Assembly (NCBI GenBank): GCA_017938315.1
Contig: JAGBBV010000029.1
Span: forward strand, 1 to 41,216
Length of the DNA stretch: 41,216 nucleotides
Direction of reading: 5' to 3'
Origin: Lachnospiraceae bacterium
GTDB lineage: Bacteria; Bacillota; Clostridia; Lachnospirales; Lachnospiraceae
Made by a program: the position numbers and the translations under genes. The notes beneath the pieces are model-generated. The model saw only the letters and a list, made by a program, of their open reading frames with translations. It ran no database searches and had not been told where the DNA came from. Below, piece by piece: positions 1-41,216 of the stretch (positions are counted from its first letter, which is position 1; the number at the start of each line of letters is the position of its first letter).

Positions 1-333
1 AAAACCATTCTCTGTATATCCCTTATTAAAAGACAAACTATTCTCAGTCTGTGACATACAAATATAGCCACTGTTAATAATCAAATCCTTATAATCCAGT
101 AAACGGCTTTCCTTTGGAGCTTCTACCAAAATATCAATAATCGGTTTTGCCCATATAGAAGAAACCGCCGTACTTCCAATATGACTTATTCTTTCAGTTG
201 AAAAAAGGGCATTTTTCAATAACCATTCTTCCTCAGAATACCATTCTTGCCAACAAGATTGATGTTCTGTTAAATATATAGGGAATAACTGCCACAGTTC
301 TCCCAAAGTCATTTCTGACAATCTCTTTCCCAT
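1..333 (-). CDS. GrpB family (UPF0157) protein, 3' end outside window
   Basis: This frame is open from an ATG at 333 to the window edge, giving 111 residues with no stop. Around residues 50-72 it reads HIGSTAVSSIWAKPIIDILV, the signature of the GrpB/UPF0157 family, which has a nucleotidyltransferase-like fold. The family's usual length is about 170-190 residues, so roughly the C-terminal third is missing because of the window edge, not a mutation. The ribosome binding site (GTAGGTGAG) is the last part of the junction element at 341-385, directly downstream of the nitroreductase gene. No substrate can be inferred; GrpB proteins are often found near acetyltransferases and other accessory genes. 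Confidence 0.85.
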   Translation of the reverse strand, partial: MGKRLSEMTLGELWQLFPIYLTEHQSCWQEWYSEEEWLLKNALFSTERISHIGSTAVSSIWAKPIIDILVEAPKESRLLDYKDLIINSGYICMSQTENSLSFNKGYTENGF

Positions 334-340
334 CACACTC

Positions 341-385
341 ACCTACAACTTCAAATTTTCTGCTCCCTACAAATTGGAATTTAAC
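341..385 (-). repeat. Junction element, full form (nitroreductase / GrpB)
   Basis: On the plus strand this reads as an 18-base block (CTACAACTTCAAATTTTC), 7 variable bases (tgctccc), then a 15-base block (TACAAATTGGAATTT). The two constant blocks are identical to those at 2141-2186. Inverted arms TTCAAATTT and AAATTGGAA flank a 12-base centre. On the coding strand the element begins inside the TAA stop of the nitroreductase and ends in the ribosome binding site of the GrpB gene, so it makes up the whole intergenic space. Confidence 0.75.
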
Positions 386-917
386 GGATTGACTTTGGAA
401 AGGCATTAAACCAGGCACGTTCCTCAAAATCTTTTTTCTTAGGAAGAATAGGGGTTGTCTTTGCAATGCCTACCGGAAGAAAACATACCAACTCGAATTC
501 ATCTGGTACTCCAAGGATTTGAGCCATTTGATAACCAATTTTATCTTCATCCGTAATATGTCCCTCAAACCAGCAGCTTTGATAACCAAGCTCAACAATA
601 GCAAGTAACATGTTCTCAATTGCTGCGGAATAGTCCTGAATAGCAAAGCATTTATCACGATATGCATAGACTCTCTGTGTAAGGACACAAATCATTGCCG
701 GTGCAGTTTCGCCCACAGGTGGATTAATCACTCGGCGAAGTTTTTCCAAAACAGCAGGATCATCAACCGCTATCAGGCTCGTTGTCTGCTTATTGCAGCC
801 CGACGGTGCGGCCAAGCCTGCTTTCATTATTTTAATTAAGTCTTCTTTGGGAATAGACGTGTTCTCGTACTCACCACGATAACTATGCCTGCTGTTAATT
901 GCATCCAGTGTATTCAT
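381..917 (-). CDS. Nitroreductase family protein
   Basis: A 178-residue protein of the FMN-dependent nitroreductase fold, probably an NAD(P)H-dependent reductase of the cytoplasm. The N-terminal RHSYR (residues 10-14) matches the FMN phosphate-binding SRRSxR motif, and AAPSGCNKQ (about 36-44) matches the second conserved segment. The C-terminal half (LGYQSCWFEG, then the LP/VG segment) is also typical. Length fits the smaller members of the family. The ATG follows a strong AGGAGG. The 103-base gap upstream (918-1020) holds only a weak resemblance to the junction element near the ribosome binding site. The stop codon lies inside the junction element at 341-385. The substrate is unknown. Confidence 0.88.
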   Translation of the reverse strand: MNTLDAINSRHSYRGEYENTSIPKEDLIKIMKAGLAAPSGCNKQTTSLIAVDDPAVLEKLRRVINPPVGETAPAMICVLTQRVYAYRDKCFAIQDYSAAIENMLLAIVELGYQSCWFEGHITDEDKIGYQMAQILGVPDEFELVCFLPVGIAKTTPILPKKKDFEERAWFNAFPKSIR

Positions 918-1020
918 ATTGTCCTCCTATCAATTGCTTCAAACTGAAAGGTTCCTCCCCTTATTGATTAGATGTTATTTCTCCTGTTGCTTAATATTTC
1001 CATCATATATAAAATGTGAT

Positions 1021-1623
1021 TTATTCACCTGCTTCGTCATATCTCGGATAACGCTTTTTATCTGCCTCTGTAATTTCACGTAATACCCGACATGGAGTTC
1101 CCACAGCAATCACATTGGACGGAATGCTTTTTGTTACAACGCTTCCGGCTCCTATCACTGTATTGTCACCTATTGTTACACCGCCTAAAACAATAGTCCC
1201 CGCACCTATCCACACATTATCTCCTATTGTAATAGGCAATGCCACTTCAAGCCCTTCATTTCGTTGTTCCGCATCAAGCGCATGCTCTGCCGTTGTAAAA
1301 ATGCAGTTCGGAGCAATAAAAACATAATCTCCAAAAGTCACTTTACCGCCATCTAAAATCTGACAACCATGATTTGCAAAAAAGAAACTGCCCACTGTGG
1401 TATTGTAACCATAGTCGCACCAAAACGGTGTATTTACAGTAACCCATTCTCCCATTCGTCCAAAAATCTTTTTTAATATCTCCGTTTGCGCCCCACGATC
1501 AGACGGCTTTATTTGATTAAATTCATGACACAAATCATTACATCTACTGATTTCTCCCAGTAGTTCTTCATCATAATTCGGATTATATAGATATCCGGCT
1601 GCAGCTTTTTCTTTTTCAGTCAT
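1021..1623 (-). CDS. Maltose/galactoside O-acetyltransferase family (left-handed beta helix)
   Basis: A 200-residue acetyl-CoA-dependent sugar O-acetyltransferase of the Maa/LacA type. The N-terminal 'Mac' helical domain (about residues 1-60, KEKAAAGYLYNPNYDEEL) is followed by hexapeptide repeats (ITIGDNVWIGAGTIVLGGV, VTIGDNTVIGAGSVV) that build the left-handed beta helix. TTAEH near residue 113 carries the catalytic histidine. Full family length. The ATG has a GGAGGAGG ribosome binding site that lies within the single-block junction element at 1635-1653. The acceptor sugar cannot be told from sequence. Confidence 0.92.
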   Translation of the reverse strand: MTEKEKAAAGYLYNPNYDEELLGEISRCNDLCHEFNQIKPSDRGAQTEILKKIFGRMGEWVTVNTPFWCDYGYNTTVGSFFFANHGCQILDGGKVTFGDYVFIAPNCIFTTAEHALDAEQRNEGLEVALPITIGDNVWIGAGTIVLGGVTIGDNTVIGAGSVVTKSIPSNVIAVGTPCRVLREITEADKKRYPRYDEAGE

Positions 1624-1634
1624 ATCTTTATTCC

Positions 1635-1685
1635 TCCTCCAAATTCAAATTCTTGACTGCTTTCAACTCTTCACAAGGCTGAAAG
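1635..1685 (-). repeat. Junction element, variant (membrane protein / acetyltransferase)
   Basis: The part next to the acetyltransferase start (plus strand CCTCCAAATTCAAATTCTT) matches the 18-base block of the full element. The part next to the upstream stop is different: a hairpin with arms CTTTCA (1660-1665) and TGAAAG (1680-1685). The TGA stop of the upstream gene (1688-1690) directly abuts this hairpin, so the whole intergenic space is again element-like. Confidence 0.5.
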
Positions 1686-1687
1686 TT

Positions 1688-2128
1688 TCACGCTTTCATA
1701 CTCGAAATATTCTTATCATTTCCAAAAAGCAATGTCATAACAAACGCAACAATTATTAATATATGTAATACTACATGATATAAATCTGGAACATACCTTC
1801 CGCTCACGTCTATTAGTTGAATACAGTCTGAAAAATAAGCAATCTTTTTGTCCATATGTCCCATAAATCCTCTACCAAATATAGTATACCATTCATGACT
1901 TAAAAACTGGGTAATAAACCACATTCCCAACCATGCCAAATGTATATTTCTTCCAATTTTTCCAATAATTAAAGATAAAATAAATGTAACTGTTGGAACA
2001 AGCATAAATATCCATTCTTCCATAAATGCACTTGTTACCAAATATTTATCTCCAATCTTCAAGCCCGTCATAGAAAGGGCATACCACAATATAAGAACAA
2101 CATTACCAATTACATATAATTTTTTCAT
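1688..2128 (-). CDS. Small multi-pass membrane protein, unknown function
   Basis: A 146-residue hydrophobic protein with about four predicted membrane segments: near residues 5-22, 39-56, 62-80 and 115-135. A short lysine-containing tail follows. I do not recognise a family. It starts at an ATG preceded by GAGGTAATATG, with the ribosome binding region inside the full junction element at 2141-2186. Its stop abuts the next element. It behaves as a single-gene unit in the array, with no promoter visible of its own. Confidence 0.7.
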   Translation of the reverse strand: MKKLYVIGNVVLILWYALSMTGLKIGDKYLVTSAFMEEWIFMLVPTVTFILSLIIGKIGRNIHLAWLGMWFITQFLSHEWYTIFGRGFMGHMDKKIAYFSDCIQLIDVSGRYVPDLYHVVLHILIIVAFVMTLLFGNDKNISSMKA

Positions 2129-2140
2129 AAAACATATTAC

Positions 2141-2186
2141 CTCTACAACTTCAAATTTTCCGGTGTGTACAAATTGGAATTTGTCA
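2141..2186 (-). repeat. Junction element, full form (between two membrane proteins)
   Basis: The plus strand has the same 18-base block as 341-385 (CTACAACTTCAAATTTTC), 7 different centre bases (cggtgtg), and the same 15-base block (TACAAATTGGAATTT). The two copies are 1.8 kb apart in direct orientation, so recombination between them would release three genes. Here the element lies about 25 bases past the upstream gene's stop instead of overlapping it. Confidence 0.75.
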
Positions 2187-2210
2187 CTCTGACTAGTTTG
2201 TATATATACA

Positions 2211-2705
2211 TCACTTTTTAATTATAAAATTCAGATATCCATTAATTGTATGAATTATGAAAAACAGAAAAGCCGTCCCGGATAATAAATAGTTGCTTTT
2301 CCACAATCCAAAAAACAAATAGTACAAGGGAACAACTGCAAATTGACTAATTACAATTAACCAGCCGTATTGATATCCTAAAAAATAAAATGTCCATCCT
2401 ACAAAGTTTATCAATATCATAAGAATAGTTAATACAAAATAGACTTTTTCCTTTGTTGTTTCTATAGAAAAAAACTTAATATCATCTCTAACAACCAACA
2501 TTAATAAAAGCATTGAAAGCACACCAACCAACCCTTGTATTTTCTCAATCCATAGAATTTCATTTTGCATATTCATTATGGGATTTGATGAGGGTTTTAT
2601 TAAAGGCATAATTATGTATGGAATTTCTTGAATAACAAATGCAATAATTCCAATAAAAGAAATTCCCAAATAATAATTTCTAAATAAATGGACGAACTTA
2701 ATCAC
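2211..2705 (-). CDS. Multi-pass membrane protein, unknown function
   Basis: A hydrophobic protein of about 164 residues with five likely membrane segments and a KK C-terminus. No family is recognised. I place the start at a GTG (2705) because GGAGGAG sits six bases before it. The longer reading that begins at 2756 has no ribosome binding site and would overlap the promoter region shared with the divergent cupin gene. It is the most upstream minus-strand gene before the divergent cupin, so it probably has a promoter in 2706-2812. Confidence 0.65.
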   Translation of the reverse strand: MIKFVHLFRNYYLGISFIGIIAFVIQEIPYIIMPLIKPSSNPIMNMQNEILWIEKIQGLVGVLSMLLLMLVVRDDIKFFSIETTKEKVYFVLTILMILINFVGWTFYFLGYQYGWLIVISQFAVVPLYYLFFGLWKSNYLLSGTAFLFFIIHTINGYLNFIIKK

Positions 2706-2777
2706 ACCATTCTCCTCCTTTTTTGAGTCCATAAACATAACAGCAATTTTATACAATCTTCTTGCATCAAAGCCTAC

Positions 2778-2807
2778 TATAATATGCCTATAAGCAAAAA
2801 AGGAGGC
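2778..2807 (+). promoter_or_regulatory. -10 box and ribosome binding site of the cupin gene
   Basis: A perfect TATAAT lies at 2778-2783 and AGGAGG at 2801-2806, six bases before the ATG at 2813. No good -35 box is seen at the usual distance, so the promoter may need an activator; the nearby AraC-type protein is a candidate. This short interval also serves the divergent membrane-protein gene. Confidence 0.5.
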
Positions 2808-2812
2808 ATATT

Positions 2813-3199
2813 ATGAAAAATTTATTTGAAGCATTTAATCAGGGACAATTAATTATTCCCGGCAAAACAATGAACTTTGAAGGTATTCCATGGAACAAGC
2901 ATCCTGCCTTTGATGGCGTAGAATTAAAACACATTGTCACTGCAAGTGATACCAATGGTGAATTCAGTTTTCATCTGGTTCGGATTGCACCAAACAAGAG
3001 CATTTTTAATCACATCCACGAACTTCAATTGGAAACCCATGAGGTAATCTCGGGAGATGGAATCTGTATCAATAATCAATGTGAAATACCGTATTCTCCC
3101 GGGGTAATATCCATTATGCCTAATGCTGTTGCGCATGAAGTACATGCAGGTGATGATGGCTTGTTACTCTTTGCAAAATTTATTCCTGCTCTTTGCTAA
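2813..3199 (+). CDS. Cupin-domain protein
   Basis: A 128-residue single-domain cupin, the only plus-strand gene in the first 30 kb. The first cupin motif is recognisable at NHIHELQLETHEVISGDG (about residues 66-83, with H, H, E and G metal-site positions), and the second at PNAVAHEV (about 103-110). It could be a small sugar- or ligand-binding protein or an enzyme; the fold does not tell. It ends tail-to-tail with the AraC-type regulator, overlapping it by 20 bases. The pairing suggests that the regulator and the cupin form one module inserted into the minus-strand array. Confidence 0.85.
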   Translation: MKNLFEAFNQGQLIIPGKTMNFEGIPWNKHPAFDGVELKHIVTASDTNGEFSFHLVRIAPNKSIFNHIHELQLETHEVISGDGICINNQCEIPYSPGVISIMPNAVAHEVHAGDDGLLLFAKFIPALC

Positions 3200-3947
3200 T
3201 CTTAGCAACTTTTTGATATGACGCAGGTGTCATTCCCACAATCTTTTTAAAGCATTTGATAAAGTGGCTTTGGTCGCAGAAACCTGCATCTAAAGCCACT
3301 TCTGCTATTGTCTTATCACACAAAAGCATTTTTTGAGCCTTTCTGATTCTGCATTGTATTTGAAATTGATGCGGTGTAAGTCCTACTTCTTTCTTAAATT
3401 GGCGTATCATATGAAACGAACTTACACTTATCTCATTTGACATATCCTCGATGGAAACTGCTGCTTCCGGCACTTCAATTATCTTATGTTTTATATCCTT
3501 AGAATAGCTGCCTTTTGTTAGGTTCTTTAATTTATTTGCTAATAGCACAATCAATCCATCTGACAGAAGCTCTGAATATTTGACTGCTGTTTCCTTTTCA
3601 CCAAATAATTGATTTAATTTTTTGTCTATCATAAATCTAATGTTATTAATATCTGTCTGTATCAAATAGTCATGATGAATACATACACTAAGCATTGTAT
3701 AGGAACAATCTCTGACAGGCTTTATGGAATGCGGAACATCCATTGGGATGGTAAAGATATTATCCGATTTGCATACAAGCTTTTCTGCATTCGTTTCAAT
3801 TACAATTTCACCATCAACTACAATCCCTACTGTATAATGCTCCGCATGAGTATGTAAAGGATATGAAGTATTCACTTTATTAAGCAATACGATATCTATC
3901 GTATTATTGTTACTTGAAAAATAAAATCCATTTTCTTCATTATTCAT
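3180..3947 (-). CDS. AraC family transcriptional regulator with cupin sensor domain
   Basis: A 255-residue regulator. Residues about 25-95 form an AraC-type cupin sensing domain (YPLHTHAEHYTVGIVVDGE). The C-terminal hundred residues hold two helix-turn-helix motifs, ending in the signature IAEVALDAGFCDQSHFIKCF and GMTPASYQK. Length is normal for the family. It converges with the cupin gene and overlaps its last 20 bases. It probably controls the cupin and/or the neighbouring genes; the ligand is unknown. Confidence 0.9.
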   Translation of the reverse strand: MNNEENGFYFSSNNNTIDIVLLNKVNTSYPLHTHAEHYTVGIVVDGEIVIETNAEKLVCKSDNIFTIPMDVPHSIKPVRDCSYTMLSVCIHHDYLIQTDINNIRFMIDKKLNQLFGEKETAVKYSELLSDGLIVLLANKLKNLTKGSYSKDIKHKIIEVPEAAVSIEDMSNEISVSSFHMIRQFKKEVGLTPHQFQIQCRIRKAQKMLLCDKTIAEVALDAGFCDQSHFIKCFKKIVGMTPASYQKVAKISKEQE

Positions 3948-4011
3948 GATACTGTTCCTGCTTCTTATTTTGGGCTATATAGATGCCCATGTAGACACAT
4001 TTTTGCATATT

Positions 4012-4743
4012 TTATGCTAAAGCATTCTTCTCCAATTCATCTAAATAATTATTTACACATTCTTTATTATCGGGAAAATCATGACCTATAAAGTATCTTT
4101 CAAACTCAAACTTGTTTACAAACTCTCGATAGGTTTTTAATCTGCTTAACTTAACTTCTCCATTATTATATAGATCTTCACAGTCTGCATCTCCAACAAA
4201 TAGTGCCTTTTCTTGTGGTATATACACTAGCAGCGCATCTCGGCTATGTATGGAATCCCGTTCGTAAAGTTCCAACTGAATATCTCCTAAATCAAGTTTC
4301 ATATTATCATTGACCACCATATCAGTAGTCAAAACTTTTATCATAGATAAATCCGAATACACTTTTTGTATGCATTCGTTAACAAACTCTATATCTGTTC
4401 CATCTTTTACACGTTGTTCCATGTCTTTTCCGGTCCATTTCCAATTAGAAACAACTTCTAATTGTTGCTGTGTTAATTGGCTGGAAATAGACTTCCCCTG
4501 AATATACGGAAGCCCAAAAGTATGGTCCCAGTGCCAGTGTGTTATAATTGTATATTTCGGAACCTCAAAGCCTTCTTTTTGTATAGCGGAATAAAATTGT
4601 TCCACATGTTCTTTAGATTGCCCGGCATCTATAGCAACACTGTAGTCACGGCCCTTGATATAGTACAAAAATGGTCTATCTGTTTCTTGCTCACCAGAGA
4701 AAAAATATATCTTGTCTGTAACCTTTACAAATTCACTAGCCAC
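4012..4743 (-). CDS. MBL-fold metallo-hydrolase
   Basis: A 243-residue metallo-beta-lactamase-fold hydrolase. HWHWDHTFG (about residues 68-76) is the HxHxDH zinc-binding motif, GDADCED (about 183-189) supplies the bridging aspartate, and IGHDFP (about 218-223) the last histidine. The segment SIHSRDALLVYIP replaces the more usual GHTPGS. The start is a GTG at 4743 with TGAGGTG seven bases upstream. The substrate is not predictable, and nothing points to beta-lactam resistance. It is a single-gene unit of the array. Confidence 0.88.
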   Translation of the reverse strand: MASEFVKVTDKIYFFSGEQETDRPFLYYIKGRDYSVAIDAGQSKEHVEQFYSAIQKEGFEVPKYTIITHWHWDHTFGLPYIQGKSISSQLTQQQLEVVSNWKWTGKDMEQRVKDGTDIEFVNECIQKVYSDLSMIKVLTTDMVVNDNMKLDLGDIQLELYERDSIHSRDALLVYIPQEKALFVGDADCEDLYNNGEVKLSRLKTYREFVNKFEFERYFIGHDFPDNKECVNNYLDELEKNALA

Positions 4744-4750
4744 TCTATCA

Positions 4751-4775
4751 CCTCATAACAAAATTCATAGTTCGA
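4751..4775 (-). repeat. Possible degenerate junction element (single block)
   Basis: Between the stop of the GNAT gene and the start of the MBL gene the coding strand reads TATGAATTTTGTTATGAGGT. This resembles the block that precedes ribosome binding sites elsewhere in the array (ATATGAATTTGGAGGTG at 6375-6424). One block only, and AT-rich, so chance similarity is possible. Confidence 0.3.
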
Positions 4776-4780
4776 CCTGT

Positions 4781-5239
4781 TTATCTTACAGTTCCCTCCA
4801 TGAATATAACACACTCTTCTATATGAAAACCATTCTTCTCATAAAAAGCAACACTTGGATAACCACGCATTGTTGTAAGTACAATATTACTTATCTCCTC
4901 AGGCTCTGCTTGTAGTTCTCGCTTAACATATTCAAACATTCTGGTTCCAATACCTTTTCTTTGATAATCTGGATGAATACTTACCTCGTCTAACCACAGT
5001 TCTTTTTGACTCATATATGTCATTATTCTTCCGATTACCATTCCAACTACTATCTTTTCTTCACTGTCTAATACAATATATCCTCTGGAAACTCTTGCAG
5101 ACATTAATTCATCCAATCTTGTATAGGCTTGTTCAAAAGTCCAATTTTCGTTCCATGGCTCCTCTTTGAATGCTTTTATAAGTGTATCTGCACACATCGA
5201 TAGTTCGTTTTTTTCCAATCTTTTATACGTCAAATTCAT
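4781..5239 (-). CDS. GNAT family N-acetyltransferase
   Basis: A protein of about 152 residues with the GNAT acetyl-CoA site: EVSIHPDYQRKGIGTRMFEY (motif A, Q/RxxGxG/A) in the second half and GYPSVAFYEKNGF (motif B) near the end. I start at the ATG at 5239 because GGAGAG lies seven bases upstream. A longer reading from 5272 would overlap the preceding gene and lacks a site. The acceptor is unknown. The gene follows another GNAT gene by 29 bases, filled by an element-like block. Confidence 0.85.
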   Translation of the reverse strand: MNLTYKRLEKNELSMCADTLIKAFKEEPWNENWTFEQAYTRLDELMSARVSRGYIVLDSEEKIVVGMVIGRIMTYMSQKELWLDEVSIHPDYQRKGIGTRMFEYVKRELQAEPEEISNIVLTTMRGYPSVAFYEKNGFHIEECVIFMEGTVR

Positions 5240-5249
5240 TTGTAATCTC

Positions 5250-5272
5250 TCCATCAAATTAAAATTTTTCAC
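5250..5272 (-). repeat. Junction element, single block (GNAT / GNAT)
   Basis: On the coding strand TGAAAAATTTTAATTTGATGG runs from the TGA stop of the upstream GNAT gene into the GGAGAG ribosome binding site of the next. It resembles the GAAAATTTGAAGTTGTAGG block of the full element, with two or three differences. Confidence 0.4.
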
Positions 5273-5805
5273 TTAAACTTCAAGTACCAGAATATTGCTG
5301 TTGCATCAGACCATGGTTTGGGAAAATTTTTATAAAGCATAGTATTTACTGCTCCAATAATAAATCCACATTTTAAATAAAACCTACATGCTAACAAATT
5401 ATTATCTTGTGTTTCTAAAGCCAAACCATATAGCTCCTTGTCTTTTGCCCATTCAATAGCTTTCTGTATTAAAGCAGTTCCAACACCTTGTCCTCTGCTA
5501 GATTTCGATACACATATGTCCTCCACAAAAGCATACTTATTCCAATCTTTTCTTAATACTATTTGACCAACACATTCATTTTCAAAATATGCCAAAAAAA
5601 CTGCCTTATCCGGATTATCGATATAAAGTGAATAGTCACCATCTTCATCAGGATATGAATGTAAATGCGGACAGGCATATAATTCTTCCGTACATGTCCA
5701 TTCATCATTAACAAATGTTGGTTTAAGCTTTCCTATTATTTCAAATGCCTCATTAGCTTTATTCATATCTTTTAATGTGTCAAAACTCAATTTTACAATT
5801 TCCAT
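5269..5805 (-). CDS. GNAT family N-acetyltransferase
   Basis: A 178-residue GNAT protein. Motif A is VEDICVSKSSRGQGVGTALI (about residues 92-111), with RGQGVG as the acetyl-CoA pyrophosphate loop. Motif B follows in DNNLLACRFYLKCGF. The N-terminal third (YPDEDGDYSLYIDNPDKAVF) resembles streptothricin-type and related small-molecule acetyltransferases, but a specific drug activity is not supported. The ATG at 5805 has GCGAGGT upstream, within the inverted-repeat junction element at 5811-5853. Confidence 0.87.
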   Translation of the reverse strand: MEIVKLSFDTLKDMNKANEAFEIIGKLKPTFVNDEWTCTEELYACPHLHSYPDEDGDYSLYIDNPDKAVFLAYFENECVGQIVLRKDWNKYAFVEDICVSKSSRGQGVGTALIQKAIEWAKDKELYGLALETQDNNLLACRFYLKCGFIIGAVNTMLYKNFPKPWSDATAIFWYLKFK

Positions 5806-5810
5806 ATATG

Positions 5811-5853
5811 ACCTCGCTAAACTCCAATTTGTATGTCCTAAACAAATTGGGAT
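5811..5853 (-). repeat. Junction element, perfect inverted-arm form
   Basis: Perfect 9-base arms CCAATTTGT (5824-5832) and ACAAATTGG (5842-5850) flank a 9-base loop. The layout matches the full elements at 341, 2141 and 6375 (AATTT-containing inverted arms around a variable centre), but the arm sequence is more symmetrical. It fills the space between the stop at 5862 and the ribosome binding site of the gene starting at 5805. Confidence 0.55.
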
Positions 5854-5861
5854 TAATTAAT

Positions 5862-6368
5862 TTACAGATTTATCAAATAATACTGACTGATTTTCCCTTC
5901 GTTATAATTGTCATTTTCTTCCATCAGTATGCCACCATTCTTCTGAATGGTTGCTGCAGATGCCACATTGTCCTTATAGCAACCAAGTATAACCTTATCC
6001 TTTCCTCTCTCTCTGCATACGGACAACGCGTATCGGAGCATAATTGTTGCATATCCTTTGTTTCTTTCGGACGGTCTCACTCCATACCCTATATCACCAT
6101 ATTTTTTCGTAAGCGACTCGGAAAAGTCGTATCGAATACTTAATAAACCTATCAATTTGTTGTTGTCAAAACAAAGGTACAGCAATGATTTACCCCATAT
6201 TTCATCGCCAATCAATGCATTTTTTTGTATCTTTTCTACCCAATCAGGATACTCAGAAAAAGATAAACCTAAACTCGCACTGATGCTAGTTTCATTATTG
6301 TCGTAGTGTTCTTGAACATACTCTTGCAATATATTTTTGTCGCTAATTTCAGGAAGTCTATATATCAT
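5862..6368 (-). CDS. GNAT family N-acetyltransferase
   Basis: A protein of about 168 residues. Motif A is seen as GYGVRPSERNKGYATIML (RNKGYA pyrophosphate loop) at about residues 93-110, followed by VASAATIQKNGG (motif B), as in RimJ/RimL-like small GNATs. I chose the ATG at 6368, which has GGAGGTG seven bases upstream. The reading from 6398 would begin inside the junction element. The acceptor is unknown. Confidence 0.85.
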   Translation of the reverse strand: MIYRLPEISDKNILQEYVQEHYDNNETSISASLGLSFSEYPDWVEKIQKNALIGDEIWGKSLLYLCFDNNKLIGLLSIRYDFSESLTKKYGDIGYGVRPSERNKGYATIMLRYALSVCRERGKDKVILGCYKDNVASAATIQKNGGILMEENDNYNEGKISQYYLINL

Positions 6369-6374
6369 TTCACA

Positions 6375-6424
6375 CACCTCCAAATTCATATTTTCCAATG
6401 TCTACAAATTTGAATTTGTCTAAC
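6375..6424 (-). repeat. Junction element, full form (PurN-like / GNAT)
   Basis: The plus strand shows CTCCAAATTCATATTTTC, 7 centre bases (caatgtc), then TACAAATTTGAATTT. This is the same 18-7-15 layout as at 341 and 2141, with five changes in the first block and one in the second. On the coding strand it begins with GTTAGAC, which contains the TAG stop of the PurN-like gene, and ends with the GGAGGTG ribosome binding site of the next gene. Confidence 0.7.
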
Positions 6425-7013
6425 CTAAGGTAATTTTCCCACTTACGATATCTGCAATTACTTCTACCAAAAACTCGTGCTCTTTTTCTAAAACTCTTGC
6501 TCCTAATTGTTCTGGTGTATCATTTTCAAGTACTGGAACTGTTGCCTGTGCAACAATCTCGCCACTATCATATTCAGGACTAACTCTATGAATTGTAACT
6601 CCTGTTTCTTTTTCTTTTGCTTCTATAACCGCAGTATGTACGTTCATTCCGTACATACCTTTGCCACCAAATTTTGGCAGTAACGCAGGATGTATATTAA
6701 AAATTCTATTGTTATATTTTTCAAGAATTGATATATGCAACATTCTCATATACCCTGTTAAAAATATCATATCTATTTGATACTTTGATAATATCTTAAG
6801 TATTTCTTCTGCTAATAATTCTTCACTTCCAAATTTCTTTGCACTAAGATGATATGAAGGTATCCCCTCGTTATTTGCTCTCTGTAAAGCCATAGAACTT
6901 CCATTATTACTAATAACAACAGACACGTTAGCACCTATTCTCTTACTTTTACAACCATCTATTATTGCTTGCAAATCACTACCACCGTGAGAAGCAAAAA
7001 CTGCTATATTCAT
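6420..7013 (-). CDS. purN: Phosphoribosylglycinamide formyltransferase family (PurN-like)
   Basis: A 197-residue formyltransferase-fold protein. PurN transfers a formyl group from 10-formyl-tetrahydrofolate to GAR in purine synthesis. The phosphate-binding loop is ASHGGSDLQA (usually SGxGSNLQA). The catalytic triad is visible as N and H in FNIHPALLPKFGG and D in YDSGEI. Length is normal. I start at the ATG at 7013, placed eight bases after GGAGG. Two things are odd: the gene is alone, away from any pur operon, and its loop carries HGGSD, so it may be a divergent accessory paralogue with another substrate. Confidence 0.8.
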   Translation of the reverse strand: MNIAVFASHGGSDLQAIIDGCKSKRIGANVSVVISNNGSSMALQRANNEGIPSYHLSAKKFGSEELLAEEILKILSKYQIDMIFLTGYMRMLHISILEKYNNRIFNIHPALLPKFGGKGMYGMNVHTAVIEAKEKETGVTIHRVSPEYDSGEIVAQATVPVLENDTPEQLGARVLEKEHEFLVEVIADIVSGKITLG

Positions 7014-7030
7014 TTTCATTTCCTCCATAT

Positions 7031-7047
7031 TCACAAACTCAAATTTA
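7031..7047 (-). repeat. Junction element, single block (GNAT / PurN-like)
   Basis: The coding strand reads TAAATTTGAGTTTGTGA, starting at the TAA stop of the GNAT gene (7045-7047) and followed by the GGAGG of the PurN-like gene. It matches one block of the full element (AAATTTGAAGTTGT) with one or two changes. Confidence 0.45.
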
Positions 7048-7590
7048 TCTCCATTCTTTCCTTAAAAGTCGATATTCCAATCGAGTTTTCATTTTTCCAT
7101 CATGCCATTCATAATCAATGTGTTCAGCTTCTTTGATCAAACCACATTTTTGCATAACTCTTTCAGATCCGACATTTTCAGCTAAACACCCTGTAGAAAT
7201 TCTATATACGTTATTCTCTGAAAAAGCAAATTCGATCACTCGCTTAAAGGCTTCTGTTGTATATCCTTTTCCCCAGAACTTTGGATAAATAAAATATCCC
7301 GCACCCACAATTTTTCCTATAGGAGTCTCATCCATTACCGTATATCCAACACTCCCAAGCTGTTCATGGGAATCTTTTAATTCCATATGCATAAAGTAAA
7401 ACTTTCTATCAGATTTTTTCATATCTTCCAAAACAGTACGGAAGTCCTCATATGCTTCTTCTTTCGTAAACATTTGTATATCTTGTAAATAATACATTGT
7501 CTTAGAATCCGTTTTCAGCCGATAATAGTCCGAGAAATCATCCTCACAATAATCCCTCAAAATCAAGCGTTCCGTTTCCAGATATATCAT
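7045..7590 (-). CDS. RimJ/RimL-type GNAT N-acetyltransferase
   Basis: A 181-residue protein with the usual RimL-like opening (LETERLILRDYCEDDF, residues 4-19). The acetyl-CoA site is AGYFIYPKFWGKGYTTEAF (about 96-114), and motif B is AENVGSERVMQKCGL. Members acetylate ribosomal protein N-termini or small molecules; which applies here is unknown. The ATG at 7590 has AAGGA eleven bases upstream, a weaker spacing than its neighbours. The stop codon overlaps the junction block. Confidence 0.9.
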   Translation of the reverse strand: MIYLETERLILRDYCEDDFSDYYRLKTDSKTMYYLQDIQMFTKEEAYEDFRTVLEDMKKSDRKFYFMHMELKDSHEQLGSVGYTVMDETPIGKIVGAGYFIYPKFWGKGYTTEAFKRVIEFAFSENNVYRISTGCLAENVGSERVMQKCGLIKEAEHIDYEWHDGKMKTRLEYRLLRKEWR

Positions 7591-7612
7591 TTCTCACTGC
7601 ATCCTTTCGCAT

Positions 7613-7655
7613 GGTAAAATTCGAAGTTATCTACTTCATTCACCTTCAAAGTTTA
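7613..7655 (-). repeat. Junction element, rearranged form (cupin / GNAT)
   Basis: Two blocks are present but with different order and symmetry. The coding strand runs from the TAA stop (7653-7655) through AACTTTGAAGGTGAA, then ATAACTTCGAATTTTACC, which resembles the reverse complement of the usual block. A small hairpin GAAGTAGATAACTTC lies in the middle. Confidence 0.4.
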
Positions 7656-8000
7656 CTCATTATATGTACCACCTGTATTGTCTTTATTAAGAGTCCCTTC
7701 AACCTCAATCAAAAGGCACTTCACTAATGTCTTACAAACGGGCCGATGTTTTGTTCCCTTTGGTACAATTACGAAATCGCCTTCGCATAAATGCGTTAAT
7801 CCTTCCTCGAATTCCATATCAAACTCACCTTCAATACAATAAAACATTTCATCCGAAGTTTCATGTACATGAAAATCTAAAGTTCTGTTTTCTGCTTGTA
7901 AAACATTTAACATATGGTTGTTTAACGTTCCAACTCTTTTATATAAAAATAATTCATCAACTTCATTAACACTATCTTTTAAATTAATTTTTCTAACCAT
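7653..8000 (-). CDS. Cupin-domain protein
   Basis: A 115-residue single cupin barrel. The first motif is HVHETSDEMFYCIEGEF (about residues 44-60), with H, H and E metal positions. The second is GDFVIVPKGTKHRPVC (about 74-89). The short lysine- and asparagine-rich tail is unremarkable. Related small cupins act as epimerase-like or mannose-6-phosphate isomerase-like proteins, but nothing fixes the ligand here. The gene starts 27 bases after the NUDIX stop, with GCGAGG before the ATG. It may be co-transcribed with NUDIX. Confidence 0.87.
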   Translation of the reverse strand: MVRKINLKDSVNEVDELFLYKRVGTLNNHMLNVLQAENRTLDFHVHETSDEMFYCIEGEFDMEFEEGLTHLCEGDFVIVPKGTKHRPVCKTLVKCLLIEVEGTLNKDNTGGTYNE

Positions 8001-8027
8001 ATTTAAAACCTCGCAATTTCTGATTTG

Positions 8028-8528
8028 TTATTGTATATATCCCATTTTTTCAAAGAACTTCTGATAACGTTTTCTTTGTACATCAATTATTTCGTTTGAA
8101 TTTATAAAAGAAATGAAGTCATTTTCAGAGATCCATTTGTATGATATTGTTTCACCTTCTTGAAGAGAAACAGATGCCTTATCGCAATCAGTGACACATA
8201 AAAAATTATAGTATATAGTATCGTGAGAAATGTGCCGACCAATTTCCATGAAATCGTCAGAAGAAATCCCTGTCTCTTCCAAAAGTTCTCGTTTTGCACA
8301 TGATACCTTGTCTTCTCCTTTTAACGCAGAACCTCCAGCAGTTGCCTCATAGTAGCCTCCATAGTTAGGTTTTCGTACGTCTCTCCTCATAAGCAAATAA
8401 TCACCATCAATATGTCTGACCAGAATCTCGCTGACAAGGTGGTACAACCCTTTGGGTATAGGTTCCCCTCGTACCAAATCTTGATTTGCTAAAGTTCCAT
8501 CTATCAAGTACGCGTCCCAAATTTCCAA
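8028..8528 (-). CDS. NUDIX hydrolase
   Basis: A 166-residue hydrolase of nucleoside-diphosphate-linked compounds. The Nudix box spans about residues 65-88: it begins GGSALKGED and ends RELLEETGI, so the metal-binding REx2EE core is intact. I choose a TTG start at 8528 (protein beginning with Met-Glu-Ile-Trp-Asp), because GGAGGTG lies six bases upstream and this is the usual family start. The longer reading from 8558 begins upstream of this site. The preferred substrate is unknown. Confidence 0.88.
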   Translation of the reverse strand: MEIWDAYLIDGTLANQDLVRGEPIPKGLYHLVSEILVRHIDGDYLLMRRDVRKPNYGGYYEATAGGSALKGEDKVSCAKRELLEETGISSDDFMEIGRHISHDTIYYNFLCVTDCDKASVSLQEGETISYKWISENDFISFINSNEIIDVQRKRYQKFFEKMGYIQ

Positions 8529-8536
8529 AATATTCA

Positions 8537-8556
8537 CCTCCATAAATTGGAACATC
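8537..8556 (-). repeat. Possible junction element, single block (M24 / NUDIX)
   Basis: The coding strand reads GATGTTCCAATTTATGGAGG. It starts at the TGA stop of the peptidase gene and runs into the ribosome binding site of NUDIX. TTCCAATTT equals the arm of the full element. Confidence 0.4.
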
Positions 8557-9241
8557 ATAGTTCCTTAATAACTCCATGATCAAAATAGTAAATATTCTCT
8601 CTTTTATACCCATATTTTGAATTCGGAACACTTATATGAGGTTCAAAAGTAAAGTAATCGACATCACCAAGCGATATTTGATTTCCCTTTTCTATGTAAA
8701 CTCTATCACTTTTCAGTCTCACAATGGAATGTCCCAAGTTACCCATAAAATCAAGATTAATATAGCCTTTTCGTTCTATAATGTTATTGATATAATAATA
8801 CAGTTCTTCAAAAGTCGTTTTAGGTGTAACAAATTTGCACATTTCCTCATGCAAATATTCTTCCATCAACAATCCGTTCTTCCATTCCTCATTTGACACA
8901 TTGTCATTCTCAACTATTTTTCCCTTTTCAATAATAATAGTTCTTGCATAATCGCCCCATGTATCTCCATTTTGTGGACTCAAATCAATTGTAATAATGT
9001 CATTCTCTGCAATAACTCTTTTGCTTGTAATATATTCTTTTCCCGAAACAGATAGAGTGGTTTCGTCCCCTGCAAAAACAAAAGCTCCCACATCCCAATA
9101 CCAAAAAGAATCAGCTCCCAATTCCATCATTTTTGTTTCACACAACTTCCTTATATCAAGTAATGTCATTCCCGGCTGTATCTTCTTTTTAATGAACTCA
9201 ATTGTCTTTTTTGCTATATTCTGTACCTCTGTATATTGCAT
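8555..9241 (-). CDS. M24 family metallopeptidase-like protein
   Basis: A 228-residue protein of the pita-bread (Xaa-Pro dipeptidase / methionine aminopeptidase) fold. Metal-ligand positions are visible: D in ITIDLSPQN, D in WGDYARTI, H in NLGHSIV, E in FEPHIS and a last E in KRENIYYF. It is shorter than typical aminopeptidase P because it consists of the catalytic domain alone. I prefer the second ATG (9241), seven bases after GGAG, over the one at 9247. It may process a small peptide or be a creatinase-like hydrolase. Confidence 0.85.
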   Translation of the reverse strand: MQYTEVQNIAKKTIEFIKKKIQPGMTLLDIRKLCETKMMELGADSFWYWDVGAFVFAGDETTLSVSGKEYITSKRVIAENDIITIDLSPQNGDTWGDYARTIIIEKGKIVENDNVSNEEWKNGLLMEEYLHEEMCKFVTPKTTFEELYYYINNIIERKGYINLDFMGNLGHSIVRLKSDRVYIEKGNQISLGDVDYFTFEPHISVPNSKYGYKRENIYYFDHGVIKEL

Positions 9242-9306
9242 AACCATTCTCCATAATCTTCAAAGTTAATATTTCAACAAAAATGTGCAATTGTGCTGAA
9301 AAAACA

Positions 9307-9882
9307 TCAGAAATTCATTTGTATAATTTTTTCAAATGGAATAAATTCCTTGGGCGGATATGTACGCTTACCTATTATTTTTTCCATCTCAACTAAATTG
9401 TACCATCTGCCAAATTTACTTCCGCATTCGTGGTATCTTGCAACAACCTTATATCCAATGGCTTCGTGGAAATGTTCGCTATTACGCGTAAGATATTCAT
9501 CTTCTTCCACTGGGTCAGCGGCTCCTGCATATACGTTGACAACATTTTGTTTCACCAAAATATTTTCAAGTTCTGCATAAAGCATCTTTCCAATTCCCAT
9601 TCTGTGATACTGCTTATCTATATATATTGATGTCGACGCACTCCACGCATACGACGCTCTTGTTCTGAATCTACCTGCATAAATATACCCAGCTATTTTT
9701 CCATTGACCACTGCCACCAAATAGGGATAATTATTAAGTGTTTCTTTTATTCTGCATATAAATTCTTCCACCGTTGGAACTGCATGCTCAAATGTAATTG
9801 CAGTATTTTTAACATAATATGCATATATACTTAACAATTCTCCTGCATCTTCTTCACTTGCAACTCTAATCAAGATTTCCAT
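9307..9882 (-). CDS. GNAT family N-acetyltransferase (phosphinothricin/methionine sulfoximine type)
   Basis: A 191-residue GNAT of the Pat/YwnH/MddA group. It opens with IRVASEEDAGELLSIYAYYV and contains TAITFEHAVPTVEEF. The acetyl-CoA motif is SIYIDKQYHRMGIGKMLY (HRMGIG loop), with HEAIGYKVVARYHECGSKFG near the C-terminus. Members acetylate phosphinothricin or methionine sulfoximine, which makes this the best substrate guess in the GNAT set. Start at 9882 after AAGGTGAAAAG. The last 15 residues (KRTYPPKEFIPFEKIIQMNF region) are rather variable in the family. Confidence 0.87.
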   Translation of the reverse strand: MEILIRVASEEDAGELLSIYAYYVKNTAITFEHAVPTVEEFICRIKETLNNYPYLVAVVNGKIAGYIYAGRFRTRASYAWSASTSIYIDKQYHRMGIGKMLYAELENILVKQNVVNVYAGAADPVEEDEYLTRNSEHFHEAIGYKVVARYHECGSKFGRWYNLVEMEKIIGKRTYPPKEFIPFEKIIQMNF

Positions 9883-9940
9883 CTTTTCACCTTCCACTTA
9901 TCATACATAATCAATCTTCTCTGGCAAATGACAAACCAAT

Positions 9941-9967
9941 TATGTAAAATTCACAAATTGAAATTTA
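9941..9967 (-). repeat. Junction element, single block (HhH protein / GNAT)
   Basis: The coding strand reads TAAATTTCAATTTGTGAATT, beginning at the TAA stop of the HhH gene (9965-9967). It resembles the stop-proximal block of the full element (TTAAATTCCAATTTGTAG). The 60 bases between it and the next start have no matching second block. Confidence 0.45.
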
Positions 9968-10495
9968 TTCTTCTGTAAAAATATTCGTAAATGCTCTTGC
10001 AACAGCTATATGAGTCTTAATTTCCTTCATTAACGGTACCTTTAAGCTCAGATTTTCTTCTCTTATTACACTTTCTGTCTTTGTAATGATTTCTTGAGGC
10101 GAGGAGTTTGCAATATCAGTCAAAGAGTGAAAACCCGCTTTATAATAGAGCCTCGCTCTCGTGCTTTTTACCCCAGGCAGCTGATACAGTTCTTTAAAAG
10201 ATTGTATTTCTTTATTCTCTTTGCAAACAGTTGTAATCTCTTTTAATTTCGCTGGTTTGATATCATACAAACTCAGAAACATTCTAAAAAGACGTACCAT
10301 TTCAACATCTGCTAAACCCGCTTCTAACAACGAATCATCTGATAATTTCATGCAATCGGATTTTGTGTTGCACCCTATTTTACTCAAATTTTCTATGAGA
10401 ATTTTTTTGTATGGTATTAATGGATAATATCTTGTTAAAATACAATCCTCATTCAATAAGATTGTTATTGCCGCTATCTTATAATCAGTATTCAA
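9965..10495 (-). CDS. Helix-hairpin-helix protein (DUF4332-like)
   Basis: A 176-residue protein with two helix-hairpin-helix-like halves. The C-terminal half is the clearer one: LPGVKSTRARLYYKAGFHSL followed by TDIANSSPQEI, a pattern seen in DUF4332 and other HhH proteins. The N-terminal half (LSKIGCNTKSDCMKLSDDSLLEAGL) is similar but weaker. Such modules usually bind DNA or act in protein contacts. The start is a TTG at 10495, with GGAGGTG five bases upstream. The real role is unknown. Confidence 0.7.
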   Translation of the reverse strand: MNTDYKIAAITILLNEDCILTRYYPLIPYKKILIENLSKIGCNTKSDCMKLSDDSLLEAGLADVEMVRLFRMFLSLYDIKPAKLKEITTVCKENKEIQSFKELYQLPGVKSTRARLYYKAGFHSLTDIANSSPQEIITKTESVIREENLSLKVPLMKEIKTHIAVARAFTNIFTEE

Positions 10496-10500
10496 CCCAA

Positions 10501-10532
10501 CACCTCCACAACAGCAACTTCAAATTTGTTTA
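10501..10532 (-). repeat. Junction element, single block (kinase / HhH protein)
   Basis: The coding strand reads TTAAACAAATTTGAAGTTGC, beginning at the TAA stop of the kinase gene and ending before GGAGGTG. AAATTTGAAGTTG is identical to the block in the elements at 341 and 2141. Confidence 0.55.
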
Positions 10533-11123
10533 ATAATGTTCAATACAAAAATCAACCCACTCTTTCACTTTCTTCCCAACTTCATCTGCATTCAAATCAT
10601 CTACATTTAAAACATCTACATTTTCTTTTCCTATAAACCAATTTCTTTTTAATGGCAATAAATACTTCAAATGATGTTCGAAAAAGTTTCTGGAACGGGT
10701 ATTATCATTCTCCTTATGTTTTAATAATACTTCATTTGAGGCATCTAAAAATAATATTCTTGTTGGCATACACTTTCGGACTTGTTCAAGCTCCTTATGT
10801 AATGCATTTTCAATTTCCCACTCTTGTCCTATAGTTTTCGGGTAATTTAAAGTATAAAATTCTATTTCCTCAGCTCCAAAATCCATAACACTACAACTAA
10901 AATTTTGGGCTTTATTATAGCGAACAACTTCCTTGTTAAGCCATAATTTCTGTATCTCCAAATAATCTTCGTATTTGTTTTTATCTAGCTGACGTCGTTT
11001 TACTTCATCAATAATATCCGTATTAATTTCATAACTAATATTTACGTACGGAGCATTTTCTTGTAAATATCGTACTGCAGTTGTTTTTCCTACAGCCATG
11101 CAACCTTGTAAAGAAAGTATCAT
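10530..11123 (-). CDS. P-loop kinase/ATPase-like protein (thymidylate-kinase-like)
   Basis: A 197-residue protein beginning with a Walker A loop, LQGCMAVGKTTA (residues 5-16; GxxxxGKT). A probable Walker B or lid region follows at ILFLDASNEVLLKHK, with a basic DNTRSRNFF stretch. The overall shape resembles deoxynucleoside/thymidylate-kinase-like P-loop proteins, but the substrate is open. I start at the ATG at 11123, preceded by GGAGG at proper spacing. The reading from 11144 would start before the upstream stop codon. Single-gene array unit. Confidence 0.75.
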   Translation of the reverse strand: MILSLQGCMAVGKTTAVRYLQENAPYVNISYEINTDIIDEVKRRQLDKNKYEDYLEIQKLWLNKEVVRYNKAQNFSCSVMDFGAEEIEFYTLNYPKTIGQEWEIENALHKELEQVRKCMPTRILFLDASNEVLLKHKENDNTRSRNFFEHHLKYLLPLKRNWFIGKENVDVLNVDDLNADEVGKKVKEWVDFCIEHY

Positions 11124-11128
11124 ATGTT

Positions 11129-11143
11129 TCCTCCTCAAATTCA
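11129..11143 (-). repeat. Possible junction element, minimal block
   Basis: The coding strand TGAATTTGAGGAGGA joins the TGA stop of the CPBP gene (11141-11143) to the ribosome binding site of the kinase gene. It matches the core AATTTGA(A)GG part only, and it is the last recognisable example going toward higher coordinates. Confidence 0.35.
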
Positions 11144-11896
11144 TCTCTCAGTATTACTAAGATTTTGTTCTTTAATTGAAAGAACGACTGCCGTAACAAT
11201 AATGATTATTCTACAAGCGTATGACACATATTGGCTCCCACCCATTGCTAATTGTGTGAAAACATTGATTAGCGAATGTGTCATCACACATATCCACAAA
11301 CTATTTGTCTTTATAAATAAAGCGGATAAAATAAAGCAATTTGTCAATAATCCAAGTGAAAATTCAAAAGCCTGTACTTGTGGCAACGTTCCTTCAATAT
11401 AGAAATAAGAAAAATGCCATATTTCCCATGCAACAAAAGTAATGATTGTTGAAGTGATATAATTATGGCGTTCCTGTAAAACCGGTTGAAAAACATATCT
11501 CCATCCTACTTCTTCAATCCCACCAAATATGATTGCTTTAAGAAATAAGATAATAGGAATATACCACGCACTTAACACTAATTTTCCATTAACTGCAACA
11601 TAACCAAAATCCAAAATCAAGAATATAAGAACCCAAAAATAACTGCTAAAATTTTGCTTTACAGCAAAAAAATCTTTTAGTATTTTCTTCATACCGTACT
11701 TTTTGTATCTTATTGCAATAATAGCTCCCCATAGAGCAGATGAAACTCCTCCAATTCCAATAGCAGCCATTCCTACCTGCGTCGTATAATCTACAACCAT
11801 ACCCAAATTACGCAATATAAAAACTATAATACATACCATCCATATTTGTCCTAAAGTTCCTGACAAATAAAGGGCAATCGCTTTATTTCGACTCAT
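11141..11896 (-). CDS. CPBP family intramembrane metalloprotease
   Basis: A 251-residue membrane protein with about seven or eight hydrophobic segments. The Abi/CAAX protease motifs are complete: EEVGWR (motif 1, EExxxR, about residues 128-133), WEIWHFSYF (motif 2, FxxxH-like) and a later MTHSLIN segment. The family includes CAAX-processing-like and bacteriocin self-immunity proteins. No bacteriocin gene is seen nearby, so immunity is only a possibility. It starts 20 bases after the RhuM stop and may share its transcript. Confidence 0.88.
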   Translation of the reverse strand: MSRNKAIALYLSGTLGQIWMVCIIVFILRNLGMVVDYTTQVGMAAIGIGGVSSALWGAIIAIRYKKYGMKKILKDFFAVKQNFSSYFWVLIFLILDFGYVAVNGKLVLSAWYIPIILFLKAIIFGGIEEVGWRYVFQPVLQERHNYITSTIITFVAWEIWHFSYFYIEGTLPQVQAFEFSLGLLTNCFILSALFIKTNSLWICVMTHSLINVFTQLAMGGSQYVSYACRIIIIVTAVVLSIKEQNLSNTER

Positions 11897-11916
11897 AAAT
11901 ATCCCCTAATACTTCT

Positions 11917-12915
11917 TTATTTTCTTACTCCTTTTTTAGCAGCCTTACCTGCATCTTTAATCGTTTCCATATATGCTTGTTCCACTGGTGATATAGTAAT
12001 CGCTTGATACTTTGTATATTCCGCCTTCGCTTTTTTCATTGCCTCATCGTGACTAACCTTACCGGAACCTGTCAGCAATTTTCTGTTTCCAGATGACAAA
12101 ACAGAATCCAATTGTTCAACATAATCACTCATATACATCGGTCTATGTTCAATAGCATTAATTTCCGCTAAGTCAAAATAACCGGATACAAGATTATTCA
12201 ATATTTTTAACTCATCTTCCTTTAAATAATTTTTAGCTACTCCTATATCTTTAAGTGCCGGCAATTCTCCTTTAAATGATGTCAATCCCATAAAAGGTTT
12301 TTCTGCATCTGCACGTTCGTAGATTACTTCAGCCGCAGTATGTCCATGTGCTGCGTAATGTAATTTATTTTGCACAATCTTAAAGAATAAAATAGATTGC
12401 TCACTATGAGGGTCATAGTCCACACTTGTTGCATACAAATCTAGTACCTGACGATACAACACTTTCTCAGATGAACGGATATCTCTAATACGATCAAGTA
12501 ATTCTTTCCAGTAATTACCACCGCCGTTTCCTTTTAAGCGTTCATCATCCATGGTAAAGCCTTTTATCATATACTCTTTTATTCGTTCAGTTGCCCATCG
12601 TCTAAATTGAGTTGCAATAGATGATTTTATTCTATACCCCAACGAAATTATCATATCCAAGTTGTAGTAAGTTACATTATAGTTTTTACCATCGGAAGCA
12701 GTTGTTCGGAATTTCCGAACAACTGACTCTTCATCAAGCTCTCCCTCTTCAAAAATATGTTTAATATGTTCACTAACATTAGATTTGCTGGATTGATATA
12801 ACTCTACCAGTTGTTGCTGTGTAAGCCAAACTGTTTCATCTTCAATTTTAACATTTATGTTTGTTAATCCATCTTCTGTTTGATAGATTAAAATCTCTCC
12901 ATATCTTTCTTCCAT
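11917..12915 (-). CDS. rhuM: RhuM family protein
   Basis: A 332-residue protein of the RhuM family (COG3943). N-terminal features are VWLTQQQLVELYQSSKSNVS, a DNA-binding-like segment, and the highly conserved RIKSSIATQFRRWATERIKE (about 97-116). The C-terminal half has GHTAAEVIYERADAEKPFMG, resembling the Fic/death-on-curing context these proteins carry. RhuM was first named from a Salmonella pathogenicity island, and the molecular role is not settled. I start at the second ATG, seven bases after AGGAG. It marks the edge of the element-bearing zone. Confidence 0.88.
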   Translation of the reverse strand: MEERYGEILIYQTEDGLTNINVKIEDETVWLTQQQLVELYQSSKSNVSEHIKHIFEEGELDEESVVRKFRTTASDGKNYNVTYYNLDMIISLGYRIKSSIATQFRRWATERIKEYMIKGFTMDDERLKGNGGGNYWKELLDRIRDIRSSEKVLYRQVLDLYATSVDYDPHSEQSILFFKIVQNKLHYAAHGHTAAEVIYERADAEKPFMGLTSFKGELPALKDIGVAKNYLKEDELKILNNLVSGYFDLAEINAIEHRPMYMSDYVEQLDSVLSSGNRKLLTGSGKVSHDEAMKKAKAEYTKYQAITISPVEQAYMETIKDAGKAAKKGVRK

Positions 12916-13000
12916 TTCCATGCTCCTATCAACTACTTATTTTAATTACGCCTCACAGAGCGAAATACACCCTTCGTACTAATCTTCCACCCATTTAAAC

Positions 13001-13747
13001 TTATTGCTCTAATCCATGTAATTTAAATGGATTCGTTTCCAGTTCTTTTCTGTAAAGACTTACCACATCCCAAATATCAAAAAACATGTATTTACACTTT
13101 CCAATATAACCATCTTTAATAATACCCTTTTGGTATGCCATCTCTTGAATTGTATACCATGGTTTTACCGATGGTTCACCGCATTCCACCAGCCATTCAT
13201 CAGCCGGATACTTATTATTGACTTCTTCTGTAGGTGCAAATATATCGCTGATTTCTTTTGGCATAACATCTTCCATATAGTGCATTGCAGTTAACTTGTA
13301 TATATCAACTCCAAGCAATAACGCTTTTCCGCCGTTACGAATCACATAATTCAACCCGCCTTTGGCAGCCTCATCTGCATGTAATCCCCAACCGGAGGTT
13401 CTTATCACACCGGTACCTGTAATGACATCAGCTCTCTGTCTGAATGTATCTGCAATAATGCCCATTGCAGTTCTCGGCTCATCTTCCGGAATTATTTTGA
13501 TTTTCACGGTAATCCCCATATTTCTGTCTTCTTCCGTCAGTTCCAATTCAGGACCAAAACATAAGGAAGGCATAAAAATACTTCCTCGCTCCGTCACACA
13601 CTCCATAAGTGCTTCTATTACTGTCTCTGCCCCGCCTTCAACATGACCCAAGCTACTGAGTGAACTATGTACTTCAATTTCCATCCCCTCTTGAAGTCCT
13701 ATTTTTTTCAGTTCCTCAATCAATTCTGCTTTTTTCATTTCCGCCAC
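13001..13747 (-). CDS. AAC(3)-family aminoglycoside N-acetyltransferase-like protein
   Basis: A protein of about 248 residues in the aminoglycoside 3-N-acetyltransferase / YokD family. EVHSSLSSLGHVEGGAETVI matches the family's N-terminal pantetheine-site motif, and RTSGWGLHADEAA and LLLGVDIYKLTAMHYMED carry the conserved catalytic-region positions (H/E). The start is uncertain: a GTG at 13747 sits six bases after GAGGTG, with alternatives at ATG 13753 and 13738. It directly follows, and nearly overlaps, the nucleotidyltransferase gene. Whether it acts on aminoglycosides is not shown; many chromosomal members do not. Confidence 0.85.
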   Translation of the reverse strand: MAEMKKAELIEELKKIGLQEGMEIEVHSSLSSLGHVEGGAETVIEALMECVTERGSIFMPSLCFGPELELTEEDRNMGITVKIKIIPEDEPRTAMGIIADTFRQRADVITGTGVIRTSGWGLHADEAAKGGLNYVIRNGGKALLLGVDIYKLTAMHYMEDVMPKEISDIFAPTEEVNNKYPADEWLVECGEPSVKPWYTIQEMAYQKGIIKDGYIGKCKYMFFDIWDVVSLYRKELETNPFKLHGLEQ

Positions 13748-13757
13748 CGTCATCACC

Positions 13758-14549
13758 TCAGCGCCAAGTTTTTTCCTCAATATATCTATCTAAAATATCC
13801 TTCACAAACTTCTCTGCATGAATGTACGTTTCATTGGAATTACGTAACAACATATCCCGCTCCTTTCTCCATATGAGCGCACTATGAATCAACTCCCGAT
13901 ATTCCGGCAGAAAGTCCATTGCCCACCGGGCTGCTGCGGGTTTTGAAATCTGCTCTCCGGTCCGTACCGTATAAAGGGCACGACACAAAGTTAGTATTGC
14001 ATATGCCTGACTATAACAACTTTCCTTACACGTTCTGATACGCTCCCGGAAACTCTGTGCATACTTACAAATCATTTGAATAAACTCCTGCTTTTCGATA
14101 TGCGGTATCACTTTATTCTTATCAATTCCATAAAGTGTAATGGCATATTCCTGCACGCAGTACCATTCATCAATCCAATCCTTACCCGAATCAATAATAT
14201 GTAATGGTTCTCCCGGAGAGATATTTCCCATTTTGAACGGCATCGTTCGGAAATTCTTTAAACCATCGATTGGTGCATAATGCACTTCGATACGATTTCT
14301 CCATTGTGGATTTTCACAAACTATTTCTTCGTGCATAGTACGAAGTTTCTCAATCTCGTCAAGCGTAACTTCGGAAGCTATGACACATAAGGTATCTATA
14401 TCGCTGGTAGTAATGTCAAAATCTCCCCAAACCAGCGAACCATACAAATAAAATCCTATCATTCGGTCTCCGAAGATATTCTTATGACCACTCATTAGTT
14501 TTTCTATTATTTTGTTTACTCCATCATCTCGATAGTTACTCGATTCCAT
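13758..14549 (-). CDS. Aminoglycoside nucleotidyltransferase-like (ANT) protein
   Basis: A 263-residue protein of the ANT(9)/ANT(3'') kind: a nucleotidyltransferase domain plus a helical C-terminal domain. The active site is YLYGSLVWGDFDITTSDID (about residues 33-51), with GS and the paired aspartates intact. The C-terminal part (ILTLCRALYTVRTGEQISKP) matches the DUF4111-type domain. GGAGAAG precedes the ATG, which lies inside the 3' end of the MGMT-family gene (34-base overlap). Resistance activity is only an inference; housekeeping paralogues exist. Confidence 0.85.
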   Translation of the reverse strand: MESSNYRDDGVNKIIEKLMSGHKNIFGDRMIGFYLYGSLVWGDFDITTSDIDTLCVIASEVTLDEIEKLRTMHEEIVCENPQWRNRIEVHYAPIDGLKNFRTMPFKMGNISPGEPLHIIDSGKDWIDEWYCVQEYAITLYGIDKNKVIPHIEKQEFIQMICKYAQSFRERIRTCKESCYSQAYAILTLCRALYTVRTGEQISKPAAARWAMDFLPEYRELIHSALIWRKERDMLLRNSNETYIHAEKFVKDILDRYIEEKTWR

Positions 14550-14845
14550 CTGTACTTCTCCAAATCTACTCTGTTTCCTTCTACTTTAACGCCTTCATTT
14601 TCCAAAAGGGCAATTTGTCGGTTTTCACCACCAAAGGCAAATGCTTTCGACACTTCTCCCAAGCGGTTTACCACTCTATGACAGGGAATGGTTTCCGGCT
14701 CCGGATTGACATGAAGGGCATAGCCCACCACGCGCGACCACCTTTTATTTCCGGCAAGAGAAGCCACCTGACCGTAGGTCGCAACTTTTCCACGGGGTAT
14801 CTGTCTTACGACATCATATATTAATTCAAAGGTAGATTTCTGCAT
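14516..14845 (-). CDS. MGMT family DNA-alkyl transfer protein
   Basis: A 109-residue protein that is just the C-terminal catalytic domain of O6-alkylguanine-DNA alkyltransferase. It has RGKVATYGQVASLAG (DNA-binding helix-turn-helix) and IPCHRVVN, with the active-site cysteine retained. Alkyltransferase-like proteins instead have tryptophan or alanine there. It may repair alkylated DNA or act as a damage sensor. ATG at 14845 (or the TTG three bases earlier) follows GGAG. Its end overlaps the nucleotidyltransferase gene, so the two are translationally linked. Confidence 0.88.
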   Translation of the reverse strand: MQKSTFELIYDVVRQIPRGKVATYGQVASLAGNKRWSRVVGYALHVNPEPETIPCHRVVNRLGEVSKAFAFGGENRQIALLENEGVKVEGNRVDLEKYRWNRVTIEMME

Positions 14846-14864
14846 CAATTAAACTCCACATTTA

Positions 14865-15530
14865 TTAAATCAATCCAAAATGCTTTGCGATCATATCGCA
14901 AACTTCCTCTCTGGTATCTTTTCCGTTATCTTCCCTAACCACCTTGAAAAATCCACTGTTTGCACACTCGTCATAGTGTTTCTGACTGTTAATAAGCGCA
15001 AGACCACGTTTGTAATTATCCATAACCGCTTCGGGATTCTCGCAACTTTCTATCACACTGAGAATAAATAATTTTTCAGGATCGTCCCTGTCAAAGAAGC
15101 GTTCAACACTCATTGACTGCGGTGACAGCATAACCGCAACATGGTTATAATCAGAAATTTCTTTCAGTACATCGATTGGAATATTTGTATCTACAATTAC
15201 TTTTCTATCCCTTGATAGTGATATAAGTTCAGCCACCTCAAACTCTGCGGCTTCTTTTGCCACACTAAAAATCCACCGTTCATATTCTTCAGGTGAACGG
15301 GTAACAAAATCTTTCCAATCGGTAAGATTTTTTATATAGCAACTATCAGGTTGCTTATCAGGGGTTGCCACAATATCCGATACAGCACTGTGATAGTTTT
15401 CTCCGCAGAAAATCATATTATATCGCTCAGCAAGCATTTTTACTGTGGTTGACTTGCCGGCATAGGCTGTGCCTGTAATAAAATATACATTTTTGAGATA
15501 ATGCTTCAAAATATTGTTTTCAATTTTCAA
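14865..15530 (-). CDS. P-loop kinase/ATPase-like protein
   Basis: A 221-residue protein with Walker A ITGTAYAGKSTTVKML (about residues 18-33). A long helical middle region contains TRSPEEYERWIFSVAKEAAE. VIVDTNIP is a possible Walker B. It resembles AAA_17/shikimate-kinase-like proteins of unknown substrate. The start is TTG at 15530, seven bases after GGGAGGTGG. It lies 14 bases downstream of the HAD phosphatase gene, so both are likely on one transcript. Confidence 0.75.
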   Translation of the reverse strand: MKIENNILKHYLKNVYFITGTAYAGKSTTVKMLAERYNMIFCGENYHSAVSDIVATPDKQPDSCYIKNLTDWKDFVTRSPEEYERWIFSVAKEAAEFEVAELISLSRDRKVIVDTNIPIDVLKEISDYNHVAVMLSPQSMSVERFFDRDDPEKLFILSVIESCENPEAVMDNYKRGLALINSQKHYDECANSGFFKVVREDNGKDTREEVCDMIAKHFGLI

Positions 15531-15544
15531 TGCAAGCCACCTCC

Positions 15545-16204
15545 CTAAGACTCAGTAAATAAAATTTTAGTTAATTCTCCTATATCATCAATTACAAAAT
15601 CTGCTCCGGCTGCAAGCAGGTCAGCTCTCGTTGCATTTCCATAAGTTACACCGCAAGTATTTACTCCCGCTTTTTTTCCCATTTCTATATCCATAGGCAT
15701 GTCCCCGACAACAAGCGTTTCCTTGGGGTTAAAAAATAATTCTTTTAGCGTTTTGATAACCGGGTCCGGATTGGGTTTTAGTAACTTGGTATCTTCAGCG
15801 CATAAAACATATGAAAAATATTGAGAGATTTCCAATTGAGTTAAGAATTCCTTACAAGAAATTTTATTTCGGGATGTTGCAATCGTACTGACTATTTCCT
15901 TCTTTGATAAACTATCAAGCACCTCTTTCACATAAGGGAAAAGTACCGGTGGTTCCAATAACTTGTTTTTCTCAAACCTTTCCCGATATGTGGAAACACA
16001 TAAATCAAGCTGCTCCTCTGACAGTTCCGGATATTGTTTCTTAAATCCCAGTTTTGAAGAAAGTCCGATTGTGGCAGCACATTCTTCATCACTTGCAACA
16101 TGAAGTCCCAGTAAACGCATGGTTTCCTGTTTGGAAATTATGATGGCTTTTCTTGTATCTGCAATGGTTCCGTCAAAATCAAATATTACTAATTTAATCT
16201 TCAT
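15545..16204 (-). CDS. HAD family hydrolase (phosphoglycolate-phosphatase-like)
   Basis: A 219-residue HAD phosphatase. Motif I VIFDFDGTIAD (about residues 6-16) supplies the nucleophile and acid/base aspartates. Motif II is in STIATSRN. Motif III/IV is in KPNPDPVIK and VVGDMPMDIEMGKKAG. The helical cap lies between residues about 18 and 85, so this is subfamily IA. I use the ATG at 16204; GGAGAAGGA lies upstream. The natural substrate is not predictable. Confidence 0.9.
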   Translation of the reverse strand: MKIKLVIFDFDGTIADTRKAIIISKQETMRLLGLHVASDEECAATIGLSSKLGFKKQYPELSEEQLDLCVSTYRERFEKNKLLEPPVLFPYVKEVLDSLSKKEIVSTIATSRNKISCKEFLTQLEISQYFSYVLCAEDTKLLKPNPDPVIKTLKELFFNPKETLVVGDMPMDIEMGKKAGVNTCGVTYGNATRADLLAAGADFVIDDIGELTKILFTES

Positions 16205-16222
16205 GCTGTCCTTCTCCATGAA

Positions 16223-17281
16223 TTATATATTTAATAGCTTTTTTGCATTTTGGCTAAAAATATTAATTCTCTCTTGTTCATCCTTTGTTGCCCGTAAAAC
16301 CGAAAGTATTGAAAATGCTTGTGTCACAAAGGGATAATCTGTCCCAAATAAAATTTTCTCACTGCCAATTTCCTTTATCAATTTTGCAATATTTCCGGCA
16401 GGCTGCACGCTAATATCGGTATATGTATTTGGATATTTTTTCATAACATGCGTAATAGATTCAAAATCAAAGCAGCCACTATGCGCCAAAATCAGTTTAG
16501 CCTCCGGAATACGCTCAAGTACTTTTTCAAATTTACTTAGTTGCTGCATCATCGTTTCTCTTTTACTTTGCTTCGGTGGTACAGCAGAATTAAGCATTTC
16601 CATGGGTAACCCTTTTCCACTGCAACTCATAATCGGTAAAGATGTTTTGGCTAATTCTTTTATCAACGTAATTGATTGGTCACAATCAATTGGTACACCC
16701 CAAATGTGCGGATTCAATTTCCACCCCTTAATATCCATTTTTATATATTGGTCAATTTTAGCACTGATATTATCATCAAAAGGATGAATGGAAGCAAATG
16801 TATATAGCCGATTATTGTTTTTAACAATATTATCCATATCATTTGCACAGCTTTTATTTGCCGGATTTATCTGTTGTACTACCGATTGATGAATATGATT
16901 AGCATCCATATCTTTTATTAGTCTATCTTCCGTAGCATAATTTAAAACCAACGCTCCCGAAAACAGTTTGACTCTGGTTTTAATACCATTCACGCTCAGC
17001 AACTTTGTTGGACACTTTGTAAAATAAATTTTTTCTAAATCAAATAATTCCATCGAAAAGGGAAAACAACTCAAATCCATCAAAGATTGATTGTCATTAT
17101 ATTTTTCCTTTTGCAAAAAAGCTGGGAAAAGTTGAGATAAACCTTTAAATAAATGGCAATGCATATCTATAATTTCATATTTTTCTACTAATTCGGATTT
17201 GATTTTAAAATCTCCATTATCACAAAGTAACAATTCAGGATTATTTATAAGAATTTTCTGTTTTTCACTTCCATAACGCAT
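16223..17281 (-). CDS. Amidohydrolase family protein (metal-dependent TIM-barrel)
   Basis: A 352-residue amidohydrolase-2-like protein. IIDMHCHLF (about residues 37-45) is the first HxH metal motif. DIKGWKLNPH holds the lysine region, AHSGCFD the later histidine, and FGTDYPF the final aspartate near the C-terminus. Related proteins are decarboxylases or hydrolases of aromatic or cyclic compounds. It is followed by the HAD gene after 18 bases, suggesting shared transcription. The substrate is unknown. Confidence 0.88.
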   Translation of the reverse strand: MRYGSEKQKILINNPELLLCDNGDFKIKSELVEKYEIIDMHCHLFKGLSQLFPAFLQKEKYNDNQSLMDLSCFPFSMELFDLEKIYFTKCPTKLLSVNGIKTRVKLFSGALVLNYATEDRLIKDMDANHIHQSVVQQINPANKSCANDMDNIVKNNNRLYTFASIHPFDDNISAKIDQYIKMDIKGWKLNPHIWGVPIDCDQSITLIKELAKTSLPIMSCSGKGLPMEMLNSAVPPKQSKRETMMQQLSKFEKVLERIPEAKLILAHSGCFDFESITHVMKKYPNTYTDISVQPAGNIAKLIKEIGSEKILFGTDYPFVTQAFSILSVLRATKDEQERINIFSQNAKKLLNI

Positions 17282-17308
17282 CCTAATATCCCCACCTCTC
17301 TAAACATT

Positions 17309-17974
17309 TTAAAGAATAAAAAGCAACGTAATAATCGGTAATGCCTTTCTGTAATCCTTATTCACCAACAAATAAGCCGCACCAAACAAAAATCCACCTA
17401 CAGCAGAGAGAATCCCCACCATCAAACTTCCTTTGGTAAAAATATGTGCCAGGCCCCAGGTTAAGCCAAGAACAATTCCGCCATATGGAATTTTTTCATT
17501 ATGAAACCATTTCTCACATGCTTTTTGTCCAAACACAATAATAAGCGAAACTAAGAAGCCTTCTGCCAAATAATATATATATTGAAATGTAAACAATAAC
17601 GGTCCTCTGGAATTCCACTCCCTAACTACTTTAAATCCACCCCATGCCAAATACTTGGCAATTATATTAACCACAAAGCATACAACAATTGTAAGATATT
17701 GCCAGGGTAGCATTTTACTGCCTCGTTCCCATATATCAAAGCCGGTTGTTCTTTTTCCAATATGTAGTACTAAAATACCTAATAATATCCATCCGGAAAT
17801 TGTAATCATCCAGTGAATAATGTTCTGCGTAACGGTAAAATTATTGATATCAACATGAAACATGCTTTCTTCTACCGCAACCACCAATAATTCAAATGCG
17901 AGAACTGCAAATGCATATAATGCACACCATAAATAATCAAATCCTGTTACTTTTTTGTTTTCCATATATTTCAT
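17309..17974 (-). CDS. Multi-pass membrane protein, weak CPBP resemblance
   Basis: A 221-residue protein with six or seven hydrophobic segments. The C-terminal half (GGIVLGLTWGLAHIFTKGSL) resembles the second motif of CPBP proteases, but the EExxxR motif is absent (EGFLVSLIIVFGQ at the matching place). It is therefore probably a non-catalytic relative, or another family. The start ATG overlaps the stop of the methyltransferase gene (TAATG), indicating coupled translation. Confidence 0.7.
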   Translation of the reverse strand: MKYMENKKVTGFDYLWCALYAFAVLAFELLVVAVEESMFHVDINNFTVTQNIIHWMITISGWILLGILVLHIGKRTTGFDIWERGSKMLPWQYLTIVVCFVVNIIAKYLAWGGFKVVREWNSRGPLLFTFQYIYYLAEGFLVSLIIVFGQKACEKWFHNEKIPYGGIVLGLTWGLAHIFTKGSLMVGILSAVGGFLFGAAYLLVNKDYRKALPIITLLFIL

Positions 17975-18831
17975 TATTCACGCCTCGCCTCCAATGCAGT
18001 ACGGATATCTGTAAAAGTATCATTTATCCGTGCTGTTCTTTGCACACTAACATCCTCTTCTGCTTCTGCAAGATTTTTAAATAACTCTAATTCCAATTTC
18101 CGTGCTCTTATTAACAAAAAATCCGGCTTATGAAACAAATCCCTATAATCAGGATACTTTTCAAGCAATTCTTCCGTTGGCAATGGCTCAATCATTTTTT
18201 CAATAGAAAATCCGGTCTCTACCAACGTATTTATAATCGTAGAAAATGTTCTATGATATTTTTTTACACCATCTACAAACCATACCGATTCTCTTTCTCC
18301 TTCTACACCATAGTCTGAAAGGTTTAAATGTAATTTGTTTCCATTCTCATCTCTTGTCCAACGGTCTCCCCCTGAATGGCAGGTACATAATGGATTTTCC
18401 TGCGAGAAAAGAAAGATTCCATTCTCATCAAGCAAGCTATACACATTTCTTACCACTCCTGCAAAGTCTTCCACATAATGAAAGGCCAACGAACTTATTA
18501 CAATGTCAAACCGTTCCTGTAATTGGGCAATTTCTTCCATGGGTATATTCATATAAGTTATTCTAGTGTCACCATTCTCGGTCATTGCTACTTCCAGCAT
18601 CTTTTCCGATATATCAACTCCGACAACCCTTTCTGCTCCGCAATCAACAAACCGCTTGCAGTGTTCTCCAAAACCACATCCCAAATCCAAGACCCTTTTT
18701 CCTTCTAAATTTGGCATCATGAAAAATAATGCCGGCATCTCAAATAAATTGTTGGCATTGACCTCTTTATCTCTAATTTTCTTATATCCTTCAAAAAATA
18801 TTTCATTATCATATATGTTTTGTTGTGCCAT
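17974..18831 (-). CDS. Class I SAM-dependent methyltransferase with antitoxin-like C-terminal tail
   Basis: A 285-residue methyltransferase. The SAM-binding motif I is VLDLGCGFGEHCKRF (about residues 47-61), followed by VGVDIS and the FDIVISSLAFHYVEDF post-I region. After the fold ends near residue 246, a charged tail contains LAEAEEDVSVQRTARINDTF and DIRTALE. This pattern resembles the C-terminal segment of many small Phd/RelB-type antitoxins. The tail is in the same frame, so a fusion is likely. Start at ATG 18831 after GGAGG. The methyl acceptor is unknown. Confidence 0.88.
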   Translation of the reverse strand: MAQQNIYDNEIFFEGYKKIRDKEVNANNLFEMPALFFMMPNLEGKRVLDLGCGFGEHCKRFVDCGAERVVGVDISEKMLEVAMTENGDTRITYMNIPMEEIAQLQERFDIVISSLAFHYVEDFAGVVRNVYSLLDENGIFLFSQENPLCTCHSGGDRWTRDENGNKLHLNLSDYGVEGERESVWFVDGVKKYHRTFSTIINTLVETGFSIEKMIEPLPTEELLEKYPDYRDLFHKPDFLLIRARKLELELFKNLAEAEEDVSVQRTARINDTFTDIRTALEARRE

Positions 18832-18880
18832 TACAAACCTCCATCTGCCCGAGTACATTTCCATAAACTCTACTTATTTA

Positions 18881-19846
18881 TCAATATCCTTTACTAAAAT
18901 CAATTACATTCTTTTTAAGCTCATTATTTTTATCCCGCCTTATATTTTCGCAAAAGATATCTAAAATTCTCCTTCTTGTAAACTCATTTCCTCCCCAACT
19001 GATGCCTGAAATATGTGGAGTTAATACTACATTTTCCATGAATCTGAGAGGATGTTTTTCAGGTAAAGGTTCCGGGTCTGTAACATCAAGAACTGCGCCT
19101 CTTAAAAGTCCTTCCTGCAGAGCATTTGTTAATGCGTCCGTATCCACAATAAAACCTCGTCCCACATTTACCAATATGGCACTCCTTTTCATCTTACTTA
19201 TTTTTTCTGCATCAAACATCCCTGCTGTTTCCGCTGTCCCCGGGAGTGCAATAACCACCACATCTGCACTTTGCAATTGCGTATCCACACTGTCTATGGT
19301 ATACATTTCATCGAAATACATTTGTTTCTCTCTAAAACTGCGGCATATTCCGACTGTATAGCATCCAAAACATTTCAGCTTTTTGGCCGTTTCCTGTCCA
19401 ATATTCCCTGTCCCTAGAATAAGCACTCTTTTTCCCTCTAAGGTATCATCGCTCTCAATTTGGCTCCACCCGCCAGCTTCCATCTGTGCACGGTATGGAA
19501 ATAAATTTCTTATTAATGCAAGAATTCCGGAAACAATATATTCAGAAATCACACAGCCATAAGCTCCCGACGCACTGGTAAGCGTAATATTCTTAGGAAA
19601 ATCCGGCGCAGAAGTATATTTATTGGCACCGGCCCAACTCATTTGAATCCATCTGAGCTTTTTCATGGAATGAATGGTACTGTGCTCAGGCTCACCCAAT
19701 ATCACTTCTATATTTTCACATTCCCCGCTTTTAAGAAGTTCCTCTTCATTGTCAAAAAACAAAACTTTATCCTCTTTTTCAACAGATGATAAAATAAGGT
19801 CTTTCTCACATTCTAAACACTTTTTAATTATAGCAATTGTTCGCAT
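18881..19846 (-). CDS. D-2-hydroxyacid dehydrogenase
   Basis: A 321-residue NAD(P)-dependent dehydrogenase. The Rossmann motif is VLILGTGNIGQETAKKL (GxGxxG). Catalytic positions are visible: R in VNVGRGFIVD, E in DVTDPEPLP and H in TPHISG. Length is typical. The phylogenetic subgroup (glyoxylate/hydroxypyruvate reductase-like) cannot be separated by eye. ATG at 19846 has AAAGAGGA upstream. It follows the APH-like gene by 17 bases. Confidence 0.93.
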   Translation of the reverse strand: MRTIAIIKKCLECEKDLILSSVEKEDKVLFFDNEEELLKSGECENIEVILGEPEHSTIHSMKKLRWIQMSWAGANKYTSAPDFPKNITLTSASGAYGCVISEYIVSGILALIRNLFPYRAQMEAGGWSQIESDDTLEGKRVLILGTGNIGQETAKKLKCFGCYTVGICRSFREKQMYFDEMYTIDSVDTQLQSADVVVIALPGTAETAGMFDAEKISKMKRSAILVNVGRGFIVDTDALTNALQEGLLRGAVLDVTDPEPLPEKHPLRFMENVVLTPHISGISWGGNEFTRRRILDIFCENIRRDKNNELKKNVIDFSKGY

Positions 19847-19863
19847 TTTGTCCTCTTTCCTTT

Positions 19864-20886
19864 TTAATTGTAACGGCACTCATCAATTGTTCCTGCAAAA
19901 AACTGGGTATATGGTATGGATTTTATCAGGCATTCTGCTGCATCTACGATATCCTCGTAATCCAATTCTTCCCCTGCGCGCTCACAGCATTCAAACTCAT
20001 CTATCACATTTTCAATGAGTACCATATCAATAAATAGCGCTAACTGTTCCAAAAGTTCTGCTGAAACATCTGTTTCACTTCTGTATCCTTGCAGTATCAT
20101 ATCGAAATAATGATTCATAAAAGCCTTACGTTTTTCTGCATTTTCTTCAAACTGACACCAACCCACACCATGCGTCCAAAGATTGGCTAAATCAAACATA
20201 TACCAACAGTACATACAGTTATCAAAGTCAAATACCGTTATCTCTCCCGTATTCATATCAATATGATAATTTCCATCGCTAAAATCAAAGTGTACAAGCC
20301 CATAATTACTCTTATCAATGGGTAAGTTTTGAAATACCTCTAATTTTCTTGCAATAGCTTCCTTAAGTGTTACATACGTGTCAGGTATCAATTGATCAAT
20401 ATATTTCATATCATATTTTTCAAAATACTCCGGACGACGATAAGAAGGTGAAAACTTTTTGGACAGCTTATGGATTTCCCCCAAGGTCTTTCCCGTATTA
20501 TAAAAATATTCATCTAAAGATACGCCTTCACGATAACGATACCCATTGTCAGAAATTAACATTCCTTTAGCATATGTAAATAGACTAATATAAATGGTTT
20601 TTCCCATCCATCCAATACATTCAACCATTTTCCCATTAACAGATAGAATCACATCTGTCACCGGGGCTCCGTTCTGTGCAAGGTAGTGCACAAATTCTAT
20701 TTCTGCAAGATAATCTTCTGCTTCTCGGTCTCCTAACGCCGAAATGCGAAGTGCATATTTATTTTCTCCCTTGCAACTACATATATATACGTAGTTACGA
20801 CCCCCTTCGTGTTCAGACACTGGATGACATTCATATTTTTCCAATGCATATAGCTTTTTTGCATATTCAATAATTCTCTTCAACAA
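19864..20886 (-). CDS. Phosphotransferase family (APH/homoserine-kinase-II fold) protein
   Basis: A 340-residue kinase of the aminoglycoside phosphotransferase fold. The Brenner motif is GLVHFDFSDGNYHID (catalytic D at HFD; about residues 196-210), and the metal-binding motif is VFDFDN. The size and W-rich C-terminal half resemble stress-response or choline/homoserine kinase-like members more than drug-resistance APHs. The start is one of two adjacent TTG codons (20886 or 20883) after GAGGAG; the second gives better spacing. Co-transcription with the downstream dehydrogenase is likely. Confidence 0.85.
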   Translation of the reverse strand: MLKRIIEYAKKLYALEKYECHPVSEHEGGRNYVYICSCKGENKYALRISALGDREAEDYLAEIEFVHYLAQNGAPVTDVILSVNGKMVECIGWMGKTIYISLFTYAKGMLISDNGYRYREGVSLDEYFYNTGKTLGEIHKLSKKFSPSYRRPEYFEKYDMKYIDQLIPDTYVTLKEAIARKLEVFQNLPIDKSNYGLVHFDFSDGNYHIDMNTGEITVFDFDNCMYCWYMFDLANLWTHGVGWCQFEENAEKRKAFMNHYFDMILQGYRSETDVSAELLEQLALFIDMVLIENVIDEFECCERAGEELDYEDIVDAAECLIKSIPYTQFFAGTIDECRYN

Positions 20887-20903
20887 TTTCTCCTCTCATC
20901 GTG

Positions 20904-21170
20904 TCATTGCAATTGAATTCTATAGTATAAATAATCTCCCGAAAAAGCTGTTTCATCGCTATTCTCTTTCGTATCATATAAAACGAATCCAACACTTTCA
21001 TAATTCTTCGGTGCAATCAGATTACTGTTTGTCCATACGCGGATTTCTTTCAATCCTTCATATTCTTTTATTCGGCGGAGCGCTTCGCTCAACTGTATTT
21101 TTCCGAAGCCTTTCCCCTTATACTTTGTTCTTATACCATTATGTCCATTTCCGTATTTTCTTTTACGCAA
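20904..21170 (-). pseudogene. Truncated GNAT acetyltransferase (C-terminal half only)
   Basis: An 88-codon frame with a TTG start. From about residue 14 it reads RTKYKGKGFGKIQLSEALRR (a GNAT motif A loop), and later IRVWTNSNLIAPKNYESVGF (motif B). The N-terminal half of a GNAT domain is missing. The upstream gene ends exactly where the homologous part begins (stop at 21131-21133), so this looks like a junction scar left by insertion or deletion. It has no ribosome binding site of its own. I call it a fragment, though it could still be translated. Confidence 0.7.
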
Positions 21171-21937
21171 TTCATTTCATCCACCATGCTTGCCGGTTTT
21201 ACAGTCATTTCAACCCATGCCGGACGAAATCCGCTTTTTATTGCATTTCTTGCAGATTTAATATTTGACCACGCACAGCAATAAAACGGAACCTTGTCTC
21301 TTTTTAATATCTCTATGGCTAATTTTGAGGTTACCGCTGATGCAATTCCCTGTCTACGATACTGGGGAAGCACATCCACCCCAATTTGCCACATAGTATC
21401 ACAATCAGCAGAACATGCAGCCAAACCTACAAGTTTTCTGTTATCATATGCACCTACTCCGAGAACATCAAGCTCCTTACGCATTTCACATAAAGCATTA
21501 CTCCACTGTGCTATGTATAATTCTTTAAAATCCTCCGCATGTAATACCCGAAGTTCATACCCACATGATTGTTCACTAAGAACCTGCATATCCGGCAAAA
21601 AATATTCTGCCATAAAACATACCCGGAATCCTAACTTTTGAAATGCATCATTCAAAACATGCATATTAGGTGTTTCAAAGCAATGTTCTATGGCATACTT
21701 GTTAATATATGACTCTACAATATCTCTATACTCTTCAGAAATCGTTGCAACAATATTGTTTCCGTATGATATCAAATTGCATGCATGAGGAAGCTTCAAA
21801 TACTTTCTTGCCAATGCATGCTCTTTTGATATAACAATCACATTCTCATCACGGATGAAATCATCCGCGCTACAATTTGCATCTATAGCAGATTGCTCCA
21901 TGGCAATCTGTTTTATCATTTCGTTTGTCCATACCAT
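21131..21937 (-). CDS. GNAT family N-acetyltransferase (large two-domain type)
   Basis: A 268-residue protein: an N-terminal alpha/beta domain of about 120 residues without a clear motif, then a GNAT domain. The acetyl-CoA motif is IGVDVLPQYRRQGIASAV (YRRQGI loop), and motif B is SNIKSARNAIKSGFRPAW. The last 20 residues (MVDEMNCVKENTEMDIMV) look like sequence read out of frame across the GNAT-fragment junction, not native tail. It is related to the gene at 24632-25366. ATG has GGAG seven bases upstream. Confidence 0.85.
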   Translation of the reverse strand: MVWTNEMIKQIAMEQSAIDANCSADDFIRDENVIVISKEHALARKYLKLPHACNLISYGNNIVATISEEYRDIVESYINKYAIEHCFETPNMHVLNDAFQKLGFRVCFMAEYFLPDMQVLSEQSCGYELRVLHAEDFKELYIAQWSNALCEMRKELDVLGVGAYDNRKLVGLAACSADCDTMWQIGVDVLPQYRRQGIASAVTSKLAIEILKRDKVPFYCCAWSNIKSARNAIKSGFRPAWVEMTVKPASMVDEMNCVKENTEMDIMV

Positions 21938-21965
21938 GGTAAATCTCCTTCAATTTCAGATTAAC

Positions 21966-22592
21966 TTATTTCATATTCCCGATACATTCCGGTAATTCTC
22001 TAATATCAGTAATCACCCCATCCGGTGCTATGGCTTTTCCAAAGCCGTACTTTGCATAGATAAAAGGAATCCCCGCAAAACGGGCTGCCCTCTCATCGCC
22101 TTCCGTATCTCCAATATAAACAGCCGATTTTATGTTATTTCTTTCCATAAGTAATTTAATATTACTACCTTTATCCAAACCGGTGCGTCCGGACATTTCT
22201 ATATCTACAAAGTACTTCTCCAATTTGTGTGCATGCAAAAACGCCGGAACATAACCATCTTGGCAATTACTTACAATATATAACTTATAATTTTGACTCA
22301 ATAAATTTAATGTCTCTTCAAGTCCTTCGTATAATATGGCGCCATGCTCTGTCAAATACTTTACTTCTTCATTTCCAAACTCATTAAGAAGTGTATTTCT
22401 CTCTTCGGTATCAAGCTCTGGAAAAAGTATTTTACCGATATCTTCCATTGTTTTTCCCATGAGCTGCTCCGCTTTTTCCTTTGTCACCCTAAAAGAAATA
22501 TCACCATGTTTTTCCAATACCTGATTCCAAATATCACAGGCACATACTGTAGAATCCCACATGGTTCCGTCTAAATCAAAAATAATCTCCAT
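21966..22592 (-). CDS. HAD family hydrolase
   Basis: A 208-residue HAD phosphatase of subfamily IA. FDLDGTMWDS (residues 5-14) is motif I, IVSNCQDG motif II, and GLDKGSNIK and IGDTEGDERAARF motifs III and IV. It differs from the HAD gene at 15545-16204 in sequence and is not a close duplicate. The cap domain suggests a small-molecule phosphate substrate. The ATG follows AAGGAAG. No partner is evident. Confidence 0.9.
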   Translation of the reverse strand: MEIIFDLDGTMWDSTVCACDIWNQVLEKHGDISFRVTKEKAEQLMGKTMEDIGKILFPELDTEERNTLLNEFGNEEVKYLTEHGAILYEGLEETLNLLSQNYKLYIVSNCQDGYVPAFLHAHKLEKYFVDIEMSGRTGLDKGSNIKLLMERNNIKSAVYIGDTEGDERAARFAGIPFIYAKYGFGKAIAPDGVITDIRELPECIGNMK

Positions 22593-22618
22593 ATCCGTAC
22601 TTCCTTGAACTTAACTTT

Positions 22619-23794
22619 TTATTTTAATCTCTTCTTTTCAAAAACGACTCCTGCTCTCCACATAGTTACCATCATTAATACAAAGAATACCATTAAATAA
22701 ATCGGAAAAATTCCCATTCCTAAAAACTGTCCCAAAACACTACATAGCACCGGTGTTGTCATAATGGCAATACTGGACACCGCCATCTGAGTTCCAATAA
22801 TTGCAGGAGATAACTCTTCTCCGAAATTTTCCGGTGTTAAATAACTAAAGTTGGGAAATAGCGGTCCATTTCCAAGTCCCACTAAAAACAAACTAATTCC
22901 CGGAAGTATGCCACCTACGGGTAAACATAGTAAAACAAGGGCAATTCCCATCACTACCTGACCAATTTTAATAATTGTCCAGCTATGCAGTTTGGTTGCC
23001 ACTACACCAGATAAAAATCTTCCCAGCGCCATACCTACATAATAAAAAGTAATTATTTCTGCAGCTTTTTCTACTGCAAAGCCCTTATGCTCTACCAAAA
23101 ACGTACTGCCCCAGGATCCGCAGGTACATTCTATTGTACAAGAGCAGATAAACAGACTCCACATCACTTTTACACCCGGAATTTTTACTATCTCTTTCAG
23201 TGACAGTACCTTTACCTCCGGTTCCTCTTCGCCGGCCTCTTTGCCATGGGCTTTCTTCCAAAGCGGAATAGTACAGAATAACACCGCTGCAATAAAAACC
23301 TGAATTAAAACTGCTATACGGTATCCCCCGCGCCAACCATTTTCTCCATTTAAGACTAAAGATAATATGTATGGGCTAACAGAAACCCCTACTCCATAGA
23401 AGCAATGCAGAAAACTCATCTGCGTAGCTGAATAATGTAATGCCACATAATTATTTAAGGCGGTATCAATAGAACCGGCTCCGAGTCCCAAAGGAAGTGC
23501 ACACACGCACATAGGCCAATAGCTTTCCGTAAAAGACATCACCAAAAGTGCCACTGCCGTTAATGCCGTACTGAAGGCAGTCACCTTATTAGTTCCAAAA
23601 CGGTTAATTACCTTGGCACTGCAAAGACTGGAAATCGTTGTTCCCAAAAAGGAAATCACCGTTAAAAAGCTTCCAAAAGAAAGAGGCAAATTATACTCGG
23701 CATAAATTGCCGGCCACGCCGCACCAAACAATGAATCCGGAAGTCCCAATCCGATAAATGCCAAATATATTACCATCAATAGCAATGTTGCCAT
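22619..23794 (-). CDS. MFS transporter (FucP/YfkF-like)
   Basis: A 391-residue transporter with about twelve hydrophobic membrane segments. The early loop has RFGTNKVTAFST (motif A-like, between TM2 and TM3), and the central loop (KKAHGKEAGEEEPEVKVLSL) divides the two halves. It starts with a short loop and GLPDSLFGAAWPAIYAEYNL, a pattern common in the Clostridia 'fucose permease/inner membrane protein' MFS group. The substrate is unknown. The stop is 26 bases before the HAD start. Confidence 0.88.
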   Translation of the reverse strand: MATLLLMVIYLAFIGLGLPDSLFGAAWPAIYAEYNLPLSFGSFLTVISFLGTTISSLCSAKVINRFGTNKVTAFSTALTAVALLVMSFTESYWPMCVCALPLGLGAGSIDTALNNYVALHYSATQMSFLHCFYGVGVSVSPYILSLVLNGENGWRGGYRIAVLIQVFIAAVLFCTIPLWKKAHGKEAGEEEPEVKVLSLKEIVKIPGVKVMWSLFICSCTIECTCGSWGSTFLVEHKGFAVEKAAEIITFYYVGMALGRFLSGVVATKLHSWTIIKIGQVVMGIALVLLCLPVGGILPGISLFLVGLGNGPLFPNFSYLTPENFGEELSPAIIGTQMAVSSIAIMTTPVLCSVLGQFLGMGIFPIYLMVFFVLMMVTMWRAGVVFEKKRLK

Positions 23795-23809
23795 AAAACT
23801 ATCCTCCCA

Positions 23810-24589
23810 CTATCTACAAGCATCTTCGTTTAAGTATTTTTCTATTAAGGTTTGTTCCACAACTTCCTTCCCTAACAAAGTAATTGCCTGTGCAGGACAG
23901 TGATTTACACAGCGATAGCACATGGTACATTTATCACCGGAAACCATTTTTCCATCCACACATGCAATGTTATTCATTGGACATATTTTTGTACATTTTC
24001 CGCAGCCTATACATTTCTGCGTATTTATCTTTAATTTATCCGTGTAATTCTTTGTCTTATGGCCAAAATAAAACCTTTGTCCGAAAAATCCTGCCATACG
24101 ATAAATCCATCCGATTCCCTCCATTGGAGGATTTCCATTTTTCATGGATTCGACAGCTTTTTCTATTTTGTTCTCTGCATTTTTAACGCTCTCGATATTT
24201 TTTTCTAATGGGCGTTTTAATACTTTTTCATCACAGATACTATCCGGCATTTTTAAATGTAATCCACCGATAACTTCTGCTCCATACTTTTGTAGCAATC
24301 GGCCTAAAACCCCTGCTCCATCTCCACTGAACATTCCCATAGTAGCAATGATGAATACCTTTTTTCCGCCCCACAATGTACTGTTTTTTATTACAAAATC
24401 CCGTAAAATTTTGGGAACAGTGCTATATTGTACAGGGTAACTGAAAACAATCTCTTCATGCTCTTTTATCTTTTCAGTCATTCCTTCTTCTTCGATTGAA
24501 AGTGCCTTGGCTTCAACATCATACATTTGTAAAAATGTTTCTAATGCATACCGTGAGTTTCCTGTTCCACTAAAATATATTCCTATCAT
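23810..24589 (-). CDS. EFR1 family ferredoxin (flavodoxin domain + two 4Fe-4S clusters)
   Basis: A 259-residue electron-transfer protein. It begins IGIYFSGTGNSRYALETF, the flavodoxin FMN phosphate-binding loop. It ends with two 4Fe-4S ferredoxin motifs: CIGCGKCTKICP (about 194-205) and CTMCYRCVNHCP (about 222-233). This domain order defines the EFR1 family. It probably carries electrons to an unknown partner in anaerobic metabolism. The adjacent MFS gene is only 15 bases downstream. Confidence 0.92.
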   Translation of the reverse strand: MIGIYFSGTGNSRYALETFLQMYDVEAKALSIEEEGMTEKIKEHEEIVFSYPVQYSTVPKILRDFVIKNSTLWGGKKVFIIATMGMFSGDGAGVLGRLLQKYGAEVIGGLHLKMPDSICDEKVLKRPLEKNIESVKNAENKIEKAVESMKNGNPPMEGIGWIYRMAGFFGQRFYFGHKTKNYTDKLKINTQKCIGCGKCTKICPMNNIACVDGKMVSGDKCTMCYRCVNHCPAQAITLLGKEVVEQTLIEKYLNEDACR

Positions 24590-24631
24590 AAAATCCTCAA
24601 CCTTACTTTTTCTTTCTTAACTCCTATATAC

Positions 24632-25366
24632 TCATTCTGAAAACAATTCATAAAACATCGGCTCAAATCCCGCTCTAAATGCTACTCTCTGAGATTTAAT
24701 GTGACTCTCTACAGTGGAATATGTAGGCACAATACCACGCTTTAACATTTCTTCTTTCATTGCCGCTGTCACATAAGAACCAACGCCTTTTCCTTTACCT
24801 TCATTGGTTACATTCACACCAATTTCCCAGAGATAATCACAATTGCGAGTAACGCTTGCCAGACCAAGAATAGTGTCTCCATCCATAGCACATACTGCCA
24901 ACATGTCCGGTATATCTTCGTCAAATAAGAGAGCTTCCCAAAATCTGCCATCTCCTCTAAATACTTCCAACTCCTCTTTTTCATACCACTTTAAATCAAA
25001 ACGTTTCTCCATTACAGGAAAATTTTTAGCCGGCAGGTAATGATGATGTGTATCAGCAAGCTTCTGCCCATATTCCTGTAATTTATTGTTGATTGCTATT
25101 AAATTCTCCGGTTCGGAAAGCCATGCACCGCATCTGTGTGCAAAATTCTTTCTGCACCAATCCAGAATTTCCTCCTGAGCCATTACAAGCAATTTCTGCT
25201 TATAAACTGCTATTTTTAAAAGTGTACTCTCTGTCCCGATTTTTCTGGCCTTCTCATTTTTCTTTAACGGTCTGAACACCCCTACAGATCCACGTACCTC
25301 TTCCACAGTACAATCATAATCAATTGCTAATTGTTCTTCTAAAATGTCTACGTATGATTTGCTCAT
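24632..25366 (-). CDS. GNAT family N-acetyltransferase (large two-domain type)
   Basis: A 244-residue relative of the gene at 21131-21937. It has the same arrangement: an N-terminal domain of about 110 residues, then a GNAT domain with IGVNVTNEGKGKGVGSYV (GKGKGVG loop) and ESHIKSQRVAFRAGFEPM (motif B). This copy ends cleanly and gives the expected natural C-terminus of the type, supporting the idea that the other copy has an aberrant tail. ATG follows CGGAGG. Confidence 0.85.
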   Translation of the reverse strand: MSKSYVDILEEQLAIDYDCTVEEVRGSVGVFRPLKKNEKARKIGTESTLLKIAVYKQKLLVMAQEEILDWCRKNFAHRCGAWLSEPENLIAINNKLQEYGQKLADTHHHYLPAKNFPVMEKRFDLKWYEKEELEVFRGDGRFWEALLFDEDIPDMLAVCAMDGDTILGLASVTRNCDYLWEIGVNVTNEGKGKGVGSYVTAAMKEEMLKRGIVPTYSTVESHIKSQRVAFRAGFEPMFYELFSE

Positions 25367-25395
25367 ATGTTTTCCTCCGCTGCTTCCTATGCTTT

Positions 25396-25869
25396 TTATC
25401 CTTCCATCAACTTACAAACATCCACCCAGCACTCAAATCCCGAATATTTTTCCAATTCCGGAATCGTCATCTCAATTGCACTGCTTCCACTTCCGCAGGC
25501 AGGAAATACTGTCTCAAATCTCTTCAAAGATTCATCCAAATAAACCTTTACGCCTTCCTTTACTCCGAAAGGACAAACACCTCCTATGGCATGTCCGATA
25601 AGGTCTGTGACCTGATCAGATGAGAGCATTTTCGCCTTTGCTCCAAACTGCTTTTTGTATTTGCTGTTGTCAATTTTTACATCGCCTGCTGCCACAACTA
25701 AAATTGCTCTGTCCACTACTAAAAATGAAAGCGTTTTGGCAATTCTTTGAGGTGCACAACCCAGTGCTTCTGCCGCCAAGGCAACTGTCGCACTGGATAC
25801 AGGAAGCTCCTGCATGCGATCTTCGATTCCAAATTGTTGCAAATAAGCTCTTGCTCTTTCAATGGACAT
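25396..25869 (-). CDS. ybaK: YbaK/EbsC family aminoacyl-tRNA deacylase
   Basis: A 157-residue protein of the YbaK/ProX editing family. These hydrolyse mischarged tRNA, Cys-tRNA(Pro) in the best-studied members. The conserved parts KIDNSKYKKQFGAKAKML and IGGVCPFGVKEGVKVYLDES (with the GGVCPFG turn) are complete, and GSGSSAIEMTIPEL closes the domain. ATG has AAAGGAGC upstream. Its upstream region is the palindromic element at 25891-26071, so its promoter is not obvious. Confidence 0.9.
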   Translation of the reverse strand: MSIERARAYLQQFGIEDRMQELPVSSATVALAAEALGCAPQRIAKTLSFLVVDRAILVVAAGDVKIDNSKYKKQFGAKAKMLSSDQVTDLIGHAIGGVCPFGVKEGVKVYLDESLKRFETVFPACGSGSSAIEMTIPELEKYSGFECWVDVCKLMEG

Positions 25870-25890
25870 ATGAAAGCTCCTTTCCTTTGT

Positions 25891-26071
25891 GCGAATAAGC
25901 AGACTCGAAACGCTTCGCGTTTCTCTCTGCTTCCTCTCCCTTTGTTTGGACGAATAAGCAGACTCGAAACACTTCGCGTTTCTCGTTCGCGTTGCTCGTC
26001 ATATACCCTGAAAAACATCTTTACATGCAAGCATGTAGATGTTTTTCGGGTATCTGACTCTGCTTATTCGC
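25891..26071. mobile_element. MITE-like nested palindromic element (no transposase)
   Basis: Gene-free. A 13-base terminal repeat GCGAATAAGCAGA (25891-25903) is matched in inverted form by TCTGCTTATTCGC (26059-26071). The left part has a unit with the hairpin GAAACGCTTCGCGTTTC (25907-25923), repeated nearly exactly at 25951-25984. The right part is a long hairpin of about 50 bases (26003-26053), whose loop centre is TGCAAGCA and whose arms contain AAAACATCT / AGATGTTTT. No coding capacity or transposase is present. Such elements are usually mobilised in trans or act as REP-like structures. Confidence 0.6.
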
Positions 26072-26072
26072 G

Positions 26073-26109
26073 AAAAAAAGCGCACCCGACATTACTTTAT
26101 CGAGTGCGC
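26073..26109 (-). terminator. Rho-independent terminator of the small ORF
   Basis: The minus strand has a stem GCGCACTCGA / TCGGGTGCGC (26100-26109 and 26080-26089) with a 10-base loop, followed directly by seven T residues (26073-26079). It lies 38 bases after the stop of the 20-residue ORF and before the palindromic element, so it would end that transcript. Confidence 0.75.
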
Positions 26110-26146
26110 GCGCATATCTGTACCAAGATAATATGATAATATTAAA

Positions 26147-26209
26147 TCATGCAACAGTCGACAAAGGTTTATTCAATTTGTTTTTATGCCCTGTAAATCT
26201 CTTTGTCAT
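26147..26209 (-). CDS. Small ORF, 20 residues, unknown function
   Basis: ATG ... TGA encodes MTKRFTGHKNKLNKPLSTVA. The peptide is basic, hydrophilic and has no membrane segment. The AAAGGAG ribosome binding site has correct 8-base spacing. A consensus promoter (26254-26282) precedes it by about 45 bases, and a rho-independent terminator follows after 38 bases. Together these make a complete transcription unit of about 170 bases. It could be a small protein or a leader peptide, or the unit could be a small RNA that happens to contain an ORF. It matches no family I recognise. Confidence 0.5.
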   Translation of the reverse strand: MTKRFTGHKNKLNKPLSTVA

Positions 26210-26253
26210 GACTCTTGCTCCTTTCTTGTTTATTTGAGTTTTTACATAATGTT

Positions 26254-26282
26254 ACTCTATCACTTTGTAAATTGTCTGTCAA
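26254..26282 (-). promoter_or_regulatory. Promoter for the small-ORF unit
   Basis: TTGACA (26277-26282) and TAGAGT (26254-26259) are separated by exactly 17 bases. It begins only a few bases after the stop codon of the CrtI-like oxidoreductase gene, so the small unit is transcribed independently of the TetR/oxidoreductase operon. Confidence 0.7.
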
Positions 26283-26293
26283 GGATTTCCAAT

Positions 26294-27796
26294 TTATCTT
26301 TTTGCATCAACAATTCTCTGTGCTGCAAACTTACCCATTGATGCCGCAGTAGGAAGTCCTCCGGGGCCCATCAGCCACTGGCTGGCAATGAATACATTGG
26401 AAAGTCCTTTTATCTTACCTGCCACGGTTTTGTTCTTTGCATTCTTTGTCACAATAAATCCCATGTAAGCGCCATGAAAAGAATTGCAATATCTATGATA
26501 GGTTACCGGTGTCCAAACATCCAAAATTCTTACCTTACCTGCAATTTGAGGAAATCTTTCCACCAATCTGCTTTCAATTTCCTTTGACAATTCTTCTTTT
26601 TTCTGCTGATATGCCTCTTTGTCTTTTACAAGTTCCATCCAATATTCATAGTCATCCTCGTTCTGGGTAAACATAGTCTGTAAAATCGTGTTTCCTTCCG
26701 GTGCAAAAGAAGGTTCATAGGAATAATTGCATACACTCATTCTGTCTGCCTCTACAGTTCCTACCGTTAACGGCTTGCAAGAGAAGATATTTGTTTCTTT
26801 CAATTCATCTAGTTTACCTTCCACCGCAAACGCTACCTGAAAAGCTGTCATTACCGGATAAGCTTTTCTTTCCTTAAATAATTTGCAAAGATCTTTCGGC
26901 ATATATTTCTTATCCAAAAGTTTCGTAAACGTATGATTTGCATCGCTTGCACAAATTACATAATCTGCCTTTACAGTTCTTTTCTGTAAATCTTCTTCGA
27001 TTTCACCCTTAGAAGCAAGTACAATACCTTCTGCTTTTTTTCCGTTTATAATCACTTTCTCTACCGGTGCATTTAAATATAGCTTTCCTCCCAAATCCTG
27101 ATAGCGTTTTGCCATACGAAGTGCCATGGCAAGCGAACCTTTTTGGGGAATATCGCCATTTCCTGCTGTCACCGTTGCATAAGAAACCACAAAAGCATAT
27201 GCCTGATAACCGGGTGGCATATAGTCTACAATTGCTCTTTTAATTAACGGATGCTTAAAACGCTCTGCTAATTCCTTAATATCCATTCCGCCATAAAGCT
27301 TCATGACCTTTCCCATTTCGGCCATTGACATACCCATCTTTATGTAATCGGAAATACTCATTTTATCAAACGGCTTCTCTACGGGAACCTGCATACTCTC
27401 CGCACTGGCAACCATATCCATGAGCTGATTAATTTCAGCTTCATCCTCCGGAGAAAGTGCAAGTAATTCTTTTCTGGTACGGTCTTTATCTCTCCATAAA
27501 GTTAATGTCTCTCCATCAAGTTCTGCACTAAAGAATTTCTCTTTTTCATAAACTTCTACACCATCACCAAGTGCACCAACCTCTTTCCAAAGCGCATTTA
27601 GTCCGCTTCCTTCCTTGGTTCCTGTAAGCCAGTGGATACAATTGTCAATCATGTATCCTTCTCTTTTCCAACCTGTACACTGTCCGCCCGGCACAGCATT
27701 TTTCTCATAAATTTCAGTCTCAAATCCTGCCTTTTGCAAATAAATTCCTGCTGTCATTCCGGAAATACCGGCTCCGATAATTACTACTTTTTTCAT
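26294..27796 (-). CDS. FAD-dependent oxidoreductase, phytoene desaturase (CrtI)-like
   Basis: A 500-residue flavoprotein. VVIIGAGISGMTAGIYL (residues 4-20) is the GxGxxG dinucleotide-binding motif, with a following E in EIYEKN and the PGGQCTGW loop. The C-terminus has MGPGGLPTAASMGKFAAQRI, the second FAD-contact motif. The family covers carotenoid desaturases and retinol saturase-like enzymes; no carotenoid genes are nearby, so the substrate is unknown. It starts 21 bases after the TetR gene, forming a two-gene operon. Confidence 0.9.
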   Translation of the reverse strand: MKKVVIIGAGISGMTAGIYLQKAGFETEIYEKNAVPGGQCTGWKREGYMIDNCIHWLTGTKEGSGLNALWKEVGALGDGVEVYEKEKFFSAELDGETLTLWRDKDRTRKELLALSPEDEAEINQLMDMVASAESMQVPVEKPFDKMSISDYIKMGMSMAEMGKVMKLYGGMDIKELAERFKHPLIKRAIVDYMPPGYQAYAFVVSYATVTAGNGDIPQKGSLAMALRMAKRYQDLGGKLYLNAPVEKVIINGKKAEGIVLASKGEIEEDLQKRTVKADYVICASDANHTFTKLLDKKYMPKDLCKLFKERKAYPVMTAFQVAFAVEGKLDELKETNIFSCKPLTVGTVEADRMSVCNYSYEPSFAPEGNTILQTMFTQNEDDYEYWMELVKDKEAYQQKKEELSKEIESRLVERFPQIAGKVRILDVWTPVTYHRYCNSFHGAYMGFIVTKNAKNKTVAGKIKGLSNVFIASQWLMGPGGLPTAASMGKFAAQRIVDAKR

Positions 27797-27817
27797 GTTA
27801 TATTCTCCTCTTTTTCT

Positions 27818-28390
27818 TTATTTTACTCGTACAATATCTACAACCCATTCCGCTTTCGGTAATCCCATTTCCGGATGAGCCGCATACTGCTCTGCAATCC
27901 CTTGAATACTGCACCAAAATGCATTGGAAAGTGCAAGTGCATCTCCCTCTTTAATCGTTCCTTCTTTCTGACCCCATTCCACAATGGGAACAAACTGCTC
28001 TATGGTGTTTACTTTCATGGCAATTTCTTTTACAGTTTCCGGTGTCCCCTCGCTTCTCTGGGCATCCGCCATCAGTACAAACATTTTTGCAACATAAAGC
28101 TGTTCTTTCATAAACAAAAATAACTGCTCTGCAAATTGTTCAAAAAAATCAATAGCATGTTCGCATCTCTGATTTCCCGGATATGCAGTTCCCTGAAGTC
28201 CCATTTTTACCAACTCTTCATATAACTTTTCTTTGGATTCAAAATAATGGAAAAGCAATCCTACGCTCATGGATACTTTTTCTGCTATATCTGTTATCTT
28301 AGTGGCTGCATAGCCCTTTTTTACAAACAAGTCCAATGCTGCATATAAAATTTCCTGTTTACGATATTCTTTTTGCTCTTGACGTTTCAT
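27818..28390 (-). CDS. TetR/AcrR family transcriptional regulator
   Basis: A 190-residue repressor. The helix-turn-helix lies in AALDLFVKKGYAATKITDIA and VSMSVGLLFHYFESKEKLYE. The C-terminal ligand domain is diverse. I start at ATG 28390 after AGGAG; a frame extending to 28465 would cross the operator and has no site. It probably represses itself and the oxidoreductase gene from the palindrome at 28416-28433. The inducer is unknown. Confidence 0.92.
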   Translation of the reverse strand: MKRQEQKEYRKQEILYAALDLFVKKGYAATKITDIAEKVSMSVGLLFHYFESKEKLYEELVKMGLQGTAYPGNQRCEHAIDFFEQFAEQLFLFMKEQLYVAKMFVLMADAQRSEGTPETVKEIAMKVNTIEQFVPIVEWGQKEGTIKEGDALALSNAFWCSIQGIAEQYAAHPEMGLPKAEWVVDIVRVK

Positions 28391-28415
28391 ATTTACTCCT
28401 GTTGAGTTTATTTTC

Positions 28416-28433
28416 ATTGAATATTTATTCAAT
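28416..28433. promoter_or_regulatory. Probable TetR-type operator palindrome
   Basis: ATTGAATA-TT-TATTCAAT is an 18-base site with perfect 8-base arms, 25 bases upstream of the TetR start codon. This is the usual size and place for an autoregulatory TetR-family operator. Confidence 0.6.
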
Positions 28434-28446
28434 ATTTTTATAACAT

Positions 28447-28475
28447 AAAAGCCGCTTTGCGTCAAGCGGCTTTTT
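28447..28475 (-). terminator. Terminator of the XRE-membrane gene
   Basis: A strong stem GCCGCTT / AAGCGGC with a six-base loop (28451-28470) is flanked by T-runs on both strands. On the minus strand it ends the transcript of the gene at 28481-29500 and insulates the TetR operon. Confidence 0.8.
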
Positions 28476-28480
28476 ATTAT

Positions 28481-29500
28481 TTACGCATTCTTTTCTTTTT
28501 TTCTTTGTATCACAAATTTTATGACACCTAAAATAGCCACAAACAGAAGTGCTGCCACCGGCCAGATGATCCAGCTCACATCATCTCTCCAGCCCCTCTG
28601 CCATGAGGATGCAGGCAAAATCATGCAAAGGTAAATAGCTGTAATAATACACCAATAGATTGCTGCAAAAATTCTGATATATTTCCTGTTTTCTTTCTTT
28701 TCAGATGTATAATCACCTTCCTCCAGCAGTTTCTCGAAACTTTCCTGTATCGTTCCGGACCACACAAAGAAAAATACACCACATGCCACTAAAAGAAGTG
28801 TTCCGCCAACACAAAATGCACATACGACATCAGACATATTAAGTGCCATCGCTCCAAAAATCGGAATCGCTGCCGCAATACACAACGCTGTCCCTGCGGC
28901 TACTGATTTTCTGTAGCTTGTATCAAAATCATTTTTCCTCTTTTCTACAATACCCTGTACTCCATACTGAAGTGATATTTTTTCTTTTTCCAGATATTCA
29001 AATTTATCCATTTGCATACCTTTCCAAATAAAAATCATTACTGCCGGTATAATAAAAAGTAATAATATGATTAACCCAATTCCCCCTGCCATCTCTTCTG
29101 TCATGGCGATCATCTTATATTCTGCCAACGCTCCCAGAATAATTAAGCAAATAGGCGATAAGATACAAAGAACTGTTGCAAGAGCCATTTTAGGTGCAGC
29201 TTCTTTGGAAATATCCATATAAGTATTTGCTTCTTCTACGGAAACACTGCGGCCTGCCTCTTCCGCCAGCTCATCACTTCCGCTAATAAATTCCACATCT
29301 TCCATTTCATCTTTTAAAAGATAATCGGTACTGACACCTAATATTTTACTTAATACGATAATCTTATCAATATCGGGAATGGATGCTCCGGATTCCCATT
29401 TAGATACCGATTGTCTGGAGATATTCATCTGCTCTGCCAGCTGCTCCTGTGACCATCCGTTTTTCTTTCTCAAAAGAATTATTTTGTCTGCTAAAATCAT
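28481..29500 (-). CDS. XRE-family HTH regulator with membrane-spanning C-terminal domain
   Basis: A 339-residue protein. Residues 1-65 form a helix-turn-helix (GWSQEQLAEQMNISRQSVSKWE). A short linker is followed by about six hydrophobic segments, e.g. around residues 105-125, 140-160, 210-250 and 275-330. This is a common Firmicutes design that may sense membrane or envelope state. ATG follows GAAAGGAATG. A candidate extended -10 promoter is at 29697-29705. The target is unknown. Confidence 0.87.
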   Translation of the reverse strand: MILADKIILLRKKNGWSQEQLAEQMNISRQSVSKWESGASIPDIDKIIVLSKILGVSTDYLLKDEMEDVEFISGSDELAEEAGRSVSVEEANTYMDISKEAAPKMALATVLCILSPICLIILGALAEYKMIAMTEEMAGGIGLIILLLFIIPAVMIFIWKGMQMDKFEYLEKEKISLQYGVQGIVEKRKNDFDTSYRKSVAAGTALCIAAAIPIFGAMALNMSDVVCAFCVGGTLLLVACGVFFFVWSGTIQESFEKLLEEGDYTSEKKENRKYIRIFAAIYWCIITAIYLCMILPASSWQRGWRDDVSWIIWPVAALLFVAILGVIKFVIQRKKEKNA

Positions 29501-29620
29501 TTTTTACATTCCTTTCTATACTTCTTGTTATGTTTTCTAATTTGTTTTTCCTAGGCAACTCGTTCTTCTGTTTGATTGCCCGTCAGCGATATCGTCTTAT
29601 GAAAACATACCAAAAAATCC

Positions 29621-29659
29621 GGTTGACAACCAGCAAGTGCGCTTGGAAATTTGTCAACC
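29621..29659. repeat. Inverted repeat in the leader of the XRE-membrane gene
   Basis: GGTTGACAA (29621-29629) and TTGTCAACC (29651-29659) are perfect inverted 9-base arms with 21 bases between them. They lie between the candidate promoter and the ATG at 29500. They could form an RNA hairpin or be two half-sites for the encoded regulator. Confidence 0.45.
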
Positions 29660-29696
29660 GCGCGTTGCATTTTAAGAAAAATACAGGCCAAAAGTT

Positions 29697-29705
29697 ATTA
29701 TAGCA
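29697..29705 (-). promoter_or_regulatory. Candidate extended -10 promoter
   Basis: The minus strand has TGCTATAAT: TATAAT at 29697-29702 preceded by TG, an extended -10 box. No good -35 is present, which is common with this type. It would drive the XRE-membrane gene with a leader of about 190 bases. Confidence 0.45.
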
Positions 29706-29719
29706 GAAAAATCACTCTT

Positions 29720-30151
29720 TTACATCGTTTTATTACAATATATACTTGCACCAATTAAACAGCATGCATAAACTCCTGTAATAACGCTAACGGTATTTAA
29801 AACCGCTTCGCTGATAAAAGGTGCTACTAATATCCCTAACATCAACACAATATACATGGCATATCCTGTATATGACCACGTTTTTGCACCGATCATCTTC
29901 ACACGTTCATCATTCTCATAAATTTCTCTTGCCTTTAACTTTTCAGCATTTTTGAGTAAACGTACATTTTTGATTATCATTACAACACATCCAAAAATCA
30001 AACCGGTACCGGCTCCCGCATAAAATCCAATATTATATTCCGGAATCTGTACCGGAATGGCTCCACTACCAATGATCACTGCAACAATTCCTACAACAAT
30101 AAGTAATGCACTGTACATAATTCTGTTTTTAATTTTCTTCTCTATAGTCAT
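29720..30151 (-). CDS. Small membrane protein paired with an XRE regulator
   Basis: A 143-residue protein with four hydrophobic segments (about residues 11-31, 42-61, 93-113 and 118-136). A charged loop, KAREIYENDERVKMIGAKTW, joins the middle segments. Proteins of this shape next to a 68-residue XRE regulator are common in Clostridia, but I cannot name a function. It lies 48 bases after the regulator and is probably in the same transcript. Confidence 0.72.
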   Translation of the reverse strand: MTIEKKIKNRIMYSALLIVVGIVAVIIGSGAIPVQIPEYNIGFYAGAGTGLIFGCVVMIIKNVRLLKNAEKLKAREIYENDERVKMIGAKTWSYTGYAMYIVLMLGILVAPFISEAVLNTVSVITGVYACCLIGASIYCNKTM

Positions 30152-30199
30152 TTTAAAATCCTCCTAATAATCTTCTTTCCATTTTCATTTTTAACTTTC

Positions 30200-30406
30200 C
30201 TAATTTGTTTCCTCTTCATCAAACAAAAATACTTCCTCTATGGTTTTACCAAAATATTTTGCAATTTCATGTGCCAATAAAAGTGAAGCGTTATATTTTC
30301 CATTTTCTAAAGAAATAATCGTCTGTCTGGTAACTGCCACAGCACTTGCTAATTCTTCCTGGGAAATACGTTTTTCCTTCCGCAATTCTTTAATACAATT
30401 TTTCAT
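30200..30406 (-). CDS. Small XRE-family HTH regulator (YgzD-like)
   Basis: A 68-residue protein that is a single helix-turn-helix domain: [20 protein letters not shown], then [20 protein letters not shown]. The ending [15 protein letters not shown] is typical of small Cro/CI-type regulators such as YgzD. ATG follows AAAGGAGGAAAGC. Its own promoter carries three regularly spaced boxes (30461-30515), which suggests self-repression. Confidence 0.9.
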
Positions 30407-30460
30407 GCTTTCCTCCTTTCCTGTGATAAAAAATTATTATAAAATGTTTGTATAGTTAAC

Positions 30461-30515
30461 TTTACATTTGTAGTATAGCTCGCTTTACATTTTATGTCAA
30501 GTATATTTTACATTT
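30461..30515 (-). promoter_or_regulatory. Promoter with three TTTACATTT boxes at 23-bp period
   Basis: On the minus strand TTGACA (30495-30500), a 17-base spacer and TATACT (30472-30477) form a good sigma-A promoter for the XRE/membrane-protein pair. On the plus strand TTTACATTT occurs at 30461, 30484 and 30507, exactly 23 bases apart: near the start site, in the spacer and upstream of -35. A repressor on these boxes would block polymerase. Confidence 0.7.
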
Positions 30516-30533
30516 TTGTCAAAAAATTTTTAT

Positions 30534-30562
30534 TTGTCTTTTTTGTCATAATAATATATAAT
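30534..30562 (+). promoter_or_regulatory. Promoter of the Rpn-family gene
   Basis: TTGTCT (30534-30539), a 17-base spacer and TATAAT (30557-30562) on the plus strand. It is back-to-back with the XRE promoter, only about 20 bases from the third TTTACATTT box, so the regulator might also touch it. Confidence 0.55.
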
Positions 30563-30603
30563 TTTTCATATCTAAGAAAGCCATCTCGGCAGTTCTTATT
30601 TTT

Positions 30604-30675
30604 TGTGGCATTTATCATTCTATGCCACATCAGGCTTCCCTTGGAAGCTCAGGCGTTTCGCCATTTAATTCAATT
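30604..30675 (+). other. Structured 5' leader of the Rpn-family gene
   Basis: In the roughly 140-base leader three hairpins can be drawn. The first is TGTGGCAT (30604-30611) with ATGCCACA (30622-30629). The second is GGCTTCC with GGAAGC just after it. The third is GGCG-TTTC-GCC. There is no T-run, so this is not a terminator. Function unknown; it may control translation or be a mark of the mobile family. Confidence 0.45.
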
Positions 30676-30706
30676 TATTTATTTTTACACGAAAGGAGTT
30701 TTGCCT

Positions 30707-31633
30707 ATGGCAGAAAGCAAAGCAACAAAACAACACTCATTCCGGCGATTGGAGGACTTAAACCTGATTGATAACTTTCTCTTTCAGGAAATGCTCTCCC
30801 AAGAAGAGGATGGCGAAGAATTTGCCAGAATCCTACTGAAAACAATCCTCGGGAAACCTATTCGGAATGTTAAAATCATTCCCCAGAAAAATATCTTAGG
30901 TATTGACACTGACAAACACGGAATCCGGTTGGATGCCTACATTCAAGAAGTTGTAGATGACATCAACGGTGAAATGGCAGATGCCCAAGTCATTCCCAAT
31001 GTCTATGACATTGAACCTAATAACTCTTACGAAAAGGAAACACTCCCCAGACGAACACGTTATTATCATGGTCTTATTGATTCACAGTTACTCTCTTCCG
31101 GCTCCGGATATGATAAGCTTCCCAACGTAGTTATTATTATCATCCTCCCCTATGACCCCTTTAACAAAAACCGTATGGTTTACACCATCAGAAATCATTG
31201 TGAAGAAGATACAACCATTCCCTATGACGATGGTGCAAAGAAAATTTATCTTTATACAAAAGGAACGGAAGGAAACCCTAGCCAAGCATTAAAAGATATG
31301 TTAAAATACATACAAGAATCTACGTCTGACAATGTAACAAATGACGATATTGCGTCCATGTCCAGGTTGATTGATAAAGTTAAGCAACGGAAAGGAGTTG
31401 GAATTAATTATATGAAATCATGGGAAATAGAAGAAATGATCCGCAAACGTGCCACCGCTGAAGGTCTGGCTGAAGGCCGTGCTGAGGGCCTGGCTGAAGG
31501 GCGTGCTGAAGGACTCGCACGGGTTAACTTATTAAATCACAAGTTATCCGAAGTAAATCGCATTGAAGATATTCTTAGGGCTACTTCTGACCAAGCATAT
31601 CAACAATTACTTTTTGAAGAATTTAACCTATAA
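30707..31633 (+). CDS. Rpn family / PD-(D/E)XK nuclease-transposase-like protein
   Basis: A 308-residue protein of the Rpn/PDDEXK_2 family, which are recombination-promoting nucleases or putative transposases. The N-terminal half has LNLIDNFLFQEMLSQ and IRLDAYIQEV, where the nuclease aspartate lies. Near residues 249-270 an EGLAEGRA repeat occurs in tandem, predicted to be a helical or coiled-coil linker. I start at ATG 30707 after GAAAGGAG; the frame extends upstream, but that part is leader. Terminator follows at 31639. Confidence 0.88.
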   Translation: MAESKATKQHSFRRLEDLNLIDNFLFQEMLSQEEDGEEFARILLKTILGKPIRNVKIIPQKNILGIDTDKHGIRLDAYIQEVVDDINGEMADAQVIPNVYDIEPNNSYEKETLPRRTRYYHGLIDSQLLSSGSGYDKLPNVVIIIILPYDPFNKNRMVYTIRNHCEEDTTIPYDDGAKKIYLYTKGTEGNPSQALKDMLKYIQESTSDNVTNDDIASMSRLIDKVKQRKGVGINYMKSWEIEEMIRKRATAEGLAEGRAEGLAEGRAEGLARVNLLNHKLSEVNRIEDILRATSDQAYQQLLFEEFNL

Positions 31634-31638
31634 CTATT

Positions 31639-31670
31639 AACAGCGTCCATAAAAAGGACGCTGTTCTTAT
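31639..31670 (+). terminator. Terminator after the Rpn-family gene
   Basis: AACAGCGTCC (31639-31648) and GGACGCTGTT (31656-31665) form a perfect 10-base stem with a 7-base loop, followed by CTTAT. It lies between the convergent Rpn and rsmI genes; the A-rich loop side gives only a weak terminator for rsmI. Confidence 0.7.
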
Positions 31671-31682
31671 AATCGTATATTA

Positions 31683-32519
31683 TTATAACAAAGCCTGATA
31701 AATTTCTCTCTTTCCAACACCTCTGTCGGTTGCCACCATTTTCATGGCACTCTTTCTATCAATTCCCTGCTCTTCATAAAAAGTCATATGCTCTTCAATA
31801 CTCATCTCTTCCCACTTAGCCTGCTTATTCCTTACGAGCTCCTCCCGACTCTTCCCTTCAATTACAAGAACATATTCCCCTTTTGGCTCATTTTCCTCAT
31901 AATAGATAAGTGCATCTTCCAATGTTGTCGGAAATACAGTTTCAAACTTCTTTGTAAGCTCCCTGCAAAGCGTAATGCGACGCTGTCCGAGAGTATCATA
32001 AAGTTCTTTTAACGTTTTCTTCAAGTGATGCGGAGCTTCGTATAAAATGATGGTTCTTGTCTCATTTTTAAGTTCCTCAAGCACAAACTTTTTCTCTTTT
32101 TTATCGACGGGCAAAAAAGCTTCAAAGCAAAAACGTCTGGTAGGAAGACCCGACAACGTAAGCGCTGTAATACATGCACAGCATCCCGGTAAAGAAGTTA
32201 CAGGAACTCCCGCTTCCTGACATTTTGCTACAAGCACTTCTCCCGGATCCGAAATGGCCGGAGTTCCCGCATCAGTAATCAATGCAATATTTTTTCCGGC
32301 AAGAAGCTGTGCAACAAGCTGCTCTGCCTTTTCCACCTTGTTATATTCATGGTAACTGGTCATAGGCGTTTTAATCTCAAAATGATTGAGCAATTTGATA
32401 CTGTTTCTGGTATCTTCCGCCGCAATCAAATCTACCTCTGCAAGAGTCGTTATGACTCTTGCCGTCATATCATTTAAATTTCCGATTGGCGTTGCACATA
32501 AATATAACGTTCCTGCCAT
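31683..32519 (-). CDS. rsmI: 16S rRNA (cytidine-1402-2'-O)-methyltransferase
   Basis: A 278-residue methyltransferase that 2'-O-methylates C1402 in the decoding centre of 16S rRNA using SAM. LYLCATPIGNLNDMTARV, the family's N-terminal signature, and DAGTPAISDPGE are both complete, with length normal for RsmI. I start at ATG 32519, eight bases after GAGAGG. It is the last gene of the core cluster and lies 12 bases after the TrmN6-like gene, as in the B. subtilis yabB-yabC region. Confidence 0.95.
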   Translation of the reverse strand: MAGTLYLCATPIGNLNDMTARVITTLAEVDLIAAEDTRNSIKLLNHFEIKTPMTSYHEYNKVEKAEQLVAQLLAGKNIALITDAGTPAISDPGEVLVAKCQEAGVPVTSLPGCCACITALTLSGLPTRRFCFEAFLPVDKKEKKFVLEELKNETRTIILYEAPHHLKKTLKELYDTLGQRRITLCRELTKKFETVFPTTLEDALIYYEENEPKGEYVLVIEGKSREELVRNKQAKWEEMSIEEHMTFYEEQGIDRKSAMKMVATDRGVGKREIYQALL

Positions 32520-32537
32520 TTTCATTTCCTCTCTGAA

Positions 32538-33281
32538 TTAATACCCATAAATATCATAAATTTCATCTGTGTAAACGCCGGGTTCCTTATAGACAATCAG
32601 TGGTTTCTCCACTGTCATTCTCGGTTTCCCGCCACGGTTTGCCTCAATCAGTACAATGTTAGGCTCCTTATCTGCAAAGGGATGTACCATTTTCATTCGC
32701 TTCGGTTCCAATTTATACTGCCTGAGTAACACAATAATATCTGCCAAACGAAATGGCCTATGAACCATAAAGAAATTGCCACCTGGCCGTAATAATTTGG
32801 CACTTTGGCTGATAACATCCTCTAAAGTACATAGCAATTCATGCCTTGCTATAGCCTTTGGTGCCTCTGGATTGGTGAGTCCATGATGTTCCGTCATATA
32901 AGGTGGATTACAGGTTACAACGTCAAAAGAAGCAGCGCCAAACAGACGCACTGCTTCCTTAATATCACCGTTTACAATTGTTATCTTATCGGAAAGACCG
33001 TTAAGCTTCACACTACGCTCTGCCATATCCGCACTTTCAGCCTGAATTTCCAGTCCGGTCAAATGAGCCGCCTTTGTCTTTGCTTCCATCAAGAGCGGAA
33101 TAATTCCTGTACCTGTTCCTAAATCCAGCACCTTATCACCCTCGGCAGCTCTTGCAAAGCCGGATAAAAGAACCGCGTCTATTCCAAAACAAAACCGGTC
33201 AGGGTCCTGGATGATTTTATAACCGTTTCTCTGCAAATCATCCACTCTCTCATTTTCTTTAAGAAGTTCATTAGTTGTCAT
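32538..33281 (-). CDS. trmN6: tRNA1(Val) (adenine-37-N6)-methyltransferase-like protein
   Basis: A 247-residue class I methyltransferase. The opening DDLQRNGYKIIQDPDRFCFG and the SAM loop VLDLGTGTGIIPLLM are typical, and VVTCNPPYMTE contains the NPPY catalytic motif of N6-adenine methyltransferases. It corresponds to B. subtilis YabB. The start ATG overlaps the end of ricT by 11 bases, so the two are translationally coupled. Confidence 0.9.
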   Translation of the reverse strand: MTTNELLKENERVDDLQRNGYKIIQDPDRFCFGIDAVLLSGFARAAEGDKVLDLGTGTGIIPLLMEAKTKAAHLTGLEIQAESADMAERSVKLNGLSDKITIVNGDIKEAVRLFGAASFDVVTCNPPYMTEHHGLTNPEAPKAIARHELLCTLEDVISQSAKLLRPGGNFFMVHRPFRLADIIVLLRQYKLEPKRMKMVHPFADKEPNIVLIEANRGGKPRMTVEKPLIVYKEPGVYTDEIYDIYGY

Positions 33282-34179
33282 CTAATTTTGACTTTCCTTC
33301 CGCTCTTTCCAATTTCTCCAGTTCTTTTAATTCAGCATCCTGCACATCCATATGGTCTTTTTTATGCTTTCTCTTAAACCTAAGCTGGTCTGCTTTAAAT
33401 TCCTGGATTTCCTTTTCATCATCTACATCTACAATTACTTTTACAAGCTGACGAAGCACATTTACACTTGCTACTTCCCCCTTAAGTCCTGTATCCGTAG
33501 TTACAAAATCACCCACACCGGGAAGTCTTCTGTTTAAATCCTCATAAGTTTCTTCCTCATGCTTTAGGCAACACATCAATCTGCCGCAAACACCTGAAAT
33601 CTTGGTAGGGTTTAAGGAAAGGTTCTGTTCTTTTGCCATTTTAATGGATACCGGCACAAATTCAGATAAATGGGAATGACAACAAAGCTGTCTACCGCAA
33701 ATACCCATACCTCCTAAAATCTTGGTCTCATCTCTGACACCAATCTGACGGAGTTCAATTCTTGTCTTAAATACAGCTGCCAAGTCTTTTACAAGTTCTC
33801 TAAAATCAATTCTTCCGTCCGCCGTAAAATAAAACAATACTTTATTATTGTCAAAGGTATATTCTGCATCAATCAGTTTCATCTCAAGTTCATGCTTTCT
33901 GATTTTTTCAAGACATACCTTGAAGGCTTCTTTTTCTTTTAACTTATTGCTAGCTTCCTGCTCATCGTCCCTCTCTGTCGCAATACGAAGAACCGGTTTT
34001 AAAGGCTGAACCACCTTATCATCTTCTACTTCCCTGATATCTCCTACTACCGTACCGTATTCAATACCCCTTGCCGTTTCTACAATAACATGATTTCCTC
34101 TTTTGATATCCAATTCTCCGGGATCAAAAAAATAAATTTTACCCGCAGTTCTAAAACGTACACCTATTACTTTAATCAT
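33271..34179 (-). CDS. ricT: PSP1-domain regulatory protein RicT (YaaT)
   Basis: A 302-residue protein. After the PSP1 domain, GICGRQLCCHSHL and GVCGRLMCCLKHE hold the cysteine pairs that bind a 4Fe-4S cluster in the RicAFT (YmcA-YlbF-YaaT) complex, which matures polycistronic mRNA through RNase Y in B. subtilis. A charged C-terminal tail follows. Adjacent to holB, as in B. subtilis. RicA and RicF are not in the window. Confidence 0.93.
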   Translation of the reverse strand: MIKVIGVRFRTAGKIYFFDPGELDIKRGNHVIVETARGIEYGTVVGDIREVEDDKVVQPLKPVLRIATERDDEQEASNKLKEKEAFKVCLEKIRKHELEMKLIDAEYTFDNNKVLFYFTADGRIDFRELVKDLAAVFKTRIELRQIGVRDETKILGGMGICGRQLCCHSHLSEFVPVSIKMAKEQNLSLNPTKISGVCGRLMCCLKHEEETYEDLNRRLPGVGDFVTTDTGLKGEVASVNVLRQLVKVIVDVDDEKEIQEFKADQLRFKRKHKKDHMDVQDAELKELEKLERAEGKSKLDDN

Positions 34180-34209
34180 AATCTATCAACCTCACAAATT
34201 CATTTATTT

Positions 34210-35202
34210 CTAGTTTTCTTTAATGGTCAAAAGCAAAAGTTCCATGGTCAAATCAAAGTTTACATTCGCTTTCAGTCTCTGCTTTGATTTTTCTAAAGCT
34301 TCAATGATAATCTCGATACCCTCATAGGTACTCTTATCAGCTACCTTGCGGATAGCCTGTATTTCCTCTCTGAAAACCAAACCGTTTGCATCATGCGTGG
34401 CTTTAAAAAGTAACACGTCCCGATACCAAATAGAGAGAATATCAAGGTAATCATTCACATCAAATTTATACTCGTTAATCTTTTTAATCGCCGAAACAAT
34501 TTCATTGATTTCCATGTCACCGATATATTTGAGGAGTGAAAGGGCTTCTTCCTTTACTTTATCAAACTCTTCACTGTTTGCAAGAAGACGTGCTTTCCCC
34601 ACATTTCCTCTGGCAAATGCCACACACACATCAGCCTTATAATCAGGAATCTCCATGGTTTCCATCAAGAATTTTTTCACCTGGGTGTCCTTTGCCGGCT
34701 TCATATTTAAAAGCACGCATCTACTGAGAATGGTGGATAAAAGCATATCCGCATTTTCAGTCAGAATAATAATAACTGCATACTCCGGCGGCTCTTCCAA
34801 TGTTTTAAGGAGCGCATTCTGTGCCTGAATGGTCATCTTTTCGCCTTCACTGATGATGTAAATCTTTTTGGCACTGCTATAAGGCTTAATTGCCACATCG
34901 TTATTAATCTGCTCACGGATATCATCTACACTGATCGTATTGGGTTTCTCATGAGTCAGGAAAATGATATCAGGCTGATTACCTGAAAGGGCCTGCTTAC
35001 AGGAATGACATTCTCCACATGGCTCACTGTCCTGCCTGTTTTCACACTGAAGTGCCATGGCAAAAGTTTTGGCAATAAATTCCTTTCCCGCACACCTTTC
35101 TCCATTAATGATATATGCATGAGATACCTTATTTAACCGGACTGCATTTTCCAAATGTTCTTTTAATTGTTCCTGTCCTACAATGTCACTAAATCTACTC
35201 AT
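34210..35202 (-). CDS. holB: DNA polymerase III subunit delta'
   Basis: A 330-residue clamp-loader subunit. Residues 1-20 (FSDIVGQEQLKEHLENAVRL) and the P-loop-like INGERCAGKEFIAKTFA start the AAA+ domain. A zinc knuckle is formed by cysteines in CENRQDSEPCGECHSC. QNALLKTLEEPPEYAVIIIL is the conserved box VII. It works with the clamp loader at the replication fork. Spacing to yaaR is 11 bases. Confidence 0.93.
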   Translation of the reverse strand: MSRFSDIVGQEQLKEHLENAVRLNKVSHAYIINGERCAGKEFIAKTFAMALQCENRQDSEPCGECHSCKQALSGNQPDIIFLTHEKPNTISVDDIREQINNDVAIKPYSSAKKIYIISEGEKMTIQAQNALLKTLEEPPEYAVIIILTENADMLLSTILSRCVLLNMKPAKDTQVKKFLMETMEIPDYKADVCVAFARGNVGKARLLANSEEFDKVKEEALSLLKYIGDMEINEIVSAIKKINEYKFDVNDYLDILSIWYRDVLLFKATHDANGLVFREEIQAIRKVADKSTYEGIEIIIEALEKSKQRLKANVNFDLTMELLLLTIKEN

Positions 35203-35213
35203 CGTTTGTCCCC

Positions 35214-35654
35214 CTACGTGAATATGTCAAGTAAAAGACCCCGTATTTCTCCTATCTTTGCAAGAATGGAAAGATGATCCTGTTCATCCTTCATCAGTTC
35301 TTTTGCAAGCTCGTCCAAGTTTTCATCTACCAGACGAATAATACCGTATACCCTGTGCCGTCCTTTCCGATCTAAAAAGTTTTCTCTAGAGAATGCATGC
35401 GAGCGATTAATAATTTCATTCATAAAATCTTTAATCAGTCCACGGTATTTTTTCATATCACGGACATCTCTCTTTTTGGCAAGCTTTTCTCCTTGCATGG
35501 TAATTTCTTCCATAAGAGTAGTAAGCCTTGCCTGCAATTCATGTTCCTCTACATGACTGATTAGCGTAAATTTAAACGTTCCATCGGCCTCTCTGAGCGG
35601 CGCCGCTGCTTCCGGCTGGGTAACCTGCGTGACTTGATTTACTTTTATATCCAT
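35214..35654 (-). CDS. yaaR: YaaR family protein (DUF327)
   Basis: A 146-residue, highly charged and helical protein. The central part ([20 protein letters not shown] and the [18 protein letters not shown] segment) is typical of DUF327. Its role is unknown; it is found with tmk/gmk-like and holB genes in many Firmicutes. ATG follows AAGGAGGGAGG. It lies 25 bases after the guanylate-kinase-like gene. Confidence 0.9.
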
Positions 35655-35679
35655 AACAGTTACCCTCCCTCCTTAGTAG

Positions 35680-36267
35680 CTATTTACATCTTAACAGATA
35701 ACTCTCTATATCCGATAGACATTTCTCTAAATTTTCATTGGAAAATTTTAGAGTGATTCCTGCTTCTTTTTGTCTTTCTTCCGAAAAGTCTTCGGCATCA
35801 GCCAAAAATCTCCGGCAAAGTTCCTGATATTTAGGGTTCTCCTGGGAACGTTCCCTATCAAGTGCTCGTTGAAGTCTTAACCCGTCATCTACCTCCAATA
35901 ATATCGGAAGTACTTTTTCTTTTCCAAAGTATTTTGCTGTTTTTACATAAGATTCTAAAGTTCCGATAATGATATAATTATGATTTTCCAAATCAATATT
36001 ACCGTCATCAACCGTAAAATACCGCCACAAACCATGATATGTATGGTAAGCCCGGGCTTCCACTACCTTGCCACAGGCTAATAACTTCTGAAAACCTTCC
36101 TCATCCGTAAAGAAGTATTCTTCCCCTTGTTTTTCTCCCACGCGGATGGGTCTGGTAGTATAAGGAACTATTTTTTTAAGACCCAGCTCCTCTTTCTCTA
36201 AAAGTTTTTTGTATACGGTGTCCTTTCCGGTGGAACTCTTCCCCATTAAGTATACCATTTTTCCCAT
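35680..36267 (-). CDS. Guanylate kinase-like protein
   Basis: A 195-residue nucleoside monophosphate kinase fold protein. The P-loop is YLMGKSSTGKDTVYKKLL, and YTTRPIRVGEKQGEEYFF is the GMP-binding segment (TTRxxR..E). It occupies the place that tmk holds in the B. subtilis cluster. Because the loop has MGKSSTGKDT instead of SGPSGVGKST, it is not an ordinary housekeeping Gmk. It may be a specialised or divergent paralogue. It begins five bases after the pyk stop, with its ribosome binding site inside pyk. Confidence 0.8.
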   Translation of the reverse strand: MGKMVYLMGKSSTGKDTVYKKLLEKEELGLKKIVPYTTRPIRVGEKQGEEYFFTDEEGFQKLLACGKVVEARAYHTYHGLWRYFTVDDGNIDLENHNYIIIGTLESYVKTAKYFGKEKVLPILLEVDDGLRLQRALDRERSQENPKYQELCRRFLADAEDFSEERQKEAGITLKFSNENLEKCLSDIESYLLRCK

Positions 36268-36272
36268 ATAAT

Positions 36273-37685
36273 TTAAACCTCTACAACACGAATCATATTT
36301 GTTCTTCCGGATACTCCCAGCGGAACACCGGCTGTCAATACTACCTTATCGCCCTTCTTAATGTATCCTGCTTCTTCCGCTGCATGAACTGCCACATCAA
36401 ACAAGTCATCTGTTGTGCTTTCTCTCGCAATCCAAAGCGGTGTTACACCCCACATTAATCCCATCTGACGGCAAATTCTGGGGCTGACACTACATGCAAT
36501 AATCGGACAACTGGGCTTATATCTGGAAATCATACCAGCAGTAAATCCGGAAATTGTAACAGTGATAATGGCTGCAGCCTGTAAATCCATTGCCGTGGTA
36601 CAGGTAGCATGAGAAATAGCTGTGGTAATGTCAAACTCTTTAATATTCTCTCTCTTTTTCATTCGGCCATTATAATCAATATCCTGTTCGGTTCTCTCCG
36701 CAATTTTTGCCATAGTTTTAACCGCTTCCACCGGATAAAGACCTGCTGCACTTTCACCGGAAAGCATAATGGCAGTAGTTCCGTCATAAATCGCATTTGC
36801 AATATCTGTTGTTTCCGCTCTTGTCGGTCTGGGATTCTTAATCATGGATTCCAACATCTGCGTAGCTGTAATAACATGTTTTCCAAGAGCTTCCGCCTTT
36901 TTAATCATTCTCTTTTGAACAACCGGCACTTCTTCCATAGGAATTTCCACACCCATATCCCCACGGGCAACCATAATACCGTCTGAAACTTCAAGAATTT
37001 CATCCAAATTGCGAATACCTTGCATATTTTCAATCTTTGCAATGATCTTCATATGGCTGTCACAGGTTTCCAAAATCTTTCTAATCTCAAGAATATCCTC
37101 TTTACATCTTACAAAAGATGCTGCCAGAAAGTCAAATCCCATATCACAGCCAAACATAATATCACTTCTGTCCGTGTCATTGATATAAGGCATAGACAAT
37201 ATCGCACCGGGAACATTCACTCCCTTATTATTAGAGATGGGGCCACCATTTACTACTGTACATATAATATCGGTCTCTTCAATCTCATCCACAACCATTT
37301 CAATCAGACCATCATCAATTAGGATAGTGGTTCCTACAGAAATATCGTTCTTTAAATTCTTGTAGGTAATGGTAACTTTTTCGTTGTTTCCCACAAGTTC
37401 CTCTGTTGTCAAAATAAATTTCTGTCCGGGAACAAGTTCTGTCTTACCACCTTCAATTGTCTTTAACCGGATTTCCGGTCCTTTTGTATCCAATAACGTT
37501 GCTACCGGAATTCCTAATTCATTGCTGACTTTAATAACTCTATCATACTTTCTCTTATGTTCTTCGTGACTGCCATGCGAAAAGTTAAAACGTGCCACGT
37601 TCATACCGGCCTGCATTAACTCCTTCAGTTTTTCCTCGCTTTCACTAGCAGGACCAATGGTACAAATAATTTTTGTTTTTCTCAT
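36273..37685 (-). CDS. pyk: Pyruvate kinase
   Basis: A 470-residue pyruvate kinase, the short type without the extra C-terminal PEP-utilising-like domain. TKIICTIGPASESEEKL, NFSHGSHEEH, DTKGPEIRLKT and TATQMLESMIKNPRPTRAE are all conserved catalytic segments. It makes ATP and pyruvate from PEP at the end of glycolysis. It follows the decarboxylase gene by 21 bases and precedes the kinase-like gene by 5, so a transcriptional link is likely. Its position here, inside the yaaR-holB cluster, is unusual. Confidence 0.96.
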   Translation of the reverse strand: MRKTKIICTIGPASESEEKLKELMQAGMNVARFNFSHGSHEEHKRKYDRVIKVSNELGIPVATLLDTKGPEIRLKTIEGGKTELVPGQKFILTTEELVGNNEKVTITYKNLKNDISVGTTILIDDGLIEMVVDEIEETDIICTVVNGGPISNNKGVNVPGAILSMPYINDTDRSDIMFGCDMGFDFLAASFVRCKEDILEIRKILETCDSHMKIIAKIENMQGIRNLDEILEVSDGIMVARGDMGVEIPMEEVPVVQKRMIKKAEALGKHVITATQMLESMIKNPRPTRAETTDIANAIYDGTTAIMLSGESAAGLYPVEAVKTMAKIAERTEQDIDYNGRMKKRENIKEFDITTAISHATCTTAMDLQAAAIITVTISGFTAGMISRYKPSCPIIACSVSPRICRQMGLMWGVTPLWIARESTTDDLFDVAVHAAEEAGYIKKGDKVVLTAGVPLGVSGRTNMIRVVEV

Positions 37686-37706
37686 ATTCTCCTCGTTTCT
37701 GCATCC

Positions 37707-39218
37707 TTAAGATGTCTTTACTACTTTTATTTTTATGTCATTGTTTAAAATGTCTTTCACAACACCTTGAACATTATAACCATTTTCTAAATATTTTTTT
37801 ATAAGTGCCACAGCTTCCTTATCCGGACTTTCTCCCGGTACCAACAGTGGAATTCCCGGTGGATACAAACTAACAAAATCAGAAACTGTTCTTCCTACTG
37901 CCTCTTCTATCAGTATTTCCTCAAAAGAAGCCGTAAATGCTTTTTTCAATGAAATTTTTTGCGCACTCTTAAAATGCTTATGCTTATATATAGATTTTTT
38001 TTCTGCAGAAATTTCTTCCTTTTCTCTACTTTCCAAAAATACATCTATTTCTATTAATGCAGATATCAAACGATGAAATCCCTCTTCTTTATCCATCATT
38101 GACAAAATTGCGACTACATAATCTGCACCACTCATTTCCATCTGTAAATGATACTGCTTAAGCAGTATATCATATAACTGTTGTCCCGTGAAGTCATTTC
38201 CTCTGACTGAGATAACAAGCCTTCCCGGTTCTGCTGCATGAGGTTCCCATACAGTTTTTTCATTCTTATATTTTTCCAACATAGAAGGAAGTATTTTAAT
38301 ATTCCTTAACTGTTTTGCCTTATTCCAAAACGCTTCTCTATATTTTAAGAGATTTTCCAAGCGCTCTCTTCCTTCATTTTGTAAAATATCCATGCAAAAG
38401 TCTATTCCTGCCATTAATAGGTAGGACGGACTGCTGGATTGGTATACTCTTAAATATTTTTTTATAAGGTTGCTATCTGTTAATTTTCCATTATGATGTA
38501 ATACAGCTGTCTGTGTAGGTGCCGGCAAAGTCTTATGCACACTCTGGATAACAAAATCTGCCTTTTGGGATACTGCACTCGCCGGAAACAAAGGGTGAAA
38601 TCCGAAATGCGCACCGTGAGCCTGATCTACAATTACCGGTATTTGGTAATCATGTGCTAATCTTACGATGCCTTCTACATCAGAAAGAATCCCTTCATAA
38701 GAGGGCGATGTAATTACAACAGCTGCTACAATATTTTTTAAATCTTTTTTTAAAACGCCATCTCTTAACGCAATTTCATGAAAAACACTTTCCACATCAT
38801 CAGCGCTGATTCCATTTAGAACTCCAAATTCTTCCCATTCGGATGGATATATGTATTCTAAGCTCAGTTCATTTAAAAGTGCTGCATGATATACCGACTT
38901 GTGGCAATTTCTTGCAATAACCAATTTATGCCCTCTGTCTGCAACAGCTGATATTGCGCTTAAAATGCCTGCTGTGCTACCATTTACTAAAAAATATGTT
39001 TCCTCTGATCCGAAAAGAGATGCTGCTCTTTTTTGTGCTTCCAGAAGAATTCCGGCCGGTTCATGTAAATTATCAAATCCGTCTATTTCTGTAATATCAT
39101 ACCGGTACATATTATCTAACGGACCATCTATCACACTTCTCTTATGACCGGGCATATGAAAAGGATAGTAATCACTTTCCCCATATTCTTTTAACATATT
39201 AAAAAGACTTTTTTCCAT
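37707..39218 (-). CDS. Orn/Lys/Arg decarboxylase family (PLP-dependent)
   Basis: A 503-residue fold-type I PLP enzyme. YPFHMPGHKR is the N-terminal motif, DQAHGAHFG the cofactor aspartate region, and SVHKTLPAPTQTAVLH holds the Schiff-base lysine (SxHK). A C-terminal Orn/Lys/Arg-decarboxylase domain follows. B. subtilis YaaO holds the equivalent place. It likely decarboxylates arginine, lysine or ornithine to a polyamine precursor, but the substrate is open. An extended -10 box (39242-39250) precedes GGGAGAAACGG and the ATG. Confidence 0.9.
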   Translation of the reverse strand: MEKSLFNMLKEYGESDYYPFHMPGHKRSVIDGPLDNMYRYDITEIDGFDNLHEPAGILLEAQKRAASLFGSEETYFLVNGSTAGILSAISAVADRGHKLVIARNCHKSVYHAALLNELSLEYIYPSEWEEFGVLNGISADDVESVFHEIALRDGVLKKDLKNIVAAVVITSPSYEGILSDVEGIVRLAHDYQIPVIVDQAHGAHFGFHPLFPASAVSQKADFVIQSVHKTLPAPTQTAVLHHNGKLTDSNLIKKYLRVYQSSSPSYLLMAGIDFCMDILQNEGRERLENLLKYREAFWNKAKQLRNIKILPSMLEKYKNEKTVWEPHAAEPGRLVISVRGNDFTGQQLYDILLKQYHLQMEMSGADYVVAILSMMDKEEGFHRLISALIEIDVFLESREKEEISAEKKSIYKHKHFKSAQKISLKKAFTASFEEILIEEAVGRTVSDFVSLYPPGIPLLVPGESPDKEAVALIKKYLENGYNVQGVVKDILNNDIKIKVVKTS

Positions 39219-39241
39219 ATAACCGTTTCTCCCAGTTTTTC

Positions 39242-39250
39242 ATTCTAACA
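39242..39250 (-). promoter_or_regulatory. Candidate extended -10 of the core cluster
   Basis: The minus strand has TGTTAGAAT: TAGAAT at 39242-39247 with TG upstream. No clear -35. It is placed about 25 bases before the decarboxylase ATG and could drive the whole cluster down to rsmI. Confidence 0.4.
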
Positions 39251-39306
39251 TATGTTATGAGATAAGTGCATAAAAACAAAAAAATAGTTGATTTTTAACG
39301 TTCTAT

Positions 39307-40065
39307 TTACATTAAAAAATAGATAAGATAATGTACAGTTCTCATTAGCGAATATGCTATAACGCAAAGTGCTACCAGCTTCAAAATTAAAAATAGTAAC
39401 AGAGTCGGAAATTGTTTCTCTTCTTGCTTCTTTAACCATCTCGTGCCGCTGTCTTCACTCCTCAGGCACTTTTTTAGAAACTCTTTATTTCTTTTTTTGC
39501 TTTCCAGCACGTAAATATCCCGATCCTGGCACAACGCATATAACTCTTTTGCTGTCATTTCGTTATAATTATTCTTAGAAGCGTGCTCAACTTTTTCTAT
39601 TTTTTTATTATTTTTCTTTTTGGGACCTTTCCATACTATAAGAACATGGATGTAGCAAACAAAAACCATGATGGTGACTCCCAAAATACCTTTGTCTATG
39701 GAATAATTATTACAATCCGCTATTTCTTGCTTTTCTGATACATACAAAAAATATTTAAAATCATCTCCGATTTCATGTGCTCTTACATGACTTGGATATA
39801 CAAGAATAACTCTGTCATCTACGCAAAAATAATATTGTGGCATAGATACATCTCTTCTCTTCACAATAACAGTTTCTTCCTTATACAGTATGTCTTCTAT
39901 TTTCCCATACATCTCTTCCTTCTCATAGCAGAATGAATATTTTATGCTTTTAAATATATAAGGAGCAAAACTTCCTACAACAATCAAGAGAAAAATGGCA
40001 AATAAATATAATAATACATATAAGGACTTTGACTTTTCATAAATATACTTCAAGAACCGATTCAT
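39307..40065 (-). CDS. Membrane protein with SAP-like motif, unknown function
   Basis: A 252-residue protein with four hydrophobic segments (about residues 15-38, 128-146, 222-245, plus a short one). The middle contains NEMTAKELYALCQDRDIYVL, a SAP-like or LEM-like helical pattern common in Clostridia proteins, followed by a KKRNKEFLKKCL stretch. The N-terminal soluble part (about 50-125) is beta-rich. No family is recognised. It sits 10 bases after the DUF362 gene stop. Confidence 0.7.
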   Translation of the reverse strand: MNRFLKYIYEKSKSLYVLLYLFAIFLLIVVGSFAPYIFKSIKYSFCYEKEEMYGKIEDILYKEETVIVKRRDVSMPQYYFCVDDRVILVYPSHVRAHEIGDDFKYFLYVSEKQEIADCNNYSIDKGILGVTIMVFVCYIHVLIVWKGPKKKNNKKIEKVEHASKNNYNEMTAKELYALCQDRDIYVLESKKRNKEFLKKCLRSEDSGTRWLKKQEEKQFPTLLLFLILKLVALCVIAYSLMRTVHYLIYFLM

Positions 40066-40075
40066 TTTTTTCCTT

Positions 40076-40939
40076 TTATATCTCTATTAGTTCATACTCT
40101 CTACTTCCAAATCCAAGTTCCTGTGCCGCCTCAATTGTATGCACACCATTTCTCGATTCAATTCTTTCCAATAAATGATCCTTTCCCGGATCTTCTGCAG
40201 AATATACTAAATCAAGACATGCCTGATCAATTGCTACGGGATCAAGAGAAGCTAATATTCCAATGTCTTGCATACAAGGGTCTTCTGCCACTGCACAGCA
40301 ATCACAGTCTACTGACATATTTTTCATAACATTGATAAATACTGTATTTCCCTTAAAATATTCCTCAATGGATAATGCTGCATCTGCCATAGATTCCAAG
40401 AATGAATCATGATCTGCCGTCCATATCTTTTCAGGGTCACCGGCTCCATGTATATATGCCTTGCCATAGGAAGATGCCACACCAATAGAAAGTTGTTTGA
40501 TAGCACCACCATAACCGCCCATAGGATGTCCCTTAAAATGAGAAAGAACAAGCATTGAATCATACTTTTCAAGATTCTTGCCGACATAATTTTTTTGTAT
40601 TCTCTTTCCTTTTGGAACTTCTATTTCTAAATCAGGCCCTTCTGCATCCAATAGATCCACATCAAAATATTTACTCCATCCATGTTTCTCTATCGTTTTT
40701 AAATGTTTCTCTGTCGTATTACGTGCTCCCTCGTAGGCTGTATTACATTCTACTACGGTGCCATTTATACTTTCTATCATTGGTTTCCAAAATTCAGGTC
40801 GTAAAAAGTTTTGGTTTCCTTCTTCTCCTGAATGAAGTTTAACAGCAACTTTTCCTTTTAGCTCTTTTCCCACCAGTTTATATAATTCAACTACTTTTTC
40901 AGGTGTTATTTCTCTTGAAAAAAATACTTTTGCTGACAT
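40076..40939 (-). CDS. DUF362 domain-containing protein
   Basis: A 287-residue protein. VAVKLHSGEEGNQNFLRPEF and the MLVLSHFKGHPMGGYGGAIK segment are DUF362 signatures. A cysteine cluster in SVDCDCCAVAEDPCM precedes DPVAIDQACLDLV. DUF362 proteins often carry Fe-S clusters; here only the CDCC..C cluster is present and no full ferredoxin domain. Function unknown. ATG has GGAGGAG seven bases upstream, and a promoter is at 40979-41007. Confidence 0.9.
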   Translation of the reverse strand: MSAKVFFSREITPEKVVELYKLVGKELKGKVAVKLHSGEEGNQNFLRPEFWKPMIESINGTVVECNTAYEGARNTTEKHLKTIEKHGWSKYFDVDLLDAEGPDLEIEVPKGKRIQKNYVGKNLEKYDSMLVLSHFKGHPMGGYGGAIKQLSIGVASSYGKAYIHGAGDPEKIWTADHDSFLESMADAALSIEEYFKGNTVFINVMKNMSVDCDCCAVAEDPCMQDIGILASLDPVAIDQACLDLVYSAEDPGKDHLLERIESRNGVHTIEAAQELGFGSREYELIEI

Positions 40940-40978
40940 ATCATAACTCCTCCCTACTACTGTCTCTCTGTACTTTAT

Positions 40979-41007
40979 ACTTTACTATATTTTATAAAAA
41001 TAGACAA
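40979..41007 (-). promoter_or_regulatory. Promoter of the DUF362 gene
   Basis: TTGTCT (41002-41007), a 17-base spacer and TAAAGT (40979-40984) on the minus strand. It lies directly after the terminator of the tRNA unit. Confidence 0.5.
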
Positions 41008-41033
41008 ATAAAAGCCTTTCCATTTCGGCAATG

Positions 41034-41060
41034 AAAAAAGAAGTACCCGCAAGTACTTCT
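41034..41060 (-). terminator. Terminator of the tRNA unit
   Basis: Stem AGAAGTAC (41039-41046) with GTACTTCT (41053-41060), a six-base loop and a T-run on the minus strand (41034-41038). It lies a few bases after tRNA-Lys. Confidence 0.75.
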
Positions 41061-41068
41061 TTCATTAG

Positions 41069-41141
41069 TGAGCCACCGGGGACTCGAACCCCGGACAACT
41101 TGATTAAAAGTCAAGTGCTCTACCACCTGAGCTAGTGGCCC
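41069..41141 (-). tRNA. tRNA-Lys (TTT anticodon)
   Basis: A 73-base cloverleaf: the acceptor GGGCCAC pairs with GTGGCTC. The anticodon stem CTTGA/TCAAG encloses the loop CTTTTAA with anticodon TTT. The T arm is CCGGGGTTCGAGTCCCCGG. The 3' CCA is not encoded. It is transcribed after tRNA-Phe. Confidence 0.95.
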
Positions 41142-41168
41142 ATGTCCTTATATATTTTACATAAAAGA

Positions 41169-41216
41169 TGCCCAGAGCCGGAATCGAACCAGCGACACGA
41201 GGATTTTCAGTCCTCT
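41169..41216 (-). tRNA. tRNA-Phe (GAA anticodon), 5' part outside window
   Basis: The 3' two-thirds of a tRNA: anticodon stem GAGGA/TCCTC around the loop CTGAAAA (anticodon GAA at 41206-41208), T arm GCTGGTTCGATTCCGGC and acceptor strand ending GGGCA. The D arm and 5' acceptor strand lie beyond the window edge. Confidence 0.93.

Follow-up and report, generated by a model that had tools for sequence, protein, structure and literature searches.

A cassette-like array of single genes with recurring attachment-like sites in a Lachnospiraceae bacterium

Integrons and CALIN consist of tandem, one-directional single-gene units of accessory enzymes, and the core motif of attC is GTTRRRY. In the XerC/D dif modules (pdif) of Acinetobacter plasmids short recombinase sites flank single genes, and Tn916 prefers AT-rich targets. 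CIMEs and accretion are established (PMC5704250 and PMC7563491). Integrons are reported to be extremely rare in Firmicutes, where RefSeq genomes contain one complete integron (Limnochorda pilosa) and a few CALIN (PMC9024848). Here we analysed a stretch of 41,216 nucleotides from a Lachnospiraceae bacterium (contig JAGBBV010000029.1, referred to as the window), which resembles integrons and CALIN in its tandem one-directional units of accessory-enzyme genes. We found no description of such arrays in Lachnospiraceae in the titles and opening abstracts among the matches listed, subscription papers and preprints lying outside this scope.

The array of small accessory genes, defined by the list of open reading frames and by family assignment, occupies positions 1..11896 on the minus strand. 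An earlier note on this DNA had described a run of genes on one strand, and indeed 19 of the 20 genes in 1-11,896 are encoded on the minus strand, the exception being a cupin gene (2813-3199). The families are GrpB (truncated at the contig end), nitroreductase, hexapeptide acetyltransferase, two membrane proteins without family, a cupin/AraC pair (its cupin on the plus strand), a metallo-beta-lactamase fold, five GNATs, a formyltransferase, a cupin, NUDIX, M24, DUF4332, AAA and an Rce1-like protein. Beyond the account of the earlier note, the variable, mostly one-directional gene run extends to about 25.4 kb. It includes a RhuM-family gene (11917..12921, minus strand) with 89% nucleotide identity to G162:C20, the homology taking in the whole gene plus 14 nt ahead of the start and 4 nt beyond the stop. 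In the remainder of the variable region, on the minus strand only (13001..25366), no element was detectable at the junctions, and 1 of 15 junctions exceeded the threshold of the core matrix described below; the gene content at 13-25 kb also turns over despite its element-free junctions. A 2-hydroxyacid dehydrogenase gene located there (18881-19879, minus strand) has its order relative to RhuM swapped in G162. The locus is anchored by a gene of 157 aa (25396..25869, minus strand), with amino acid identities of 91% in G162 and 94% in G163.

Four full copies of a repeated element, all inside 1-11.2 kb and all on the minus strand, are accompanied by forms of half the size at further junctions. In every full copy a left site of the CAAATTCCAATTTG type lies near a stop codon and a right site of the AAATTTGAAGTTG type ahead of the next ribosome-binding site. 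In the copy at 342..385 the left site (370-383) starts in the stop codon of the nitroreductase-like gene, and the right site (342-359) precedes the GrpB gene. The copy at 2140..2185 carries an exact CAAATTCCAATTTG as its left site (2170-2183) and a right site at 2142-2159, and that at 6375..6420 has its left site at 6405-6418 and its right site at 6377-6394. The three full copies of the earlier note are present (343-385, 2143-2185 and 6378-6420), and by reading, the first two are identical in their 18-base and 15-base blocks and variable in the 7 intervening bases; a fourth, diverged copy (5812..5854) is absent from that note. The element had been placed at nearly all gaps: it does recur at several junctions, but the full form is found at only four, the rest having one half or nothing. 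It had also been said to begin, at most sites, at or inside the stop codon. In three full copies the left site does begin at the stop codon or within about 8 nt of it, but in the copy at 2143-2185 it begins about 27 nt after it. The junction ahead of the hexapeptide acetyltransferase gene (1630..1690, right site 1636-1653) matches G161:C27 (90%) and G162:C38 (84%). Further minus-strand sites are a right-site half element at the start of the GNAT gene 4781-5272 (5251..5268), a short site between the GNAT gene 7045-7590 and the formyltransferase gene 6420-7034 (7022..7047), a right-site-like sequence after the cupin gene 7653-8000 (7637..7654), a left-site-like sequence at the stop codon of the DUF4332 gene 9965-10495 (9954..9967), and a right-site half element between the latter gene and the AAA gene 10530-11144 (10511..10528).

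The earlier note had proposed a comparison with shuffled DNA, and the sites clearly exceed the shuffles. Allowing up to two mismatches, CAAATTCCAATTTG matches 9 times when palindromic places are scored on both strands; of the 7 places concerned, 6 lie in the array and one at 18087 (shuffle mean 1.76, with 0 of 100 shuffles reaching 9). AAATTTTGAAGTTGNNGG with up to three mismatches is found 8 times (7 times in the array, once at 39372; shuffle mean 1.70, with 0 of 100 reaching 8). A strict pattern of the full element matches in only one of 150 family genomes (one per genus), the window's own; the sites are therefore a degenerate family and not the single conserved repeat initially supposed. 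Viral contigs gave no match to the strict pattern. Absence of the element from other genomes and junctions would have spoken against mobile units according to the same note, yet related sites occur in both. We also built a core matrix solely from sites beside the integrase described below, using 19 of 25 cores (six were too diverged and were dropped; two of the 19 are from the window's own genome). With this matrix, 11 of the 16 window junctions score above the 95th percentile of 99 control junctions (Mann-Whitney p 1.7e-8), while 16% of shuffles of the same junctions pass the threshold. Elsewhere 9/17 junctions of G162:C38, 5/8 of G175:C35 and 6/27 of G162:C20 are above threshold; those of G163:C18 do not stand out (2/9, p 0.33). 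AAAWTTTGAAKTTGNNGG with up to one mismatch occurs 11 times in G000, five of these in the window array and two at the integrases, vs 0 for the reversed control, and in ten genomes there are 30 matches, some of them inside coding sequence, vs 4 for the control.

For 10 of the 20 window genes in 1-12.9 kb (the plus-strand cupin left out) we found DNA homologues in loci of the genus, and the alignments of these 10 end no more than 14 nt before the start and no more than 4 nt past the stop, so that single-gene breakpoints separate homologues 67-89% alike. The listed matches outside the window stay within single genes, with the exception of those joining the convergent, overlapping cupin/AraC pair and of four short intergenic matches, two of which are the element ahead of the acetyltransferase gene (1630-1690) in G161 and G162. 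The anchor gene is conserved in two other species, whereas the gene content beside it turns over: G162 shares 3 of 37 ORFs at this locus, two of these in swapped order, so that gene order, which the earlier note had wanted compared, is not fixed. Its view of mobile, cassette-like units gains from these breakpoints and from the turnover of the locus, but the movement itself is what we infer. No strain pair differing by one unit was found; the two L. eligens records do not differ over 15 kb, and the plasmid search gave no second Agathobacter rectalis record.

The statement that no integrase is visible is true of the window, but two other contigs of its genome, C11 and C24, begin in near-identical integrase 3' ends, followed by a shared segment ending in GAGAAATTTTGAAGTTG and then by an ankyrin gene or a GNAT gene. 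Such a segment of about 100 nt, which carries AAGGGAAA repeats, typically follows a tyrosine integrase of about 432 aa, encoded in this genome and in other Lachnospiraceae; the segment ends in the same right-hand site as the elements of the array and runs into differing genes. Scanning 84,980 species genomes with a 48-nt pattern of the segment, we found 23 loci in 21 assemblies, four of them being loci of G161, G164 and G165 too; most integrase-side loci are metagenome-assembled contigs. Together with C11 and C24, 22 of these loci (one was too short) gave 24 usable segments, which agree with the consensus at 83-100 of 100 positions and then diverge. An ORF of at least 70 codons begins within 60 nt at 16 of these 24 junctions, not all of which are independent, vs 1481 of 14400 (10%) at random (binomial p 5e-11); after the other 8, e.g. 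in the isolate Acetivibrio ethanolgignens, no ORF starts. The layout is attI-like, with a constant segment adjoining the integrase and a variable next gene. Upstream of 11 scan loci, an integrase ORF of at least 385 aa is present in 7, a 109-aa C-terminal piece in 2 and none in 2. In G161 the gene preceding the segment is not the integrase, and on G161:C61 the first gene after it is a homologue of window gene 1021-1623 (80% nucleotide identity). The array-bearing genomes G162, G163 and G175 contain no match to the segment, and another enzyme or a lost copy must therefore be assumed there. Viral contigs had no match to the segment, and phage records gave two partial integrase matches. A recombinase family of 306-329 aa, found in several genus genomes and often near contig ends, was dropped as the array enzyme because no array adjoined it in the loci read.

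In the isolate A. rectalis DFI.5.28 a homologous integrase (WP_306785428.1) lies in a MobA/MobL relaxase element on plasmid NZ_CP143948.1, with the order left end, MobA/MobL, integrase, arm segment, first small gene and IS91-type insertion, the ends of the element being placed by reading the arm repeats. Two full-size elements lie between small genes past the IS91-type insertion, and site-like sequences, again by reading, on the other side. This element combines integrase and relaxase in one integrated element and so qualifies as an IME, which the window array does not. E. eligens ATCC 27750 has an arm-like segment, with no integrase listed for it, that lies at the 3' end of the last gene instead of ahead of a first one.

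On balance we favour, with modest confidence, a reading in which attachment sites of an IME-type integrase delimit the mostly single-gene units of the window's array; the units would work like cassettes, but the array would not be an integron. Each unit would span the distance between successive right-hand sites, and some also carry an inverted left-hand copy near the stop codon. The length of the integrase and the AAGGGAAA repeats point to an enzyme of the arm-binding kind, which may recombine at sites in double-stranded DNA; single units between two direct copies of the site could be excised and then inserted beside the integrase arm, as cassettes are at attI. Decay of mobile elements inserted at the same sites, as in CIME-like accretion, would leave such units too. 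The integrase-free array of the window might depend on an integrase acting in trans, or it might be an older array left stranded. Taken together, the array and the integrase-side site suggest a gene-collecting system like integrons but with another enzyme. More tentatively, Lachnospiraceae may possess an independently evolved integron counterpart, in which an IME-derived integrase with its own end as attI captures and shuffles single-gene cassettes with double-stranded core sites on chromosomes and megaplasmids. The enzyme resembles Tn916-type and IME tyrosine integrases in its size, in the repeats near both ends and in AT-rich targets; unlike theirs, the targets here have a common core and precede gene starts far above random. 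With pdif modules the array shares single genes between short recombinase sites, but the site differs and the window genome has a separate gene, XerD-like by reading (C40:84398), which is its best recombinase match and was rejected as the array enzyme.

The integrase might instead only land at intergenic sites of the array (attB), homologous recombination or other mobile elements having built the array, with single genes not moved by it. Its relaxase-bearing element in A. rectalis, the IME left ends that also abut array genes, and the arrays in genomes without a segment match, the window itself being free of integrase, are consistent with this; we nevertheless consider it unlikely, as the same kind of site at many unit boundaries and the breakpoints between diverged homologues are left unexplained. 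Units could also be fossils of repeated IME insertion at like sites, with the mobility genes deleted, that are not now individually mobile. CIME-type accretion is an established process, attachment-like sites of an IME integrase bound the units and an IME is inserted among them, and on C24 three genes and a short ORF, with no integrase among them, lie between left-end and degenerate right-end sequences. However, the composites described in passages of PMC7563491 comprise two or three elements at one target gene, whereas here many units, mostly of single genes, stand in succession and are not stacked at one target, and by reading the window junctions lack the arm repeats that attL/attR ends would keep, which makes this explanation improbable.

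A genuine integron or CALIN with attC hairpins that went unrecognised is very improbable. A gene with an inverted site pair, as at some unit ends, resembles the left and right halves of attC, the integrase adjoins a site followed by a variable first gene, and z falls below -2 for two of five full elements when they are folded alone. Yet no protein in 37 genus genomes exceeds the cut-off for the integron integrase TIGR02249, and the associated integrase reaches 52.2 bits against a cut-off of 265, and an integron integrase was rejected as the array enzyme; the associated integrase is not IntI, has the same direction as the units and is part of an IME in A. rectalis. The core also differs from that of attC, and no excess of folding was found at the 12 window junctions (mean z -0.21, none below -2; 55 control junctions, terminators included, mean z -0.95); for 7 junctions of G175:C35 the mean z is -2.28 (p 0.027). 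Least credible of all is a fast-evolving operon without mobility, whose AT-rich spacers have a regulatory or RNA function. AT-rich sites by ribosome-binding sites could be partly compositional, as the shuffled junctions that pass the threshold indicate, but the shuffle and control-junction results, the matrix test as regards the simple form of this explanation, the core common to the integrase-side segment and the turnover of the locus all count against it.

Should common gut and rumen Lachnospiraceae rely on another enzyme for this task, integron finders would overlook a mobile pool of accessory genes (GNATs, NUDIX, phosphotransferases and others), and a platform for gene capture would have arisen twice, each time from a different tyrosine recombinase. 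The named sites and integrase make the idea directly testable in cultured isolates. Three further contigs of the window's genome, C10, C4 and C8, end in elements or within about 350 nt of them, probably reflecting assembly breaks at shared sequence.

The repeated palindromic element described on reading the sequence was confirmed in the window at 341-385, 2141-2186 and 6375-6424, and a fourth, diverged copy was found at 5812-5854. It is built from a left site by the stop codon of one gene and an inverted right site ending at the ribosome-binding site of the following gene; both half sites occur in the window above the expectation from dinucleotide shuffles. The earlier note had described the gaps between array genes (the junctions) as made of this element. 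Full copies are indeed present but few, and the remaining junctions carry one half or none. Elsewhere in the same genome (G000), contig C8 has a further full copy close to its end, 3' of a GNAT-like gene; 42 of its bases align with the 343-382 copy at 90% identity. Searched as a strict pattern, the window element had no match in the 149 other genera sampled. Folding of the window junctions was not above that of shuffles or controls, although two of five full elements folded alone reached z < -2.

The array is a one-directional run of small accessory genes, and the edge of its contig (C25) cuts a GrpB gene on the minus strand. Besides GrpB, its Pfam families comprise nitroreductase, hexapeptide acetyltransferase, AraC, a weak cupin, a metallo-beta-lactamase fold, five GNATs, formyltransferase, cupin, NUDIX, M24, DUF4332, a weak AAA, Rce1-like and RhuM; two array proteins matched no Pfam family. 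Past 13 kb the run holds AAC(3)-like, AadA_C, HAD, amidohydrolase, methyltransferase, 2-hydroxyacid dehydrogenase and APH proteins, and both aminoglycoside-enzyme-like proteins there score under the curated NCBIfam cut-offs. Just one array gene, encoding a cupin, is on the plus strand, convergent and overlapping with the AraC gene (2813-3947); this pair looks like a two-gene unit, both genes matching jointly in several relatives.

A DNA search with window 1-13000 found matches in at least 24 of the 37 genomes of the genus, a lower bound, as the best 8 candidates per genome were scored. Among the matches listed, those outside the window are confined to single genes, except that some join the cupin/AraC pair and four short ones are intergenic (G161:C27, G162:C38, and C8 and C20 of the window's own genome). 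Of these four, the first two correspond to the element that precedes the acetyltransferase gene (window 1630-1690). For 10 of 20 genes in the loci examined, the alignments end at most 14 nt upstream of the start and at most 4 nt beyond the stop; for RhuM, 89% nucleotide identity to G162 extends across that whole span. In the sequence comparisons made, movement of a unit was not seen directly. This counts against mobile cassette-like units, as do the folding result for the window junctions, the strict pattern's lack of matches in other genera and the arrays of G162, G163 and G175 described below.

The same locus could be followed into other species of the genus. G162:C20 and window 26-41 kb are colinear (7.6-kb alignment, 77% identity), and a 157-aa anchor gene (25396-25869) has 91% identity to its G162 counterpart and 94% to that of G163. 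The region downstream of this anchor has 37 window ORFs of 60 aa or more, of which three have counterparts in G162 at ≥45% identity and ≥60% coverage (RhuM 95%, 2-hydroxyacid dehydrogenase 78% and a GrpB fragment 50%), a partial comparison because the contig end cuts the window array. The order of RhuM and 2-hydroxyacid dehydrogenase is reversed relative to the window, and three more ORFs have matches of 26-31%. By these criteria G163:C18 has one counterpart (47%), and a nitroreductase DNA match (76%) there lies outside the called genes. Since a downstream gene of contig C4 matches G162:C20 past its array (73%), C4 probably forms the distal end of the window locus. The RhuM-family gene (11917-12921) shares 89% of its DNA and 95% of its protein sequence with G162, compared with 77% DNA identity for the flanking block, which suggests later exchange of this gene.

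Tyrosine recombinases gave 13 matches in the window's own genome and none in the window. Two of them (C11, C24) are 3' ends of integrases at contig starts, each followed by a common segment with the right-hand site at its end; the genes after it differ. Segment and integrase end match in 13 of 37 genus genomes (E up to 0.001). Among eight aligned segment copies, homology stops at the site in five (C11, C24, G165 and two of G161), and G164, G185 and the second C24 copy differ from the others there. With a 48-nt pattern, 23 loci were recovered from 21 assemblies; 22 loci, mostly Lachnospiraceae, have MAG or uncultured titles, and one comes from an isolate, Acetivibrio ethanolgignens. Eleven of these loci were read upstream of the segment: seven have an integrase ORF of ≥385 aa (432 aa in L187), two a 109-aa C-terminal piece and two none. 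The integrase stayed under the cut-off of each of the XerC, XerD and integron models; a relative carries a PF00589 domain. Repeats of AAGGGAAA on both sides of the site may represent arm-type sites. In G152 and G156 the other end of a related element likewise adjoins opposite-strand array genes; this arrangement is less clear in G180 and not shown by G151. The integrase segment was not detected in the array-bearing genomes G162, G163 and G175. On C24 of the window's own genome (L131 1240-4460), three genes (TetR, CPBP-like and flavodoxin-like by reading) and a short ORF lie between left-end and degenerate right-end sequences without an integrase, a candidate non-autonomous element.

As an independent check on whether the sites are the same, a matrix from 19 integrase-side cores was used to score 16 window junctions at 1-12 kb, leaving out junctions >250 nt, those between opposite strands and that of the 343-382 copy, not scored because the cut GrpB gene was not called. 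The control 95th percentile was exceeded by 11 of the 16, and by 1/15 at 13-25 kb (p 0.44). The corresponding counts were 9/17 for G162:C38, 5/8 for G175:C35, 6/27 for G162:C20 (p 0.005) and 2/9 for G163:C18 (p 0.33).

Isolates were also compared. When 72,556 plasmid records were searched with the integrase stretch, a single one matched (68% nucleotide identity over 99%): NZ_CP143948.1, from Agathobacter rectalis DFI.5.28, where the integrase sits inside an element with MobA/MobL. The left end of this element has AATTTAATAACTGTTATAT, as in C24 and C20 of the window's own genome, and is preceded by a small gene; another follows its right end. On the far side of an IS91-type insertion, small genes are separated by two repeats with the form of the array element (AAATTTCAGCTTGTCGAGCTGGAAAATTTGAATTT and a close copy of it), and the left side shows site-like sequences by reading. 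E. eligens ATCC 27750 has an arm-like segment next to a run of genes in one direction that includes a sugar O-acetyltransferase, a nitroreductase and GNATs; the acetyltransferase is only 40% and the nitroreductase only 24% like the window proteins. As background, the IntegronFinder 2.0 paper (PMC9024848) gives one complete integron and a few CALIN for Firmicutes; integron properties are covered in PMC8618304, tyrosine recombinase classes in PMC8138268, and IMEs, CIMEs and accretion in PMC5704250 and PMC7563491.

Other site forms were also observed. Some junctions carry, 5' of the right-hand site, a longer composite repeat made of GAATTGACCGAGCTCTTTnGAGCGAGGnATGAC and then CAATTGAnCnAAGnTCAATTGTATGG, with a compensatory stem change (G175:C35, L049 2330-7150; G162:C20, C38 and C11; G163:C7, C105 and C66; G165:C69; L229 525-804). 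Its hairpin pattern matches in 4 of 37 genus genomes, and its first part also occurs in E. eligens. A second site form, AAACTTTCAG...CTGAAAG/CTGAGAG or TTGAAAG, then GAATTTG or GAACTTG, follows stop codons in several arrays (L095 8400-11110 in G162:C38, L178, L131 767-825 and window 1630-1690). Finally, contig C10 of the window's own genome (L010, 5394 bases) has element halves at both ends, enclosing a cut-short AAA-type gene and then DNA with MobC-like, response-regulator-like and UvrD-like helicase genes, named by reading.
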